64,000 nucleotides of DNA from positions 5,652,001 through 5,716,000 of the forward strand of contig NZ_CP027657.1 in assembly GCF_003008615.1 (NCBI RefSeq), given 5' to 3'. The notes under the pieces were generated by a model. The model worked only from the letters and a program-made list of their open reading frames with translations, ran no database searches and was not told the origin of the DNA. The translations under genes were made by a program, and so were the position numbers. The stretch comes from Pseudomonas mendocina (lineage in GTDB: Bacteria; Pseudomonadota; Gammaproteobacteria; Pseudomonadales; Pseudomonadaceae). Positions 1 to 64,000 of the stretch are shown one piece after another; position 1 is the stretch's first letter; every line of letters starts with the position of its first letter.

Positions 1-2311
1 CAAGCACACGTAGAAAGGCAGAGATATCGGCATCCAATCCGCAGACGCCAGAGGTATCCTCACCGGCCTCTTCAATGGAGACCTCCTCCGGCTCAACAGG
101 CTGCTCGTCGATAAAGACCTGAGCCAACAGCGCTGACACTTGTTCGGTCTCACGCTGCAGTTGAGCAATGCGATCGTGATCCAAAGCAAAGCCGCCAGTG
201 GTCTTGGACTGAGTTGCCCCAGGAGCAGCATGCGTGGCCTGCAATGAGCCAGTAGGATTGCCACTGGCTGCGACATGAAGGTCGCTGTACAACGATTGCG
301 AATCTAATTGTAGGGCCTTGTAGACACGCTCAAGCAGCTTCACCTCTGCTGGGCTAACTTCACCATCTACTTGCGCCAGGTGGGCAAGGAATGCCGCCAC
401 TGCGCTCCTCGCCGAGTCGGCCAGCGGCTCCAGCTTCTTCTTCAGACTCTGCAAAGTTGGTGGCTGGTTGAGCTGCAGACGCAAATGGGCCTTCAGACGC
501 TTCCGATGCGCACCACTTAGGTGACTCCAAGAATCGACATGCTGAGATAGCAGCATGATTTCCTTCGGCGAGGTGTCGCCATCGGCAGCCGCCACAGCGC
601 AGGCGAGATCCAAAGTAACAGAAGCGGCGCTGTAGGCCGGTGAAGCGCGTAGATCACCATCTTCAGCCTGGGTCGCGAAGAGCGCCACGCGATCCTCAGG
701 CTTGGGCGTTCTGCTGCCAGCCAGTACATCCGGCTCGATACCAATATGCAATGATTCCAAAGCCCTGGCCAATGTGAGGACTTTGTCTCGCGACAAGGCT
801 CCTGCACTCTGCAGCCGCCCCGCCAGCTCACCAAAGCTCATGACCACCATGCCGTCGCCGATGCGTTGCTTCAACTCATCAAGCTCTACCCGAGCGCCCG
901 CAGGCCAGAGGCTAACAGGTAATTGTAGGAGCCCTTCCAGTGCATCTGGTACGCCAGGATTGCGGCCGAGATAACGGCTGTATGGCTCCAATTGCACCGT
1001 ACATTCGTCGACCAGTTGCTGCAGCTTTTTCCGCGCTGCAGAGGTGGCAGTTACATCGGGAATTTCGGATAGGCCATCCAATTCCTGGGAAGGTAACCCC
1101 GCAGAGGCGGTGTTGTACTGAAATTTCAACCGAGTTTTGTTCTGTGGGAGGACTATCCCTGCGCCATACCGCTCTTCGTAGCGCATATGAAACAAGCGGG
1201 CAAATGCATCTTCACAGCGAGTTACGGGTGTCCGTTTTCCGATGCTGTGATCGGATAGCACCCAGGCCAATGCCCAGTTGGCTGGTAGCGGATGCTTATC
1301 GACGGCCAACTGCCCCAAGCCTATACGCAACTCGATAGGCATTTCGTAGCCGTAAGGCAATGGTGTTGGTGGTGTTTCCAGATAGCGTCGAGTAGGCATC
1401 GCGCCCTGACGAAGGAAGTCCACGAAGCGGCTTGCATAGTTGTTGAAGGAATGATTCCCACCATAAATTGAGAGCAATCTCTCGACTTCGGCAATGATAC
1501 TGGGAGTCTCGGCGGCCGCTGCTCGATCCGTCTTCGCATCGACAAACACCCTGCGTTCCAGACCATAGAAGAACAGGAAGACGTAGCCGATGTTGGCATG
1601 CGGGGCTTTCCGACCGCTGGATAGCCATTGCAGGTAAGCACGTCGTGCTTCGGGGGAGATGCCGTCGTAGCTCGACCAGTAGGAAGTAAGGCGCTCGGCG
1701 ATATCTACAATACCTCGCGCGACCTTAAGCTTGGGGTTGATCAGGCTGGGCTCCGAGGAGCCATAACGGTTGTTCCGATCCTCGCCGACATAAATCATCC
1801 CGCCTGAAATCTTCTCTCCGGCAATCTCGATGAACTCGTCCTGAGGTAACCAACGCGCTTTAGAAACAGCCAAATCAGCAGGCGCACTTGGGATTCGATG
1901 GGACGGCCGCTCCGATACCTCAAGCGTCACGGTAAATAGCCCGGCGCTATCTGTCCTCTCAGACGATGACGCTGGGGCCTGAGCCGAAGCCGTTTTCTGA
2001 GTAGGAGTGAGCGTATTTGCCTCTAAGGGAACGATTTCATCTAGAGAAAATGTCAAACCATGGGACAGAGCTGCATTGTCTGACCGTGTTGCCTTCGAAG
2101 AGGAGGGTCGCTTGCTAGGAGGGGAAGCTACGGCTGACGGTTTATCGGAGAACCTCACTATCAACCATACGCCAAAGCCGATAATCGCTACGCCGATCAA
2201 AACCATCCAAGCCTGCTTAGGAATAGAAGCGAGAAGGCCCAGCACGATAGCCCCGAGGATCAATCCGCCAGATAAATTGGGCTTCCCTCTACCTCTGCGC
2301 TTCCTTGCCAT
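1..2311 (-). CDS. TerB_N/TerB domain membrane-anchored protein, Shango SngA-like (C-terminus outside window)
   Basis: The reading frame is open on the minus strand from the ATG at 2311 to the window edge (at least 770 codons). It starts MARKRRGRGK, then has two hydrophobic stretches at about residues 14-49, so it is probably membrane anchored. Residues about 120-250 match TerB_N in character: YWSSYDGISPEARRAYLQWL and later VFLFFYGLERR. Around 565-670 come acidic TerB-type helices, with AAADGDTSPKE and VDGEVSPAEVKLLERVY. TerB-domain proteins occur in tellurite-resistance and phage-defence loci. In the Shango system a TerB protein works with an ATPase and a large helicase. The gene lies 105 bp downstream of such a helicase on the same strand. 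The expected third gene would be beyond the left edge, so the system assignment is an inference. Confidence 0.8.
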   Translation of the reverse strand, partial: MARKRRGRGKPNLSGGLILGAIVLGLLASIPKQAWMVLIGVAIIGFGVWLIVRFSDKPSAVASPPSKRPSSSKATRSDNAALSHGLTFSLDEIVPLEANTLTPTQKTASAQAPASSSERTDSAGLFTVTLEVSERPSHRIPSAPADLAVSKARWLPQDEFIEIAGEKISGGMIYVGEDRNNRYGSSEPSLINPKLKVARGIVDIAERLTSYWSSYDGISPEARRAYLQWLSSGRKAPHANIGYVFLFFYGLERRVFVDAKTDRAAAAETPSIIAEVERLLSIYGGNHSFNNYASRFVDFLRQGAMPTRRYLETPPTPLPYGYEMPIELRIGLGQLAVDKHPLPANWALAWVLSDHSIGKRTPVTRCEDAFARLFHMRYEERYGAGIVLPQNKTRLKFQYNTASAGLPSQELDGLSEIPDVTATSAARKKLQQLVDECTVQLEPYSRYLGRNPGVPDALEGLLQLPVSLWPAGARVELDELKQRIGDGMVVMSFGELAGRLQSAGALSRDKVLTLARALESLHIGIEPDVLAGSRTPKPEDRVALFATQAEDGDLRASPAYSAASVTLDLACAVAAADGDTSPKEIMLLSQHVDSWSHLSGAHRKRLKAHLRLQLNQPPTLQSLKKKLEPLADSARSAVAAFLAHLAQVDGEVSPAEVKLLERVYKALQLDSQSLYSDLHVAASGNPTGSLQATHAAPGATQSKTTGGFALDHDRIAQLQRETEQVSALLAQVFIDEQPVEPEEVSIEEAGEDTSGVCGLDADISAFLRVL

Positions 2312-2416
2312 TTCCAATCCACTCTCTACTCAATGCAGGCCGATCGCCAGTATTAAAGATTTCGTCCTCACAGCCAACTCCCAAAATATCCGCATGCTAC
2401 CTGTCCAGCGTAGCAC

Positions 2417-5400
2417 CTACCCTCTCCCTCTCGGCACAACCACCTCCCACCGTTCACACTTATTCAAATCCCTATACTGCTCCTCACCATCCTCGGCAAA
2501 CCGAACCATGACGGCCGCGACTTCGCATTGATCGAAGCCGATCTGTGGCTGGAATGACTTGGCGGTTCGCCCTACCAGGTTGCCTTGCCTGTCGAGCAGT
2601 TGATAGCGGCCAGCCTCTTCCTTCAGCGTCAGCGGATCACCCTCGCGAAGCGCCTCAACCGCCTTGTGTATCCGGGCATGCGGTGATTGACGGCCGGCAA
2701 AACCAATGTCGATCTCCTTCAGCGTGAGTTGCTGAAAGCGAACCTCCAACTCAGGAAGAGGTTGTCCCTGAAACTCATGCTGATGAACATCCCTCATCAG
2801 GCTGCGGCTGAATGGGTTGCCGTCAGCGAACTCGCACAACGTCAGGGTCTGCTCGGCTCGCGTCATCCCCACGTAGTACAAACGTCGCTCATCGGCCAGG
2901 GTATCGACCTGAGCGCTCCAACCGCCATCCAGCAGGACGACATGGCGGAACTCCAGCCCTTTGGCCGAATGCACGGTGCCAAGATAGAGGCCTTCCTTCG
3001 GCTGTTGGCGCAATTCACGGGCGTAGTCGTACAGCCAGTCGATCAAGGCACCACTGCCAAGTTGGCAGTCGCCCAACTCTCCTCGCATTTGCTCAAAGGC
3101 CGTCTGGAAAAAACTCTTCCACTCGGCTTCCACCAGTTGATTGCTAGCCGACAAACGCTGCCATGCGTCAGCCGAGCACAATGTGCCTTCGATTTCTCGC
3201 AGAGAGTCGATTGCAGCTACGAAACGGCGCTGCCGAGTAAGGGGCAACGCCGTTTCCTTGTCTGCTGCCAGGAAATAACGAATATCGTGCTGCTCGCACC
3301 AGGCCTGGATCGGCCACAGATAGCGGTGCGTCCGAGCCAGAACCGCACAGCCGTTCCAGCTCCCCTGTTCGAGCGCGAGTAACCGTCCCAACTCCACCAT
3401 GGCCGCCTGTGCCTGCAGGTTGCCGCGCTCACGGTCGCCCGGGTCGATCAGCAATCTCAGTACCCGGCCTTTGCGCTGCTCATCCTGCTCTTCCCATAGC
3501 GCGCCGGCAGGCAGCTCCTGCCGAGCCCTGTCGATCCGGATGGGATTGGCCTCTTTCAGTCGAGCCGAATTCTGGCCAATGAGTTGGTTGGCCGCCTCAA
3601 TGATGCGCAGGGAAGAACGGTAGTTATCGACCAGGAAGCTGGTCGACGCCTCATAGTCCTCGCGGAAGCGCTCGATATAACGATTGTTGGTATCACGCCA
3701 GGCATAGATGTTCTGGTCATCATCGCCTACCGCCATGATGCACAACCGGCCATCTTCCTCCGCGTGCCGCCCAGCCAGAGCACTGACCAGACGGTATTGC
3801 AGGTCGTCGATGTCCTGGTATTCGTCGACCAGCATGTAACGGTATCCGCGCAGTAGCTGCTCGCGCAGGTCGTCCTCGCCCTCAATATTGCGCTTACCCT
3901 CCAACAACTCGACAGCATCGCTCAATACCTGCTTGAGGGCTCGCTCGTCGACCGTCGCGCCTCGCTCGAAACGGGTGCCGGTCAAGCGCATGGCCATGCC
4001 GTGATAGGTCAGGACGCTGACACCGTAGGCATCGGCCCCGACCAAGGCCAGCAGCCGTTTGCGGATCTCGTTCGCCGCATGGCGGTTGAAGGTCAGCGCC
4101 ACGATGCTGGTCGCAGGCACTCGCCGAACCCGAAGCAGGTAAGCGATGCGATGCACGATCACACGTGTCTTGCCGGAGCCCGGCCCAGCCAGCACCAGCC
4201 GGTTGATGTCGTCATCGTCGGCGACTATCAGTTTCTGAGTAGTGCTCAGCGACTCGATAATCGACTTCCATGACTCCTCGCTGGTCGCCAGCTTGAGCAC
4301 GTCCTCCCGACCATTAAAATGCCGCTTGATAAACGCCTGCTTGGAGTCGGTGAAGTAATCCAGCACTAGGCGCAACGCCTCAGCCATCTCCTTCAGCGCC
4401 ACTTCCGCGTATTCACGCATCACATGAACCTGGATGCGCTTCTCGCGGTAGTGCTCATCGAGTCGCAAGTAGTCCTCCTTGAGGAAGGTCTTGCGCTTGT
4501 CTTCCTTCTTGACCTCGATAGTCATGGCTCGTCGCATGACCGTCATGCCGTGGTTGAGGGTCAAAATGTCCTGCCGATGCAAATAGAGCAGGACATGCTC
4601 AATCACCTTACGGCGCCTGTTCGGCGGAATCAGATGCGGCAGCTCGAGGTCACTTTCGATAACCTGGAGCAATTCGCCAAAACTCGTTTCGACCAGCAGA
4701 TCCGCGCCACGCAATCCTGCCGGTAGCTTACCGACCAACAGTTCCAGGAACTTGCTAGCCAATACACGCCGCACGTCACCAAAGCCAACGATCTTCGCCC
4801 AGGAATGACCACCCTTGATGCGCAGTTTGAGGTAGTCACGATTGAGTTGCCTGAGTTCAAAGCTACTGCGTTGCTGATCATCGGCATCATGATCCTGGGC
4901 CAAGCTGCGCAACAGCCGCAGCACATGCAGCGGGAGCAGCTCCTCCAGCCCTGTCGTTGCCTTAAGTTCAGCGGTTAGTGCCGGCAGATTCAGATCCTGC
5001 CAACCACCCTGCTCGGCATCCGGCGCCTGCTCTGGCAAGCACTGCAGCAGTGCCTTTTCCAGCTCCAGGGTGTTTTGCAGGCGCTGACTGGAAGCCCCCG
5101 TCACACCATGGCGCACATACAGGGTTATCTGCGAGTCGTTGACCAGCAGCCCCATCTCCTCTAATTGCTTGAGTGCGCTGGCAACCTCTTCCGATTCCAG
5201 ACTGGTCAACTGCATCAACTGGTCGGTGTTCACCCGTTCATCAGTATCGGCCCCGTAGAGAAAGCGCAGAATAGCCCTGAACTCCTCCAATCGACGTTGC
5301 GGCAACTCGGCCTTCAGCAAACGTTTCTCGGCCTCTTCCTCGCTCACATCCAGCCGTGCCGGGAAAATCTGTGTATGGTTTTCCTCACGCTTGAGGTAAT

Positions 5401-7540
5401 CACCACGCTCCAGCCAGGCAACCGCCGTAACGACCTTGGTTTCAGCATCACGCTCATCTGCGGAGAAGGTGGTTTCAACGTCATCGTCCAAGAGGATTTC
5501 ACCCGCTGTGATGACCAGCTTGCCACCCTTTCGCCGATTGCTCTCGTTACGCAACTTGCGCAGGATCTGCTGGATGTCGCGGATGCTGAGCTTCGAGCGC
5601 TCGCTCATGCCGAACTGGGTTTCGATGTCCTGCGGGTCGTACAACAGCACACAGCGTGCATCACCCTGATCACGCCCAGCCCTGCCCGCCTCCTGCAGGT
5701 AGTTCTCCAGCGAACCTGGTATGTCGGCATGCACGACGAGACGGATATCAGCCTTGTCCACGCCCATTCCGAAGGCGTTGGTAGCTACGATGATTCTCAG
5801 TTGCCCAGCCTTGAAATCGTCCTGAATATCCGTTTTGGTGTTGGGCTCAAGACCGGCATGAAAGTGCTTGCAAGGCCACCCTTGGCCAATCAGAAAATCG
5901 GACAGCTCCTCGGCACTCTTGCGACTGGAAACGAAGACGACTGCACCGCCCTCCTGAGCGTCCAGGTGCTCTCGCAATAATCCATCAGTACGCGACCACT
6001 TCTCTGCCTTGGTGCAGGGCAGCACATCAAAATGCAGATTGGTTCGCTCGTGCCCTCCGGGGAACACCTTGAATTCAATGCCCAGGCTTTCCCTGAAATG
6101 GCTCTGGATATCCGCGAGCACATCGGGCTTGGCTGTCGCGGTAAAACAACCAATCTGCGCCAGCGGTTGGTCAGCGGTGTACTCCCGGATGAAGCGGGAC
6201 ACATAAAGGTAGTCTGGCCGAAAGTCGCTGCCCCATTTCGATAGGCAGTGCGCCTCATCAAAAATCCAGGCACCGACCTGACGCTGGCGAATCGCTCTCC
6301 GGAAAGCCTTGTTGCGGAACTGCTCGGGGGACACCAGCAATATGCCGACGTCGCCCATCTGAATCTTCTCCAGCACCTCGGCGCGCTCCGGCATGGTCAG
6401 CAGGCCATTCAGAGCTGCGGCGCACTGGACGTTGCGCTCCAGCAGCCCGTCGACCTGATCCTTCATCAGCGACTGCAACGGCGAAACGATGACGGTAAGG
6501 CTGCCGTTACGATGGAAGCGATTCAACGCAGGTAACTGGTAGCACAGCGACTTGCCCCCGCCGGTCGCCAGGATAGCCAGTACGTGCTGTCCACGCATGC
6601 CAGCCAAAACGATATCGTGCTGAAGACTTTTCCCTGGCTGCTCATAGCGAAAATCAGGGAAGCCGAAGTAGCGTTTGAGCTCGTGGCGTGGGTCATGAGT
6701 CGTCTGACAGTACTGGCAATCCTCTCGCTGACATGGCACGTCGCGCAGCTCGGAGATTAGCCGCCCGGCCTCTGGAAACTGATGTCGCACCCAGGGCGCC
6801 AGTACCGAGTTGCCGCCAGATACACGAAGCCAGGCCAGTGCGTAGGCCAACGGCCAATGCAGGTCCCCCCGCTGTAAATCCTCCTCAAGTAGTTGCTCAA
6901 GCCGTGCTCGGCATACCTTCAAGTCACGCTGAAGGGCTGGATCCGTCTCTTGCAGCAATTGCGAAACCAGCGTTTTGAGCTCGGATATGGCCACCGGGGC
7001 CTGCCCAGTTATCGACGCGAAGAAAACGCCCAGATCGCTCTTTATGCCCGGTGCCAACAGCGCTTGATAGCACAAGAGTTCCTGCGGATTGAGATCATTT
7101 AGCTGACTGAAAGACCGGAACTGATCCTCAACCAAGACTAATGTTGAGCGGCAATCAGAGAGTGGCGAGTTAAGGCTATCTCGAATGAGCTTGTAGTCTT
7201 TAACCAGTCGATGATACGGGTTCTGTGGGAAGGCCAGAGGAGAAAGGCGTAACGTATCGATTACGGGCCGTTCATGCAGCGAGAGCTGCGGAGCTAACGC
7301 TTGAATGATCGGTAAGTCGTGCTCAATGATGTTGTGCCCGATCAAATACTCTGCATTAACACTCAACTCATCTAGAGATTGCAGCGCAGGCAGCGGGTTG
7401 CTGGATACCCGCAACTCCAGAGCATCATCACTCCCTGGTCGCAAAGCGCCGACCATCGTGATCTTTGCTGGTCTTCCTTTATCGGATGGAACCACTTCAA
7501 GATCAAAGATCACACTTTCTAGCAGGGGAGTTGGTAACAT
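2417..7540 (-). CDS. DnaQ-like exonuclease / RecQ helicase / UvrD helicase fusion, Shango SngC-like
   Basis: This giant protein (about 1,707 aa) joins three DNA-processing modules. Residues 1-200 resemble a DEDD 3'-5' exonuclease, with FDLEV near residue 14 and a later IGHNIIEHDLP. Residues about 300-680 are a RecQ-type helicase, with Walker A LATGGGKS near 327, FDEAHC near 432 and the GRAGRDQG motif. Residues about 1,100-1,580 are a UvrD/Rep superfamily 1 helicase, with AGPGSGKT near 1120, VDEYQD near 1238, HSAKGLEF near 1527 and YYVGMTRAEQ near 1560. The ATG at 7540 follows AAGGA; a TTG three bases upstream is less likely. It is followed by the TerB protein gene. This architecture fits the helicase of Shango-type defence, probably acting on invading DNA. 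The exact system name is an inference. Confidence 0.85.
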   Translation of the reverse strand: MLPTPLLESVIFDLEVVPSDKGRPAKITMVGALRPGSDDALELRVSSNPLPALQSLDELSVNAEYLIGHNIIEHDLPIIQALAPQLSLHERPVIDTLRLSPLAFPQNPYHRLVKDYKLIRDSLNSPLSDCRSTLVLVEDQFRSFSQLNDLNPQELLCYQALLAPGIKSDLGVFFASITGQAPVAISELKTLVSQLLQETDPALQRDLKVCRARLEQLLEEDLQRGDLHWPLAYALAWLRVSGGNSVLAPWVRHQFPEAGRLISELRDVPCQREDCQYCQTTHDPRHELKRYFGFPDFRYEQPGKSLQHDIVLAGMRGQHVLAILATGGGKSLCYQLPALNRFHRNGSLTVIVSPLQSLMKDQVDGLLERNVQCAAALNGLLTMPERAEVLEKIQMGDVGILLVSPEQFRNKAFRRAIRQRQVGAWIFDEAHCLSKWGSDFRPDYLYVSRFIREYTADQPLAQIGCFTATAKPDVLADIQSHFRESLGIEFKVFPGGHERTNLHFDVLPCTKAEKWSRTDGLLREHLDAQEGGAVVFVSSRKSAEELSDFLIGQGWPCKHFHAGLEPNTKTDIQDDFKAGQLRIIVATNAFGMGVDKADIRLVVHADIPGSLENYLQEAGRAGRDQGDARCVLLYDPQDIETQFGMSERSKLSIRDIQQILRKLRNESNRRKGGKLVITAGEILLDDDVETTFSADERDAETKVVTAVAWLERGDYLKREENHTQIFPARLDVSEEEAEKRLLKAELPQRRLEEFRAILRFLYGADTDERVNTDQLMQLTSLESEEVASALKQLEEMGLLVNDSQITLYVRHGVTGASSQRLQNTLELEKALLQCLPEQAPDAEQGGWQDLNLPALTAELKATTGLEELLPLHVLRLLRSLAQDHDADDQQRSSFELRQLNRDYLKLRIKGGHSWAKIVGFGDVRRVLASKFLELLVGKLPAGLRGADLLVETSFGELLQVIESDLELPHLIPPNRRRKVIEHVLLYLHRQDILTLNHGMTVMRRAMTIEVKKEDKRKTFLKEDYLRLDEHYREKRIQVHVMREYAEVALKEMAEALRLVLDYFTDSKQAFIKRHFNGREDVLKLATSEESWKSIIESLSTTQKLIVADDDDINRLVLAGPGSGKTRVIVHRIAYLLRVRRVPATSIVALTFNRHAANEIRKRLLALVGADAYGVSVLTYHGMAMRLTGTRFERGATVDERALKQVLSDAVELLEGKRNIEGEDDLREQLLRGYRYMLVDEYQDIDDLQYRLVSALAGRHAEEDGRLCIMAVGDDDQNIYAWRDTNNRYIERFREDYEASTSFLVDNYRSSLRIIEAANQLIGQNSARLKEANPIRIDRARQELPAGALWEEQDEQRKGRVLRLLIDPGDRERGNLQAQAAMVELGRLLALEQGSWNGCAVLARTHRYLWPIQAWCEQHDIRYFLAADKETALPLTRQRRFVAAIDSLREIEGTLCSADAWQRLSASNQLVEAEWKSFFQTAFEQMRGELGDCQLGSGALIDWLYDYARELRQQPKEGLYLGTVHSAKGLEFRHVVLLDGGWSAQVDTLADERRLYYVGMTRAEQTLTLCEFADGNPFSRSLMRDVHQHEFQGQPLPELEVRFQQLTLKEIDIGFAGRQSPHARIHKAVEALREGDPLTLKEEAGRYQLLDRQGNLVGRTAKSFQPQIGFDQCEVAAVMVRFAEDGEEQYRDLNKCERWEVVVPRGRG

Positions 7541-7581
7541 CAAACTGCATTCCTTGCTGAAAATTAGGCACAGAAATAGGG

Positions 7582-7608
7582 ACTATCATCACAACTCTTG
7601 ATGATAGT
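7582..7608. promoter_or_regulatory. Perfect 10-bp inverted repeat between zorD and the fusion helicase
   Basis: ACTATCATCA and its exact reverse complement TGATGATAGT are separated by 7 bases, in the 76-bp gap between the zorD stop and the helicase ATG. No U-rich tract follows on the minus strand, so an operator or an mRNA processing/attenuation hairpin is as likely as a terminator. Confidence 0.45.
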
Positions 7609-7616
7609 TTCTGAGG

Positions 7617-10600
7617 TCAAAGGCCCATTGATTGGATCATCTCGCTCTCAGCAACTGCCTCTGGAGTGACAACGGCATCTTTCAACATCAGCTTTCCCCG
7701 CAGAAGTCGATCCAAGTGCACGTCAAACGAGTCGTACTGGGGGTGAGTGACGGCAGGCAGATGGATGAACACTGACTTGGTTTGGCCGATCCGGTAAACC
7801 CGGTCAGACGCTTGCGCTTCTTTAGCCGGGTTCCAATGACGCTCTAAATGCACCACATGGTTGGCCCCAATCACCGTCAAACCGACACCAGCGGCTACTG
7901 GCGACATGATCAGGATGTTGAAGCCACTTTTCGCTTCAAACTCGGCAATTAGCTTCTTGCGCGTCATGTCCTCAGCCCGAGTCGCCACAGCCTGGGTGTC
8001 ACCATTGATCACCGCCACATTCAGGTCATAGATCTGATCCAGCCAGAGCTTGAGGACTCGTTGCAAGCGCTTGGTCATCATGAATAGGATGACCTTTTCA
8101 CCCTTGCTGCGGATCTCATCGAGTAACTGCAGCAGCACCGCCAGCTTGCCGGACTCCATCATCAGTTGTCGCGCCTGCTTGCCATCCTCGCTGTACAGCG
8201 CCGACTCATTCTCCAGCCGTGGGTGCAGGGAAATGGAGCGAAGCTGAGTCAAAGCCGCCAGTGCGGTACCACGCATATCCTCAGCGCTTGCACGACGAGC
8301 CCGATAGCTGTCGAGGACTTCGTCGTAGGCCTGCAACTGGATGCCTTTCATCACCACACCCAACTGCGCCGCATACCGTTGCAGGCCATGATCGGCTTGC
8401 TCGACACCACTGAGAATAGTCTTGGCTGGTAGGCCTTTGAGCTGATCTTCTTTAACCCGCCGCAACATGAATATGCCTACAGCACGCCGCAGCTGCTCGC
8501 CCAAACGCGCCCGTACCTCATCACGCTCTTCATCGCTTGCAGCCAGAATTGGCTTGATCCAGGTATCGCGGAAGCTTTCCCAGCCACCAAGTAAGCCAGG
8601 CTGCACCGTATGCATCAGGCACCAGAAATCGCCCAGGCTATTTTCCACCGGCGTGCCAGTCGCCAACAGTTTGAAATCCGCCTTGAGCCCTTTAGCGGCA
8701 ATAGTCTGCAGCGCATTGGGGTTCTTGATGTTCTGCGCCTCGTCGAAGATGACCATGCCCCAGTCGATTCGGCACAGGGAGAACTGATAATCACGCAGGG
8801 TCTGATAGGTCGTGAGCACTAAGCGACGGTCCATGTCCAGACGATGCACGCCTGCTTCCGGCCCCACATGCAGTGCATAGCGAATGCTCTGCTCATCCAT
8901 CATGCCGCTGCTGTCATCAATCATCGACGCCAACTGCACCGATTCACGCTCAGCACCTTTGACACGATAGTCACGCAGACTCCGCCCCGACTGCAGCACC
9001 ACCACATCGCGGAACGGAATGCTGGCGAAGGTCTTACCGACTTCATCCTCCCAGTTTTCCAACAGACTCAGTGGCGCCACCACCAGAACCGGCTTCTGCG
9101 GCTTGTCAGCCGCGCGCTGACTGGCCAGATACTCGCCGACTGCGACCAGCGACATGTATGTCTTGCCGAGGCCCATGTCATCTGCAAGCAGACCACCCTG
9201 CAGGCGATAGAGATCATCAGTTTCATCCTGCAACGCTGCGCCCATAAGCTTCAGCATCCACTCGACCCCCTCACGCTGATGAGGGAACGGCTCACGGACA
9301 TAGGTCGACCAATCTGGCACCACCAGCGGCCTCGCAGCAGCAGCCTTACGCAACAGTGCAGAATTGATCTCGTCGGCATCCTTGAGAATGACCCCGACTT
9401 TCTCCTTGTCCTCCCCACTGAGAACACCCTCCTCGCTGTGCGGTTCGCTATCGCTCACATGAGCCATGTTCTGGCGAGCCCTGGCCAGCTCTTGCTGAAC
9501 AGTCGGCGCGTCAGAGATATCGATCACCTCGCCAGCAAACGACAGAGTCGTCGCGCCCTGTTCATTAGCCGCCTGCAGTACCTCCTCGAAGCGCTGCAAG
9601 TCCTCGGGGGACTGAATCAGCTTGCTCAGGATCGCTGCAGGTGCCGGGCGCTTATCCAGCGCAAACCAGTCATTCTTGGTTGCATCCAGCACACCGAAAT
9701 CCATGTGCTGAAGCTTGCCAATACCCGCAACCCGGGCAGAAAAGCCCACCTCAAGATTGACCAGCGCAGCATCGAGAAACGCCGTTGGCGTGGCAATAAA
9801 CTCGTTGACCTGATCAGCCGGGATACGTTTGTTAGCCAGCACATTGCGGATGCCATCCATCCGCGCCTGATCCAGCAGCAACACACGATTGTCGATGCGC
9901 AGCACACCACCATCGGCGGTCATATCCAACTGCGACCAGCGTTTTTCCAGCTGGTCAGCACTGGAGCCATCCCCAAGGCTCGGGCAGAGTTGGAGGCTGC
10001 CGTCTGGTAAACGCGTAGCGATAACCCTGATGTTCTGAGGCACCACCACATCCAGCCGCTCAAAGTGGCTAAGATCAATACGCATCCCGCTGCGCGCGGC
10101 GGTCTGCAGCTCGGCCATCAGGCGTAGATTTGCCGCCTCTCCTCGCTGCTCTGGGCCTAAAGACTCATGCAGTTCCCAAGCCTGCAACCCCATCATTTCA
10201 GCCGGCGTCAGCCAATAGCACTCACTGCTGGTCAGGTACAGATAGGGGCCTTTGCGACTGAAGCTGGCAGGGCCGTCTGGCATTTCCAGCGTGATCGCCA
10301 CACGAAAACCACTGTTGCCCGTGCGCCCGCTAATCGAAGTGAGAAAGCGTCCGGGCAGACGTCTTGGCAAGCGCAGGATCTCGGCCTGCTCCAAATCCAT
10401 CCCGGCAATATCTTCTGCACCGATGTGAAAACCGTTGGCCGTGTTTTCGGCAATCCCTTGCTCAACCAGCATGTTGAGCACGATCAGCTGAATCTTTTCT
10501 AAAGCACTGCCCTGCCCGGTTTGCAGCGCCTTGAAGGTCGGCAAGGGCAGGTAGAAATTCAAGCCATTGGAATCAGGCTGAGACTGAAAGCCTTGCTGAG

Positions 10601-10658
10601 TACTGAGCGCCCCGTCTCGCTCACCAATCAGCGAACGAAAAATATCCATCAAGCTCAT
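7617..10658 (-). CDS. zorD: ZorD, SNF2-family helicase of type I Zorya
   Basis: A 1,013-aa protein whose C-terminal half is a Swi2/Snf2 ATPase: Walker A region DDMGLGKTYMS near residue 496, Walker B FDEAQNIKN near 638, and C-terminal motifs HLERHWNPAKEAQASDR and RVYRIGQTK near 956. The N-terminal half is a ZorD-type extension with no enzyme motif I can see. In Zorya, ZorD is thought to be recruited to phage DNA after the ZorAB motor senses infection at the envelope, and it has nuclease/translocase activity. The ATG follows directly on the zorC stop (TAA then ATG), so translation is probably coupled. It is the last gene of a zorABCD run on the minus strand. The length and motifs are typical of type I. 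Confidence 0.93.
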   Translation of the reverse strand: MSLMDIFRSLIGERDGALSTQQGFQSQPDSNGLNFYLPLPTFKALQTGQGSALEKIQLIVLNMLVEQGIAENTANGFHIGAEDIAGMDLEQAEILRLPRRLPGRFLTSISGRTGNSGFRVAITLEMPDGPASFSRKGPYLYLTSSECYWLTPAEMMGLQAWELHESLGPEQRGEAANLRLMAELQTAARSGMRIDLSHFERLDVVVPQNIRVIATRLPDGSLQLCPSLGDGSSADQLEKRWSQLDMTADGGVLRIDNRVLLLDQARMDGIRNVLANKRIPADQVNEFIATPTAFLDAALVNLEVGFSARVAGIGKLQHMDFGVLDATKNDWFALDKRPAPAAILSKLIQSPEDLQRFEEVLQAANEQGATTLSFAGEVIDISDAPTVQQELARARQNMAHVSDSEPHSEEGVLSGEDKEKVGVILKDADEINSALLRKAAAARPLVVPDWSTYVREPFPHQREGVEWMLKLMGAALQDETDDLYRLQGGLLADDMGLGKTYMSLVAVGEYLASQRAADKPQKPVLVVAPLSLLENWEDEVGKTFASIPFRDVVVLQSGRSLRDYRVKGAERESVQLASMIDDSSGMMDEQSIRYALHVGPEAGVHRLDMDRRLVLTTYQTLRDYQFSLCRIDWGMVIFDEAQNIKNPNALQTIAAKGLKADFKLLATGTPVENSLGDFWCLMHTVQPGLLGGWESFRDTWIKPILAASDEERDEVRARLGEQLRRAVGIFMLRRVKEDQLKGLPAKTILSGVEQADHGLQRYAAQLGVVMKGIQLQAYDEVLDSYRARRASAEDMRGTALAALTQLRSISLHPRLENESALYSEDGKQARQLMMESGKLAVLLQLLDEIRSKGEKVILFMMTKRLQRVLKLWLDQIYDLNVAVINGDTQAVATRAEDMTRKKLIAEFEAKSGFNILIMSPVAAGVGLTVIGANHVVHLERHWNPAKEAQASDRVYRIGQTKSVFIHLPAVTHPQYDSFDVHLDRLLRGKLMLKDAVVTPEAVAESEMIQSMGL

Positions 10659-12824
10659 TTATTCAGCCCTGTCCTGTTTATCCAACGCTTCAAGTGAGAG
10701 GCGAGTCGTTTCATTAACGGACCAGCCGAACTGCTTGTCCTGCACACACATGCCCTTCAATGAACCGTAAAGCACCTGGTTAATCACCCGCGCCTCGACG
10801 CCGAAAACGTTTGCTGCGTGGCGCACCTTGTCGCCTGGGTTATTTTTGAAGTACCACAACACCTGCAAGTCAAACGTCCCCAAATGCTGCAAAGTAGCCA
10901 TTAAAGGTAGCTTGTCTGCATCAGAGGTGTTGGGTGCAGGATCTAAATCCGCTTTACGCAACAATGCCTCTCCCTTGCTGGATAAGGACCATTGGAAGAC
11001 TTCGTTCTGTTGGACGTAGCTTGAAATACTGCCTCGAAGAGCGTCCTGGATCTCGTAAAAGAGTGCTTCATCGCCTTCTAGGGCTCGACGAATATCTCCC
11101 ATCAAGCTTTCCGGGTGCTTGGACAGGTAGGCCAGAATCGATAATTGCGTGTCGGTCAGTGCCGTGCCGGAGGCTCTTGGAGCTTCTGATGCAAAAGCAC
11201 CTACAACAGGAGGACGCGGTTCAGCCATACGATGCGCGGACACAGAGCCGGTTGCTCCACCCTGAGAAACTGGGGCCGAATCAGACTTCGCGCTTTGCTG
11301 AAGCAGTGGCTCAACGCGCGCTTTCTTGCCCCTCACGACGGGTAGGCCGTATTTGCTCAAATATGCCTTGTACTCCGACCGGCTAAGCAATTTTTCGATA
11401 TCCAGCGCAATACCGTTATCCGCCAGGAAATCGAACACCTTACGCTGCCAGGAACCGTTATGGGTCACTGCCTCGTAGGGAAGGCTTGGGTAGGCTGCCT
11501 TGTATTGATTAGGCAACGACGTTGTCAGATCGAAGTGCGAGAACTGATTTCGCTCATACGACTTGACCCAATGCCCTGGCTGGCCGAGGTAAACCCATAT
11601 TTTGAAACTATGGGAGCCCTCGACCAGATGGAAGTGGCCACAATCGAGATAGATCACCGCCTTGTCGCTCATGGCTGAATCCATGCCTGCGAAGCTGGTT
11701 TTTACCTCACTTCCGAGAATACGCTTCACCGACTGCTTGGCATTGCGGCCAAGCATCAACCTCGTATGTCGGATCAAGCCGAGCGCGAACAATCCCTCCA
11801 AGAACAGTTTGCGCGCCGGGAACATACGCTTGAGATCTTCCTTTCCCGACTCCAAGCCATATTGCTCAACCGCCTGCAGGAACAACCGAAGGTCTTCCTT
11901 AGACAACCAACCACGCACCTTCTGAATACGCGCCTCACCAAGTGGTTGCCACCACTCACGGTAGTTGGCTGCGGTACTTGCGATCCGCGGATCCCCCGCC
12001 AGATTGAGAATAAAGTTCTGCCAGATCTCACCAGGCTCCTGTCCGGCGCGATCGATCAGAATCTCCAGCGCAATATGACCGATACGACGCTCGCCCTCGT
12101 ACGGAGCCTTGGACACAGCGGGCTTCTGCAGCTCATCCAGCACCGGATCGTATTCACCGGGCGAAAGCCCTCGTAAGGTTTCCAGGTAGAAGTGGGCCCG
12201 GCAGATATCGCCATAACGCCCGTCATCAAAGCCCTGCAATCCCATGACCTCAAAGGTCTCGCCCAGCTCATGGCCACTGTCGCGTACCCGCTCAACCAGC
12301 TGGACTGGCCCGTCAGGCGGCAACAACCAATGTCCATCACGCTTGAGCGTTACCAGCGGATCAGCCTGGGGGCCACTTACTTTGGGCTCGGGGAGTAAAT
12401 GCAGTTGCTGGAGCAAAATCTGCTCAAGCTGCTTACGCAGCCCATCGTGCTCATCCAGCTTGTCGAAGCGACGAAAGTAAAACTGAGCCAACTGCTGCAA
12501 GGTGATACGTGTCAGCCTCGGCTGCTGAGCATCGACAAGCACCGAAAGCAGACGCGAACTAAGCAAACGCCTACCCATAGCCTCGTCGTTGAGCCACAAC
12601 CAGGTCAACGCACGCGCAGTAAGACGACGTTTTAGCAGCTCAGGCAGGCCGTCAAAACGCCCCGTACTCGCCATGTCACGCAATCGTGCCAACATGGCGT
12701 CAAAGGCGTCGCTCTTGCCACTTGCGGCCTTCATTCGAGTGACCTTTTCGACCAGCACCGTCCATCGCTCCCGCACCACGGGCGCCCATTCAGCGACCGG
12801 CATGTGAACAGGAGGCAGCTTCAC
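10659..12824 (-). CDS. zorC: ZorC, EH-signature protein of type I Zorya
   Basis: A 721-aa protein positioned between zorB and zorD, with size and order as expected for ZorC. The central part, about residues 300-530, is the likely EH_Signature domain (stretch near KTSFAGMDSAMSDKAVIYLDC and following aromatic-rich blocks). The last 150 residues look like two winged-helix-like repeats (LSILAYLSKHPESLMGDI and FDLQVLWYFKNNPGDKV). ZorC has no known catalytic motif. It is required in type I Zorya and is proposed to bind DNA with ZorD. The start overlaps the zorB stop by four bases (ATGA). The identification rests mainly on neighbourhood and general sequence character. Confidence 0.85.
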   Translation of the reverse strand: MKLPPVHMPVAEWAPVVRERWTVLVEKVTRMKAASGKSDAFDAMLARLRDMASTGRFDGLPELLKRRLTARALTWLWLNDEAMGRRLLSSRLLSVLVDAQQPRLTRITLQQLAQFYFRRFDKLDEHDGLRKQLEQILLQQLHLLPEPKVSGPQADPLVTLKRDGHWLLPPDGPVQLVERVRDSGHELGETFEVMGLQGFDDGRYGDICRAHFYLETLRGLSPGEYDPVLDELQKPAVSKAPYEGERRIGHIALEILIDRAGQEPGEIWQNFILNLAGDPRIASTAANYREWWQPLGEARIQKVRGWLSKEDLRLFLQAVEQYGLESGKEDLKRMFPARKLFLEGLFALGLIRHTRLMLGRNAKQSVKRILGSEVKTSFAGMDSAMSDKAVIYLDCGHFHLVEGSHSFKIWVYLGQPGHWVKSYERNQFSHFDLTTSLPNQYKAAYPSLPYEAVTHNGSWQRKVFDFLADNGIALDIEKLLSRSEYKAYLSKYGLPVVRGKKARVEPLLQQSAKSDSAPVSQGGATGSVSAHRMAEPRPPVVGAFASEAPRASGTALTDTQLSILAYLSKHPESLMGDIRRALEGDEALFYEIQDALRGSISSYVQQNEVFQWSLSSKGEALLRKADLDPAPNTSDADKLPLMATLQHLGTFDLQVLWYFKNNPGDKVRHAANVFGVEARVINQVLYGSLKGMCVQDKQFGWSVNETTRLSLEALDKQDRAE

Positions 12825-13585
12825 GGCTTGACCTCCTCCAGACGATCACGCACCTGCTCGTACTGAGCGCTGTCGGGACGACGAATGGTGAAGCGGATAT
12901 CGATGCGTCGATTGCGCTTGAAGTCATCCTCGGTCTGCTGGTCAACCAACACGGGGCGGGTTTCGCCGTAACCGCTGACCGAGAACAGTGGCTTGCCATC
13001 CTTGTTCTTCAACCTTGCCAATTGCTCATCGGGGGACAGCGCGCTCCCCCAGAACTGCCAGAGAGAAATGGCACGGAAGGTTGAGAGCCCCCAGTTGCCT
13101 TTGCCCATAAAGCCCTGGAGCGGACGATTGTCCGTATGCCCCTCGATGAAGATCGTATCGAGGAACTCAACTCGATCCTCTCGCGAGATCACCTCATTGA
13201 TGACCTTACCAATCTCTAGAGCACGCGCCTGATAGGCGGCATGAATGTCGTAGGCACCGGTGTCGAAACCCAGCAGATCGTTGGGAATACTCAGGACCGT
13301 ATGGTTCTCGCTCACCTCGACCTTGATGCCGCGCTCGCGCAGAGCCTCCACGGCCTCATCAAGAATGGTGCGGCGCACCTGCTCTGCTTTTTTCAGTTCG
13401 ACCAGTTCCTGCTCGAACTGCACCTGGCGCTCTTGCAGCTCCTTCTGAATTTCCATCAACTGCAGGATCAGAATTACAGAGGCCAGAATGAAGATCACCA
13501 GCAACGCCGACATGATGTCCGAGAAGGACATCCAATAAGGGTTCTCTTCGTCGACGCTCACTTCCTTGGATTTACCCAGGCGCAT
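12821..13585 (-). CDS. zorB: ZorB, MotB/OmpA-like stator protein of Zorya
   Basis: A 254-aa inner-membrane protein. After a short cytoplasmic head comes one membrane segment, residues about 20-42 (FSDIMSALLVIFILASVILI). It contains Asp23, equivalent in position to the ion-translocating aspartate of MotB. Residues about 45-95 are coiled coil. The C-terminal OmpA-type peptidoglycan-binding domain shows FIEGHTDNRP, then GYGETRPV and KRNRRIDIRF. With ZorA it forms an envelope-anchored, proton-driven motor. The start codon shares a base with the zorA stop, and the 3' end overlaps zorC, so the genes are translationally coupled. Confidence 0.95.
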   Translation of the reverse strand: MRLGKSKEVSVDEENPYWMSFSDIMSALLVIFILASVILILQLMEIQKELQERQVQFEQELVELKKAEQVRRTILDEAVEALRERGIKVEVSENHTVLSIPNDLLGFDTGAYDIHAAYQARALEIGKVINEVISREDRVEFLDTIFIEGHTDNRPLQGFMGKGNWGLSTFRAISLWQFWGSALSPDEQLARLKNKDGKPLFSVSGYGETRPVLVDQQTEDDFKRNRRIDIRFTIRRPDSAQYEQVRDRLEEVKP

Positions 13586-15711
13586 CAGCGTGCCTCCAGC
13601 TCATCCAGAATGCTGCTCATGGCTTGCACCGTTCGATGCATCTGGTCGGCGTAGCTGAGCGACACCTCGTTCCACTTGTTCATGCGGTCATCGATTTGCG
13701 TCCGGACTTCGCCGGCATAGCTGCGCAGCCATTCCTCGGCTTGCTTCTCTACTGCCTCGACCTGCTCACGCAGTTTTTCACCCAGTGCGGTGAATTCATG
13801 GCGCACACCAGAGAGAAACTCCTGCTGAGCGGATTTCATCTCGCCAAAGCCGTTACGCGCCTCGCCGGCTGCCTGCTCAAAGCGCTGCGCCCCCTCCAGC
13901 AACGTGGCCTGAAGCTGCGCCAAGGTAGCGGCCTGGCTTTGCAACTGAGCTGCCAATTCGGCGTTCTGCTGGCCGGCTTTCTCGACACCATGAGTAACGG
14001 CCTCCAGTCGCTGCCCCAAGGTATCGGCGGCCTGGCGCAGATTCGCGGATAGAAGCCCAAGCTGATTCGCACTGCTGTCCAGATGTTTGCTGCTTTGTGC
14101 AGTCGCTTCCGATACCTGCTTAAGCTGGCCCAGCAACTGTTGATGCTGATCCGCCATTAGGCGGCTTTGCTGCTGGGTCGCCTGTACAGCGCTGGCCAGA
14201 CCTGAGAGCAGTTCCTGTTGATGGATCGACACATGATCAAGCTGCTCCTGGAAGCGTTGTTGGCGTGCCTGCTCACGCTGCTCTGCCGCGCCCATTTGCG
14301 AATCGAGCTGGGTGTTGAGATTCATCATCAAACGAGAGAACACCTTCTCCAGATTGCTGTGGCGCTCGTTGCCCGCCTCAGCCATCGCTTGCATCTGCTT
14401 GCGGGTTGAGCTGGAAAATTGCTCCAACATCGCCGTCTGGCTGCTGCTAGCCTGGCCAAGCAGGCGCTCGAACAGCACCTGGCGCTCCTCGTCGCGCTGC
14501 TGGGCAGTACCCAACTGGGCTTGCAACTGGTTCGTCAGCCCCGACATCAACTCAGCAAAGCGTTGCTCCATCTGTGCCTGGCGCTCTTCGGCAGAACCAC
14601 TGATGCGCTGCAACTGCGTCTCGAAGGCCGCACTCTGTTGCTGAGCCACCTCCATCTGTCGACCCTGCTGTTCATTCAGGCTGCTGAACAGTTGGTTCAA
14701 GCGCTCACTCATGCCACTGACGGCAGCGTTCACGTCAGCCGCCGCCTGCTGCATCTGCAAGCCCTGCTCACGGCCCACAGAGGTCATGCCGTCCATGAAA
14801 TTACCCACCAGCTTTTCCAGCACCTGCGTGGACTGCTGGCTGGTGGTGCTGACCAGAGTCTGGATGGCTGGCGCCATGATGTTGTTCAAGGCATCGGTCA
14901 GCGCCGTCTGCATCGCTTCGCTCATGCCATTGAGCGTTTCCTGTAGACGATCGCCAATACGCTCGTGCAGCTCCTGTAGCGCTTCCTTGCTCTCCTTGCC
15001 GTACTCGGCGATATGCACCAGCGACTGCTCTGCGGGAATGCGTGGGTAGAGAAAGTCGATATCGTGCTGCAGCTGCTGGATCTGGCCCAGCGCTGAACGC
15101 TCGAACATCTTTTCGACAAAGTTCAGCAATAGGCTGAAGAACACACCCCATACCGACGTCATGAAGGCTACGGCAGCACCGGAAATCAGCTTGTTGATGC
15201 CACCCTTGAGTGCCTCGATCTCATCCGAGGTGCCGACCAATCCTTCCAGCCCCACCGTCAGGCCAACGAATGTGCCAAGCACACCGATGGCCACCAGGAA
15301 GCTCGGTGCAGCAGCCAGCAAGCGGCTGGCTGTCAGGCCGGGAGCCAAGGTTCGGGCATTGAAGAAATGCTCGGCATCCAGCGTATTGAACAGATGCTTC
15401 TGATCGGACGACAGCACCAGGCTTTCGTCGAATTCACGCCACAGCATGCCGACATTGGGCGCATCCAAACCCTGCGCCTTTTGCATGGTTTCGCGCCGGC
15501 TAAGCGCCAGGGTTTCCTTGCTTTGCCCTTCAAGCAAAGAACGCAGGGCACGCAGCCGGGTACGAAAACGGCGAAAGTGCACGAACAGAAAATAAAGCGA
15601 CAAGCCGAAAATCAGTGCCGTCGCAGACCAAAACCACGCACTGATGCCGTTGGGATTGGCACTGAACATGTGGGCGAAGTCAGGGATAAGGTGTTGCAGC
15701 AGGTCCATCAT
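13585..15711 (-). CDS. zorA: ZorA, MotA/ExbB-like motor protein with long coiled-coil tail
   Basis: A 708-aa protein. Hydrophobic segments lie at about residues 22-46, 138-168 (APSFLVAIGVLGTFVGLTVG, the MotA/TolQ/ExbB signature) and 173-202. From about residue 240 to the end it is an almost unbroken Gln/Ala/Glu-rich coiled coil. In Zorya this forms an intracellular tail needed for defence signalling. The long tail and the following zorB-zorC-zorD order indicate type I. The gene starts ATG ATG at 15711, 43 bp after the stop of the upstream DUF262/DUF1524 gene, so the two may share a transcript. Confidence 0.95.
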   Translation of the reverse strand: MMDLLQHLIPDFAHMFSANPNGISAWFWSATALIFGLSLYFLFVHFRRFRTRLRALRSLLEGQSKETLALSRRETMQKAQGLDAPNVGMLWREFDESLVLSSDQKHLFNTLDAEHFFNARTLAPGLTASRLLAAAPSFLVAIGVLGTFVGLTVGLEGLVGTSDEIEALKGGINKLISGAAVAFMTSVWGVFFSLLLNFVEKMFERSALGQIQQLQHDIDFLYPRIPAEQSLVHIAEYGKESKEALQELHERIGDRLQETLNGMSEAMQTALTDALNNIMAPAIQTLVSTTSQQSTQVLEKLVGNFMDGMTSVGREQGLQMQQAAADVNAAVSGMSERLNQLFSSLNEQQGRQMEVAQQQSAAFETQLQRISGSAEERQAQMEQRFAELMSGLTNQLQAQLGTAQQRDEERQVLFERLLGQASSSQTAMLEQFSSSTRKQMQAMAEAGNERHSNLEKVFSRLMMNLNTQLDSQMGAAEQREQARQQRFQEQLDHVSIHQQELLSGLASAVQATQQQSRLMADQHQQLLGQLKQVSEATAQSSKHLDSSANQLGLLSANLRQAADTLGQRLEAVTHGVEKAGQQNAELAAQLQSQAATLAQLQATLLEGAQRFEQAAGEARNGFGEMKSAQQEFLSGVRHEFTALGEKLREQVEAVEKQAEEWLRSYAGEVRTQIDDRMNKWNEVSLSYADQMHRTVQAMSSILDELEAR

Positions 15712-15754
15712 GTCTGGGAACTCAAATCATTATTTGATAATCAGTGGTTGAGCA

Positions 15755-17728
15755 TCACTTCGGCATCGGCCAAATCTTCAGCGCGGATGCAAACAGGCTG
15801 TCCGCCCGCGCCACGATCTCGTCCTCATCCCAAGCATCATTGTCGCCATAGCGCTGGAAGTGGGTGTTGAGCATCAGCAGGCTGGTTGTCACGATCTCCT
15901 GCCGTTTGACAGCAAAGGGCTCGTTGCTCAGAGAGGAGTTGAAGGCCTGGGTCACTAGCGTGAGGTTACCGATGCTGTGCAGCAGGCGGCTGCGCTTTTC
16001 TTGGTTCTCCGGGGTGTCCTCTGCCAGCGGCCAGTTCGTTTGCCACTTCTGCGGCAGCACATGCTCCACGGTCAGGCCGTCGGGGAGCACCAGGCTCTCC
16101 TGCTTGCTGCCGCGCATGGACAGCTCCAGTGCTTCGAGAACCGCGCGCACCTTGCCGGTATTACGGCCCTGGTAGAGGCCACGATGGCACCAGTTGCGGG
16201 CAAAGGTCTCGTCATCCGGCCAGCACTGGCTGTCGCCCTGCAGGGACAGCAGCTTGCTGCGAAGGGTCGCGGCATCGGTCTTCTGCTCGCGCACCATCTC
16301 CGCCAGCAGGCGGTTGAGGAAGATACGGTTGTAGCTCTTGGTGGTGTAGCCACAGATAAAGCGGCGCACCAGGTAAGACTCCAGGTCGCCGATGGCCTGC
16401 AGAAACTCGGCGGAATCCGGCTTATCGTGCTCCAGCAGGTACAGCACCAGCGGCGTCACCGTGGACACATCCAGCAGCTTCAGGCGTCGGCAGAACAGAT
16501 CGAAGCGGCTCCCCTGCCCCGGCAAGATAAAGGTCTGGAAATAATCCGCCAGGTGCGTGATACGAGCCAACTCGCGCTGGGTGTCGCGCGGCTCGTCCTG
16601 CCACCAGCCCTTGAACTCGTTGAACACGTGGGCGACCTTCAGATCCTCGCACTTGCGCATACCCACGTAGTGGTACAGCAGCAGATCCAGGCGCGAGTTC
16701 TTCAGGCGGCCCTGCCGCTCCTGCTGCTTCCAGAACTTGGCGCCCTTGCCGGTGCTGGTGTCCACCGCCTCGTCGAAGTGCTGCCAGCCCTGGCGATACA
16801 GCTCATCCACGTCTTCGCCGTTACGTGTGGCGTGGAGGAAGATGAAGTTGCGGATGAGGTCGCTCGGCAGCAGCGGTGCGCCCCGGGCATTGAGGGTTTC
16901 GAAGATGATCTGCGGGTCGTCCTCGTCCTCCAGCTCCAGCGACATGATCTGGAAGCCCTCGCGTAGCGTCGCCAGCAGCGCATGGGCGCGCTCCACCTGC
17001 AGCGGCAGGTCGGCGCCCGGCAGTTTCAGCTGGTTGTCCGCGTCGATGGAGCGAATCACCGCATGGGCCACGGCGCGCTCTGCATCCGCCGCGGCGCCCG
17101 GCAACAGGTCATCGTAGCGCAGGCCACGCAGGTGGCAGGCCAGCATGGCATGGAAGAACAGGTAGGCACGCACCATCGCCGGGCGTTCCTGATACTGCCG
17201 ACCAACCTTGGCCGGGAAACGCTCGCAAACCTTCTCCGCGCTGCCCAGCTCGGCCAGCGCTTGCATCACATCGCGGCCGACATTGGTCGGCAGCACCTTG
17301 AGCGAATCGCTGCTCTGACGGTACTTACCGATATTCTGCGTCAGCGGCTTGAGGTCGTAGCTCAGCGCCTCGTCATCCAGCGGCGCCGCCAGGTCGCGAA
17401 ACGCCAGCAGCAGGATCTGCAGGGTGGTGATGCGCTGCTGGCCGTCGATCACATCGCGGTTGCCCACGGCATCACTGCTGCCGCCCTTGAGGCTGCCGAT
17501 CACCACGGTGCCGAGGAAGTGCCGGCGTAGCGGCCTAAGCCGGCCAGCCCCGACCATGGTTGTATCGGCCTGATGCTGGACAATAGCCTCCAGGCGGTCA
17601 ACGAGGTCTTCCCAGAGCGGCTGCACCTGCTCGTTCAGCGTCCACACGTAACCGCGCTGGAACAAGGGGATCAGGTACTGCGCGCGCTCGGTAAATAGGT
17701 CGATGACGGCTTTCTTGTCGGGACGCAT
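15755..17728 (-). CDS. GmrSD-family DUF262/DUF1524 type IV restriction-like nuclease
   Basis: A 657-aa single-chain protein of the GmrSD/BrxU class. The N-terminal DUF262 (GmrS-like, ParB/Srx-fold NTPase) shows IPLFQRGYVW near residue 18-27 and IDGQQRITTLQ near 99. The C-terminal DUF1524 (GmrD-like HNH nuclease) shows VEHVLPQKW near 556 and HSIGNLTLV near 585. Members cleave modified, often glucosylated-hydroxymethylcytosine phage DNA, and others act in phosphorothioate-dependent defence (SspE). The gene lies immediately upstream of zorA on the same strand with a 43-bp gap. Just upstream is a scrap of an hsdS gene, so this unit may have replaced a type I restriction locus. The substrate cannot be read from sequence. 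Confidence 0.88.
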   Translation of the reverse strand: MRPDKKAVIDLFTERAQYLIPLFQRGYVWTLNEQVQPLWEDLVDRLEAIVQHQADTTMVGAGRLRPLRRHFLGTVVIGSLKGGSSDAVGNRDVIDGQQRITTLQILLLAFRDLAAPLDDEALSYDLKPLTQNIGKYRQSSDSLKVLPTNVGRDVMQALAELGSAEKVCERFPAKVGRQYQERPAMVRAYLFFHAMLACHLRGLRYDDLLPGAAADAERAVAHAVIRSIDADNQLKLPGADLPLQVERAHALLATLREGFQIMSLELEDEDDPQIIFETLNARGAPLLPSDLIRNFIFLHATRNGEDVDELYRQGWQHFDEAVDTSTGKGAKFWKQQERQGRLKNSRLDLLLYHYVGMRKCEDLKVAHVFNEFKGWWQDEPRDTQRELARITHLADYFQTFILPGQGSRFDLFCRRLKLLDVSTVTPLVLYLLEHDKPDSAEFLQAIGDLESYLVRRFICGYTTKSYNRIFLNRLLAEMVREQKTDAATLRSKLLSLQGDSQCWPDDETFARNWCHRGLYQGRNTGKVRAVLEALELSMRGSKQESLVLPDGLTVEHVLPQKWQTNWPLAEDTPENQEKRSRLLHSIGNLTLVTQAFNSSLSNEPFAVKRQEIVTTSLLMLNTHFQRYGDNDAWDEDEIVARADSLFASALKIWPMPK

Positions 17729-17757
17729 AGGATGTCCTTATCAGTGCTCTTGTTAAA

Positions 17758-17853
17758 TCAGGCCACGGCCTGCTCGACCAGCGCACTGGCCAGATGCTCG
17801 TGCACTTGCCGGGCCTGGTTAAGGCGGGCTTTGAGTTGGTCGCAGAGGTCCAT
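17758..17853 (-). pseudogene. hsdS C-terminal remnant (type I restriction specificity subunit)
   Basis: The minus strand encodes MDLCDQLKARLNQARQ, then VHEHLASALVEQAVA and a TGA stop. This is the characteristic C-terminal coiled coil of HsdS subunits of type I restriction-modification enzymes (LCDQLKARL... LASALVEQAVA). Only 31 codons survive. No target-recognition domain, hsdM or hsdR is present nearby. It lies 29 bp upstream of the DUF262/DUF1524 gene and is best read as the scar of a type I locus that was replaced. Confidence 0.75.
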
Positions 17854-18649
17854 CAGGGGAAATGAATTTGCTGCAGATATCACGCTCTGAAAGCGATTTC
17901 TTGTCCATGCTCCGGCCTTAAACGAAACCAATGCGCATGCTCAGGTCATGAGCATCAGGTGATCGAACCAGATGGCAGTAATAGGCGTCGGAGGACGTTC
18001 CAAAACGTATGTGAACGCTATAAATGGCCTTCCCTGAGGTACTTCGGCCTGCCCTGGTGCGATGCTCGTCACAATATCCATCTGCCACTACCAGGTAAAG
18101 ATTAAGAGCAACATGCCAACCACTGAGCTGACTCACATCAGCAGCAGCTGAAATGCTCAGTTCCCCTAATGCAATCTGTCGCGCAGGCCCCCTGACGGGG
18201 AATGCTCCTGCAGATCACATCTGCAGGCTGTTCCTTCAAGTGAGGTTCCGTTTCGGCGAGATGGCACGCCGCATCCACCATGTTTCAGCTTACTGGAGTC
18301 ACAGCTCATACCAGGCTCGCCAACCATGGGCGAACGATCAACTTGCGCTCATCCAGACTGAGTGTGGTCACCCCGTCTTGTACCAATGCCTTCCTGTCCC
18401 CCGTATGTGGGTTGGTAACGTAGGTGCCGATGCTCGGTAGCGTATTCGGGTTTGCGCTCCAACGCAGGTTGAATGCCGCCAGCACGGGAAACCAGAACTA
18501 GCTGGCGTATGGCAGGTTGTAGTGAATCCACCAGGCCAAGGGCGTCCAGTCCTTTCGCTACTCGTACTAGGGCAGTGATGCTAGGTGGCGCGCATACCCT
18601 GCGAACTGCGTCTGGTAGTAGTCCTTGCACCACAAGCTAGGAAGCTGCG
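17854..18649. other. Gene-free stretch, probably decayed sequence
   Basis: About 800 bp with only short, unrelated open frames on both strands. I could not recognise a protein motif, RNA or repeat here. Its position between the hsdS scrap and the Fic gene suggests leftovers of earlier island content. Confidence 0.4.
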
Positions 18650-19645
18650 CTACCCGGAAAGCCCAGCTCTCCGGTACTTCTGCGCGGGGCTACGCGGCGA
18701 CGCAGAGTCGGTCATCTCGATCAAACCAGCTGCCAGGGCAGGCTTGAGGTAGTTGTTGCTGAATGTCGGACGATGCGCCAGCCCCAAACGCTGCATCAAT
18801 TCGCTGGCTTTGAGAGCCTCACCTGGCGCTAGCGCTTGCAGTAAGCGTGCTACTTGATCGCTTACTTGATCGCTTACTTGATCGCCTGCAATGCCTTCAA
18901 GTAGCGCCTGCCGCAAAGCTGCCAGCATGAATTCAACGAAAGGCGTCGCCTCTGCTGCCTTGTCAGAAATGGCCAATGCTTCGTAATAAGCATCCTGTTG
19001 CTCGCGAATCACACTCTCTACTGGCAAATACGCAAGAACCGCTCGCCATTGGCTGAGTATCAAGGTTTGCCATAGGCGCCCCATTCGCCCATTACCATCT
19101 GCGAAGGGGTGGATGAACTCGAACTCGTAATGGAACACGCAACTGGCGATCAGTGGATGCAGCTCGCAACGGCTCAGCCATGCCAGCAAATCATCCATCA
19201 ACTGCGGAACCCGGTTGGCTGGGGGCGCCATATGCAGCAAACGCTCCCCTCGATAGATACCTACACCACCACGCCGATAGCTACCGACATCATCGATCAG
19301 CCCATGCATCAGCAGCGCGTGGGCTGCCAACAAATCATCACGCAAACTCGGTTGCCACTCAGGCATCGCCTCGTAGGCTGAAAAGGCATTGCGCACTTCC
19401 TGAATTTCACGCGGCAAACCAAGCACGCGCTTGCCATCCAACACAGCAGTGACCTGCTCGACGCTTAGCGTGTTGTTCTCAATAGCGAGTGATGCCTGGA
19501 TAGTACGGATGCGGTTACCCCGACGCAGTTGCGGCGTCAGCGCCCCTTCATGCAGAGCGGACAAATGTCCGACACGCTCGCCAATCTCGGCAGTCAGCGC
19601 CAGCATGCGTGGTGTCAACGTCAACGGTGGTTGGTACCGGCTCAT
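18650..19645 (-). CDS. Fic family protein (AMP-transferase-type) with SDQV repeat and winged helix
   Basis: A 331-aa Fic protein. The active-site loop HPFADGNGRMGR is complete at about residues 183-194, including the catalytic His and both arginines. An inhibitory-helix-like motif SLAIEN (consensus S/TxxxE-G/N) sits near residue 51-56 on the N-terminal side, as in class II Fic enzymes that autoinhibit through the same chain. The C-terminal 80 residues look like a winged-helix DNA-binding region. Between them SDQV occurs three times in a row, encoded by a 12-bp tandem repeat. Such Fic proteins usually AMPylate a host or foreign target, and some regulate their own operon. The target is not predictable. 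The gene stands alone, facing away from the downstream module. Confidence 0.9.
   Translation of the reverse strand: MSRYQPPLTLTPRMLALTAEIGERVGHLSALHEGALTPQLRRGNRIRTIQASLAIENNTLSVEQVTAVLDGKRVLGLPREIQEVRNAFSAYEAMPEWQPSLRDDLLAAHALLMHGLIDDVGSYRRGGVGIYRGERLLHMAPPANRVPQLMDDLLAWLSRCELHPLIASCVFHYEFEFIHPFADGNGRMGRLWQTLILSQWRAVLAYLPVESVIREQQDAYYEALAISDKAAEATPFVEFMLAALRQALLEGIAGDQVSDQVSDQVARLLQALAPGEALKASELMQRLGLAHRPTFSNNYLKPALAAGLIEMTDSASPRSPAQKYRRAGLSG
18852..18886. repeat. 12-bp tandem repeat inside the Fic gene
   Basis: ACTTGATCGCTT is repeated in tandem nearly three times, encoding SDQVSDQVSDQV on the minus strand. Because the unit is a multiple of three, changes in copy number would keep the frame and only lengthen the linker between the Fic core and the winged helix. 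Confidence 0.85.
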
Positions 19646-19835
19646 TTCCCTGCTGATCGTAGTTGGAGAGATATAACCGCACTATGTAGCACATTGTGGT
19701 CACCGCATTCAGCTAGCGCGTAAATCCTGCCGCGACGCTCATTTGAGTCGCCATCTATCACTCGCGACCATTCGATTCGAAAAAATCTCAGTCACACATC
19801 ACTGCAATGACATCCCCACCATGGAGTATTCAACC

Positions 19836-20162
19836 ATGTCATTGCACTGCCCGAGCTGCCGCTCTACTCAGGTCTCCACGCACCTCACCGCCATGCGGAT
19901 TGCCGCGTTCATCGGCATGCTGGGTGGTGCGCTTCGAGGTGCCGGCACCATCCTGCTCACTGGCCCAGCTGTTACCAGTAGCGATCTCGCCAAGCCTCCC
20001 AACGTCAACCTCAACGCCCTGTCATCAGCCATTCTCAGCGGCCTGGTTGGCGCCGCTGGCGGCTGTGCGATGGGGGCTCAGCTTGGTGAAAAACTCGACC
20101 GTCATGTGCTGGCCCACAACCGCTGCCTGAGCTGCGGTCACCGCTTCAATCAACCGGTCTGA
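19836..20162 (+). CDS. Small zinc-ribbon protein with Gly-rich membrane-like centre
   Basis: About 108 aa. It begins with CPSC and ends with CLSCGH, a split zinc ribbon. Between these lie small-residue-rich hydrophobic stretches (AAFIGMLGGALRGAG and ILSGLVGAAGGCAMGAQLG) that could be glycine-zipper membrane helices. The ATG at 19836 is chosen because GGAG precedes it by nine bases; an in-frame ATG 15 bases upstream is possible. It opens a plus-strand module with DUF932, YqaJ and RadC genes. The function is unknown. Confidence 0.7.
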   Translation: MSLHCPSCRSTQVSTHLTAMRIAAFIGMLGGALRGAGTILLTGPAVTSSDLAKPPNVNLNALSSAILSGLVGAAGGCAMGAQLGEKLDRHVLAHNRCLSCGHRFNQPV

Positions 20163-20253
20163 TCCGGCCTCCCTTCTCTTTCATTCATCTCTAAATGCCG
20201 GTGCTGCGCCATGCGCAGCGCTTTATGCCGGCTATTGCTCAAAGGAAATTCAT

Positions 20254-21223
20254 CATGGCTCATCAAGTCGAACAAATGGCCTACGTCGGCGCGACTCCCT
20301 GGCATGGACTGGGCAACAACCTGCCTCGCAAACAGTCCATCGAAGTCTGGCAACGTGAGGCCGGCATGGACTGGCAGATCCAGGAAAGTCCTGTCTATTT
20401 CAAATCAGAGTTCATCAGCCATCTGGGCAGCATCCATTCCTTCCCGGAGCAGAAGGTGCTCTTCCGCTCAGATACCAAGGCTCCGCTGTCGGTAGTTTCC
20501 AACCGCTATCACACTGTGCAGCCACGAGAGGTTCTGGAGTTCTATCGCGATCTGACCGAAGTATCCGGTTATGAGTTGGAAACGGCAGGCGTGCTCAAGG
20601 GCGGTCGCAAGTTCTGGGCGCTGGCGCGTACCGGGCAAGGCGCGTCGATCAAGGGCAACGATCAGGTCAACGGCTACCTGCTGTTGGCCACCTCCTGTGA
20701 CGGCACCCTGGCCACTACGGCAACACCGACCACCGTGCGCGTGGTGTGCAACAACACCCTGGCGGTGGCCCTGGACGGCACCAGCCATGCGATCAAGGTG
20801 CCGCACAACACCCGCTTCGATCCGAAGGTGGTGAAGAATCAGCTCGGCATCGCCATTTCGCAATGGGACGACTTCATGTACCGCATGCGCGCGCTGGCTG
20901 AACGCAAGGTGCAGTGGCATGAAGCCTTGGGCTTCTTTATGAACGTGCTGTGCGAGGTCAGCCCGACCGGACAATTGCCTGGACAGTTACCCAACGAGCG
21001 CGCCCTGCGCCGTGTGCAGGAGCTGTACGAAGGGCGCGGGCGCGGCTCGGATCTGGAGTCGGCTCGCGGCACTGCCTGGGGCTTGCTCAACGCGGTGACC
21101 GAGTACGTTGACCATGAGCGTCGTGCTCGCAGCACTGAGTACCGCCTCGACTCGGCCTGGTTTGGCCAGGGTGCACAGGTCAAGCAACGTGCACTGGACG
21201 CAGCTCTGCAAATGGTCGCCTGA
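20254..21223 (+). CDS. DUF932 domain protein (phage/plasmid-type)
   Basis: About 322 aa, starting MAHQVEQMAYVGATPWHGLG, the typical opening of DUF932 (YfjQ/YdjK, LGT_TIGR03299-like) proteins found on phages, plasmids and islands. The ATG at 20254 has AAAGGA upstream. The conserved core includes PLSVVSNRYHTVQPREVLEF and VCNNTLAVAL. DUF932 proteins have no confirmed enzymatic role but often accompany recombination genes, as here with YqaJ and RadC downstream. A rho-independent terminator follows the gene. Confidence 0.88.
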
Positions 21224-21254
21224 TCCTCCCCTTTCTCCATTTCATCCACCCATG

Positions 21255-21289
21255 ACGCCCGGTCAGCTCAGCGCTGATCGGGCGTTTTT
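21255..21289 (+). terminator. Rho-independent terminator after the DUF932 gene
   Basis: A GC-rich hairpin (ACGCCCG GTCAGC / GCTGAT CGGGCGT) is followed by TTTTTG, 31 bp downstream of the stop. It probably reduces read-through into the YqaJ gene. Confidence 0.75.
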
Positions 21290-21309
21290 GTGTCCGCGAG
21301 GTGAACACC

Positions 21310-22314
21310 ATGAAAGCAACGTCATTGAATGGCAGCACCAGCAAGAAACGCCCTGCACTGCGCCTGGTCAGCACCAAGGAGCTGCCGCGCGAGGACTGGT
21401 TGCAGATCCGCAAACAAGGCATCGGCAGTTCGGATGCCGCAGCAGCGGTTGGACTCAATCCCTACAAGTCCCAACTGGAGCTGTGGCTGGAGAAAACTGG
21501 TCGAGACAGCAACCTGCCGAAGACCGACCCGCACGATGAAGAAAGCCCGGCTTACTGGGGCAACGTGCTGGAGCCCATCGTGGCCTGGCATTACAGCAAG
21601 CGCACGAAGCACAAGGTACGCCGCATCAACGCCGTGCTGCAGCATCCCAATCCGGAGTTGCCCTGGATGCTGGCCAACATCGATCGCGAGGTGATCGGCA
21701 CGGACGAGGTGCAGATCCTCGAATGCAAGACAGCCGGCATAAACGGGGCACGCCTCTGGAAAGAAGGCGTTCCCGAATATGTGCAATTGCAGGTGATGCA
21801 CCAGCTCGCCGTCACCGGCAAGCAGGCGGCAGATGTCGCTGTGTTACTCGGTGGTCAGACACTGGAGATCCATCGCATCGAGCGGGACGAGCAGATGATC
21901 GCTCGCCTGATCGAGCTGGAGCGCCGTTTCTGGCAGTACGTTGAAACGGATACACCACCACCTGCCGATGGCAGTGCCTCGGCTGAGCTGGCGCTGCGTT
22001 GCCTGTATCCGCAGGACAATGGCCAGGTCGTCGACTTCAGCGGCAATGCCGGTCTGGCGGCTGCCTTTCTGGAGCTGAAGGCTGTGCGTCAGTCGATCTC
22101 CGAGAAGGAGAAACGCGAGGCCGAGCTCAAGCAAATGCTGCAGCAGGCCATGGGTGAATCCACCCGCGCCGAGTTCTCCAGCGGCTACGTGAGCTGGCGT
22201 AAAGCCAAGGACAGCACCGTGCTCGATGTTGAGCGCATGCTTCAGGAAAAGCCCTACCTGCAGGCCCGCTACCCGAAGCTCAAGGAAGGCAGCCGGCGCT
22301 TTCTGATCGGTTGA
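21310..22314 (+). CDS. YqaJ-type viral recombinase exonuclease
   Basis: A 334-aa lambda-exonuclease-like (YqaJ) nuclease. It shows WLQIRKQGIGSSDAAAAVGLNPY near the N-terminus, ENVL-like NVLEPIVAWHY, then MLANIDREVIGTDEVQILECKTA, which holds the PD-(D/E)xK core (D...ECK), and finally YVQLQVMHQLAVTG. YqaJ enzymes degrade one strand of double-stranded ends and pair with a single-strand annealing protein. No clear annealase is adjacent. The ATG at 21310 is preferred because GAGGTG lies just upstream. It belongs to the island's recombination module. Confidence 0.9.
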   Translation: MKATSLNGSTSKKRPALRLVSTKELPREDWLQIRKQGIGSSDAAAAVGLNPYKSQLELWLEKTGRDSNLPKTDPHDEESPAYWGNVLEPIVAWHYSKRTKHKVRRINAVLQHPNPELPWMLANIDREVIGTDEVQILECKTAGINGARLWKEGVPEYVQLQVMHQLAVTGKQAADVAVLLGGQTLEIHRIERDEQMIARLIELERRFWQYVETDTPPPADGSASAELALRCLYPQDNGQVVDFSGNAGLAAAFLELKAVRQSISEKEKREAELKQMLQQAMGESTRAEFSSGYVSWRKAKDSTVLDVERMLQEKPYLQARYPKLKEGSRRFLIG

Positions 22315-22342
22315 TCACCCTCTTCCACTCAATCCCTCCCCT

Positions 22343-22384
22343 TGGCCAGTCCATGCAGTTCGCGCTGTGTGGCTGGCCTTTTTT
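22343..22384 (+). terminator. Rho-independent terminator after the YqaJ gene
   Basis: GGCCAG and CTGGCC flank an imperfect stem, followed by TTTTTTGC, 28 bp after the stop codon and just ahead of the next gene's AAGGAG. Confidence 0.6.
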
Positions 22385-22403
22385 GCTTTCAAGGAGCGCC
22401 ATC

Positions 22404-23300
22404 ATGCTCAAAGGTCTGGCAATTACCCCACCCGTACTCGGGCGCATCTCCATCGGCAAGGTCGTCGAGAAGAACGGCAAGCGCCTGCCGGAGAAAGACG
22501 ACCAATTCACCATCACATCTCAGGTGCAGGGCAAGGACGGCTGGTTACTGCATCCACTCAATGATGAGTTGCGTCAGGGCAAGGACGACAAGCTGCGCAG
22601 CATCCCGGTGCGCTTGCTGTTCAACGAACCTGAGCTGAACTTCCGCGCTGATTACACCCTGTTTGATCGGCAAACCGGGCGACCGGTTTGTGTCGGCAAC
22701 GGTGAAACCTGCAAGCGTATCGGAAAGGACGGCGTTCAATCGCTGCCCTGCCCGTCGCCCGATGCCTGCCCCCTGGCCAAGGGCAATGCCTGCAAGCCCT
22801 ACGGACGAATGAATGTGGTGATCGGCGATGAGGATGCCCTGGGCAGCTTTGTATTTCGCACCACGGGCTTCAACAGCATCCGCACGCTGATTGCCCGATT
22901 GCAGTACTTCCGAGCTATCTCAGGTGATCGTCTGGCCTGCCTGCCGCTGGAGCTGCGTCTACGCGGCAAATCCACCCGGCAGAGCCATGGCACGCCGATT
23001 TTCTACGTCGACCTGACGCTGCGCGGCGGCATGACCGTGGAGCAAGCATTACTCACTGCGCGGGAGCTGGATGAGACACGTCAGGCGGCTGGGTTTGATC
23101 AAGCCGCGCTGGATGCCACTGCGCGTGTCGGTCTGGGCAACGGCATCTTCGAGGACGACGGCGAGGACAGCAGCGCCATTGCTGAAGAGTTCTTCCCAGA
23201 CGGTCAACCTGCCACGTCGAGGCCCGACAGCACCGTTCACACGCAGTCACTCGCCGAGAAACTAGAAGCCCAATCCAAACAGCTCGAACCCTCTACCTAA
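22404..23300 (+). CDS. Cys-rich Gp3-like protein, often annotated hydrolase or metal-binding protein
   Basis: About 298 aa, starting MLKGLAITPPVLGRISIGK with AAGGAG upstream. The middle holds a cysteine cluster (CVGNGETCKRIG, then CPSPDACPLAKGNACKPYGR), likely a zinc site, followed by FRTTGFNSIRTLIARLQYF. Proteins with this layout are commonly labelled hydrolase or metal-binding. The pattern recalls Gp3-like recombination directionality factors of phages, but I cannot confirm that link. The C-terminal 60 residues are acidic and low-complexity. The place between YqaJ and RadC fits a DNA-recombination role. Confidence 0.7.
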   Translation: MLKGLAITPPVLGRISIGKVVEKNGKRLPEKDDQFTITSQVQGKDGWLLHPLNDELRQGKDDKLRSIPVRLLFNEPELNFRADYTLFDRQTGRPVCVGNGETCKRIGKDGVQSLPCPSPDACPLAKGNACKPYGRMNVVIGDEDALGSFVFRTTGFNSIRTLIARLQYFRAISGDRLACLPLELRLRGKSTRQSHGTPIFYVDLTLRGGMTVEQALLTARELDETRQAAGFDQAALDATARVGLGNGIFEDDGEDSSAIAEEFFPDGQPATSRPDSTVHTQSLAEKLEAQSKQLEPST

Positions 23301-23341
23301 CCACTGGCGGGCCGGCTCGGCTCGCCCACCGGAGACACACC

Positions 23342-23839
23342 ATGAAATTTCACAAGCTCAAGGCCGGTGAAGTCGCCGGCAGTTTCCTGGTTGATTCACC
23401 AGTTACCGAAACCGACATCTTGCGCATGGCTCAGCAGTTGGCCACCCATCGACTGAGTAGGGGACGGACGCTAACTGATCCACACAAGGTCAGGGAGCAC
23501 CTGCAGGTACTGCTGCAAGATCTGCCGCATGAAGTCTTTGCGGTGTTGTTGCTCGACAGCAAACACCGCGTGATCAGTTTCGAGGAGCTGTTTCGCGGCA
23601 CCCTTGATGCGGCCAGCGTGTATCCGCGCGAAGTGGTCAAGAGCGTGCTCGCTCACAACGCCGCAGCGGTGATCTTGGTGCACAACCACCCTTCCGGTGA
23701 TCCCTCTCCCAGTCAGGCAGATCTGCGTCTAACGCAGACACTGAAGAACGCCTTGGCCATGGTCGGCACCACAACGCTGGATCATTTCATCGTCGGCCAC
23801 GAGGGAATCACTTCGCTCGCAGAGCTAGGCCATCTGTAG
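23342..23839 (+). CDS. RadC-family JAB/MPN domain protein
   Basis: A 165-aa JAB-domain protein. It has EVFAVLLLDSKHRV, then PREVVKSVLAHNAAAVILVH and the JAMM motif HNHPSGDPSPSQAD at about residues 114-127, with all metal ligands present. It lacks the N-terminal helix-hairpin-helix part of chromosomal RadC. Short RadC proteins like this are frequent on islands and plasmids. Their biochemical activity is not established. The ATG follows GGAGACACACC. Confidence 0.9.
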   Translation: MKFHKLKAGEVAGSFLVDSPVTETDILRMAQQLATHRLSRGRTLTDPHKVREHLQVLLQDLPHEVFAVLLLDSKHRVISFEELFRGTLDAASVYPREVVKSVLAHNAAAVILVHNHPSGDPSPSQADLRLTQTLKNALAMVGTTTLDHFIVGHEGITSLAELGHL

Positions 23840-23912
23840 CGACGCACCACTGCGCCCTTCTCACCCTATCCCATCCTGATAACGGGACGGCTTGCCGTCT
23901 CAGGAGCGACCT

Positions 23913-24230
23913 ATGTCCACACGTTGCTTGATCTGTGATTCGTCCGCCGTCGTGTCGGCTGATGCGGTCAAGGCAGTTGTCTTGCTCATCAGCACGCTGC
24001 ACGGTTTTCTGCGAGCCGCACGCCAACTTCAACCTGCAGATGTCTCTTCAGGCGATGCAACCAGCATGGAAAACGTACTCACCCTGCTCGCCAATGGCGT
24101 GAAAGCATCGGAACAGAAATGGACTGAAAACCAGTCCTTTCTGAAGGACGTGCAACACTTTCAGTTCATGCAGTACGACTGCTTGTGCCTCCGTTGCGGT
24201 GCACTGTTCGATGAAAACGCCGAGGCCTGA
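23913..24230 (+). CDS. Small CxxC/CxxC protein of unknown function
   Basis: About 105 aa, MSTRCLICDSS at the start and CLCLRCGALFDE at the end, again a split zinc ribbon around a helical middle. The ATG at 23913 is preceded by GGAGCGACCT. It resembles the first gene of this module in layout (zinc-ribbon halves at each end) but not in sequence. It is probably the last gene of the DUF932-YqaJ-RadC run. Confidence 0.65.
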   Translation: MSTRCLICDSSAVVSADAVKAVVLLISTLHGFLRAARQLQPADVSSGDATSMENVLTLLANGVKASEQKWTENQSFLKDVQHFQFMQYDCLCLRCGALFDENAEA

Positions 24231-24241
24231 AACCAGCGCGC

Positions 24242-24589
24242 TCAGCCCTTGCCGAGCCGCTGGCTCAACCGCTCGACCAGTTCAAGGACGAGCTGGCGAT
24301 CATCAGCACTCAGCTGATTGAGCATCTGACTGATACGCACGGCCTGATCTTCGGAGCGCGGGCTGGACTGCGTCAGCAAGTCCGCTGCTTCACAGCCAAA
24401 AATCTCCGCGAACTGCATCAGTCGCTCGATATTGGGCATCACCACACCACGTTCGATGCGTGACACCGCCTCGCTACCAATCCCCAACTGCTCAGCGACT
24501 TGCTCCTGGCTCAGCCCAGCACGTACTCGCTGCTTGGCAATCGCCTTACCCACCAGTTGAGTCAGGTTCGTTTGTTCAGATATGGGCAT
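24242..24589 (-). CDS. XRE-family helix-turn-helix regulator
   Basis: A 115-aa regulator. The N-terminal helix-turn-helix is clear (IAKQRVRAGLSQEQVAEQLG then AVSRIERGVVMPNIERLMQF). The C-terminal 45 residues form helices that may dimerise. GGAGG precedes the ATG. It is divergent from the 142-aa-frame gene at 24718, with a palindrome CAGGT-CA-ACCTG next to its start, so it may regulate both itself and that gene. Confidence 0.88.
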   Translation of the reverse strand: MPISEQTNLTQLVGKAIAKQRVRAGLSQEQVAEQLGIGSEAVSRIERGVVMPNIERLMQFAEIFGCEAADLLTQSSPRSEDQAVRISQMLNQLSADDRQLVLELVERLSQRLGKG

Positions 24590-24597
24590 GAATCCTC

Positions 24598-24658
24598 CAG
24601 GTCAACCTGAATGGTCGAGTGCCATCCTCTTGACATGAAGGTCTTCAAAGGTTGTCAT
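24598..24658 (+). promoter_or_regulatory. Putative promoter and operator between XRE and the divergent gene
   Basis: CAGGT-CA-ACCTG (24598-24609) is a short palindrome just upstream of the XRE gene. TTGACA at 24630-24635 with a 17-bp spacer to TGTCAT gives a plausible sigma-70 promoter reading right. The -10 match is only partial. Confidence 0.4.
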
Positions 24659-24717
24659 TCACCCTTAAAGGTAGAAATCCATCCAATAAAGTGGTTCCTA
24701 CTTCAGCAGCCACACGC

Positions 24718-25080
24718 ATGCAGAGTATCGAAGCAATGACAAAGCTGACGTTCGACGACCTGGCCACCGCCAAACTTCCTCAACTCATCAGCAGCAAGGA
24801 GTCCTTCGAGGTCGTAGGCCTCGGCGGCAAGTTCCTCGAAGCCGTTCGCCTGGTCGAAAGCAAGATTGAGGTCACCGGGCTGACCTGCCGCGTTTATACA
24901 GCCGGTCGAATTGGCCTGGCAGCAGGTAGTTTCGCAGGGGGTGTTACGGGTGCCTTGGGATTGCTCACGGCCACCGGCATTGCCATGCACAACCTGCTGA
25001 CACTCAGTCCCGACTACGTGATCGAGAAGTATCCGACCTACAACCGGATCGTCGTTCGCTACAAGAAAAAGAAGAAGTAA
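24718..25080 (+). CDS. Unknown protein with hydrophobic glycine-rich segment
   Basis: About 120 aa. After a soluble first half comes a Gly/Ala hydrophobic stretch (RIGLAAGSFAGGVTGALGLL) and a Lys-rich tail (RYKKKKK). The start is uncertain: ATG at 24718 or 24736 lie downstream of the putative promoter, while a TTG at 24652 overlaps its -10 box. No ribosome site is strong. It is divergent from the XRE gene and likely under its control. The function is not recognisable. Confidence 0.6.
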   Translation: MQSIEAMTKLTFDDLATAKLPQLISSKESFEVVGLGGKFLEAVRLVESKIEVTGLTCRVYTAGRIGLAAGSFAGGVTGALGLLTATGIAMHNLLTLSPDYVIEKYPTYNRIVVRYKKKKK

Positions 25081-25147
25081 CGCCAGTACGGCAAATCAAC
25101 TCATGCCCATACCAGGGCAACTCCTACCACACGAAAGGACTTCGATC

Positions 25148-25762
25148 ATGATCATGACCGGAAAGACCGCCCTGTATCTCGGCGCTGCCGCTGCGCTTTC
25201 TACTACCGTTGCTGTTGGCTACTTTGCTATGGCCCAAGACGGCCAAAGCCCCTATGTAGAAGGAGAAAACGTCTATGTCTGCCCGACGGTACTCGACAAG
25301 AATCGCTTCTTCGACTGCCGCGTGGCTGGCGAACGCACCCCACGGTTCAAACAGTTACCGTTTATTGACAATGAAACCGGTGAACGCTTCCTGAAAACAG
25401 TCCATGCCTACTTCCCTGTGAATTGTGGGCAGTATGGCTGCGCTGTCATCAACAACTGGGATGGCTTCAAGCAAGGGACGCTGGTCGGGCAAGGCGTCTA
25501 CGGAAGGTACCTAATGGATTCAGGTTGGTACCTGGATTTCGACAGTAGCGGAAAAACCACGGCTTACCGCAGCGATGTAGGCCCTCAGCAAGGTCATGCT
25601 CTCTACACAAAGAGCAGTTCCAACCATGCTTCAGGCTATGGCACCGAGGCTTGCTTTGATGCCATGATCGCGGAAATCCAAGAGGAAAATCCAAATTTCC
25701 CGATCAGCTTCGACATGATGAATGAGATGCGGGCCGAGTGTGGTTTGCCTTTGGAGGAATGA
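25148..25762 (+). CDS. Unknown exported or membrane-anchored protein
   Basis: About 204 aa. It starts MIMTGKTALYLGAAAALSTT and has an N-terminal hydrophobic helix to about residue 28, acting as a signal anchor or signal peptide. The rest is periplasmic, with several cysteines (VYVCPTVL, FDCRVAG, NCGQYGCAV, EACFDAM, AECGLPL) that could form disulfides. AAAGGA precedes the ATG by eight bases. It is followed by a strong terminator. I do not recognise the family. Confidence 0.65.
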   Translation: MIMTGKTALYLGAAAALSTTVAVGYFAMAQDGQSPYVEGENVYVCPTVLDKNRFFDCRVAGERTPRFKQLPFIDNETGERFLKTVHAYFPVNCGQYGCAVINNWDGFKQGTLVGQGVYGRYLMDSGWYLDFDSSGKTTAYRSDVGPQQGHALYTKSSSNHASGYGTEACFDAMIAEIQEENPNFPISFDMMNEMRAECGLPLEE

Positions 25763-25779
25763 AGCGTAGACCGCTAGTC

Positions 25780-25816
25780 AGAGATCCTGCCTAGGTGCAG
25801 GATCTCTTTATTTTTT
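25780..25816 (+). terminator. Rho-independent terminator
   Basis: Arms GAGATCCTGC and GCAGGATCTC are perfect (10 bp, 6-base loop) and are followed by TTTATTTTTT. It ends the plus-strand gene at 25762. Confidence 0.85.
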
Positions 25817-25931
25817 GACTAGTCTCAGCAGGCTGTCCTGGCATGTGGGACAGCTGTTTTCCAGCTTCTAACGTCATCTGTAGCGGGCGCCAGGTGCGTC
25901 CCTGACGCTATGAATATGCTGAAAGCGTATT

Positions 25932-28631
25932 TCAGGGCGCAGAGCGCTGCAGCGTTTCCCTGAGTGTCTCCAGATCCCCTAGATCTAGTGGTTCACCTAC
26001 ACCACCGTCATCCGTCACAACAAAAAAACGATCACCGTCCTTGGTCAAGAACAAAACCTTGCCGTAGTGCTCAGGCACATGCTTTGACTTGCGCCGGGCA
26101 TCTTTCAGGTCATGCTTAGTCTCTATGAGCCTAGGAAGCGGGTCACTACCATCGACATGTGAAAGGCAGACCACAAAGTCCGGATAGAAGAAATTGCGGT
26201 GCTCGCCACGCACGATCCGAACAGAGTAGGGTTTCTTATCAGGGTTACGGAACCACCAAGCCACAAAGGGCGCGCGATCAAGAGCATCTGCAAAGCGCTT
26301 TTCGTCGGTGTTCAGCGAAAATGTGCTATCGAAACGCCCTGTGATGAATGGCCCCTGCTCACCAGGGAACTGCCAAGCCTTGTCCTGCATCACATTGCGG
26401 TCTTCACACATCATGCTCTGATCCAGCGCCACAAGCTCGTCACGGCTAGGCGGAAGGATGCCATAAAGATTTTTACTAGACGTGGGTAGAGCAATACTTG
26501 TGGCGAAAAGCATAGCGTCTGGAATAGGACCCGCATCTTCTGTCACCGCCTGCGCAGCGATCTCTTCATATAACGCCTCTTCGACTTCGGTAACATGCAC
26601 GCGGATCAACCAGCAAGCTGCGGTGCGTGCCATCCGCCTAATATCCTCAGGCGTTGCCAACGTTCCGGCATCATCTAGAGCCTCCTGCAGGCGCGGCGTA
26701 ACACGATTGGCCAGCACTTCGATCAGAATGCGCTGATCAGCCTCCTCGATTTGAGGAAGACGATTCATAGCAGCCTTCGCCTCAGATGCAATGCGGTTAC
26801 GATCAATCACGATGGCCACTTTGTTATCAGTGACTGCACGCTTCGTAAGTTCCGTATGCCTTTCGATTTCTTGCAATCTACCGCGCACAGCCAAGAGAGC
26901 ATCACGAACGTGTCTATCTTGCAACTGCAAGCGAGTAGCCGCACGCCTTACTATCTCCGCCATATTCAGCGAGTCAGGGCGCGACTCTCGCTTGAAACAA
27001 GGCGGTACTGAGCGAAGGTTGCGGCGCAGCGGATAAGCAGTGATGCCGTGTGCTTTTAGCGCTTCGATCCAATCTGCTTTCGACCTGGCCGCCTGCGGCG
27101 ATGGCTTGGATGGCAACGTGCTTGGGACAAGCTCATCCAACTCATCAAGATCGAAAAGTGATGATTGCCCTTCTTGAATGACATTTGATCCGTTCTCAAT
27201 CCGAGCTGCATCTTTAAGCGCCATTGAAGACGCTTCATTAAAACCTTCGGTTTGCTGCAGATCCGAGCTCTGCGGAACTGGGAAATGATGACACAACATT
27301 GGCTGCCGAGTTGTTCGGTTGGTAATTACAGCTGCACCAGAACGAGTCATCCGTCGCGCCATTTTCTCAACCTGCCCTTCGAGTTGAGACTGAACAGCAT
27401 CAGTGGTTTGAATCGCCTGCTGGAATCCCTGTTGGGCTTCAGCATTGGCCAGGTAAATGAATGCGGTATTGAAGTCATCGGGTATAGCATCAAAGCTCGC
27501 GTAGGCAGCGCGTATCTGCCTGGCCACACGCATGACCCTGCCAATGAACTGCATTGCAAAGTCAGCGTCATTCACGGCCTTGGTGGACGCGAGCACGAAT
27601 GCCCGTGGTGCATCAAAGCCAGTACCTGCCGATTGCTTGAAGATCAGCACTTCTTTGCTGGTGTCATTGGCGATGGCATCCATCAATGCGGGGTCTGGGG
27701 TGTCAGATGAGTGCTTGCCGATAGCCTGCGGCGGCACGCGGCATAGCTCGATCAGGTCCCGCTCAGCTTCATCAATGGAGGTCTTACCGTTCTCCACCTG
27801 CACCAGCAGCAAAGGCATCAGGTCTATCCCGGCTTCTCGCAGCAGGGCTTTCAGCGCCTGATTGCGCAACCAGGCCTGCTTGAGCACGGTTCGCTTGAGG
27901 TCGGCCACCGTCGCGGTCGTTTCCCTGAGCTGGTAGATCACCGCCTCCACGAAGGCCTTGTTCAGGCGAGCACGTACCACATCATCCCGGCTAACGTTGA
28001 ACGATTCATAGCTGCCCATATCAGCGCTGGTCAGGAACTGGTTGATACGGTCGTTCTTGGGCGTTGCCGTTGCCATGCACAGGTAGGCCGGCTCCAACCA
28101 TTTAACGAAATGGCCAAATTCTGTGGCCTGATCCAGGGCGATGTGCGCCTCGTCCACAATGACGCCCACCTCAAGCCCGGTGGCCTTTGCCAATGCGACG
28201 AATTCAGCCGGCGTGCGGGCCAGCTCGCCACCCCCTGCGTCATAGTTGAGCTTGCGCCATGCTGCCCGCGATACGCCCTGCGTGGTCGATATGAGTACCT
28301 GGCCGGCGCGGGGTTCCTGATTGATACCGTCATTGAACAGAACCGGCGACAGGTCACCTGCGTTAGTGATCAGCGCATCAAGCGTCTGGTTTACCAGGTT
28401 CACAAATGGTACAAACCAGAACCAGACGACAGGGCGCTCAGCGCTCACGTTGGCCAGTACCCGGCAGATCACATAGGTCTTGCCTGAGCCCGTAGGGGCT
28501 CGCAGCAGGCAAGGCGGTGGATTGGTCTGCAGTAGCTTGCACGTGATGTTGCAGGTCAGGTCAGCCTGGAAGGCTTCTGGTACCAGGCAATGCCCTTGTG
28601 GCGTCGATACATCCAAAGGCAGCGTTGCCAT
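25932..28631 (-). CDS. Type III restriction enzyme Res subunit (helicase-nuclease)
   Basis: An 899-aa Res subunit. A superfamily 2 helicase occupies the first half: Walker A RAPTGSGKTY near residues 43-52, IVDEAHIAL near 160, and AMQFIGRVMRVARQIR near 360. The C-terminal PD-(D/E)xK nuclease shows FFYPDFVVCL near 818 and LIETKHDL near 838. The ATG overlaps the mod stop by one base (TAATG). With Mod it cleaves DNA carrying head-to-head unmethylated sites after ATP-driven movement or sliding. All key catalytic motifs are present. Confidence 0.9.
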   Translation of the reverse strand: MATLPLDVSTPQGHCLVPEAFQADLTCNITCKLLQTNPPPCLLRAPTGSGKTYVICRVLANVSAERPVVWFWFVPFVNLVNQTLDALITNAGDLSPVLFNDGINQEPRAGQVLISTTQGVSRAAWRKLNYDAGGGELARTPAEFVALAKATGLEVGVIVDEAHIALDQATEFGHFVKWLEPAYLCMATATPKNDRINQFLTSADMGSYESFNVSRDDVVRARLNKAFVEAVIYQLRETTATVADLKRTVLKQAWLRNQALKALLREAGIDLMPLLLVQVENGKTSIDEAERDLIELCRVPPQAIGKHSSDTPDPALMDAIANDTSKEVLIFKQSAGTGFDAPRAFVLASTKAVNDADFAMQFIGRVMRVARQIRAAYASFDAIPDDFNTAFIYLANAEAQQGFQQAIQTTDAVQSQLEGQVEKMARRMTRSGAAVITNRTTRQPMLCHHFPVPQSSDLQQTEGFNEASSMALKDAARIENGSNVIQEGQSSLFDLDELDELVPSTLPSKPSPQAARSKADWIEALKAHGITAYPLRRNLRSVPPCFKRESRPDSLNMAEIVRRAATRLQLQDRHVRDALLAVRGRLQEIERHTELTKRAVTDNKVAIVIDRNRIASEAKAAMNRLPQIEEADQRILIEVLANRVTPRLQEALDDAGTLATPEDIRRMARTAACWLIRVHVTEVEEALYEEIAAQAVTEDAGPIPDAMLFATSIALPTSSKNLYGILPPSRDELVALDQSMMCEDRNVMQDKAWQFPGEQGPFITGRFDSTFSLNTDEKRFADALDRAPFVAWWFRNPDKKPYSVRIVRGEHRNFFYPDFVVCLSHVDGSDPLPRLIETKHDLKDARRKSKHVPEHYGKVLFLTKDGDRFFVVTDDGGVGEPLDLGDLETLRETLQRSAP

Positions 28632-30550
28632 TACACATCCTCCTTGATGACAGAGCTAAAGCTGCGTGCCAGCTGGCCAAAGCGCAGCGCTGAATTCAGC
28701 GAGTGAGTTTCCGCACTGATCCCTGCGTCATCAAGCAGCTGGCTCATGGTGTCTGGGCGGTCGGTGTAAACCACAACTCGGTCAACCCCCATGGCCTTGA
28801 TCGCCGCCACCGCATCTTGGTTGCCGCTCGGGCATACCACGGTGGCTGCGTTGTCGCTGGTGCTGACGATCCAGGCAGCTGAGTCTCCCGGTAGACGGGC
28901 ATGGCCCGTTTCACGCAAGCAGAGCAGGTTGTAGGCGTGCTCTGCCGTGGCATCAAACATCAGGTCGGCTTCTTCGACCTTTGCCAGCGTGAGGTAGACG
29001 AAGTCACCCCCCAGGCCTTCGGCTTTGCCATAGCCGGTCATTACGCGGCGAATGCGCTCTGAGCATACGTCACGGCACAGGTTTTTGGCCGGCTCTTTTG
29101 GAGTTGCCTCTGTGCTGGAGCACAGAATAAATTTGCGGTTGCCACCATCCTCTGCGTTCAGTGCCAGCACGGCATGGCCTGTGGTGCCTGAGCCGGCGAA
29201 GAAATCCAGAATGGTGTCACCCGGTGAAGATGCCTGCGCCAGAAGCCCTTGTATAAGAGATGCTGGTTTGGCGTAGTTGAAAATCCGACTGCCAAAAATT
29301 TGCGCAAGCAGGCTAGCACCTTCTTTGTTAGTTGCGGAAACCAGACAGCTCTCTGCTTCGTAAGTCCCCTCTTCAAAGGTAGGGACAATCCAGCTTGATA
29401 AAGGCTGTGTTGGGTTACGCAAGTCGGACTTAAATCTCTTGAATTGAGGCCTCCCAAAGCCGACAGGTATACCTACCCAGCTTTCAATATCAGGTAATTC
29501 ACGCCTTAGAATTGGGGTTTTATTACTCTTCGGCACATCCCCCTTATCAATGGCATCAAGTAGGTCATCGAGAGTTTCCCAGACGACAACCCTCTGCTCT
29601 TGCGGAAATATTATTTGGCGAAGCCTAATAAACTCGTCCATGCTTTTTGCTTGCAGAGTTTGCCCAGGTTTTAAGCGTGCCTCGCTGGCATACACCCAGA
29701 CGCGATCAGGGTTAGCGGGGTAGTAGATCCCTGTTTCAGGATCCATGAGCGGGTAATAAAGATTGGGGCGATCTTTGTAAGAAAAGCCAAGAGTCAAGTC
29801 GCTTGCACGCCAATCACCGCGTGAGTCGCCATCTGGATTTCCATACATGTCATAGCTTTTTTCGAAGCCATTAAAGGAAAACGCATCATTTCCATAGACA
29901 AGAATATGTTCATGATCCACCGACATGAAGCACTGCTGATCAGCGTTTGACCCCTGACGAGTGCGCCACACGATAGAGCCCAATCTACGCCCTGGCATCA
30001 CCTCGTCCATCATCAACTCAAGCCGCGAGCGGTTTTCATCGTTTATGCAGATCAGGATCACACCATCAGGGGTGAGCAGATCACGCGCTAGCGTCATGCG
30101 CTGGCACATGAATTCAAGCCACTTGGAATGGCGCCAACGATCGTCCTTGTTGACGTAATCGTCGTTGTAGACCCAATCCTTGTTGCCGGTGTTGTAGGGC
30201 GGGTCTATCAGGATGACGCGAATCTTGCCAGCGTGAGTGGCTTTGAGTAGGCGCAGCGAGTCGAAGTTATCGCCTTCGATGATCAGGTTGCCGCTGCTGG
30301 TGCTGCCATCGGTGAACAGTGAAAGGCTCTCGTCAACCTGTGGGAGCACCATGTTGGCGTTCAGCGCCGAATCGCGCTCGATCAAGTCTGCCTCCCACAC
30401 CAGGCCGAGCTTTTTGCGGGTCAACTCTTGAACGAGGTAGCGTTTCAATTCTTGTGCTGTAAGTGTATCCAGGCGAGAAAGTAGATCGCTTTTGCTGGGT
30501 GCGGCCACGAAAAAATCCTTGAACAGTTCATGTGTGCGTAAATGGCACAT
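28631..30550 (-). CDS. Type III DNA methyltransferase Mod subunit
   Basis: A 639-aa N6-adenine methyltransferase of the beta class. The catalytic DPPYNTGN lies at about residues 115-122, ahead of the AdoMet-binding ILDFFAGSGTTGHAV near 448. The region between (about 190-410) is the expected target-recognition domain. Its sequence around 29280-29960 has lower GC than the flanks, as often seen for exchanged recognition domains. It is the first gene of a mod-res operon. The recognition site cannot be read from the sequence. Confidence 0.92.
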   Translation of the reverse strand: MCHLRTHELFKDFFVAAPSKSDLLSRLDTLTAQELKRYLVQELTRKKLGLVWEADLIERDSALNANMVLPQVDESLSLFTDGSTSSGNLIIEGDNFDSLRLLKATHAGKIRVILIDPPYNTGNKDWVYNDDYVNKDDRWRHSKWLEFMCQRMTLARDLLTPDGVILICINDENRSRLELMMDEVMPGRRLGSIVWRTRQGSNADQQCFMSVDHEHILVYGNDAFSFNGFEKSYDMYGNPDGDSRGDWRASDLTLGFSYKDRPNLYYPLMDPETGIYYPANPDRVWVYASEARLKPGQTLQAKSMDEFIRLRQIIFPQEQRVVVWETLDDLLDAIDKGDVPKSNKTPILRRELPDIESWVGIPVGFGRPQFKRFKSDLRNPTQPLSSWIVPTFEEGTYEAESCLVSATNKEGASLLAQIFGSRIFNYAKPASLIQGLLAQASSPGDTILDFFAGSGTTGHAVLALNAEDGGNRKFILCSSTEATPKEPAKNLCRDVCSERIRRVMTGYGKAEGLGGDFVYLTLAKVEEADLMFDATAEHAYNLLCLRETGHARLPGDSAAWIVSTSDNAATVVCPSGNQDAVAAIKAMGVDRVVVYTDRPDTMSQLLDDAGISAETHSLNSALRFGQLARSFSSVIKEDV

Positions 30551-30823
30551 TTACCTACGGTACTGTATCCAGTCACAGGCATTTCTGTAAAATTCAGTCC
30601 CCTAAGGGTTACGCCCTTAGCCCAACACAATATCCGCAAGCTTCTGCTGCACAGCGCCTCCAGAGGCCAACGCCCCAACTGAGCGCATTCTGCTGATGGC
30701 AGAGATCAAGCGTCATGATCAGCGAGAGCGCCTGCCGACACGGTGACCGACTTCCGTAGCAACGAATGTCCCGCATCTGGCGGTGAGGGACATTCTTTAT
30801 TTTTTGTGAAATATCTGGAGGAG

Positions 30824-31138
30824 TCAGTGATCCGCGTACGTGATAGCGAACTCAGGATCCGATTCCACAATTACGCCTGCCGGCGCACTGGCAAGAGAGA
30901 CCTCCCCCAAGCTAGGATCCGCGTCCCCCATGGTAAACAGAACATGCCAAGTGAGCGAACCTTGCTCGGTTTGCGCGGTAAACGAAGCTCTCCATTCTTC
31001 ATCATCCCCCTTGAAACTAGGACTGGAAACCATCTCCGTTTCATCTGGGAGCTGTTGAATCTCAGTCTGGCTGATCTTTGACTTAATCCCGTCATGCGAA
31101 ATCTCAGCCCCACGAATGCAGTCGATAAAAAATCCCAT
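30824..31138 (-). CDS. Small protein of unknown function
   Basis: About 104 aa, starting MGFFIDCIRGAEISHDG. AAGGAG lies eight bases upstream of the ATG, which supports a real gene. The sequence is acidic and looks beta-rich (WRASFTAQTEQGSLTWHVLF), with no signal peptide or known motif. It stands between the type III restriction operon and the type VI effector cassette. It may be an orphan immunity-like protein, but there is no direct evidence for that. Confidence 0.55.
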   Translation of the reverse strand: MGFFIDCIRGAEISHDGIKSKISQTEIQQLPDETEMVSSPSFKGDDEEWRASFTAQTEQGSLTWHVLFTMGDADPSLGEVSLASAPAGVIVESDPEFAITYADH

Positions 31139-31464
31139 GTAAAGCACTCCTTCTGTGAAAGGAGCGACTTTATCAAATCATGTTCACATCACTAGGTTGC
31201 CGAGGCTATTCCGTAGGAAAAGTCCGTACCGCATGCACTGCATGACCCCCCCTAAAGCCTCAGCATACTCGGCACACCTGCCGCACGAAACAAATAGTCA
31301 CAATCACTGCAACGTCAAACAGGGCAAAGGCTAGCGAGCATTCGCGCAAAAAATTGCGCAATTCTTTCTTGCTATTGTCCCGCGCGAAATCTGACTGACG
31401 GCCACACCCTCGGAGCTTAAAGCTCTCCGTAGCCCAGCCCCACGCTCATGCAAGGATCTGCAAA
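31139..31464. other. Intergenic stretch upstream of the PAAR gene
   Basis: About 326 bp between two divergent genes. No coding frame or strong hairpin is convincing. It probably holds the promoters for the unknown small gene and the type VI cassette. Confidence 0.4.
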
Positions 31465-31982
31465 ATGAGTGGAAAACCAGCAGCTCGCGTTACTGACCCA
31501 ACGGTCTGCCCACTGCCAGGCCATGGCACCAACCCCTCGCTGCCGGCTCGCCCAACGTCCTGTTCGACGGTTTGCCTGCAGCTAGGCAAAGCGATATCTC
31601 CGCCTGCGGGAGCCCAATCGCTTCTGCAGTAGCCTCCACTGTATTCATCAATGGCTTGCCAGCAGCCACGCTGGGCAGCGTTGGTGATCACGGCAATGTG
31701 ATCATCGGCGGCTCAGGAACTGTGTTGATCGGCGATGCCTCGGTCGTGGCAGCTTTTACGCCACCGGTGCCACTGAACAATATTGCATCCCCCTTCTCCG
31801 GACGTTTCCAATTGATCGACCAAGAAACGGGCAAGCCCGCAGCCGGCCGCAAGGTCAAGGTCTGGTCGAGTGGCGGATGGAGCACCCTGGAGACCACAGA
31901 CGCAGATGGCATGACCTCTTGGGTCAAGCACGACGCTTCTGAAAGCCTGCATATCGACCTAGTTCAGGGAGATGGGCAATGA
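31465..31982 (+). pseudogene. PAAR-domain type VI spike protein, frameshifted
   Basis: The ATG at 31465 has AAGGA upstream and opens MSGKPAARVTDPTVCPLPGH, a clear PAAR start, but this frame stops at 31632. From about 31540 the continuation (GSPNVLFDGLPAAR, then FINGLPAATLGSVGDHGN and VIIGGSGTVLIG) is read in another frame to 31982. A single missing base near 31533-31542 explains this; family members read NP-I/V-xx-GSP here. PAAR proteins cap the type VI VgrG spike and carry effectors. The C-terminal 70 residues form a transthyretin-like beta extension (GRFQLIDQETGKPAAGRKVK). Either a genuine mutation, disabling delivery of the downstream effector, or a sequencing error. Confidence 0.85.
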
Positions 31983-32686
31983 GTGATCAACCCGGCCTGT
32001 CACGAGGCGGTATGAGCCCCACTGGCAAGGTCAATCCAGTCGGTGTGCTGGAGCCCAAGCTCGGTCCGCAAGACAAGAACGTGCTGTGCTCAGCAATCTG
32101 TTACTGCAGCAGCACACCCAACGTCAGCCAGGACGGCAAAAATCTCAAACAGTCCTGTGTCGCCCAACGACTCGATGAGCTCAATGAGGTACTTCAAGGG
32201 CGCAGCCCCTACCGGCCGGAAGTCAGCTACGACATGACCAAGAACCCGCCGCAGCCCATTCTCGACAGCCAGACGGGCAGCAGCGCTCACGGCTGGATAC
32301 CGGGGTGGATCAGCAAGTACTGGAATGATGACCCTGAACATCCGCCCTTCAAACCGGGCAAAGGGATGATTCGCCGACCTGACGTAGTGATCGTCAAAGA
32401 TCCGAACAAGCCGCCGACCCAGGACAATATCAAGCAGGTGGTGGAAATGAAGTTCCCACCAGATCAACGCAATGAGAACCAGGCAAAAGCCTACGGAAAG
32501 ATTGCAGGCGATGAAAACAAAGTGGTCGAGATGCAATCGACTGACTGTGACTGTAGTCAGGAAAATCAGCAGTCCAAGGTACCTGTCGAGCAGATGGGCT
32601 GGGCTGCCGCCGCAGCAAGCGCTCTAATGTATCTCCTGACACGTGGCAAATCCCCACGTCCGCCGTTACCAGCACCTGCTTACTGA
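31979..32686 (+). CDS. VRR-NUC nuclease, probable type VI secretion effector
   Basis: A 235-aa protein overlapping the PAAR stop by four bases (ATGA). The nuclease core is RRPDVVIV near residue 131, then VVEMKFPPD near 153 and a QAKAYGKI helix, a VRR-NUC-type PD-(D/E)xK pattern with D, ExK and Q in order. The N-terminal third has a cysteine group (CSAICYCSS). Near the C-terminus is a hydrophobic helix (GWAAAAASALMYLL). VRR-NUC type VI effectors are known to break DNA of competing bacteria. The PAAR gene upstream and the DUF3396-like gene downstream support this role. Confidence 0.78.
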   Translation: MSDQPGLSRGGMSPTGKVNPVGVLEPKLGPQDKNVLCSAICYCSSTPNVSQDGKNLKQSCVAQRLDELNEVLQGRSPYRPEVSYDMTKNPPQPILDSQTGSSAHGWIPGWISKYWNDDPEHPPFKPGKGMIRRPDVVIVKDPNKPPTQDNIKQVVEMKFPPDQRNENQAKAYGKIAGDENKVVEMQSTDCDCSQENQQSKVPVEQMGWAAAAASALMYLLTRGKSPRPPLPAPAY

Positions 32687-32701
32687 TTTCGAGGAAGAAC
32701 C

Positions 32702-33787
32702 ATGGCACAACCATTCGATCTGGCCGAGGAACTGAGCAAGCAGCCACACCTCCTAGAGATGCCGGGTAATCTGCTGATGAAGGGAGGCCCGGAAGACTAC
32801 ATAGGTGCGGTACTCTGTATACGAGGCACGCTGTATTTCAAGGGTGCGCATACACCCTTGGTTCGCGAGGCGATCTGCCAATGCTTCGATGCATTCAAGC
32901 AAGAAGCAGAACCTCATCTAACCTGGCTATGGCGTGAAGAGCCACCACAGGGCAAGCCATTAACCGCATACGGAGAGGCCAAGCCACTTCGCGAGATGAT
33001 TGCGGCAATGGATGAGGACGACAATCTCAGCTTTTGCTACACCAGCGGCAAGCAAGCACGTGACGCCAGCGCTTGGCTCTTTGATGTATTTGGCTCTCGT
33101 GGCTGGGAAGCGAAGATGGGGGATGACCTTAGCGTTCTGGAGTTCTCCGTACCACTGCTTTTCCAAGAACAAAATCCACTGCGCTTCCTGCACTTGTTCC
33201 TCGACTTTGCGCGCCGACTAGCCCCGGAGCAAGGCTATGCAGGACACGCCTTCAACCTATCGCCGACCAGTCGAAGCAGCAACGAACCCACTGAGGCCTT
33301 TATGGCTGGTCGTATGCCAGGCCTCGATGTCGGCACTGCGGCTTTGCTGGCATATCGCCCACAATTCAAGCCTACCAAGATCAAGACGGTTAGTTGGCTG
33401 ACATTGCTCGATCATGAGCGCCTGGAGCAAGTGGGCGGGCCAGACGCGCTGCGCACGAAACTGCCGTCCAGCCATTTTGCTTTCTACGACTATGGTGCCG
33501 GCGTGGTGATTCAGTCCGGGGCTCACCCATCAGGCGGGGACGGCGAGGATCCGAAACCAGCGGCTTATGTCCTACTGAACCATGCGCTCAAAAGTATCCG
33601 TTACGAAAGCGTTGGTTCACTACATGGGGGCTCACATGATGGTGAACTTCGATTGGTGGGCTGGTCGGCAGATCAGTGGCTCAAACGTCTGGACGTAGAT
33701 GATGGTGATCTCCCCAGCTGGCACGACAAACTACTCAGCAGCGAGCCCTATCTAGACACAACCAACACCCTCCCTGAGCGCTTATAA
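32702..33787 (+). CDS. DUF3396-like immunity protein for the VRR-NUC effector
   Basis: A 361-aa cytoplasmic protein, 15 bp downstream of the effector gene, with GAGGAAGAACC before its ATG. It has no signal peptide or membrane segment. The central parts (VLEFSVPLLFQEQNPLRFLH, RLAPEQGYAGHAFNLSP and FYDYGAGVVIQSG) look like DUF3396 proteins annotated as type VI immunity family. Such proteins bind and neutralise the cognate toxin in the producing cell. The assignment rests on order and family character. Confidence 0.72.
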   Translation: MAQPFDLAEELSKQPHLLEMPGNLLMKGGPEDYIGAVLCIRGTLYFKGAHTPLVREAICQCFDAFKQEAEPHLTWLWREEPPQGKPLTAYGEAKPLREMIAAMDEDDNLSFCYTSGKQARDASAWLFDVFGSRGWEAKMGDDLSVLEFSVPLLFQEQNPLRFLHLFLDFARRLAPEQGYAGHAFNLSPTSRSSNEPTEAFMAGRMPGLDVGTAALLAYRPQFKPTKIKTVSWLTLLDHERLEQVGGPDALRTKLPSSHFAFYDYGAGVVIQSGAHPSGGDGEDPKPAAYVLLNHALKSIRYESVGSLHGGSHDGELRLVGWSADQWLKRLDVDDGDLPSWHDKLLSSEPYLDTTNTLPERL

Positions 33788-33985
33788 AGCGCTCTGCAGG
33801 GCGTATAAATGAAGATCAGCAAGATCTTGCCAGACGCAGAATAACTGGGAATGAACCATAAACAGGCCTTGACTGCTGGAGGGAGTCGAAGACAGGTTCG
33901 ATTCCCTGAAGACACCTCCGTCTGCTCGCCGCCCCTGCCGTACGAGAAACGGCTAAGCAGAGAGGAGGCAACGCGTCTACCCTAG

Positions 33986-35557
33986 CTACATTTGGTGGTC
34001 GTACCGGGAGATTTTCAGCATGTAGCAGACGTAGTCCAGCTTTTCTTCGGTCGGCTCATCATCACGCAGCCAGCGGATCTTAATGTCCAGGTACTGCGCC
34101 CACTCAATGCCCTTCTTGAAGCCACGGCGATCATCATTTTTTGCCGCAACCTCGACGTACTGGTTCACCAGTTTGTATTGGTTTTTTCCTGCCCGGTACT
34201 TGGCATTTTCAAAGGCCGCCTGAAAGTGTGGCATGGCGGTCTTGAACTCCTCTTTACGATAGTGATAGACCCCACGCAACCAGGGCACCATCCAGCACAG
34301 TTGCTCCTCCAGGCCGTAAGCAGCTACCTGATCGGCATACGCGTCAATGTGGCCCACCTGGGTTGCCGGGTCACTCTTGAGCTCAAAACCCTGATACAGC
34401 AGCTCGACAAAACCGTGGGGCGGAAGAAATGCTGACTGCCGCTGAGTGAGATCTAAAAGAGAGCACACGGCAAAAAGGCCGTACTTACTCTTGAGCGCAG
34501 CGAGCACATCGTCTCGAAGTGGCACTCCCGGGCGAGCGTCCTTGAGCCGCTGCACAGTGTCTGTGACAGCAGCCAATTTGCTATCGAAGAATGCCCAGTA
34601 ATCACTGCAGGCGTTAAGCCACACAAACGGGGCCGACTCTAATGATTTTTGACGCTGCATCACCGGAGCCATCTCGGCCTTGAACTCGTTTACGTCATCG
34701 TTGATCCACAGGGCGTAATCACGGAATTGGTTACAGACTTCGGCAAGATACTCATGATCGTAGGCGTCAGTAATTTCCCTCGCGAGATAGCTCGAAACCC
34801 GGGCAACCATCAATGCCACGAGGGTGCTGGCCTGAAGATCTTTGGGCATCTCTCGCCCACTTTGCGCCAGCGCGGCGAAGGATTCTTCGAAATTTTTAAA
34901 AAGGGCAGGTAAAGCCGGAAGTCTTGCGCCTCGCGTCCACTTGATGGCGTTATCGAGGTTCTGCTGAAGCATATTGTTGTCGCTACGCGGATTCTTGCCT
35001 GGGTAGTGGAACTGTGTCTGCGAGAGATCACAGCGCGCATATACCCAGCGCATGACCTTTTCCAGAGGCATTACCAGGCAGCCATCTTCAGCGACTGTCG
35101 GCAGGTACCAGAATGCGTCCTCCGGCGTTTCGAGCGCCAGGTCTGCAAGTCTGTGTTCGAGCAGGCTCCGATTCAACGACACGACAAGCAAAGGGATTGC
35201 CCTGATCGAGATGAAGTACCGTAGAGTTTCTGCCTTGCTCAGGTAGGTACCCTCTTCGCGAACCAGCCGGCTGTAGACATCAAGCAGATCATCAAGCGGA
35301 TCGCCTATGGCACTCATGACCTGGATGCTGGGCAAGTACGCAGTCAGGATGCTACTGAGCGTTTGAATCACCTGTCCGAAATTCGACAGCAGCCCGCCTT
35401 CTTCTTTGGCTAGTCTCGCCAATTGCTTTTGAATAGTCTTCTTCTGCGTCTCATCGATGTCGTCATGGCTGGCTTCCTTGCGGGGAAGCACTCCGAATGC
35501 ATCGTAGGCCAGCTTGACCAGCTCGCCCTGGGCGGCAAAGCAAGTATCTCTACTCAT
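33986..35557 (-). CDS. Unknown 523-aa helical protein, last gene of candidate cassette
   Basis: I do not recognise this protein. It appears mostly helical. The C-terminal part (MVPWLRGVYHYRKEEFKTAM, then PHFQAAFENAKYRAGKNQYK) resembles tetratricopeptide-like helical hairpins. No signal peptide, membrane helix, nucleotide-binding or nuclease motif is visible. It lies 48 bp downstream of the 51-aa Asn/Gln-rich gene and on the same strand as the PLD nuclease and NYN genes, so it may be part of one operon. A sensor or scaffold role is possible but speculative. Confidence 0.75.
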   Translation of the reverse strand: MSRDTCFAAQGELVKLAYDAFGVLPRKEASHDDIDETQKKTIQKQLARLAKEEGGLLSNFGQVIQTLSSILTAYLPSIQVMSAIGDPLDDLLDVYSRLVREEGTYLSKAETLRYFISIRAIPLLVVSLNRSLLEHRLADLALETPEDAFWYLPTVAEDGCLVMPLEKVMRWVYARCDLSQTQFHYPGKNPRSDNNMLQQNLDNAIKWTRGARLPALPALFKNFEESFAALAQSGREMPKDLQASTLVALMVARVSSYLAREITDAYDHEYLAEVCNQFRDYALWINDDVNEFKAEMAPVMQRQKSLESAPFVWLNACSDYWAFFDSKLAAVTDTVQRLKDARPGVPLRDDVLAALKSKYGLFAVCSLLDLTQRQSAFLPPHGFVELLYQGFELKSDPATQVGHIDAYADQVAAYGLEEQLCWMVPWLRGVYHYRKEEFKTAMPHFQAAFENAKYRAGKNQYKLVNQYVEVAAKNDDRRGFKKGIEWAQYLDIKIRWLRDDEPTEEKLDYVCYMLKISRYDHQM

Positions 35558-35605
35558 CTGAAATCCTTGATACCCCCGGCCAGTGACGACCGGGGGAGCG
35601 CACTC

Positions 35606-35761
35606 CTAGCGCTGGTTAGGGTTGAGCTGTTTGCCGCGATTGCCATGAACGTGGGCATTAGTCGGATTGGTGCCCGACGTGCCACGATTATTGTTCAGTG
35701 CATCCGATCTGTGGTTCTGCTGCTGGCGCTGCTGATTGGTGGAGCTGGGTTGCTTGGACAT
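35606..35761 (-). CDS. 51-aa Asn/Gln-rich small protein
   Basis: CAGGAG is placed seven bases before an ATG that opens MSKQPSSTNQQRQQQ and ends GNRGKQLNPNQR then TAG. The protein is rich in Asn, Gln, Ser and Arg, hydrophilic, and probably disordered. The ribosome site, compact size and tight position between the 849-aa and 523-aa genes support it as real. Similar short NPN-ending proteins are seen in other bacteria without a known function. Confidence 0.65.
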   Translation of the reverse strand: MSKQPSSTNQQRQQQNHRSDALNNNRGTSGTNPTNAHVHGNRGKQLNPNQR

Positions 35762-35887
35762 GACTGTCTCCTGCGGGGTGGTTAGGAAGTCGCATCCTAG
35801 CCAGCCGAGTCAGCGCGGTATCTAGGCTTTTTGGAGACGGACTTTCAGCCCAATACTTGTATCGTCGCAAACCAACGGGAGCCCTCC

Positions 35888-38437
35888 TCAATTCAGGGCG
35901 TAACTTGTTGACTGTGCCGGCATCAGCGCGACAACCCTGTCACGCTTAAACTTCCGTACGTCATCAAAATCCCAAAAGCCAACATAATTCTGATCAAGTT
36001 CTACGATGACCCTAGGCTCATCATCCAAGCCAGGAATATTGCAGTATCCACCAAGCTCAAACTCGCTGGCCTCCTCCTGCCTCTGCAACCAAGAGGAACC
36101 ATAGGCCAGATGCAAGCCTAGCCAATGCTCAGCCTGAACTGAGGCTTTCGGAGTTGGCTTGAGAGTTCGCCGAATGCTATCGCGCAGCTCTGCACTGGCA
36201 TCCTGGTCTGCCGCAATCGACGGCATCAGCCTCAGGAACACCGCATTCGTCTGCAATCTTTGGCGTTTTTCGTCGGCATCCCACATTAAGCTAACCTTAG
36301 CCGTCAACTCATCACCCAGATCCCAAGCGAGCCACACCAGTAAGGTACGAAGCTGCATCGTCTCATCAGCATCGTCGTCAATCGTATTGTCGATCACTTC
36401 GAGCAGACGCGACTCCGAACCGAGCAAATACCTGATGCTTTCATCAAACAGATAGCGACGATCCCCCTCTTCCACCAGATCCTGCCCGGTTGCTCGCCAG
36501 CGCTTCTGCTTATCGAGATGGCGCAGCTCACGAATCAAAGCCAGCACCGCAATCAGCTGGATCGACGCACTGACTTTCCTTGTCTCGTCTTGACTGGCCA
36601 GCTTCAATTGCTCAACCATTTTTCTACTCAACGCCCTCGCCTTCCTGGCAACGGCCTGGGCAATTTCAGCGTCGGTGAACTGGGGCTTCTCGACAGTATC
36701 GCTTGTCTCTTCGCCACCATCGTCCTCCTGGCCAACCTGTTCCTCTTCGCTCCGCCCTGCCCGATCTACCTCGACACTCCGCACCTCGATAGCATCGTTG
36801 AGGCGTCGCATGAGCACATCGATCAGGTACGCCAGATCACCGGATTTCAATACACGCTGCTTGCGCTTCATCCAAGCCATGTCGCTCACGCTGATCACCA
36901 GCGATGTCGGCCCGTCCTCAACTGGAAGCCCATTCTTTTTATTCCGGCATTCACGGATCGCCATCTGAATTTCGTGATCGGACTGCTCCGCGAAAATCAC
37001 ACGCTCAACGCTGGCGATGACCCTCGATATATCTGCCTCAGTCGAGCCCAGCTCACTTAGCGCCAAACGAATCTGGTACTGCCTGGAAGATCGGGAGTTC
37101 GACTCAATGACAGATGGATGTAGGATCATTGCCCTAGCAATCGGCCTGTCGCCCTGCACCAACAGGCAGGAGCGGATGTCTGTCGCCTCAACCTTGGTCC
37201 TGAACACAATCTCGTCTTCATTTAGTTCCAGTGGTGCAAGCGTCTCCAGCATCTCCTGGTTCGGCCCAAGCAGTTCGGCTGCAGTCACTGACATCTGCTT
37301 GCTCCGATAGCAGATACGTATCAGGCCGCGATCCGCATCTGAATAGCCCGAAAGCAGTGGCAACGATGCTGGCTGTTCAATCTCGATAGCTTCACTGCGC
37401 ACCTGGATAGTGGCGAACGCCTCCGGCGGCAACTCAGGCAACTCGAATAGGCTTAGCATCGAAGTGGCCTCAGCAGCACGTCGGGCGGCACTGCCTACCT
37501 GAAGTATTATGGCCTCAACATTTCCATTCGCAGCGTCCATCCAGGCAGGACGACTGGGGTTTGCACTACCACTGACAAACACATCAGCCTTAGCACCATG
37601 TGTTTCAAAATAGAGCACCTTGGCATGCAGATAACCGGCCCGCTCGGCAATCACTCGCGCATCCACATACCGAACGATTTCGTCGTCATAGCTGCCGGGA
37701 TGATGGACCGAGTCGGGATCAATGCCCACCACGATATCTGCGCTGGGCCAGCGGGCCTTCAGTTCCTTGAGCAGAGCCAGCTCCCGATCGAAGAACGCCC
37801 CCAGTACCGCAACTCTCGCGACCGGGGCTGTAATCCGCTCAGCAAGCTGATCAATTAGCGCCGGCCCTCTCGGATCTTGCGCCAGCACAGCAGGCAACCC
37901 CATGTCTCCGGCTGAGGCAATCAAAGGGCTGATGAAGCGGCCTATTACCAGCGCTGACGCCAATAGAGGCTCAGGCGCCTTGCCGCGCTCCAGCTCGATC
38001 CAGTCACGGAGCATCAACCAGACCGCCTTGAGAACGGCGGTACCCTCACCATCCTTGGCACCACCAATTTCGATCCAGTTGGTGATTTCGCGGTTGAAAC
38101 CGAGCCCCGACAGCGTGAGATTGTGACTGCCGATCAGAATCGATGCCTTCTTTGCCCCAAGCAACAGACAGACCTTCGGATGAAACGCACCGCTCACGCC
38201 AATCGGCAACAGCGTGTAGGCATGACCAGCCAAACGAGGCCGGGCCACCTGGCTTTCCCATGAAGCTGCACATTGGCCCCGATCCATCAGCACCACGTTA
38301 TGACGGCATCCGGCTGCGACCAGCTTGCGCAGCAGAACCTCTTCGTAGAAAGGCAACGTCGCATTGAAGGTGGTGATCAGCGAGGCCTCGTAACCACCCC
38401 GTTTGATCACTTCAAGAAGGGAAATGCCGTCAGACAC
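35888..38437 (-). CDS. Phospholipase D-family nuclease-like protein
   Basis: An 849-aa protein. Two PLD-type motifs are visible: FHPKVCLLLGAKKASILIGS then HNLT at about residues 83-106, and LHAKVLYFE with FVSGSANPSRPAW at about 269-300. Each has the H-x-K of the HKD site followed by an S/GxN element. This is the arrangement of PLD nucleases that cut nucleic acid without metal. The remaining 550 residues are unknown, with an acidic stretch near 575-590 (EEEQVGQEDDGGEETSD). The gene overlaps the upstream 547-aa gene by eight bases, so the two proteins are probably made together. A defence nuclease is the likely role. Confidence 0.75.
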   Translation of the reverse strand: MSDGISLLEVIKRGGYEASLITTFNATLPFYEEVLLRKLVAAGCRHNVVLMDRGQCAASWESQVARPRLAGHAYTLLPIGVSGAFHPKVCLLLGAKKASILIGSHNLTLSGLGFNREITNWIEIGGAKDGEGTAVLKAVWLMLRDWIELERGKAPEPLLASALVIGRFISPLIASAGDMGLPAVLAQDPRGPALIDQLAERITAPVARVAVLGAFFDRELALLKELKARWPSADIVVGIDPDSVHHPGSYDDEIVRYVDARVIAERAGYLHAKVLYFETHGAKADVFVSGSANPSRPAWMDAANGNVEAIILQVGSAARRAAEATSMLSLFELPELPPEAFATIQVRSEAIEIEQPASLPLLSGYSDADRGLIRICYRSKQMSVTAAELLGPNQEMLETLAPLELNEDEIVFRTKVEATDIRSCLLVQGDRPIARAMILHPSVIESNSRSSRQYQIRLALSELGSTEADISRVIASVERVIFAEQSDHEIQMAIRECRNKKNGLPVEDGPTSLVISVSDMAWMKRKQRVLKSGDLAYLIDVLMRRLNDAIEVRSVEVDRAGRSEEEQVGQEDDGGEETSDTVEKPQFTDAEIAQAVARKARALSRKMVEQLKLASQDETRKVSASIQLIAVLALIRELRHLDKQKRWRATGQDLVEEGDRRYLFDESIRYLLGSESRLLEVIDNTIDDDADETMQLRTLLVWLAWDLGDELTAKVSLMWDADEKRQRLQTNAVFLRLMPSIAADQDASAELRDSIRRTLKPTPKASVQAEHWLGLHLAYGSSWLQRQEEASEFELGGYCNIPGLDDEPRVIVELDQNYVGFWDFDDVRKFKRDRVVALMPAQSTSYALN

Positions 38438-40073
38438 TGGCGGCCTCCATCTGCATCCGACCAGAATCAGTCAGTCTGGTCATGTGGTTGTCATCACGCG
38501 CAAGCATTCCAAGGTCGCGCAAGATCTGCAATGCCTGACGGAAACGAGGTGTAGTCTGGGATGGTGGTGGAACCTGATCACCCACCACCTCAAGTCCTCT
38601 CTCGGATGGCCGCAAATGAAAAGTCGAGCGGTTGGACTGCCGGAGCTTACGCAACGCCACTCGAAGATGGCTGTCTAGACACCAAACGACCAGATCGACA
38701 ACTACATGCTTGAGAGGCATCGTCTGCCAGTCGGTACTTCGGCTACGGAAGCTGACTAGGTTGATCGGGTAGTCCCTGAGTCCCTCAAGAGTGATCGCCA
38801 ACCCTAAATACGGCTGTTGCCCAAGATCATCTCGAGCAACAAGCATTGCCAGCAGGCTCAAACTACCTGAAAGCAGCCTGGCAACTTCCACGCCCGGATG
38901 CCAGCCATCAATTAACTGCCGCGCCAGCTGGATCTCATGCGCACCGTTTGTCCAGCTAGTCAGTGCTGGGCCATTCGCCCTGCTACTAGCGACCAGATCG
39001 CCGAAACTATCTGCTCCCAGATCACTCAGAACTCCGGCAACCGCTGCCGAACCGCCAAACCAGTCAGCGAACGCTTCGACGCTGTGAAATACTCGCCGCT
39101 GCGCTGCCGATTGCGGTTGCAGTTCCTGCAGACTGATCGCTAGGATCGTCTGGAAAGCCACCGACATTAGGTCATTGCGCACATAGACAGCCCAGTGCGC
39201 ACGAGTAAGCTGCAAGGCATCAGGAATTTCCCACGCCTTGCCATTTGGCAGAGCGGCACTATAGACGCAACCTCGGAACGCCTCCTCGGTCGGACTCAGC
39301 CCCTTCAGGGCTTCCACCATTTGCAGTATCAGCCCCAGGCTTTGACGTCGCTGGGTACCTTCCTCTGAATAGCGGTTGCTAGTATCGAAAAAAATATCAA
39401 TGAGCTGCCGATGCTCGCCCAAGCTTTCGGAGATATTGCAGGCACAGAAGGCGCTCAGATCGTCTAGATCATCTAGCGTCACCGAGTCGTTCTCGACAAT
39501 CTGCCAGAGCCGCTCACTCGGCACCGACGACTCAACGCTCTGCGCAAGCGGTGCCCCATACTGGCTGCTATAGAAACTCCAGGATCGACCGGAAGCCTCC
39601 ATCAGTTGTAGCTCGGCCAGAGTACCCGCGTAGTACTGAGAAAGGCCCCCAAGCCGATTCATGAAGTAGCGCTGGGGCGTTTCCTCAGTCGTCGCGTAGA
39701 GCGATAGCCGTAATTGTTTGCCGACCTTCAGATTGGCAAGTGAGGGAACGAGCTTGGTACGACCGACCATCGCGACGCCGTGTCGCTCGCTGCTGTGGTC
39801 TGTCACCTGCGCATGCCGCTCGGCAATCAGAGTGAACAGACAGTCTGCCCGCCGAAACCGCTCCACGAAGTGGTTATAATCATCCTTCGCATAACGCTGG
39901 TCATATGACCAGACCAACCAGGGATAGAACGAGTAGTATCGCGCCCGATCAGTGACATTGGTAATGCCAGGCAGTAGCTGCCCATAGATCATTACGCAAG
40001 GCGCCTGAGTACCGAGGTGATCAATACCGCCACTTGCATAGGGTGGTTTCAACCAGTTGGTAGTGAGCTTCAT
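38430..40073 (-). CDS. Unknown 547-aa partner of the PLD nuclease
   Basis: The protein starts MKLTTNWLKPPYASGGIDHL and has a recognisable but unnamed block (YYSFYPWLVWSYDQRY near residues 47-62). No membrane helices or standard catalytic motif are visible. The C-terminal 60 residues (RFRQALQILRDLGMLARDD then TRLTDSGRMQ) look like a winged helix. It overlaps the PLD gene by eight bases and follows the NYN gene by 46 bp. It could be the recognition or regulatory subunit of the PLD nuclease. I cannot assign it to a known system. Confidence 0.75.
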   Translation of the reverse strand: MKLTTNWLKPPYASGGIDHLGTQAPCVMIYGQLLPGITNVTDRARYYSFYPWLVWSYDQRYAKDDYNHFVERFRRADCLFTLIAERHAQVTDHSSERHGVAMVGRTKLVPSLANLKVGKQLRLSLYATTEETPQRYFMNRLGGLSQYYAGTLAELQLMEASGRSWSFYSSQYGAPLAQSVESSVPSERLWQIVENDSVTLDDLDDLSAFCACNISESLGEHRQLIDIFFDTSNRYSEEGTQRRQSLGLILQMVEALKGLSPTEEAFRGCVYSAALPNGKAWEIPDALQLTRAHWAVYVRNDLMSVAFQTILAISLQELQPQSAAQRRVFHSVEAFADWFGGSAAVAGVLSDLGADSFGDLVASSRANGPALTSWTNGAHEIQLARQLIDGWHPGVEVARLLSGSLSLLAMLVARDDLGQQPYLGLAITLEGLRDYPINLVSFRSRSTDWQTMPLKHVVVDLVVWCLDSHLRVALRKLRQSNRSTFHLRPSERGLEVVGDQVPPPSQTTPRFRQALQILRDLGMLARDDNHMTRLTDSGRMQMEAASV

Positions 40074-40119
40074 CGACGGCTAATCCCTTACTGCGTAAAA
40101 TCGAAGGTCGAAATCCAAA

Positions 40120-40785
40120 TTATCTAGCGTATCCGCTGATACAGCCCGAGCACATCCACTCACCGTCGTCGTAGATGCCGCCGCTCATGTCGGTACGCTG
40201 GTGACACCAGGCACACGTACCCATCAGCGGCTCATAGCCGTAACTGTCCTTCTTCTTTTCGCGATACTTCGCTTGGCGCGATGGCATCTGTTGTGGATCA
40301 GGCGGGCTGGAGAAATTGCCGCAGTAGCTACACCACTGACCACCCAGGTGCTCCACGCAGCTTAGCTTGCCGCAGCTCTTGCAGGCGTTTTCCAGCGCTT
40401 GCGCTTCTGATTCAGGTAGCTCCTCCAGCAGCAACTCCTCAAGCGCAGCAATACGCTGACACACCAAACCTTTCTTGTTCAGGTAGGCCAGCAGCGGGTC
40501 GAAGCCTTTATCCTTGGAAAGGACGATGCATTGCGTTTCCGGCGCGGTCTCAAAGGTGCGTCCTAACTGAAAGGCGATATGAAAATCCAGCGCGTTCTTA
40601 CCCACCCCCTCAATTTTCTGGAAGTCCACCCGTGAAAAGCGATGCACAGTAGACGGCTTACGCGAGGCTTTGGGCGTGTTCTGCTTGGCCCCCACAAAGA
40701 TAATGGCCCGATAAGAGTTATCAAGCAGCGACAGGTCGACTTTACCGATGTTCTCGTAGTCCACCAGGATCAAACGCCGCGTCAT
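40120..40785 (-). CDS. NYN/PIN-like ribonuclease with zinc ribbons
   Basis: About 221 aa, from MTRRLILVDYENIGKVDLS; an upstream ATG at 40806 is an alternative start, but GGAAG precedes the chosen one. LVDYEN near residue 7, the later NALDFHIAFQLG and LSKDKGFDPLL fit the conserved acidic positions of a NYN/PIN-like RNase. The C-terminal half has cysteine pairs (CKSCGKLSC, WCSYCGN, CAWCHQR and CSGC), probably two zinc ribbons. It starts just after a nuclease remnant and precedes the 547-aa gene by 46 bp. It is the likely first intact gene of the candidate cassette. Confidence 0.8.
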   Translation of the reverse strand: MTRRLILVDYENIGKVDLSLLDNSYRAIIFVGAKQNTPKASRKPSTVHRFSRVDFQKIEGVGKNALDFHIAFQLGRTFETAPETQCIVLSKDKGFDPLLAYLNKKGLVCQRIAALEELLLEELPESEAQALENACKSCGKLSCVEHLGGQWCSYCGNFSSPPDPQQMPSRQAKYREKKKDSYGYEPLMGTCAWCHQRTDMSGGIYDDGEWMCSGCISGYAR

Positions 40786-40812
40786 TTCATCTTCCACATT
40801 CATCAATTTCTA

Positions 40813-41034
40813 TTACCCGCGCTGTAACTGCCAGGCCACCTTGCGCAACGTGTTGCGCACGATGGAGCCAGGACTGGTCAAACGGATATACGCTGATTTG
40901 ATCTCCAAAAGCAGCTCAATGCCATCCAGATGGCAGATCAAGTCCACCTCGCCAGTATCGTCCTCATAGGTCGCCAATGGAGCATGAAAAGCGCCATATC
41001 CAAAGCCTGGAGTGCCCAGGAAATCCGAGGCGAT
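40813..41034 (-). pseudogene. Remnant of a PD-(D/E)xK nuclease C-terminus
   Basis: The minus strand keeps an open frame of about 73 codons with no plausible start: FLGTPGFGYGAFHAPLATYE, then DDTGEVDLICHLDG and IELLLEIKSAYIR, ending WQLQRG and TAA. D...EIK is a PD-(D/E)xK core. An in-frame TGA cuts it off at 41035. It stops seven bases before the upstream alternative start of the NYN gene. It is best explained as the tail of a lost nuclease gene. Confidence 0.6.
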
Positions 41035-41088
41035 TCAGAAACTGAAAGCTGTATCGGCCGATATTTGTAGAAGGGATTGCTCGCGCAC

Positions 41089-41697
41089 TCAGTCATCCAA
41101 GATAAAACCAAGTAAGGAACCGAACGCCGCACCAGCTATGACGAGTGGCAAAGCTGGTGCAATGGCCACACCTGCAGCGCCTGTGAGAGCGACAGTAGCC
41201 CCTCCTGCCAGGGTGCCCACCTTGGCTCCGGCATAACCACCTACGGCAGCCCTACCAACAGCCCGTGCGATGACATGCTCAGTTGTTTTCTGAGTAGCCT
41301 TGCGCGCAGCAAAGGTCGCTACTCCAGCAGAAATAGTTTTTTTGGCGGCTTCCTGCACCTGCTCACTAGATTCCATACCTGTCACGCACCACGTTGCGAA
41401 ATGCTCACAGTTGCTAAAAAGTAAATTGTATTTGGTATTACCAGCTCTGAGCCTGCGGCGTGCACGCATGACGATCTCAGGTGGTGAGTAGACTATTGAG
41501 TCGTAAAGCTTGATCTTGAAGCCATTCCCAGCACAAAAATCTTCAATGCTCGTGCACTCAATAGGGCCTTTTTTGAATGCTTCACTCCAACCCGAGTGAT
41601 GAATTACTTTCCCGAGCCCAACGTAGATTCCATGATGGTCATAACCAAACCTAGGCGAGTAGAGGTGACTACCCAATGGGATGTGATAGGTATCCAT
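41089..41697 (-). CDS. LRAT/NlpC-P60-like protein with glycine-rich hydrophobic tail
   Basis: A 202-aa protein starting MDTYHIPLGSHLYSPRFGYD, with AAGGAGATGAGGTTT before the ATG. An HHGIYVGLGKVIHHSG block at residue 21 onward and a SNCEHFATWC block with Cys near 95 match the catalytic His and Cys of the LRAT (lecithin-retinol acyltransferase-like) fold. The last 80 residues are Gly/Ala-rich and hydrophobic (GRAAVGGYAGAKVGTLAGGA and VAIAPALPLVIAGAAFG), probably inserting into a membrane. Bacterial members may be acyltransferases or thiol hydrolases. Its role in the island is unknown. Confidence 0.8.
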   Translation of the reverse strand: MDTYHIPLGSHLYSPRFGYDHHGIYVGLGKVIHHSGWSEAFKKGPIECTSIEDFCAGNGFKIKLYDSIVYSPPEIVMRARRRLRAGNTKYNLLFSNCEHFATWCVTGMESSEQVQEAAKKTISAGVATFAARKATQKTTEHVIARAVGRAAVGGYAGAKVGTLAGGATVALTGAAGVAIAPALPLVIAGAAFGSLLGFILDD

Positions 41698-42120
41698 AAA
41701 CCTCATCTCCTTCACTGACTGCCAGCGTTCTGCTGAGCAGTCTGTCGGCAAAATATTATGCCGTCCATACAAAAGTGGCGCTTTGCCACCTCAAATGAGC
41801 TACGACTCATAATCTGCTTGAGCCGAAGCTCCGGGTGATTTGGTGTAACAGTTGCAAAGGTAACTTGCTCTGAAGACAAGCTCTGGAAGCAGATCAAGCC
41901 AGCCCGAGGATGCATGTCGGCCTATCCTGTACTCGGCGTTTCCAGGCATGTACACCACCCAACCGACCTGATCGATTGATAACCCCAGAGCACCACACCA
42001 AGCTTCTTCCATACGTGCGATCAAGCCGCGTCTCTCAGTACTTAACAGCCCACGATTAAAAAATCATCCCGGCTAAACAGTGTGAAATCGCATGAACTTG
42101 AACGCATTGCAGATAGCGCT
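41698..42120. other. Stretch between LRAT-like and YfjJ-like genes
   Basis: About 420 bp. A short minus-strand frame (41800-42024, containing VGWVVYMPGNAEYRIG) is possible but has no clear ribosome site or recognised family. I leave it unassigned. Confidence 0.35.
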
Positions 42121-43077
42121 TTAGCAAGCCTGAAAATCGGTCTTTACTTGCCCCTTACGCAGGCACTTAGCCCCCTTCGGACGCAGGCTCAGTCGCTGAG
42201 ATCGCTTGACCAGATAGCTCATCGCACTATGCACATTGTCGCGAGCCAACTCGTCACGACGGTAGATCATCCCAATACCGCATTCATCACCGTACTGATC
42301 TTTGTCTTGGTTGCAGTTGTTGTAGCTACCCCTGCCACGGGTGATCTCTTCCCAAAGAGCACCGATCTGCTGCGCCATGTAGATGTCACCCCGCACCATC
42401 GCGCCATTGAAGAAGAAGGCCGCATGGATGTGATAGCCGCGACGTTCTCCCTGCTCAACACGGAAGATGTAGCCAGTCTCATGCTCGAAGATCGGATTGC
42501 GTTCACGTGACCGGATCAGTCGCTGCAGATCCGCAAACACATGCTCAACCCGCAGTCTCGCCTGAGCAGCAGTGCGGTAATACAGATCGACCCTGACCAC
42601 CAGGGTCGTGGCGTAGCGATCCAGCACCCGGTCAACATATTCAGCCACTTCACGGGACTGCTGACGCCATTGATACGCCGCGTCATCCCTACGACGACGG
42701 TAGCTGCGCTCACGAGTCAGTTGGCGGATACGCTCAGCCAGGCGGTTGAGCGTGTCGCTGCAGTCACGGTACTGGGACGTCTCTTCATCGAAAGAAATGA
42801 TCCCTGCCAGTGAACTGTATTCCACACCAACGTCGTAGCACGCCTGTTGGAACAGTCGCAGATGCGGCCCGTAGTGGTAGTCATCGTTATGGCTGACCAA
42901 CTCCAGCATCTGAGCGAGGTTTTCGAAGTACCGGGAGAGCTTGGTACGCTTGACCGTGCCGCTGGCAGTCACCGACTGCACGGCTCCTTCGCTGTGTTCT
43001 ATCGCTTCAACCAGATCCTCGATCTGGAGTGCGATATCGGACTGAGAGAGGGTTTTGGATGTGTGACGATGGTTCAT
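42121..43077 (-). CDS. YagK/YfjJ or inovirus Gp2-like replication-type protein
   Basis: About 318 aa from MNHRHTSKTLSQSD; an ATG 27 bases upstream is possible, but AGGTG lies eight bases before the chosen one. The C-terminal half shows RVDLYYRTAAQARLRVEHVF, then HIHAAFFFNGAMVRGD (a HUH-like HxH) and GEECGI-type metal/replication surroundings, as in YfjJ proteins and inovirus Gp2. Such proteins are found in satellite-like islands beside AlpA regulators, as here. A rolling-circle or replication-initiation role is plausible but unproven. Confidence 0.78.
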   Translation of the reverse strand: MNHRHTSKTLSQSDIALQIEDLVEAIEHSEGAVQSVTASGTVKRTKLSRYFENLAQMLELVSHNDDYHYGPHLRLFQQACYDVGVEYSSLAGIISFDEETSQYRDCSDTLNRLAERIRQLTRERSYRRRRDDAAYQWRQQSREVAEYVDRVLDRYATTLVVRVDLYYRTAAQARLRVEHVFADLQRLIRSRERNPIFEHETGYIFRVEQGERRGYHIHAAFFFNGAMVRGDIYMAQQIGALWEEITRGRGSYNNCNQDKDQYGDECGIGMIYRRDELARDNVHSAMSYLVKRSQRLSLRPKGAKCLRKGQVKTDFQAC

Positions 43078-43081
43078 GGTG

Positions 43082-43115
43082 TTGCACCTGGGTTGTGAGT
43101 ACATATCAGGTGCAA
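43082..43115. promoter_or_regulatory. Perfect 9-bp inverted repeat upstream of the YfjJ-like gene
   Basis: TTGCACCTG and CAGGTGCAA are separated by 16 bases, immediately upstream of the chosen start. It could be an operator for AlpA or another regulator, or a hairpin in the mRNA leader. Confidence 0.55.
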
Positions 43116-43385
43116 GGTCTGTATTTTTTTACTGCTGGAAGCCTGCTGGTGCTGTTGCTGTGTGGCCAGCAACAGCATCGTCTTATTCCCGTATGCAGCT
43201 AGTGCTGATGACTACGGGTCATGGTGTATGGGTATGATTGATGAGATATATAACTAGAACAAGCATTCTGTCGCTCAACACGGTATCGACCTGCCAAGAA
43301 AACCAGAAGAAATATTTCCCAAAGGCCGGTGGAAATGACGCTCAAGGCATAAAGGGAGTTATTTGAGAACAACTGCCCATCTCGA

Positions 43386-43422
43386 CATAAAGACCACGAC
43401 CACTAAGGTCGTGGTCTTTATG
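43386..43422 (-). terminator. 16-bp perfect palindrome after alpA
   Basis: CATAAAGACCACGACC and its exact complement flank a 5-base loop directly after the alpA stop. No long U tract follows on the minus strand. A terminator is likely, and another structured role is possible. Confidence 0.6.
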
Positions 43423-43614
43423 TCACTGACTAGCCTGATCTCGCTCCTTGATACGATCCAAGATCCACTCTTGGACTTCACTCTCGAGAAAGCCAATTGA
43501 CCTATCGCCCAGTGATACCGACATTGGAAACCTACCTTCTGCGAGATACTTATAGATGGTCGACCGGGCAAGGCCAGTCAAATGGGTGACTTCTTTAAGA
43601 CGGATGATCCTCAT
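43423..43614 (-). CDS. AlpA-family excisionase/transcription regulator
   Basis: A 63-aa MerR-type winged helix-turn-helix: IIRLKEVTHLTGLARSTIYK, then YLAEGRFPMSVSLGDRSIGF and VQEWI. AGGAG precedes the ATG by seven bases. AlpA proteins switch on integrase genes and help excise cryptic prophages and islands. Here it lies next to a YfjJ-like gene but without an adjacent integrase. Confidence 0.92.
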   Translation of the reverse strand: MRIIRLKEVTHLTGLARSTIYKYLAEGRFPMSVSLGDRSIGFLESEVQEWILDRIKERDQASQ

Positions 43615-44087
43615 GAACGAGCTCCTGTATTACGTTCAGAGGATTACCAAGCGTTGTAAAAAAGTACTGGCACCCGAGCCCACGAGTCTCAGCTAGACAG
43701 CTGTCACCGGCTGGCTTATATTCTCCCTCGTCGCACATCTGATCCTAAGCGTGCGGCACCTCCATTCAAAGAGTGGTTTGACAGCCAAGCCTTAGTTCTG
43801 CAAAAGCAGAGCTGCATAGGTGACTTAGTAAAGTCCAGCTGACCAACACCACACCTTAGGCAATCCACGGCATTGCTCTCCTGAAAGAGTACAGCACTGG
43901 CCGTGTGCGATTCGATTCCGAAGGCAGAGCCCTGTAAGAGCTCTCAGATTCGGTCAATGACTCGCTGCGTTAGGCCTTTTTCCTGCGTTTTACGTGGGCT
44001 TCAGGTCAAGAAAATCTTCCAGCCAAGCGCTAGAAGCAGCCTAGGAGCATCCCTAGGACGAACGCAGATCAAGCCAAGGAACCATTT
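43615..44087. other. Gene-free stretch upstream of the 323-aa gene
   Basis: About 470 bp with only short frames. An integrase gene might be expected next to AlpA, but no integrase motif is visible in any frame. Promoters for alpA and the 323-aa gene probably lie here. Confidence 0.4.
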
Positions 44088-45059
44088 ATGAGCAACCCAA
44101 AGATAGACACTTCCGAAATCAAAAAATTTTTTAATATTCCAGAAAGAAATAAAGAGTCATGCACGCCTGGATTCACATGGGATAATGATTCGGACGACAT
44201 GCCGATGGTCACCATCCATGGCAGTAATGTCGAAGAGTTGTTTAAAGAGAGAAAAATCAATACACGCTTCTACAACTTTGCCTGGCTCCACCTCTTCTTC
44301 AATGAACACGCTAACTTCGACGAAGAGAATATTGGCTTTGCAGACTCCACCCTTGCTGATATTGGGAACTTCCTTAACGAAGAGTGCAACGCTCAGGAAG
44401 CAAAAGACCTTGCGCGCATGATCCGCGAAGACTTTCGCAGGCAGTACATTCCAACGGAAACTCTTAACTGGATATCTAGCGCCACTAGGGCTATCAAATG
44501 GTTCAAAGAAAAGATCATCACTATTGATCAAGATAACATACATCGGTTCATCAACCTTAACGGAATGCCCCTTATCCAAGCAATCATTGATCAATGGGGC
44601 GTACGTTCTTCTTTTAAAGTGGACTTTGTCAGTGAGCTTCGAAAGAGATGGGAGGCCAATATCAAATCTGACCATGCGCTGCGCTGGTTAGAAGAGAAAC
44701 CCTTTGCAAAAGAACGACGCGACCTGGCGTGGTATGAACTCTGTAAAAAATATGGAAGTAAGTTCAAAGCAAATAATGCACCTAAAACTCACCAAGATAT
44801 TCTTGAGATCTTTGACCAGCTTGCAGATGAAGGGATCTCTAAAAAGGAATTCATTCGGAGCTTGCAGCTTAAACAGTCCAAGCAGAAGAATGTCGATAAC
44901 GGCAGGAAGCCCAAAAACTTGGACATCCTTCTCAAAAATCATTCGAAGCTCAAAGAGTTGGCAACAATCTGGGAAGTCACTGAGCGCGAGGCTATGGATA
45001 GGCTGATCTCTGAAGCCTTTGAGGAGGAGTTCGGGAAAGGGCAACCTTCGGAAGGCTGA
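44088..45059 (+). CDS. Unknown 323-aa protein, AT-richer than its neighbours
   Basis: A 323-aa soluble, charged protein starting MSNPKIDTSEIKKFFNIPER, with AAGGA before the ATG. It is mostly helical; the last 80 residues are basic then acidic (KQSKQKNVDNGRKPKNLDI then EREAMDRLISEAFEEEFGKG). The Lys/Asn/Ile-rich composition and lower GC than flanking core genes suggest recent acquisition. No known domain is recognisable. A terminator follows 16 bp after the stop. Confidence 0.75.
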   Translation: MSNPKIDTSEIKKFFNIPERNKESCTPGFTWDNDSDDMPMVTIHGSNVEELFKERKINTRFYNFAWLHLFFNEHANFDEENIGFADSTLADIGNFLNEECNAQEAKDLARMIREDFRRQYIPTETLNWISSATRAIKWFKEKIITIDQDNIHRFINLNGMPLIQAIIDQWGVRSSFKVDFVSELRKRWEANIKSDHALRWLEEKPFAKERRDLAWYELCKKYGSKFKANNAPKTHQDILEIFDQLADEGISKKEFIRSLQLKQSKQKNVDNGRKPKNLDILLKNHSKLKELATIWEVTEREAMDRLISEAFEEEFGKGQPSEG

Positions 45060-45074
45060 GTACATAGCCCACGC

Positions 45075-45111
45075 ATAAAACAACACCGGCCCCGAGTCGG
45101 TGTTGTTTTAT
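45075..45111 (+). terminator. Rho-independent terminator after the 323-aa gene
   Basis: ATAAAACAACACCG pairs with CGGTGTTGTTTTAT around a short GC-rich loop. The A- and T-rich ends make it potentially bidirectional. Confidence 0.85.
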
Positions 45112-45590
45112 CTACCTGAAGAAGGGGCTTACACTATGAGCACAACCACAAACAACAAGCTAAAACAGATCAACCGCCGCCTCTAGAACAAGCACCATGA
45201 GCCTCCAAAAACGCACAGCAAGCCTTGGAGGCAAGATCGTCAGTCAGTTCATCTAGCACATGCATTCCTTAATACGCTGAGCAAATCGGTCATATCAGGG
45301 CCTAGCCCTTGAGAATAATGAACTGCGCACTACTATCCAATGAGTGGCAAGTTGATCCTCTCATCGCACCATTGCCCAGCACACCATATGCTGGGTGAGC
45401 TATGGCACCGCTCGCAAAGGAAACAGCTCAGGATGCAAGGACGATTGGGAGGTCAACCAACAAGATGCTGTGGTCTACGAACTCATGCGACCGCTGCTCT
45501 CAGTACCTTTACCCAAATAGATAGTTTGATATAGTCGGTATGCGGATGTGACACAGTAAAACTCCCCGGCCGTACGGCGCGGCTTGCTAT

Positions 45591-45646
45591 GGATGGCGAT
45601 GAGGGGTTCCCGGCTTCGGCCGGACCGGGAGCCCCCCCCACCATCC
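45591..45646 (+). promoter_or_regulatory. Long GC-rich hairpin just before the CoiA-like gene
   Basis: GGATGG pairs with CCATCC on the outside and GGGTTCCCGG with CCGGGAGCCC inside, around a CTTCGG-type apex. It ends 25 bases before the GTG start. It could be an RNA leader that controls expression or a mobile repeat. The function is unknown. Confidence 0.5.
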
Positions 45647-45671
45647 GCACCTTTCACATACGGGCAGCCCC

Positions 45672-46808
45672 GTGCTCCTGAGCAATACCATTTATTTGGA
45701 GAGTGCCTTGGGACTGCTTGCCTTCAGGGCTAACGGAACGAAAGTCGTATCTATCTACTTGAGCGACGATGAGTGGAAAGCCGAAGCCCTAGATAAGCAA
45801 CGTGACCTCTTCATGCCCGGCACCACGCTGCGAGCAGTCCCGAAGGTTTCAAAACTGGGGCATCGTTTCTTTTCGCACAAGCCTGGCGAGCGCCCAAACG
45901 GAGCCACTGGTTTGGAGAGCGAAGATCATATTGCCCTGAAAGTTCAGGCATTGTTAGCCGCAAAGGAAGCCGGATGGGATGCACAACCAGAGATAGCAGG
46001 TTCGGCCCCAGGCGATAAGCTCTATCGAGCAGATGTGATGTGCTTTCACCCCAACGGCAAAACCAAGGTAGCTATTGAGATACAGCGCTCAAGCCAGCGG
46101 GACGTTGATTATGAAGCCAGACAGAACGTCTATGAAACCGATGGTATCCGTGGCATCTGGATCGACGTATCAGCCAAAAAATACCGAAAGCACATCACCA
46201 ACCCAACGCGTGCGGTGCCGCGCTTCGAATGCAAGCAGCTTAGTCCTGGTGACTATGTAGTTTCGATAAACATGAAGGAAGTACCCTTTCCTGAATTCAT
46301 CCGAGGGGCACTGACGGGGAGACTGCGGTATATGGACTACACCTATCGCTCCAGACTCCAGTACTTTGACGTCCTCCAAGACACCTGCTGGCAATGTGAA
46401 AAGACGATCCGCGTGATCGAGTCTGAATACATCGAATCGCTATTCCAAGAAATGCCAGAAATGCTGCCAGCATTCAACCGTAAGACTTCAGCTCTAAGCC
46501 TGATGTGCAGGGTAAAGCTGATTACTTTCCGTTCTGGTAAGAAGTACCGGATGTGCTGCCCCCACTGCGGAATCGCTCAACGAGAGCCTCACCCGAGCCC
46601 TGAGTTCGAATATCCCTTTGCCATTGCACAAATTGCCATTAGCCGGAATAGCGATGGTCTGTATAGCCGCTTTTGGTCATGGCAGAGTCATCCAAAGCCA
46701 GAGCTAATCCCAGAGCCTGGCCAAATCTACCTGCTCGCTGGGTTTGAGGATGATGACAAGGAAAGGCTAGACGCACTGATTGCAGACCTAAACGGGTGTG
46801 CTTGGTAA
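45672..46808 (+). CDS. CoiA-like competence/nuclease family protein
   Basis: A 378-aa protein with a GTG start and no strong ribosome site. The core YRADVMCF then KVAIEIQRSSQ near residues 118-140 is the CoiA-type PD-(D/E)xK variant (D...ExQ). Before it, VQALLAAKEAGWDAQPEIAG is the conserved helix of the family. The C-terminal half has a zinc-ribbon-like set (CWQCEKTIRVI and CCPHCG). CoiA family proteins are needed for recombination in natural competence in some bacteria; island copies may cut DNA. Standing alone beside the tRNA, it could be a solitary defence gene. Confidence 0.8.
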   Translation: MLLSNTIYLESALGLLAFRANGTKVVSIYLSDDEWKAEALDKQRDLFMPGTTLRAVPKVSKLGHRFFSHKPGERPNGATGLESEDHIALKVQALLAAKEAGWDAQPEIAGSAPGDKLYRADVMCFHPNGKTKVAIEIQRSSQRDVDYEARQNVYETDGIRGIWIDVSAKKYRKHITNPTRAVPRFECKQLSPGDYVVSINMKEVPFPEFIRGALTGRLRYMDYTYRSRLQYFDVLQDTCWQCEKTIRVIESEYIESLFQEMPEMLPAFNRKTSALSLMCRVKLITFRSGKKYRMCCPHCGIAQREPHPSPEFEYPFAIAQIAISRNSDGLYSRFWSWQSHPKPELIPEPGQIYLLAGFEDDDKERLDALIADLNGCAW

Positions 46809-47106
46809 GGTCGCATGTTACTGGCTCATATCTGCGTAAACAGGGCCACGTAACGCCGCTTCGGAGAGCTATGCGAGGCTCCCGGTTTCGATCAGACTAA
46901 TTGTCGCGACCCAGGCGACAAACATCCTGCAAAATTTCCGCTCCCTGCTGCGTCAAACATTTTGCAAAAGCTCGCCAAATAACTCGTGACCTTACACAGA
47001 AGCCGTCGGTGGGGCAAAAAGTGGCGCAAAAATCGGACGCTCTCAAAAACCATCAGGCATAAAAAAATCCAGCCACCGCTAAGTGGCTGGATTTTCTAGG
47101 GTTTTT
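46809..47106. other. Island boundary stretch with inverted repeats
   Basis: About 300 bp between the CoiA-like gene and tRNA-Pro. It holds TTGTCGC/GCGACAA (46901-46921), TGCAAAAT/ATTTTGCA (46928-46966) and the terminator. The repeats next to the tRNA end could be recombinase arm sites, but no integrase is nearby. Confidence 0.5.
47061..47094 (-). terminator. tRNA-Pro rho-independent terminator
   Basis: AATCCAGCCAC and GTGGCTGGATT form an 11-bp stem with a 6-base loop. On the minus strand the stem is followed by a run of T (AAAAAAA on plus). Confidence 0.88.
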
Positions 47107-47183
47107 TGGTCGGGACGGAGTGATTCGAACACTCGACCCCTTGCACCCCATGCAAGTGCGCTACCGGGCTGCGCTACGCCCCG
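47107..47183 (-). tRNA. tRNA-Pro (anticodon GGG)
   Basis: The 77-nt minus-strand sequence begins CGGGGCGTAGCGCAGCCCGG, has the T-arm core GTTCGAATC and an encoded CCA at the 3' end. The loop between CTTGC and GCAAG is ATGGGGT, so the anticodon is GGG. The acceptor stem pairs with one G-U. The gene's 3' end faces the genomic island, making it the likely attachment site. Confidence 0.95.
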
Positions 47184-47258
47184 ACGATGCTTACGTGTGA
47201 CCGAAAGCGGGAGGAACTATACATTAAGCTTTTGAAATAAGGCAACTTTTTCTTAGTC

Positions 47259-47615
47259 TTACTTCTTCAGCACGTGCAAGACATCCTCAAGCTCGGCAAT
47301 CATCTGCTTGATCAGTTGACGATACTGGGTAGTGTCATCCTTGGCTTCATCACCAGAGAGGCGCTGGCGCGCGCCACCAATGGTGAAGCCTTGATCGTAC
47401 AGCAGTGCACGAATCTGCCGAATCATCAGCACATCCTGGCGCTGGTAGTAGCGGCGGTTACCTCGCCGCTTTACCGGATTCAGCTGCGGGAATTCCTGTT
47501 CCCAGTAACGTAGAACATGGGGCTTGACCGCACAGAGTTCGCTTACCTCACCAATGGTGAAGTAGCGTTTGCCGGGAATTGCCGGTAGTTCGTCGTTATG
47601 ACTTGGTTCCAGCAT
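47259..47615 (-). CDS. MerR-family regulator next to ihfA
   Basis: A 118-aa regulator with a MerR winged helix: [20 protein letters not shown], then [20 protein letters not shown] and [18 protein letters not shown]. It lacks an obvious metal-binding Cys set. It overlaps the ihfA end by 20 bases and is the last gene of the thrS-ihfA operon, as in other Pseudomonas. Its target is unknown. Confidence 0.9.
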
Positions 47616-47898
47616 ATGCCTCGACCCTGGCTTTCAATTTTTGCCCTGGACGAAAAGTGACCACACGGCGAGCCGTGATTGGAATCTCTTCCCCTGTTTT
47701 CGGGTTACGGCCGGGTCGCTGGCGCTTGTCGCGCAAGTCGAAGTTGCCGAACCCGGACAGCTTGACCTGTTCGTTCAGCTCAAGAGCCTGGCGGATCTCT
47801 TCAAAAAACAGCTCCACCAGTTCCTTGGCTTCTCGTTTGTTCAGGCCGAGCTCTTCATACAGACGTTCCGCCATTTCAGCTTTCGTCAGAGCCCCCAT
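47596..47898 (-). CDS. ihfA: Integration host factor alpha subunit
   Basis: A 100-aa HU/IHF family protein: [58 protein letters not shown]. It bends DNA as a heterodimer with IhfB and serves recombination, transcription and replication. It starts three bases after the pheT stop, fixing the pheST-ihfA order. Confidence 0.98.
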
Positions 47899-47901
47899 AC
47901 G

Positions 47902-50280
47902 CTACTTCCTTAACGTGGCGTTGAACCTTTGTTCGAGGCAGGTGAGGATATTTTGCGTAGTAGTACTCACCTCATCGTCATTAAGAGTGCGCGATGGATG
48001 TTGCCAGGTCAAGCCGACGGCAAGGCTTTTTCTAAGCGGATCAATACCTTTACCGTGATAGACGTCAAATAGCTTGAGGTCTGTCAGCCACTCCCCCGCC
48101 GTTTCACGGATTGCCGCCAGCACAACCTCGGCCGTCTGCTCGCGATCGACCAGCAGTGCCAGGTCGCGACGCACTTCAGGGAAACGCGATAGCTCGCTGA
48201 AAGCGGGCATACGACCGGCAGCGACTTCCGCCAACACCAACTCGAAGAGGAACACAGGCTGATCCAGCCCCAGGGTCTTGATCAGCTCCGGATGCAGAGC
48301 ACCGATGAAGCCGACCAGACGTCCTTCCCGCTCGATGCGAGCGGTCTGGCCCGGGTGCAAAGCAGGATGCTCGCCCGGCACGAAGCTGAATGCATCGGCC
48401 GCGCCGGCATAACCCAGCAGCGCCTCGACATCAGCCTTGAGATCATAGAAGTCGACATTCTCGCGGCTATTGGCCCAGCCTTCGGGCAGGCGGCTGCCGG
48501 TGATCACGCCGGCAAGCATGGCCTCCTGCTGCAAGCCAGCCAGCTGGCCAACGAAACGCAGGCCGCTCTCGAAGAGGCGTACGCGCGACTGCTGACGGTT
48601 GAGGTTGTGCTGCAGCGCCTTGACCAGGCCCGGCCACAGTGAGGATCGCATGGCTGCCATATCGGCAGAGATAGGGTTAGCCAGTTGCAGAGGCTCGACG
48701 CCTGGGGTGAACAGCTCGAACAGTTTGGGATCGATGAAACTGTAGGTGATCGCCTCCTGGTAGCCACGGGCGACCAGCAGGCGACGCAGCGCCGGCAGCT
48801 CGGCACGTGCCTCGGCCTTGGTCTGCGGTGCCAAGCGAGCCTGCGGGTAGCGCACCGGCAGGCGGTTGTAGCCGTAAAGACGACCCAGCTCTTCGATCAG
48901 ATCCACTTCCAGACTGATGTCGAAGCGATGGCTCGGCACCTTCACCAACCATTGACCTGCGCCTTGGACGGCAACACTCAGGCCCAACGCAGTAAGCAGA
49001 CGCTCGACTTCGGCGCCATCCATCTCCATACCCAACATCTGACTGATGCGCTCGGCACGCAAAATGATCGGCGCCACACTTGGTAGGTCAGCCTCACTGC
49101 TCGCCTCGATGATCGGGCCGGCTTCGCCGCCGACGATCTCCAGCAGCAGCGCAGTAGCACGCTCCATAGCATTGCGCGCCAGTTGCGAGTCCACACCGCG
49201 CTCGAAGCGGTGCGATGCATCGGTGTGCAAACCATAGGAGCGGGCCTTGCCAGCGACAGCGATGTTGTCGAAGAAAGCGCTTTCGAGGAACAGGTCGCGA
49301 GTCTTCTCGCTCACACCACTGTGCTCGCCACCCATCACACCCGCGATGGCCAGAGCACGGTCGTGATCAGCAATGACCAGTGTGTCAGCGCGTAGGCTGA
49401 CTTCCTGACCGTCGAGCAGCACCAGCTTCTCGCCCTCTTCCGCCATACGCACACGAATGCCGCCATTGATCTCGGCGAGGTCGAAGGCATGCATTGGCTG
49501 ACCCAGTTCGAGCATCACGTAGTTGGTGATGTCCACTGCCGCATCAATGCTACGGATGTCGGAACGACGCAGGCGCTCAACCATCCACAGCGGAGTCGGA
49601 CGAGACAGGTCTACGTTACGCACCACACGCCCGAGATAACGCGGGCAGGCCTTGGGTGCCAGCACCTCAACCGGACGCACTTCGTCGTGCGCAGGCGCGA
49701 TGGCATCAATGGCCACTGGCGAAACCGCAGCGCCGTAAATGGCACCGACTTCACGAGCCAGGCCAGCGAGCGATAGGCAGTCGCCGCGATTGGGGGTCAG
49801 GCCCAACTCGATACTGGCGTCGTCCAGTTGCAGGTAGGTGCGAATGTCGCTACCCACCGGCGCATCGACCGCCAACTCCATCAGGCCACTGTTGTCGTCG
49901 CTGATCTGCAGTTCGGAAGCCGAGCACAGCATGCCCTGGGACTCCACACCGCGCAGCTTAGCCTTCTTGATCTTGAAGTCGCCCGGCAACTCGGCACCGA
50001 TCATGGCGAACGGAATTTTGATACCGGCACGAGCATTGGGTGCACCGCAGACGACCTGGAAGGTCTCGGCGCCATTGCTCACCTGGCACACCCGCAGCTT
50101 GTCGGCGTCCGGGTGTTGTTCGGCGCTGAGGATCTCACCGACCACCACGCCACTGAAGACACCGGCAACAGGCTGCACTGCGTCAACCTCGAGGCCGACC
50201 ATGGACAGGCGCGCTACCAGATCTTCACGGGATACGTCGGGATTCACCCAGCTGCGCAACCACTGTTCACTGAATTTCAT
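47902..50280 (-). CDS. pheT: Phenylalanine-tRNA ligase beta subunit
   Basis: A 792-aa protein with the expected domain order: tRNA-binding EMAP-like N-terminus (VGEILSAEQHPDADKLRVC), B3/B4 editing region, B5, and a C-terminal ferredoxin-fold anticodon-binding domain (FPEVRRDLALLVDREQTAEV). It pairs with PheS to charge tRNA-Phe. It follows pheS by 45 bases in the same operon. Confidence 0.98.
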   Translation of the reverse strand: MKFSEQWLRSWVNPDVSREDLVARLSMVGLEVDAVQPVAGVFSGVVVGEILSAEQHPDADKLRVCQVSNGAETFQVVCGAPNARAGIKIPFAMIGAELPGDFKIKKAKLRGVESQGMLCSASELQISDDNSGLMELAVDAPVGSDIRTYLQLDDASIELGLTPNRGDCLSLAGLAREVGAIYGAAVSPVAIDAIAPAHDEVRPVEVLAPKACPRYLGRVVRNVDLSRPTPLWMVERLRRSDIRSIDAAVDITNYVMLELGQPMHAFDLAEINGGIRVRMAEEGEKLVLLDGQEVSLRADTLVIADHDRALAIAGVMGGEHSGVSEKTRDLFLESAFFDNIAVAGKARSYGLHTDASHRFERGVDSQLARNAMERATALLLEIVGGEAGPIIEASSEADLPSVAPIILRAERISQMLGMEMDGAEVERLLTALGLSVAVQGAGQWLVKVPSHRFDISLEVDLIEELGRLYGYNRLPVRYPQARLAPQTKAEARAELPALRRLLVARGYQEAITYSFIDPKLFELFTPGVEPLQLANPISADMAAMRSSLWPGLVKALQHNLNRQQSRVRLFESGLRFVGQLAGLQQEAMLAGVITGSRLPEGWANSRENVDFYDLKADVEALLGYAGAADAFSFVPGEHPALHPGQTARIEREGRLVGFIGALHPELIKTLGLDQPVFLFELVLAEVAAGRMPAFSELSRFPEVRRDLALLVDREQTAEVVLAAIRETAGEWLTDLKLFDVYHGKGIDPLRKSLAVGLTWQHPSRTLNDDEVSTTTQNILTCLEQRFNATLRK

Positions 50281-50325
50281 GTTGTCTGTTCTCCTTAAAC
50301 GAATTCGATCACGAGGGGGCAGTTG

Positions 50326-51342
<1,017 letters not shown>

Positions 51343-51365
51343 TTACAGACTCCAGATACGAAATA

Positions 51366-51393
51366 GGGGAAGAGCTGTTAAGGCTCTTCCCCT
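51366..51393 (-). terminator. Attenuator-like hairpin between rplT and pheS
   Basis: AGGGGAAGAGC and GCTCTTCCCCT form an 11-bp stem in the 96-bp gap before pheS. A second hairpin, CACCGGGC with GCCCGGTG, lies just after rplT. Together they could give an antiterminator/terminator pair that limits read-through into pheST. Confidence 0.6.
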
Positions 51394-51438
51394 ATCTTTG
51401 ACGTTGCCACCGGGCGAGCCCGGTGATTGTCGGGGGAC

Positions 51439-51795
51439 TTAAGCCAGAACGGCCTTGGCCTTCTCGACAATCGCAGCAAACGCCGCTTTTTCGTTCACTG
51501 CCAGATCAGCCAGAACCTTACGGTCGATTTCGATCGACGCTTTCTTCAGGCCAGCGATCAGACGGCTGTAGGACAGACCGTTGACGCGAGCACCAGCGTT
51601 GATACGAGCGATCCACAGAGCGCGGAACTGACGCTTGCGCTGACGACGGTCACGGTAGGCGTATTGGCCTGCCTTGATCACCGCCTGCTTGGCGACGCGG
51701 AACACGCGCGAACGCGCACCGTAGTAGCCCTTGGCGAGCTTCAGGATTTTTTTGTGACGAGCACGAGCGATAACGCCACGCTTAACACGAGCCAT
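51439..51795 (-). CDS. rplT: 50S ribosomal protein L20
   Basis: A 118-aa protein starting [20 protein letters not shown], with the typical [18 protein letters not shown] segment. It binds 23S rRNA early in assembly and often represses its own operon. It follows rpmI by 29 bases. Confidence 0.98.
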
Positions 51796-51824
51796 GAGTA
51801 ATTACCTCTAAATATCTTGACCGA

Positions 51825-52019
51825 TTAACGAACGCGCAGCATGCGCTCGACTTTAGCTTTGTCCGACGGGCCGATCAGCGAGCTGCCACGCAGCTGGCGC
51901 TTACGCTTGGTGGACATTTTGGTCAGGATGTGGCTCTTGAAAGCGTGCTTGTGCTTGAAGCCTGTAGCAGTCTTCAGGAAGCGCTTTGCAGCACCGCTCT
52001 TGGTTTTCATTTTTGGCAT
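51825..52019 (-). CDS. rpmI: 50S ribosomal protein L35
   Basis: A 64-aa basic protein, [20 protein letters not shown], ending [11 protein letters not shown]. It lies between infC and rplT as usual. Confidence 0.98.
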
Positions 52020-52079
52020 GTTTAGTACTCCGCATTCATTAACAACTGATAACCATCAGGCCTGCCAGTGCCCGGGAGG

Positions 52080-52625
52080 TTATTTACGCTTCTTGGGAGC
52101 GATGACCATCATCAGCTGGCGTCCTTCCAGCTTAGGATGCTGTTCTACGGTGCCGAGTTCGGCGAGGTCAGCTTCGACCCGCTTCAACAGCTCCATACCC
52201 AGCTCCTGGTGAGCCATCTCACGACCGCGGAATCGAAGCGATACCTTGGCCTTGTCCCCATCTTCAAGGAAACGTACCAGGTTGCGTAGTTTTACCTGGT
52301 AATCCCCTTCCTCCGTCCCTGGACGAAACTTGATTTCTTTAATCTGCTGCTGGTGCTGATTCTTCTTGGCGATAGCAGCCTGCTTTTTCTTTTCGAACAG
52401 GTGCTTGCCGTAGTCCATGATGCGGCAAACGGGTGGCAGCGCATCAGCAGAGATCTCTACCAGATCCAGCTTGGCTTCTTCAGCCACGCGCAATGCCTCA
52501 TCGATCGAAACAATACCAACCTGCTCGCCATCTGCGCCGATTAGGCGTACTTCACGAGCGGTGATGTTCTCGTTGATCGGCGCCTTAGGGGCGGCCCGCT
52601 TGTCCTGTCTCATTTCACGCTTAAT
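52080..52625 (-). CDS. infC: Translation initiation factor IF-3 (rare ATT start)
   Basis: About 181 aa. The first ATG of the frame is at 52613, but GGAG stands eight bases before an ATT at 52625 that adds IKRE ahead of [10 protein letters not shown], as expected for infC, which uses a rare start for self-regulation; an ATA two codons further is also possible. The body has [40 protein letters not shown] and [22 protein letters not shown]-3 checks initiator tRNA and prevents subunit joining. Confidence 0.92.
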
Positions 52626-52630
52626 AGTTA

Positions 52631-54553
52631 TTACTCCAAATCTTGGCGACCACGCCGGGAAACCGCTTGCTGCAACTGTGCGGCGAACTGCTCGATGGGC
52701 AGAGAGCCCAAATCGACGCCTTCACGGGTACGGACAGCAACGGATCGAGTCTCGACCTCCCGATCTCCAATAACCAAGAGATAGGGAACCTTGAGCAAGG
52801 TATGCTCGCGGATTTTAAAGCCGATCTTTTCGTTTCTCAAGTCAACCTTGGCACGAAAACCGCTTTGATTGAGAGTTTTCTCGACTTCACGGGCAAAATC
52901 GGCCTGTTTGTCGGTGATATTCATGATCACCGCCTGGGTTGGAGCAAGCCAAGCCGGGAAAGATCCAGCGTAGTGCTCGATCAGCATGCCAATGAAACGC
53001 TCGAAGGAACCAAGGATCGCGCGGTGCAACATGACCGGACGCTTGCGGTTGTTGTCTTCGGCTATATAGCTGGCATCCAGACGCTCAGGCAGGTTCGGAT
53101 CGTACTGCAGCGTACCGCACTGCCAGTTACGCCCCAGACAATCGCGCAGGGTGAACTCGATCTTCGGACCGTAGAAGGCGCCCTCGCCCGGCTGATATTC
53201 CCAGGCCAGGCCTGATTCATTCAGCGCCTCAGCCAGCGCCCCCTCGGCACGATCCCACAACTCGTCGGAACCCACGCGCTTGGCCGGGCGAGTCGAGAGC
53301 TTCATGGCGATATCGGTGAAACCGAAGTCCGAATAGACCTGCAGGGTCAGCTTGATAAAGTCGGCCGCTTCCTTCTTCACCTGCTCTTCGGTACAGAAGA
53401 TATGCGCATCGTCCTGCACGAAGCCACGCACACGCATGATGCCGTGCAGCGCGCCAGACGGCTCGTTACGGTGACAAGCACCGAACTCGGCCAGGCGCAG
53501 TGGCAGGTCGCGGTAGGACTTCAGACCCTGATTGAAGATCTGTACGTGGCACGGGCAGTTCATCGGCTTGACGGCGTAGTCGCGATTCTCCGAGGCCGTG
53601 GTGAACATGTTCTCGGCGTAGTTGGACCAGTGACCGGAGCGCTCCCACAGAATGCGATCGACCACCTGAGGCGTACGCACCTCCACATAGCCGTGCTCAC
53701 GCTGCACCTGGCGCATGTATTGCTCCAGCACCTGGTAGACAGTCCAGCCATTGGGGTGCCAGAAGACCATGCCCGGCGCTTCTTCCTGCAGATGGAACAG
53801 ATCCAGCTGCTTGCCAATGCGGCGGTGATCGCGCTTTTCGGCCTCTTCGATGCGCTGGATATAAGCAGCCAGCTGCTTCTTGTCAGCCCAAGCAGTGCCA
53901 TAAACCCGCTGCAGCTGCTCGTTTTTCGAGTCGCCGCGCCAGTAGGCGCCGGAAATACGGGTGAGTTTGAATGCCTTGAGGAAACGCGTGTTAGGCACGT
54001 GCGGGCCGCGACACATGTCGACGTACTCTTCATGGAAATACAGACCCATGGCCTGCTCATCCGGCATGTCGTCGATCAGGCGCAGCTTGTATTCCTCGCC
54101 ACGCGACTTGAACAGCTCAATGACCTCGGCACGCGGCGTCATCTTCTTGATGACGTCGTAATCCTTGTCGATCAGCTCGGCCATGCGCTTTTCGATGGCC
54201 GCCATGTCTTCCGGAGTGAAGGGGCGATCGATCGCAATGTCGTAATAGAAGCCTTCGTCAATGACCGGACCGATCACCATCTTGGCGTTCGGGTACAGCT
54301 GCTTGACCGCATGCCCAACCAGGTGAGCACAGGAGTGGCGGATGATCTCCAGCCCCTCTTCGTCTTTCGGCGTGATGATCTGCAAGGTGGCATCGGTATC
54401 GATCACGTCACAGGCATCGACCTGCTTGCCGTTTACCTTGCCAGCCAGGGTGGCCTTGGCCAGACCCGCACCAATGGATTGAGCGACCTCCAGCACGGAT
54501 ACCGGATGATCGAACGAACGTTGACTGCCGTCGGGAAGAGTAATGATGGGCAT
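52631..54553 (-). CDS. thrS: Threonine-tRNA ligase
   Basis: A 640-aa enzyme beginning [20 protein letters not shown], with GGAGG upstream of the ATG. The N-terminal TGS and editing domains ([20 protein letters not shown], HxxxH) are followed by the class II core ([20 protein letters not shown]) and a C-terminal anticodon-binding domain. It is the first gene of the thrS-infC-rpmI-rplT-pheST-ihfA run; the upstream ATG-less extension is noncoding. Confidence 0.98.
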
Positions 54554-54787
54554 GGCGCCTCCTCTCCTAGTGGTGACCCCTACCAAAGGTCACGTGGGTT
54601 GGGATGAGCCAGGAAGCGATTCAGCGGTATACCCACCTAACGATGGCAGGAGCCCGAGGGCCAACGCGTCCGAACCAGAGTCACTGGAAGTAAAGAGTGC
54701 GGATGCTTTCAGAAAGCCTGAGCCCTGACAAGCGGCCGCACAAACAATCACGAAAAACCTGAAGCATCACCCGACAAAACCGGGCAA

Positions 54788-54820
54788 TAAAAAAGGGGTC
54801 GCTTAGCGACCCCTTTTTAT
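54788..54820 (-). terminator. tRNA-Val rho-independent terminator
   Basis: AAGGGGTCGC and GCGACCCCTT pair with a short TTA loop and A/T flanks, so it can act in both directions. Confidence 0.9.
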
Positions 54821-54825
54821 CGATT

Positions 54826-54902
54826 TGGTAGGCACAATTGGACTCGAACCAACGACCCCCACCATGTCAAGGTGGTGCTCTAACCAACTGAGCTATGTGC
54901 CT
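54826..54902 (-). tRNA. tRNA-Val (anticodon GAC)
   Basis: The 77-nt minus-strand tRNA begins AGGCACATAGCTCAGTTGGT, has an encoded CCA, and loop TTGACAT between CCACC and GGTGG gives anticodon GAC. All four stems pair. Confidence 0.95.
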
Positions 54903-55085
54903 TCGATGGGTGCGCATTCTACGCAGATCTTTTGGGCCGTCAACAGGTTTTTTCGCTAACTCACTGAAATAGGCCAATTTTTTATCGAAATAGGATCGTT
55001 GAATATTTTGCACGGACACTAGCCGGCTATTTTCAACTCAGGTAGCATCGGATCATTCGTAAAAAATAAAGAACAGAGGTTCAAG

Positions 55086-56369
55086 ATGGCGCACACGGCA
55101 TATCCACAATCCTATTACGCCGCCTCAGCCAACCCCGTCCCGCAACGCCCTGCTCTGCAAGGTGAGGTGGAGACCGATGTGTGCATCATCGGTGCGGGCT
55201 ACACCGGCCTGTCCACTGCACTGTTCCTGCTGGAGAACGGTTTCAAGGTGAGCATCGTCGAAGCGGCCAAGGTCGGCTTTGGTGCATCGGGCCGCAACGG
55301 CGGCCAGATCGTCAATAGCTACAGCCGAGACATCGACGTGATCGAACGCACGGTCGGCCCCAAGCAGGCGCAATTGCTTGGGCAGATGGCTTTCGAGGGT
55401 GGCCGCATCATCCGTGAGCGCATCGCCAAATACGACATCCAGTGCGACCTGAAGGACGGTGGCGTATTCGCCGCGTTGACCAGCAAGCAGATGGGCCACC
55501 TGGAATCGCAGAAGAAACTCTGGGAGCGCTACGGCCACACCCAGCTGGAACTGATGGACGCCAAGCGCATTCGCGAAGTGGTTGCTACTGAGAACTATGT
55601 CGGCGGGATGCTGGACATGAGCGGTGGCCATATCCACCCACTGAATCTGGCCCTGGGCGAAGCCGCTGCAGTGGAGTCGCTGGGTGGCGTGATCTATGAA
55701 CAGTCCCCCGCCACACGCATCGAGCGTGGCGCCAACCCGGTGGTGCACACCCCGGAAGGTCGCATCAAGGCTAAGTTCGTGGTCGTCGCAGGTAACGCCT
55801 ACCTGGGCAATCTGGTGCCGGAGTTGGCGTCCAAGTCGATGCCGTGCGGCACGCAAGTGATCACCACCGAGCCGCTGTCCGACGAAGTGGCTGCCAGCCT
55901 GCTGCCGCAGGATTACTGCGTGGAAGACTGCAACTACCTGCTCGACTACTACCGCCTCACCGGCGACAAGCGCCTGATCTACGGCGGTGGCGTGGTCTAT
56001 GGCGCACGCGACCCGGCCAACATCGAAGCGATCATCCGGCCGAAGATGCTCAAGACCTTCCCGCAGCTGAAGAACGTGAAGATCGACTTCGCCTGGACCG
56101 GCAACTTCCTGCTGACGCTTTCGCGCCTGCCGCAGGTCGGTCGCATCGGCGACAACATCTACTACTCGCAAGGCTGCAGCGGCCATGGCGTGACCTACAC
56201 GCACCTGGCAGGCAAGGTTCTGGCCGAGGCGCTGCGTGGTCAGGCCGAGCGTTTCGATGCCTTCGCCGGCCTGCCGCACTACCCCTTCCCGGGCGGTCGC
56301 CTTTTCCAGGTACCGTTCAGCGCCATCGGCGCCTGGTACTACACCCTGCGTGACAAGCTCGGCGTGTGA
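55086..56369 (+). CDS. FAD-dependent oxidase, PuuB/PauB (gamma-glutamylputrescine oxidase)-like
   Basis: A 427-aa D-amino-acid-oxidase-fold enzyme. Near residues 32-51 is the FAD-binding CIIGAGYTGLSTALFLLENG, followed by GFGASGRNGGQI, the conserved FAD loop of this family, and a C-terminal YYSQGCSGHGVTYTHLAGKV. Family members oxidise gamma-glutamylated polyamines or related amines, producing hydrogen peroxide and ammonia. AGAGG precedes the ATG. The exact substrate needs testing; a PauB-like role in Pseudomonas is likely. It is followed by a terminator. Confidence 0.88.
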   Translation: MAHTAYPQSYYAASANPVPQRPALQGEVETDVCIIGAGYTGLSTALFLLENGFKVSIVEAAKVGFGASGRNGGQIVNSYSRDIDVIERTVGPKQAQLLGQMAFEGGRIIRERIAKYDIQCDLKDGGVFAALTSKQMGHLESQKKLWERYGHTQLELMDAKRIREVVATENYVGGMLDMSGGHIHPLNLALGEAAAVESLGGVIYEQSPATRIERGANPVVHTPEGRIKAKFVVVAGNAYLGNLVPELASKSMPCGTQVITTEPLSDEVAASLLPQDYCVEDCNYLLDYYRLTGDKRLIYGGGVVYGARDPANIEAIIRPKMLKTFPQLKNVKIDFAWTGNFLLTLSRLPQVGRIGDNIYYSQGCSGHGVTYTHLAGKVLAEALRGQAERFDAFAGLPHYPFPGGRLFQVPFSAIGAWYYTLRDKLGV

Positions 56370-56386
56370 TCATCCTGCACACCACT

Positions 56387-56414
56387 GAAAACGGCGCCCG
56401 AGGGCGCCGTTTTC
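56387..56414 (+). terminator. Bidirectional terminator
   Basis: GAAAACGGCGCCC and GGGCGCCGTTTTC pair around a GA-type loop between the two converging genes. Confidence 0.9.
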
Positions 56415-56421
56415 ATGTGCA

Positions 56422-57375
56422 TCATGGGCAGACCGACAAGGCCTGACACTGCCCAGGGCTACCACCGACCTTCGACGGCGCAGCGAAGCGCTCATCATCC
56501 GGCGCCAGACGCTGTGCGCACGCCTGGGCCTGCTGCGCCTCACGGGCACAGCCCTGCTCGCCCAGCACCTGCGACAGGTTGAACCAACCCGCAGCGAACC
56601 CCGGCTCGCGCTTCAGGCTCTCACGCAACGCCTGCTCGGCACCCTTGCGGTCACCATCGGCGTAGCGGCTGTTGCTCAGGGCAAACCATGGCAGTGACTG
56701 CTCCGGCCAAGCCTCGGCGGCGCGGCGATAGGCGCGCCGCGCCGGCTGGGCATTGCCAGTTTGCTCAAGGTCGTTGGCGGCCTTCATCCAGACCTGCATG
56801 TCGGCCTGCGCCGGCAGGCGCTCCGGCGGCAAGGTCACTACCGCCCAGCGACCACCGCGTGCCCAGGTTCTGTCGAAGCTGTTGAAGCTGTCTTCGAGCC
56901 TGCGCGTAGTCGCCGAACGCAGAATCAACGTACGCTCGCGACGGTCATAACCCACTACAACCGCGAAGTGCCATTGCGGGTAGAAGTCGAACGCCAGGTT
57001 CTGCAGCACCAGCACCGGATTACCGGCGGCCACTTCGGCCAATACAGCCTCCAGACGCGGCTGCAACGGGTACACCAGCATTTCGTGATTGCGCGCGGCG
57101 GCGACCATCTCGACCTGCAAGCTGCCTTCGCGGCTGGGGATGTAGACCTTGTCCTTGAGCGCACCGGGCGTGGTCAGCACACCACGCTGGTTGAGCATGG
57201 TAGCCAAGGCGGCCGGGCCGCACTGGTAGGCGTCCTGGGGGAAGAAGGGAACGTCGGTGAGCTCCACCCGCTCAGGCAAACGCTCGCCCACCGGTGATAA
57301 CACCGGAGAGCGAGCGCAGGCTGTGAGTAGAACGATCGATGCGATACAGCAGAGGCGAATCAGCGATTTATGCAT
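56422..57375 (-). CDS. PA2778-family cysteine peptidase lipoprotein with TPR repeats
   Basis: About 317 aa from MHKSLIRLCCIASIVLLTAC; the lipobox LTAC ends at Cys20, so it is a lipoprotein. A C39-like cysteine peptidase follows: FFPQDAYQCGPAALATML holds the Cys and WHFAVVVGYD the His. The C-terminal 130 residues contain TPR-like helices (ARRAYRRAAEAWPEQSLPWF then ALRESLKREPGFAAGWFNL). Start overlaps the upstream PA2779-type gene end by 16 bases. The peptidase substrate is unknown; the pair is conserved in Pseudomonas. Confidence 0.88.
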   Translation of the reverse strand: MHKSLIRLCCIASIVLLTACARSPVLSPVGERLPERVELTDVPFFPQDAYQCGPAALATMLNQRGVLTTPGALKDKVYIPSREGSLQVEMVAAARNHEMLVYPLQPRLEAVLAEVAAGNPVLVLQNLAFDFYPQWHFAVVVGYDRRERTLILRSATTRRLEDSFNSFDRTWARGGRWAVVTLPPERLPAQADMQVWMKAANDLEQTGNAQPARRAYRRAAEAWPEQSLPWFALSNSRYADGDRKGAEQALRESLKREPGFAAGWFNLSQVLGEQGCAREAQQAQACAQRLAPDDERFAAPSKVGGSPGQCQALSVCP

Positions 57376-57767
57376 TTGACGAAATTGAAGATGTTGGTGG
57401 CGCACAGCATATCAGTGATGATGAAGATCACCAGAAACAACACGATGATGCCGACCACACCCGCACCGGCTGGTGCCTGATCCAACTGCTGGTTGAACTG
57501 CGCCAGCTCGGCCGGGGTCAGGCTGGCGATACGCGACTCGACCTGATCACGGTCGACGCCCATGGATACCAGTTTCTCCTTCACCTGCTCGTCATCGAGC
57601 ATGGCCATCAACTGCTCCTGATCCACCTTGTGCTGCTGCTCGGCGATCACCTCGTGAGTGCCGACCATCGCCGCGTTCGCGGCAGGAATCTGTACCACCA
57701 GCAGCAGGTGAAACAGCGCGGTCATCGCGGCCAGACGACGCATAACGGGGTTCATGGAAATTGTCAT
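57360..57767 (-). CDS. PA2779-family membrane protein
   Basis: About 135 aa. A signal-like N-terminus (LAAMTALFHLLLVVQIPAAN) and a C-terminal membrane helix (VVGIIVLFLVIFIITDML) flank a periplasmic helical part (QLMAMLDDEQVKEKLVSMGV). AGGAG precedes the ATG at 57767. It is translated together with the overlapping cysteine peptidase gene and may be its substrate or membrane partner. Confidence 0.85.
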   Translation of the reverse strand: MTISMNPVMRRLAAMTALFHLLLVVQIPAANAAMVGTHEVIAEQQHKVDQEQLMAMLDDEQVKEKLVSMGVDRDQVESRIASLTPAELAQFNQQLDQAPAGAGVVGIIVLFLVIFIITDMLCATNIFNFVKCINR

Positions 57768-57847
57768 TGTGGTTATCTCCTGAGGGACGAGGTAGCCAAT
57801 AGACAGCATCAAAATCGCTCAGGTTCACTCCACCGATTCGCAGCCGT

Positions 57848-59572
57848 TCACGTATCCATCAGAAGCTGGCTGAGCACCGCACGCAGCTTGCCTGGCTTGA
57901 CCGGCTTGTTCAGCAGCGGAGCCCCCAAGGCCTGCAGATCACGGCGGCAGGCGTCGCTGCGATCGGCGCTGATGATCAGTGCCGGGATCGGTCTGGAAAA
58001 TTCGCTACGCAGTTGCTGGATCACCTGGCAACCGAGCACACCATGATCGAGGTGAAAATCCGCCAGGATCACCTCCGGCGCCCTGCCCTCCAGCCGCTGC
58101 AAGGCCTCGGGCAGATCGACTGCCGTGATCACTTCGCAACCCCATTGGCCAAGCAGTGCGGCCATGCTGTGCAGGATGTCCACTTCGTTATCGACCACCA
58201 GCAGGCGCCGACCCGGCAAGGGATTACCGAGCAGCGGCTGCGCCACGGATTGCACCTGGCGCCGTGGAACCTCCTGCGCCAGCGGCACGCGGATGCTGAA
58301 CACCGAACCGCGCCCCGGCAGCGAGCGCACTTGCACCGGGTAGCCCAGCATGCGGGCGATGCGTTCGACGATGGCCAGGCCCAGACCGACGCCCTTGCGC
58401 TCGGCCGCCCGCCCGACCTCCAGCTGGCTGAATTCGAGGAAGATCGTGTCCAGTTGATCCGCGGCGATCCCTCGCCCGCTATCCCACACCTGTAGCTCGA
58501 CGAAAGCGCCACGCCGCCGTGCGCCGAGCAGCACGCCGCCACGTTCGGTGTAACGGCAAGCATTACTGAGAAAGTTGCGCAGGATACGCGTCAGCAGGCG
58601 GAAATCGGTATGCACCGCATAATTGGCAATTCGCGCCCGTAAGCGCAGACCACTGGCCGAGGCCACGCTTTCGAACTCCGAAGCCAGCGGCGCGAGTAAC
58701 TCTTCAAGGCGATAAACATCGAGATCCGGTTTGATCGCGGCCTGATCCAGCTTGGAAATATCCAACAGGTCGGCGAGCAGATCCTCGGCGCCTTCCAGCG
58801 CCAGGTGACTGCGCTCGACCAGGTTCTGCTCGGCACTCGGCAATTCACGCTCACGCAACGTGGAAATCAGCAGGCGCGCGGCATTGAGCGGCTGCAGCAG
58901 GTCGTGACTGGCCGCCGCCAGGTACTTGTCCTTGCTGCGGTTGGCGGCTTCGGCTGCGTCGCGCGCCTCGCGCAGGGCCAGTTCGATGCGCTCACGCTCT
59001 TCGATCTGCCGCTGCAGGTTGCGGTTGGATTCGAGCAGCTCATAGGTGCGCGCGGCGACGCGGCGCTCCAGTTCGTCATTGAGTTGTTGCAGACGCTGCT
59101 GTGCCTGCTTGCGTTCGGTGATATCGGCGACGAAGCCTTCGAAGACGCCCTCGCCTTCAGGCTTGAGCAGCAGGTTCATCAGCACATCGATGGTGCTGCC
59201 GTCGCGCCGGCGCAAACGCGTTTCGTAGCCGAGCAGGGCCTGGCCCTGGCTCAACCGCTGGCGAATCACTTCCAGCTCGTCGAAGCCGCCCACGAACAGG
59301 TGGCGGGCCAGATCGCCCAACGACCACAGCACCTGTTGCGGGTCGTCATAACCGAGCATGCGCGCCATAGCCGGGTTGGCCGCCAGCACGCCGTCCTGCA
59401 GGCTGGCCTGGATGATGCCGTGCACAGCGTGCTCGAACAGCCATTTATAGCGATTGCGCTCGGTTTCCAGTTCCTCCAGACGCGCCAACAGCTCGGGGTA
59501 ATGGCTCTTGCGCGCCGATTGGCTGCCGAGCCCCAGCAGCCCGGCCAGCGCTTCGTCAGAGCGCCTCGCCAT
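57848..59572 (-). CDS. ercS: Hybrid PAS sensor histidine kinase, ErcS-like
   Basis: About 574 aa from MARRSDEALAGLLG. A PAS domain (WLFEHAVHGIIQASLQDGVL) is followed by a coiled coil, HisKA with AASHDLLQPLNAARL (phospho-His), HATPase (NFLSNACRYTERGG, DSGRGI and GVGLGLAIVERIAR) and a C-terminal receiver (LLVVDNEVDILHS, VILADFHLD and LLNKPVKPGK). No membrane helices are visible, so it is cytoplasmic. It overlaps ercA by 17 bases. In Pseudomonas, ErcS and ErcA regulate the PQQ-dependent ethanol oxidation genes; the name rests on this context. Confidence 0.75.
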   Translation of the reverse strand: MARRSDEALAGLLGLGSQSARKSHYPELLARLEELETERNRYKWLFEHAVHGIIQASLQDGVLAANPAMARMLGYDDPQQVLWSLGDLARHLFVGGFDELEVIRQRLSQGQALLGYETRLRRRDGSTIDVLMNLLLKPEGEGVFEGFVADITERKQAQQRLQQLNDELERRVAARTYELLESNRNLQRQIEERERIELALREARDAAEAANRSKDKYLAAASHDLLQPLNAARLLISTLRERELPSAEQNLVERSHLALEGAEDLLADLLDISKLDQAAIKPDLDVYRLEELLAPLASEFESVASASGLRLRARIANYAVHTDFRLLTRILRNFLSNACRYTERGGVLLGARRRGAFVELQVWDSGRGIAADQLDTIFLEFSQLEVGRAAERKGVGLGLAIVERIARMLGYPVQVRSLPGRGSVFSIRVPLAQEVPRRQVQSVAQPLLGNPLPGRRLLVVDNEVDILHSMAALLGQWGCEVITAVDLPEALQRLEGRAPEVILADFHLDHGVLGCQVIQQLRSEFSRPIPALIISADRSDACRRDLQALGAPLLNKPVKPGKLRAVLSQLLMDT

Positions 59573-60719
59573 AGACCACCTCGACGTCACGCTGGGTCGA
59601 TTCACGCGGATTGGTGAGGATGCATGGATCATCCATCGCGTGGCTGGACAGGAACGGAATGTCCGAGGTGCTGACGCCATGCAGGCCAAGCGTCTCGCGG
59701 AAGCCCATGGCGTGTTTGAAGGCGATCAGATGCTCCACCAGGCGCTGACGGATCTGCGTGTGATTGAGCCCGCGGCAGTCGATGCCCAGGGTCTCGGCAA
59801 TGACCTTGAAACGCTCCGGTGCGGCGCTGTAGTTGAACGCCACCACGTGTTCGACCAGCACGGCATTGCACAGGCCGTGCGGCAGGTCGAGGAAACCACC
59901 GAGGCTGTGGCTCATTGCGTGCACCGCGCCGAGAATCGCATTGGAGAACGCCAGGCCGGCCTGCATGCTGCCGAGCATGATCTTCTCGCGCAGGGCGATA
60001 TCACCTGGGTTGGCGATCATCTGCACCAGATTGCCGTTGATCAGGCGCATGGCTTCCAGCGCGTGCGGGTCGGTCAGCGGGCCATGGCCGGTGGAGACGA
60101 ACGCCTCGATGGCGTGCACCATGGCATCGATGCCGGTGCAGGCCGACAGGAACGGATCCATGCTCAGCGTGGTTTCCGGATCGATCAGCGACACGTCCGG
60201 CACCACGGCCTTGCTGACGATGGAGAACTTCATCCGCTCCTGCTGGTTGGAGATGATCACGAACTGCGACACGTCGGCCGAGGTGCCGGCGGTGGTCGGG
60301 ATCAGGATCAGCGGCGGGCTCGGCACACGGATGGTGTCCACGCCTTCGAATTCGAGAATGCTGCGGCCATGGGCGACGACGATGCCGATGCCCTTGGCGC
60401 AGTCCATCGGGCTACCGCCGCCGACCGCGACGATGACGTTGCAACCCTCGCTGCGATACAGCTCGGCGCCTTCCATCACCTCTTCCACGCGCGGGTTGGG
60501 CGATACCCTGGTGTACAGGCAGTAGGCGATGCCCTGAGCCTGCAGGCTGGCCTCGACATCGCCAGCCCAGCCGGCCGCCACCACACCGGGATCGGAAACG
60601 ATCAGCACTTTGCGCGCACCGAAGGTCTTGGCGTAGTTGCCGACGTTATGCCGGGAACCGGCGCCGAAGATGATCTCGGGGGAAACGAATTTTCGTAGCT
60701 GATTCAAATCGTGGCTCAT
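59556..60719 (-). CDS. ercA: Iron-containing alcohol dehydrogenase ErcA
   Basis: A 387-aa group III alcohol dehydrogenase. NAD is bound by VAVGGGSPMDCAKGIG, and the metal ligands lie in HAIEAFVSTGHGPLTDPHAL, then HAMSHSLGGFLDLPHG. In P. aeruginosa the homologue is a regulatory partner of the exaABC/pqq genes. Here it sits between the kinase gene and pqqM. Confidence 0.88.
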   Translation of the reverse strand: MSHDLNQLRKFVSPEIIFGAGSRHNVGNYAKTFGARKVLIVSDPGVVAAGWAGDVEASLQAQGIAYCLYTRVSPNPRVEEVMEGAELYRSEGCNVIVAVGGGSPMDCAKGIGIVVAHGRSILEFEGVDTIRVPSPPLILIPTTAGTSADVSQFVIISNQQERMKFSIVSKAVVPDVSLIDPETTLSMDPFLSACTGIDAMVHAIEAFVSTGHGPLTDPHALEAMRLINGNLVQMIANPGDIALREKIMLGSMQAGLAFSNAILGAVHAMSHSLGGFLDLPHGLCNAVLVEHVVAFNYSAAPERFKVIAETLGIDCRGLNHTQIRQRLVEHLIAFKHAMGFRETLGLHGVSTSDIPFLSSHAMDDPCILTNPRESTQRDVEVVYGEAL

Positions 60720-60796
60720 ACAACGGCCTGAAATTTCTTGTTATGGAATGGCGATCAGCCTACTGCATTGCCCGGTTAATGCAATGCGACCTGCGA

Positions 60797-62779
60797 TCAG
60801 CTCAGGCGCTGATAGAAGGCATGTTCGGCGCGCAGCGCTTTGGCCAGGTTGGCGGCCTGACGGAAACCATGGCGTTCTTCGGCGAACAGGTGGTATTCCA
60901 CCGGCAAACCACGCTGGCGCAGTGCTTCGACCATGCACTCGGTCTGGCTCGGCACCACCACGGCATCCAGCGCGCCCTGGAAGAAAATCACCGGCACGCT
61001 GATCCGCTCGGCCTGCAACAAGGGTGTGCGATCCCGGTAGCGCGCGGCATCCTGCTCGGGGTCGCCGATCAGCCAGCCCAGGTAATCCGCCTCGAACTTG
61101 TGGGTCAGCCGGCGCAACGCCAGCGGGTCGCTGACGCCGTAGAGACTGGCACCACCGCACAGCTGCGGCAGCTCGACCAGTGCACGCAGCGCGCTGAAGC
61201 CGCCCGCGCTGCCACCGCGTACGAATACGCGCTGCGGATCGATACGCCCCTCGCGGGCCAGCGTGTCGATGGCGGCGCGAATGTCCTGCACCTCCAGCTC
61301 GCCCCACTGGCCGGCCAGACGCAAGCGATAGTCGCGACCATAACCGCTGCTGCCACGGTAGTTGAGGTCGAGCACCGCGTAGCCGCGCAGCGTCCAGAAG
61401 GCGATACGCGGATCGAACACCGGGTAGCAGGCCGAGGTCGGGCCGCCGTGCAGGAAGATCACCAGTGGTGGGCGCTCCCCGGTTGGAGCCGGCGAGTAGA
61501 AAAAGCCGTAGCAGCGTTCGTCCTCACCCACCATGCAGTTGAAAGGCTGAGGTCGTGATAGCTGTGCTTCACGCAACGGCTGCTCACCACCAGCCAATAT
61601 GCGCAACGCGCCATCGCTGCGGCGGATGGCGAGCACTGCCGGCAGGCGATCCGGTGCGGCAGCAATGCAGTAGAAATGCTCGTTGTCGGCAGCCAGGCTA
61701 CGGAAACGCGTAAACCCTTCGGCCAACCGCCGCTCTGCCTTTGGGTAGGGTGTCGTGGGGCCGCCCAGGCCGTGCGCACCAATTGTGTTGCCGCCAAAAT
61801 CGCTGGTATGCGCAGCGCACCCTACCAGAACGCCTTTGCCTTGCTCGAAACGCGTTAGCAGCAGCTCGCCATTCTCCAGCGGCAGGTAAGTTCTGCCTCC
61901 CAGTTGCCAGGGAGCTGAGGCGTGATCAAAGGGCGCAGCATCCAGCATGGTTCCCTCATCGACGCACTGGGGTTGCCACCAACCGGCTTGATCGCTCAAC
62001 ACCCACAGCCGGCCCTGTGCATCGAAGCGTGGCTGCTGCAGGGATCGATCCCCCGCCTCACCTGACAGCCCCCGAGTGCGTTCGCCGGACTCGCGCAGGC
62101 ACAGGCGCGTGGCGACCCAGGGTTGCTGCGGGCGATCCCACTCGATCCAGGCCAGGCGCTGGCCAGTGGAGTCGGCCACCGGCGATGCGTAGAAATCGGC
62201 GCCCTCGACCAATACGTCGCGCTTGCCGGTGAGTCCGATGCGCACTAGGCGATGCACCACCGCGCCCGTCTCATGGCTTTCCTCAACGGCCAGCAACGCC
62301 TGCCAGGTGGGTACGAATGCCAGGTCGCCATAGCGGCAGCTGGCGCGCGCCGTCAGCGCCAGCGGTTCATTGTTCGTGGGAGCGACTGGGCGGCATTGCG
62401 CTTCAGCCGCGATGCCTGGTGAATCATGAGAAATCGCGGCTGAAGCCGCTCCTACGGATGGGTGCGTCATCAACAGATGGTAAATCTGCTGGTCGTTTTC
62501 ATTGACGAACGCCACCCCATGCTCCGTGGCACAGCAGGCGCCGCCACCGTACTCGTAGACGCGGCTACGCACGGAGAACCCCGGCGGCGTCAGTTCACTG
62601 ACAACACCGTCACGGCAGAAGAACAGCCCGCAACGCGCCAGAGCAGGGTCGAACGCCACCCATAGCACGCCGCCGTGGGCAGCGTGCAGTTCAGCGAAGT
62701 CGGCGCTGGCCGCTGCAGCTTGCTCGGCGCTCCAGGTCGCGTCAGAACCAGTGCGCACGGCGCACCCTACGCTTTGCAT
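60797..62779 (-). CDS. pqqM: S9-family peptidase PqqM/PqqH with two absorbed repeats
   Basis: A 660-aa prolyl oligopeptidase-like protein. The C-terminal hydrolase domain has [18 protein letters not shown] (Ser in GGSAGG), [10 protein letters not shown] (Asp) and [10 protein letters not shown] (His). The N-terminal beta-propeller is interrupted by two in-frame palindromic repeats, encoding [17 protein letters not shown] and [20 protein letters not shown]. The start overlaps the pqqE stop by 13 bases. In other Pseudomonas this gene (PqqH/M) is linked to PQQ synthesis, possibly acting on PqqA. The insertions make the protein longer than usual but leave the catalytic residues intact. Confidence 0.85.
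61744..61826. repeat. Palindromic repeat element inside pqqM
   Basis: GGTAGGGTG and CACCCTACC are perfect 9-bp terminal inverted repeats 65 bases apart. Inside lies TGCGCACC, which also occurs in the half-copy at 62750-62771. It is translated in frame as part of pqqM. Confidence 0.7.
62376..62455. repeat. Paired Pseudomonas REP element inside pqqM
   Basis: GCTTCAGCCGCGAT and ATCGCGGCTGAAGC form perfect 14-bp arms, with outer CGTGGGAGCG and CGCTCCTACG. This matches the common Pseudomonas REP type (GTAGGAGCGGCTTCAGCCGCGA). It normally lies between genes; here it is in the coding frame. Confidence 0.8.
62750..62771. repeat. Half-copy of the GTAGGGTGCGC repeat at the pqqE-pqqM junction
   Basis: AGTGCGCACGGCGCACCCTA matches one half of the element at 61744-61826. 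It supplies the TAG stop of pqqE and the first codons of pqqM after the ATG. Confidence 0.65.
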
Positions 62780-63921
62780 ATGATTCGCGAGGCCTTCTCG
62801 TTGCGGTATTGCAGTGCGTCCATGCCCAGTGGCGCCTCATCGGCCTGCTGGCGGGCCGCGAGAATCACACCGTGATGAGCCGACTTGCTACACACCGGGT
62901 CAGCCGCGCTGGCATCGCCGGTGAGCATGAAGGCCTGGCAGCGACAACCGCCAAAGTCCTTGTGCTTCTCGTCGCACGAACGACAGGGCTCGGGCATCCA
63001 GTCATCACCACGGAAGCGGTTGAAACCGAAGGAATGCCGCCAGATGTGCTCGATGCTGTGCTCGCGCACATTGGGAAACTGCACCGGCAGTTGCCGCGCG
63101 CTGTGGCAAGGCAGCGCCGTACCGTCCGGGGTGATGTCGAGGAACAGGTTGCCCCAGCCGTTCATGCAGGCCTTGGGGCGCTCCTCGTAGTAATCCGGGG
63201 TGACGAAGATCAGCTTGCACGGGTGATTCTCGGCCGCCAGCTTGTCGCGCCATTGGTTGGTGATGCGCTCGGCGCGTTCGAGCTGCGCGCGGGTCGGCAG
63301 CAGCCCTGCGCGGTTGAGCTCGGCCCAACCGTAGAACTGGCAGGTGGCGAGTTCGACGAAGTCCGCCTCCAGCTCCAGGCACAGCTCAATGATGCGCTCG
63401 ATATTGTCGATGTTGTGTCGGTGAGTGACGAAGTTGAGCACCATCGGATAGCCGTGAGCCTTGACTGCACGAGCCATGGCCAGCTTCTGCGCGAAGGCCT
63501 TCTTCGAGCCGGCCAGCAGGTTGTTCACCTCCTCATCGGCGGCCTGGAAGCTGATCTGGATATGATCCAGCCCGGCATCGGCAAACTCGGCGATACGCGC
63601 CTCGGTCAGGCCGATACCGGAGGTGATCAGGTTGGTGTAGTAGCCCAGCCCGCGCGCCGCCGCGATCAGCTCGGCGAGATCCTGGCGCACCAGCGGCTCA
63701 CCGCCGGAAAAGCCCAGCTGTGCCGCGCCCAGCTCACGGGCCTGGCGAAACACCTCGATCCACTCGGCGGTCGACAGCTCGGCGCCTTGCTTGGCGAAAT
63801 CCAGCGGGTTGGAGCAGTACGGGCATTGCAGCGGGCAGCGGTAAGTCAGCTCAGCCAAGAGCCACAACGGCGGCCCGGCTTCATGGCCGGCCTTAGCGAA
63901 GCTCGATCCAGAACTGAGCAT
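62767..63921 (-). CDS. pqqE: PqqA peptide cyclase
   Basis: A 384-aa radical SAM/SPASM enzyme. The iron-sulfur motif CPLQCPYC lies near residue 31-38, then [17 protein letters not shown], and the C-terminal SPASM cysteines include [18 protein letters not shown] and [19 protein letters not shown]. PqqE links Glu and Tyr side chains of PqqA in the first step of PQQ synthesis. It overlaps pqqD by 29 bases. It is followed by pqqM, with the pqqE stop lying in a repeat. Confidence 0.97.
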
Positions 63922-64000
63922 GGGCCACCTCCATGAAGGCGAGGATGTCTTCGTCGATGCCCGGCACGTCCGGGAAGCGCTGGTGCAGGTTGCCGATGAT
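63893..64000 (-). CDS. pqqD: PqqD peptide chaperone (C-terminus only, 5' end outside window)
   Basis: The last 35 codons end the frame with [20 protein letters not shown] and [15 protein letters not shown]. The order pqqD-pqqE and the winged-helix ending match PqqD, which binds PqqA and delivers it to PqqE. The rest of the gene lies beyond the right edge. Confidence 0.85.

Follow-up and report, generated by a model that had tools for sequence, protein, structure and literature searches.

Which genes of a compact run in a Pseudomonas mendocina genome belong together, and what might they do? The window analysed here, a stretch of 64,000 nucleotides (contig NZ_CP027657.1, positions 5,652,001 to 5,716,000), holds five genes that the initial annotation took for a single candidate defence cassette in an island full of defence systems. 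The island is indeed rich in such genes, with Zorya, a type III methylase, and Orf5/SspE-like and SoFic-like proteins in the surroundings, and the ORF list reproduces five frames on one strand, separated by 46 bp, an 8-bp overlap, 126 bp, and 48 bp in the order NYN, A547, PLD, 51-aa gene, and C523. The genes and the remnant that flanks them are as follows:

40120–40806 (−): NYN, 228 aa from a TTG start; 40120–40785 and 221 aa from an ATG start (ORF list)
38430–40073 (−): A547, 547 aa, first gene of the core, nearly all-helical
35888–38437 (−): PLD, 849 aa, GTG start, second gene of the core, double-HxK nuclease-like
35606–35761 (−): gene for a 51-aa Asn/Gln-rich peptide, a partner of C523 and not of A547–PLD
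33986–35557 (−): C523, 523 aa, a separate unit with the 51-aa gene
40819–41074 (−): remnant of a NERD-like gene, left flank of the NYN–A547–PLD block

Two gene units in one run

All five frames are real genes, since close homologues of each occur elsewhere. Pfam assigns no family to A547, C523, or the 51-aa frame, in line with the earlier view that the two larger proteins belong to no known family, and a few homologues of C523 are labelled tetratricopeptide repeat protein by their source. The two nuclease types that had been proposed are also borne out: the PLD protein matches PLDc_2 (E 2.4e-6, 27.9 bits against a cut-off of 27) and carries two conserved HxK motifs, and NYN belongs to PIN7 (PF18475; E 6e-22, above the family cut-off), with two Cys-rich, zinc-ribbon-like stretches read by eye.

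That the five genes act as one system is, by comparison, very improbable and largely refuted. It would agree with the genome G380, which has the same gene order including the 51-aa gene and C523, and with Pseudomonas sp. C11, which has 97% homologues of both A547 and C523. Against it, C523 is found in 8 of 149 genomes of the genus and A547 in 3, this genome among them, with both in only 2 (this genome and G380), and C523 is absent from all 60 A547 loci of the survey described below. C523 is immediately preceded by the 51-aa gene in all five other loci examined (L096, L099, L100, L101, and L102), which cover five of the seven other C523 genomes; G421 and G451, left out here, have partial C523 matches only. 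This conserved 51-aa/C523 block, roughly 33976–35848, occurs in islands without A547. C523 is split or broken in L096, L100, and L102 (genomes G380, G477, and G514), where the 51-aa frame is open, and in G380 it is thus interrupted while A547 and PLD remain full length. Between the 51-aa gene and C523 lies a hairpin-forming stretch (35557–35605, −), found also in L096, L099, and L100; its z of −1.9 against shuffles is only suggestive.

The other three genes travel together. NYN precedes A547 in the window, in G380 (L078/L096), and in L001–L003, that is, in 3 of the 60 surveyed loci, and among the A547 loci examined it occurs only in Pseudomonadaceae. The DNA of L001, L002, and L003 aligns with the window at 80.3–86.7% identity from 40783 or 40781 to 35887, edges that coincide with the NYN start and PLD stop codons, and NYN–A547–PLD is therefore regarded as one block. 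In L001 and L002, this block is flanked by hsdR on one side and by hsdS and a DUF4357 gene on the other; in L003, it is followed by an hsdR-like start without a long frame. The core of the module is A547–PLD, to which NYN is an accessory in the Pseudomonadaceae form.

Traces of how the block may have arrived are seen at its left flank. L099 and L100 have an intact NERD-like gene of 716 or 746 aa before the 51-aa gene, and the remnant directly before NYN is 54–56% identical to residues 539–610 (L099) or 569–640 (L100) of its product; a further 12-residue piece of the same gene lies upstream of the main remnant. The simplest reading, with a direction that we infer, is that NYN–A547–PLD took the place of the NERD-like gene, itself defence-like, in an island that already had 51-aa/C523. 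An LRAT-domain protein (41089–41772, −), 89% identical in G380, is encoded between a YfjJ-like gene and the remnant.

Distribution and setting of the A547–PLD pair

A homologue search with A547 gave 859 proteins at E 1e-3 among 7998 scored candidates. Loci for a survey were collected in one scan of GTDB contigs with two peptide patterns based on a 20-row A547 alignment, which gave 69 stretches and 60 relatives. Judged from the rows of the tree, the A547 loci span six phyla: Pseudomonadota, Thermodesulfobacteriota, Myxococcota, Acidobacteriota, Gemmatimonadota, and Nitrospirota. In 52 of the 60 loci, a profile search run frame by frame detected PLD-family sequence behind A547. The start of the PLD match falls in a range from 4 bases ahead of the A547 match end to 44 bases past it, and in 48 of these 52 loci the PLD match extends over 800 or more of about 855 positions. 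PLD is cut at or near a contig end in L012, L030, and L042 and is split over two frames in L050 and L057; L016 pairs A547 with the C-terminal half of PLD only, the catalytic half being absent, and the A547 match of L044 spans 414 positions. The eight loci without PLD hold only pieces of A547 of at most 299 positions, one of them (L054) at a contig end. The recurrence of the pair in unrelated bacteria, often beside defence genes, to which the initial annotation had looked for support, is thus found.

Within the class, A547 is rare. Of 369 genomes surveyed, this genome and G084 alone have A547, and full-length PLD is likewise limited to these two; ten other genomes gave short PLD matches only, of at most 36.7 bits, with up to three candidates per genome scored. 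Nine plasmid records match A547, and in all four that were opened a PLD gene follows, the A547 identity being 22.7–26.2% in three of these; phage records gave no A547 match.

The context could be scored in 57 of the 60 loci, since L032, L059, and L060 offered no anchor, and many flanks end at contig ends. Neighbour clusters were named from their representatives (HsdR, HsdM, HsdS, DrmMI-like, and DpdE/DrmD-like). A restriction–modification (R-M) gene is present in the available flanks of 22 of the 57 loci (13 type I, 9 DrmMI-type) and in none of the flanks of the other 35, and in 16 (10 type I, 6 DrmMI-type) the R-M genes form a co-directional run with A547–PLD. Two of the type I runs are counted on the strength of partial genes at some distance, L007 for an HsdS several genes off and L057 for an HsdR two genes off. 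Outside the 57, L032 has the order HsdR–529 aa–HsdS–A547–PLD, and L098 has HsdR directly upstream. Further neighbours of the pair include PDC-S11 (L041), PDC-S02 and HNH (L033), PDC-S01 (L057), PDC-S06 (L042), and SIR2 with a Dsr1-like protein (L009); other neighbours scanned, for example in L010, L045, and one of two in L042, have no PADLOC match at E 1e-8.

Eleven HsdR-bearing loci in the 943,590 bases of the 60 loci compare with about 0.35 expected, a roughly thirty-fold excess, where the expectation takes a genome of about 2.9 Mb by eye and lets Gammaproteobacteria stand in for all phyla; its background is 197 HSDR_N matches in 185 genomes, with some genes matched in two pieces. Part of this excess is the general clustering of defence genes, and because such genes cluster anyway, co-location alone is weak evidence. 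In a quickly built tree with 57 A547 rows, where L082, L052, and L083 have long branches, the type I label (assigned by hand to 12 of the 57 rows) needs at least eight changes, so the association with type I genes was gained or lost repeatedly. When only type I and DrmMI rows are compared, four changes stand against a shuffled mean of 4.6, that is, no clustering. Given that this genome has no HSDR_N match and the window locus no type I gene, a type I partner is not obligatory, and since 35 of 57 loci also show no such R-M gene in the flanks available, a role as guard of type I R-M cannot be general. Taken together, the setting suggests that A547–PLD is a portable add-on nuclease module.

Kinship with Azaca and other known systems

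The A547 structure is predicted to be helical with high confidence (pLDDT 90.5, pTM 0.90), and the model has no convincing match in the PDB; from sequence and model, the C-terminal part reads by eye like a winged helix. The N-terminal part carries a ZacA/DUF6361-like motif, which in both A547 and ZacA consists of D-x-LG, then L-x-PG, then T-x-R-x-RY and PW. In an alignment of 46 rows, made up of the window, seven database proteins, and 38 of the 48 loci whose frame had a suitable length, G16, D18, P35, G36, N39, V40, T41, D42, R43, A44, Y46, and W52 are invariant.

The PLD protein is likely a nuclease, to judge from its predicted fold and its conserved residues. Across 40 rows (the window plus 39 loci drawn from the 43 whose PLD frame has a suitable length), H86, H271, and K273 are present in all and K88 in 39. 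In the predicted model, residues 1–354 are Tdp1-like, with TDP1 the best structural neighbour of this core, followed by strands at 361–439, a low-confidence stretch at about 456–586, a helical region at 589–784, and a small strand-rich C-terminal part. Two HxK motifs in one Tdp1-like fold are as expected of the PLD (HKD) nuclease superfamily, and the double-HxK/PLD fold is shared, by structural match, with SauUSI, BfiI, the R protein of NgoAVII, and TDP1. Unlike these, the PLD protein contains no helicase or known target-recognition domain that Pfam recognises and has A547 as a fixed partner instead.

Among defence systems, the nearest relative is Azaca, a system from Millman et al. 2022 with a PLD-like domain component, according to PMC10952713; ZacC is an SF1/SF2 helicase according to PMC12278908. 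Azaca is also listed, in PMC12629846, among the systems of a Pseudomonas island hotspot, from which it follows that Azaca proper occurs in the genus too. PADLOC finds ZacA (PDLC03828) in 7 of the 369 class genomes, one of them only at E 1.2e-4, and matches A547 with it weakly (E 0.0021, residues 32–75); all its matches to the PLD protein are likewise weak (ZacB 7.6e-9, PDC-M27B 1.2e-7, DrmC 3.1e-5, and DpdK 0.014). Six Azaca loci were fetched, from which profiles were built for ZacA (five sequences), ZacB (six), and ZacC (five); in one of them, L070, ZacA is DUF6361 over its full length and ZacC is a DEAD/helicase-C protein. Searched at E 0.01 against frames picked from the window and from the A547 loci, the ZacA profile matched only frames of the A547 family, 28 in number and all weakly (best E 1.4e-5, window 0.0045). 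Local hhalign comparison paired A547 with ZacA (probability 78.9, E 1.6e-5, 194 columns) and PLD with ZacB (probability 98.2, E 5.5e-14, 281 columns), against a probability of at most 1.1 for the other 18 pairings. The HMMER form of the A547–ZacA match covers about 50–90 N-terminal residues, and because global alignment lowers the probability to 13, this kinship is visible only in the N-terminal part. On sequence comparison, then, the N-terminal part of A547 and the PLD core are specifically, though distantly, related to ZacA and ZacB.

The gene order, ZacA-like then PLD, is the same in both systems, and in the window a ZacB-like PLD gene directly follows its ZacA-like partner. The differences lie elsewhere: A547 is about 120–160 aa longer than the fetched ZacA proteins and has no Pfam match, DUF6361 included, at E up to 1; PLD is about 230–250 aa longer than most of the fetched ZacB proteins; and the ZacC profile at E 0.01 matches no frame of the window and only two of the 60 loci (L027 and L036), the helicase of L036 being far better matched by DpdE (2.4e-186) than by ZacC (3.4e-15). 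With neither ZacC nor a DUF6361 call, A547–PLD is not Azaca by the features tested; it is a helicase-free variant built from two protein types that Azaca also has.

In DISARM, the PLD protein is DrmC, and DrmA and DrmB accompany it. The weak DrmC match and the position of several A547–PLD loci behind DrmMI-like and DpdE/DrmD-like genes recall this system; among the PADLOC matches listed, neither DrmA nor DrmB is called for nine proteins scanned first, and for 17 further window proteins the only calls of this kind are DrmD/DrmA cross-matches from ZorD. A547 matches no DISARM or PDC model of PADLOC at E 1. The PDC candidates of PADLOC are genes embedded in other systems; PDC-M27B is among the weak matches of PLD, and PDC genes neighbour several A547–PLD loci. 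The earlier statement that the cassette fits no named system holds insofar as none of the PADLOC 2023 models names the A547–PLD pair outright, and gives way insofar as both proteins are distant relatives of ZacA and ZacB. Among the literature entries listed, none was recognisable from its title or the opening of its abstract as a description of this pair; the pair could already be described in a 2024 preprint on embedded defences (10.1101/2024.01.29.577857), and novelty in print is not claimed.

Candidate mechanism and its alternatives

The reading preferred here, with a probability of about two in three, is that A547–PLD is a helicase-free module akin to ZacA–ZacB, in which a PLD effector gated by A547 restricts DNA or kills the cell. 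The pair would share ancestry with the ZacA–ZacB part of Azaca and work without a dedicated helicase. PLD would be the effector, a Tdp1-like double-HxK phosphodiesterase acting on nucleic acid, probably DNA and probably with no need of a metal ion; A547 may bind PLD as a sensor or gate, by way of the conserved motif near its N-terminus and possibly a DNA-binding part at its C-terminus, and the 8-bp overlap of the two genes may couple their translation. These roles are assigned because of the fold, the conserved residues, and the overlapping, paired genes; nuclease activity, sensing, and defence are functions that we infer, and the sensor role is a guess, A547 having no fold match. Also counting against this reading are the A547–ZacA match, which is moderate, and L016, where A547 is retained beside a PLD without its catalytic half. 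The module may restrict invading DNA, or may respond to a challenge of a resident restriction or methylation system by killing the infected cell. It has been joined repeatedly, as an add-on, to type I R-M genes and to DrmMI-like methylases, and in Pseudomonadaceae it has a putative NYN/PIN7 RNase standing in front. A link to DNA modification is favoured by the recurrent R-M setting and is not absolute, since the module is present here without type I R-M. A bolder and quite tentative version is a broadly distributed plug-in nuclease that would make two-layer defences out of existing DNA-modification systems (type I R-M or DrmMI-based), with A547 reading the state of DNA or of the restriction complex and licensing the Tdp1-like PLD to destroy DNA, and with exchangeable third parts such as the NYN RNase or PDC genes differing by lineage.

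Two alternatives keep the pair in defence. It could be a restriction back-up, an abortive module that is silenced by an intact R-M complex and fires when phage anti-restriction attacks that complex, as in the precedent of PrrC within type I R-M loci. The co-directional runs with hsd genes on several branches are consistent with this, and such runs also hold PDC-S11 and PDC-S01 (type I) and PDC-S02 and a Dsr1-like protein (DrmMI); yet the absence of an HSDR_N match from this genome, and of any hsd gene seen in the module flank of G380 (compared with window proteins only), makes it a possibility to be held with some doubt. Less likely still is a divergent Azaca whose helicase is encoded elsewhere or borrowed from a neighbour, for example a 1708-aa protein (2417–7543) or ZorD. 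The shared gene order and the specific similarity to ZacA and ZacB would fit, and so would some upstream genes: in L011 the gene 27 bp ahead of A547 encodes a homologue of the 1708-aa protein, in L082 a ZacC match (E 3.7e-14) falls on an SNF2 protein two genes upstream, and L027 and L036 have a DpdE/DrmD-like helicase upstream of A547; the scarcity of ZacC matches, with L036 better explained by DpdE, and the roughly 30 kb between the 1708-aa protein and A547 in the window argue otherwise.

A pair for DNA repair or housekeeping, removing protein adducts from DNA in the manner of Tdp1, is improbable. TDP1 is the nearest structural neighbour of the PLD core, but a common fold shows no function, several neighbours are defence genes, and A547 is rare and patchy (2 of 369 class genomes, 3 of 149 in the genus) and also carried on plasmids. 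If the helicase-free module is the right description, Azaca would be one branch of a larger superfamily with a core of a ZacA-like protein plus PLD and an optional helicase, and the loci would offer a test case for the joining of accessory nucleases to R-M genes. A547, confidently modelled and with no convincing solved relative found, is open to structural work.

Several other genes of the island deserve mention. The 1708-aa protein (2417–7543, −) has DpdF/PsyrT-like and GajB/UvrD-like helicase matches, and a homologue precedes A547 on the other strand in L022. A type I Zorya system with strong ZorA, B, C, and D matches (7617–17728, −) adjoins a 657-aa Orf5/type IV REase/SspE-like protein. The type III methylase (25932–30550, −) is a very strong PADLOC match, and the adjoining 899-aa protein is a weak one to type III REase (E 7.7e-5). 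Between the type III genes and C523, a VRR-NUC protein is followed by a TsiV-family immunity protein (31979–33787, +), which looks like a type VI effector–immunity pair; the TsiV protein also matches PDC-M20B of PADLOC. Beyond a 323-aa gene (44088–45059), for which G380 has a 45% homologue on the corresponding side of its island, a 378-aa protein (45672–46808, +) has a CoiA nuclease-like domain (E 1.2e-5).
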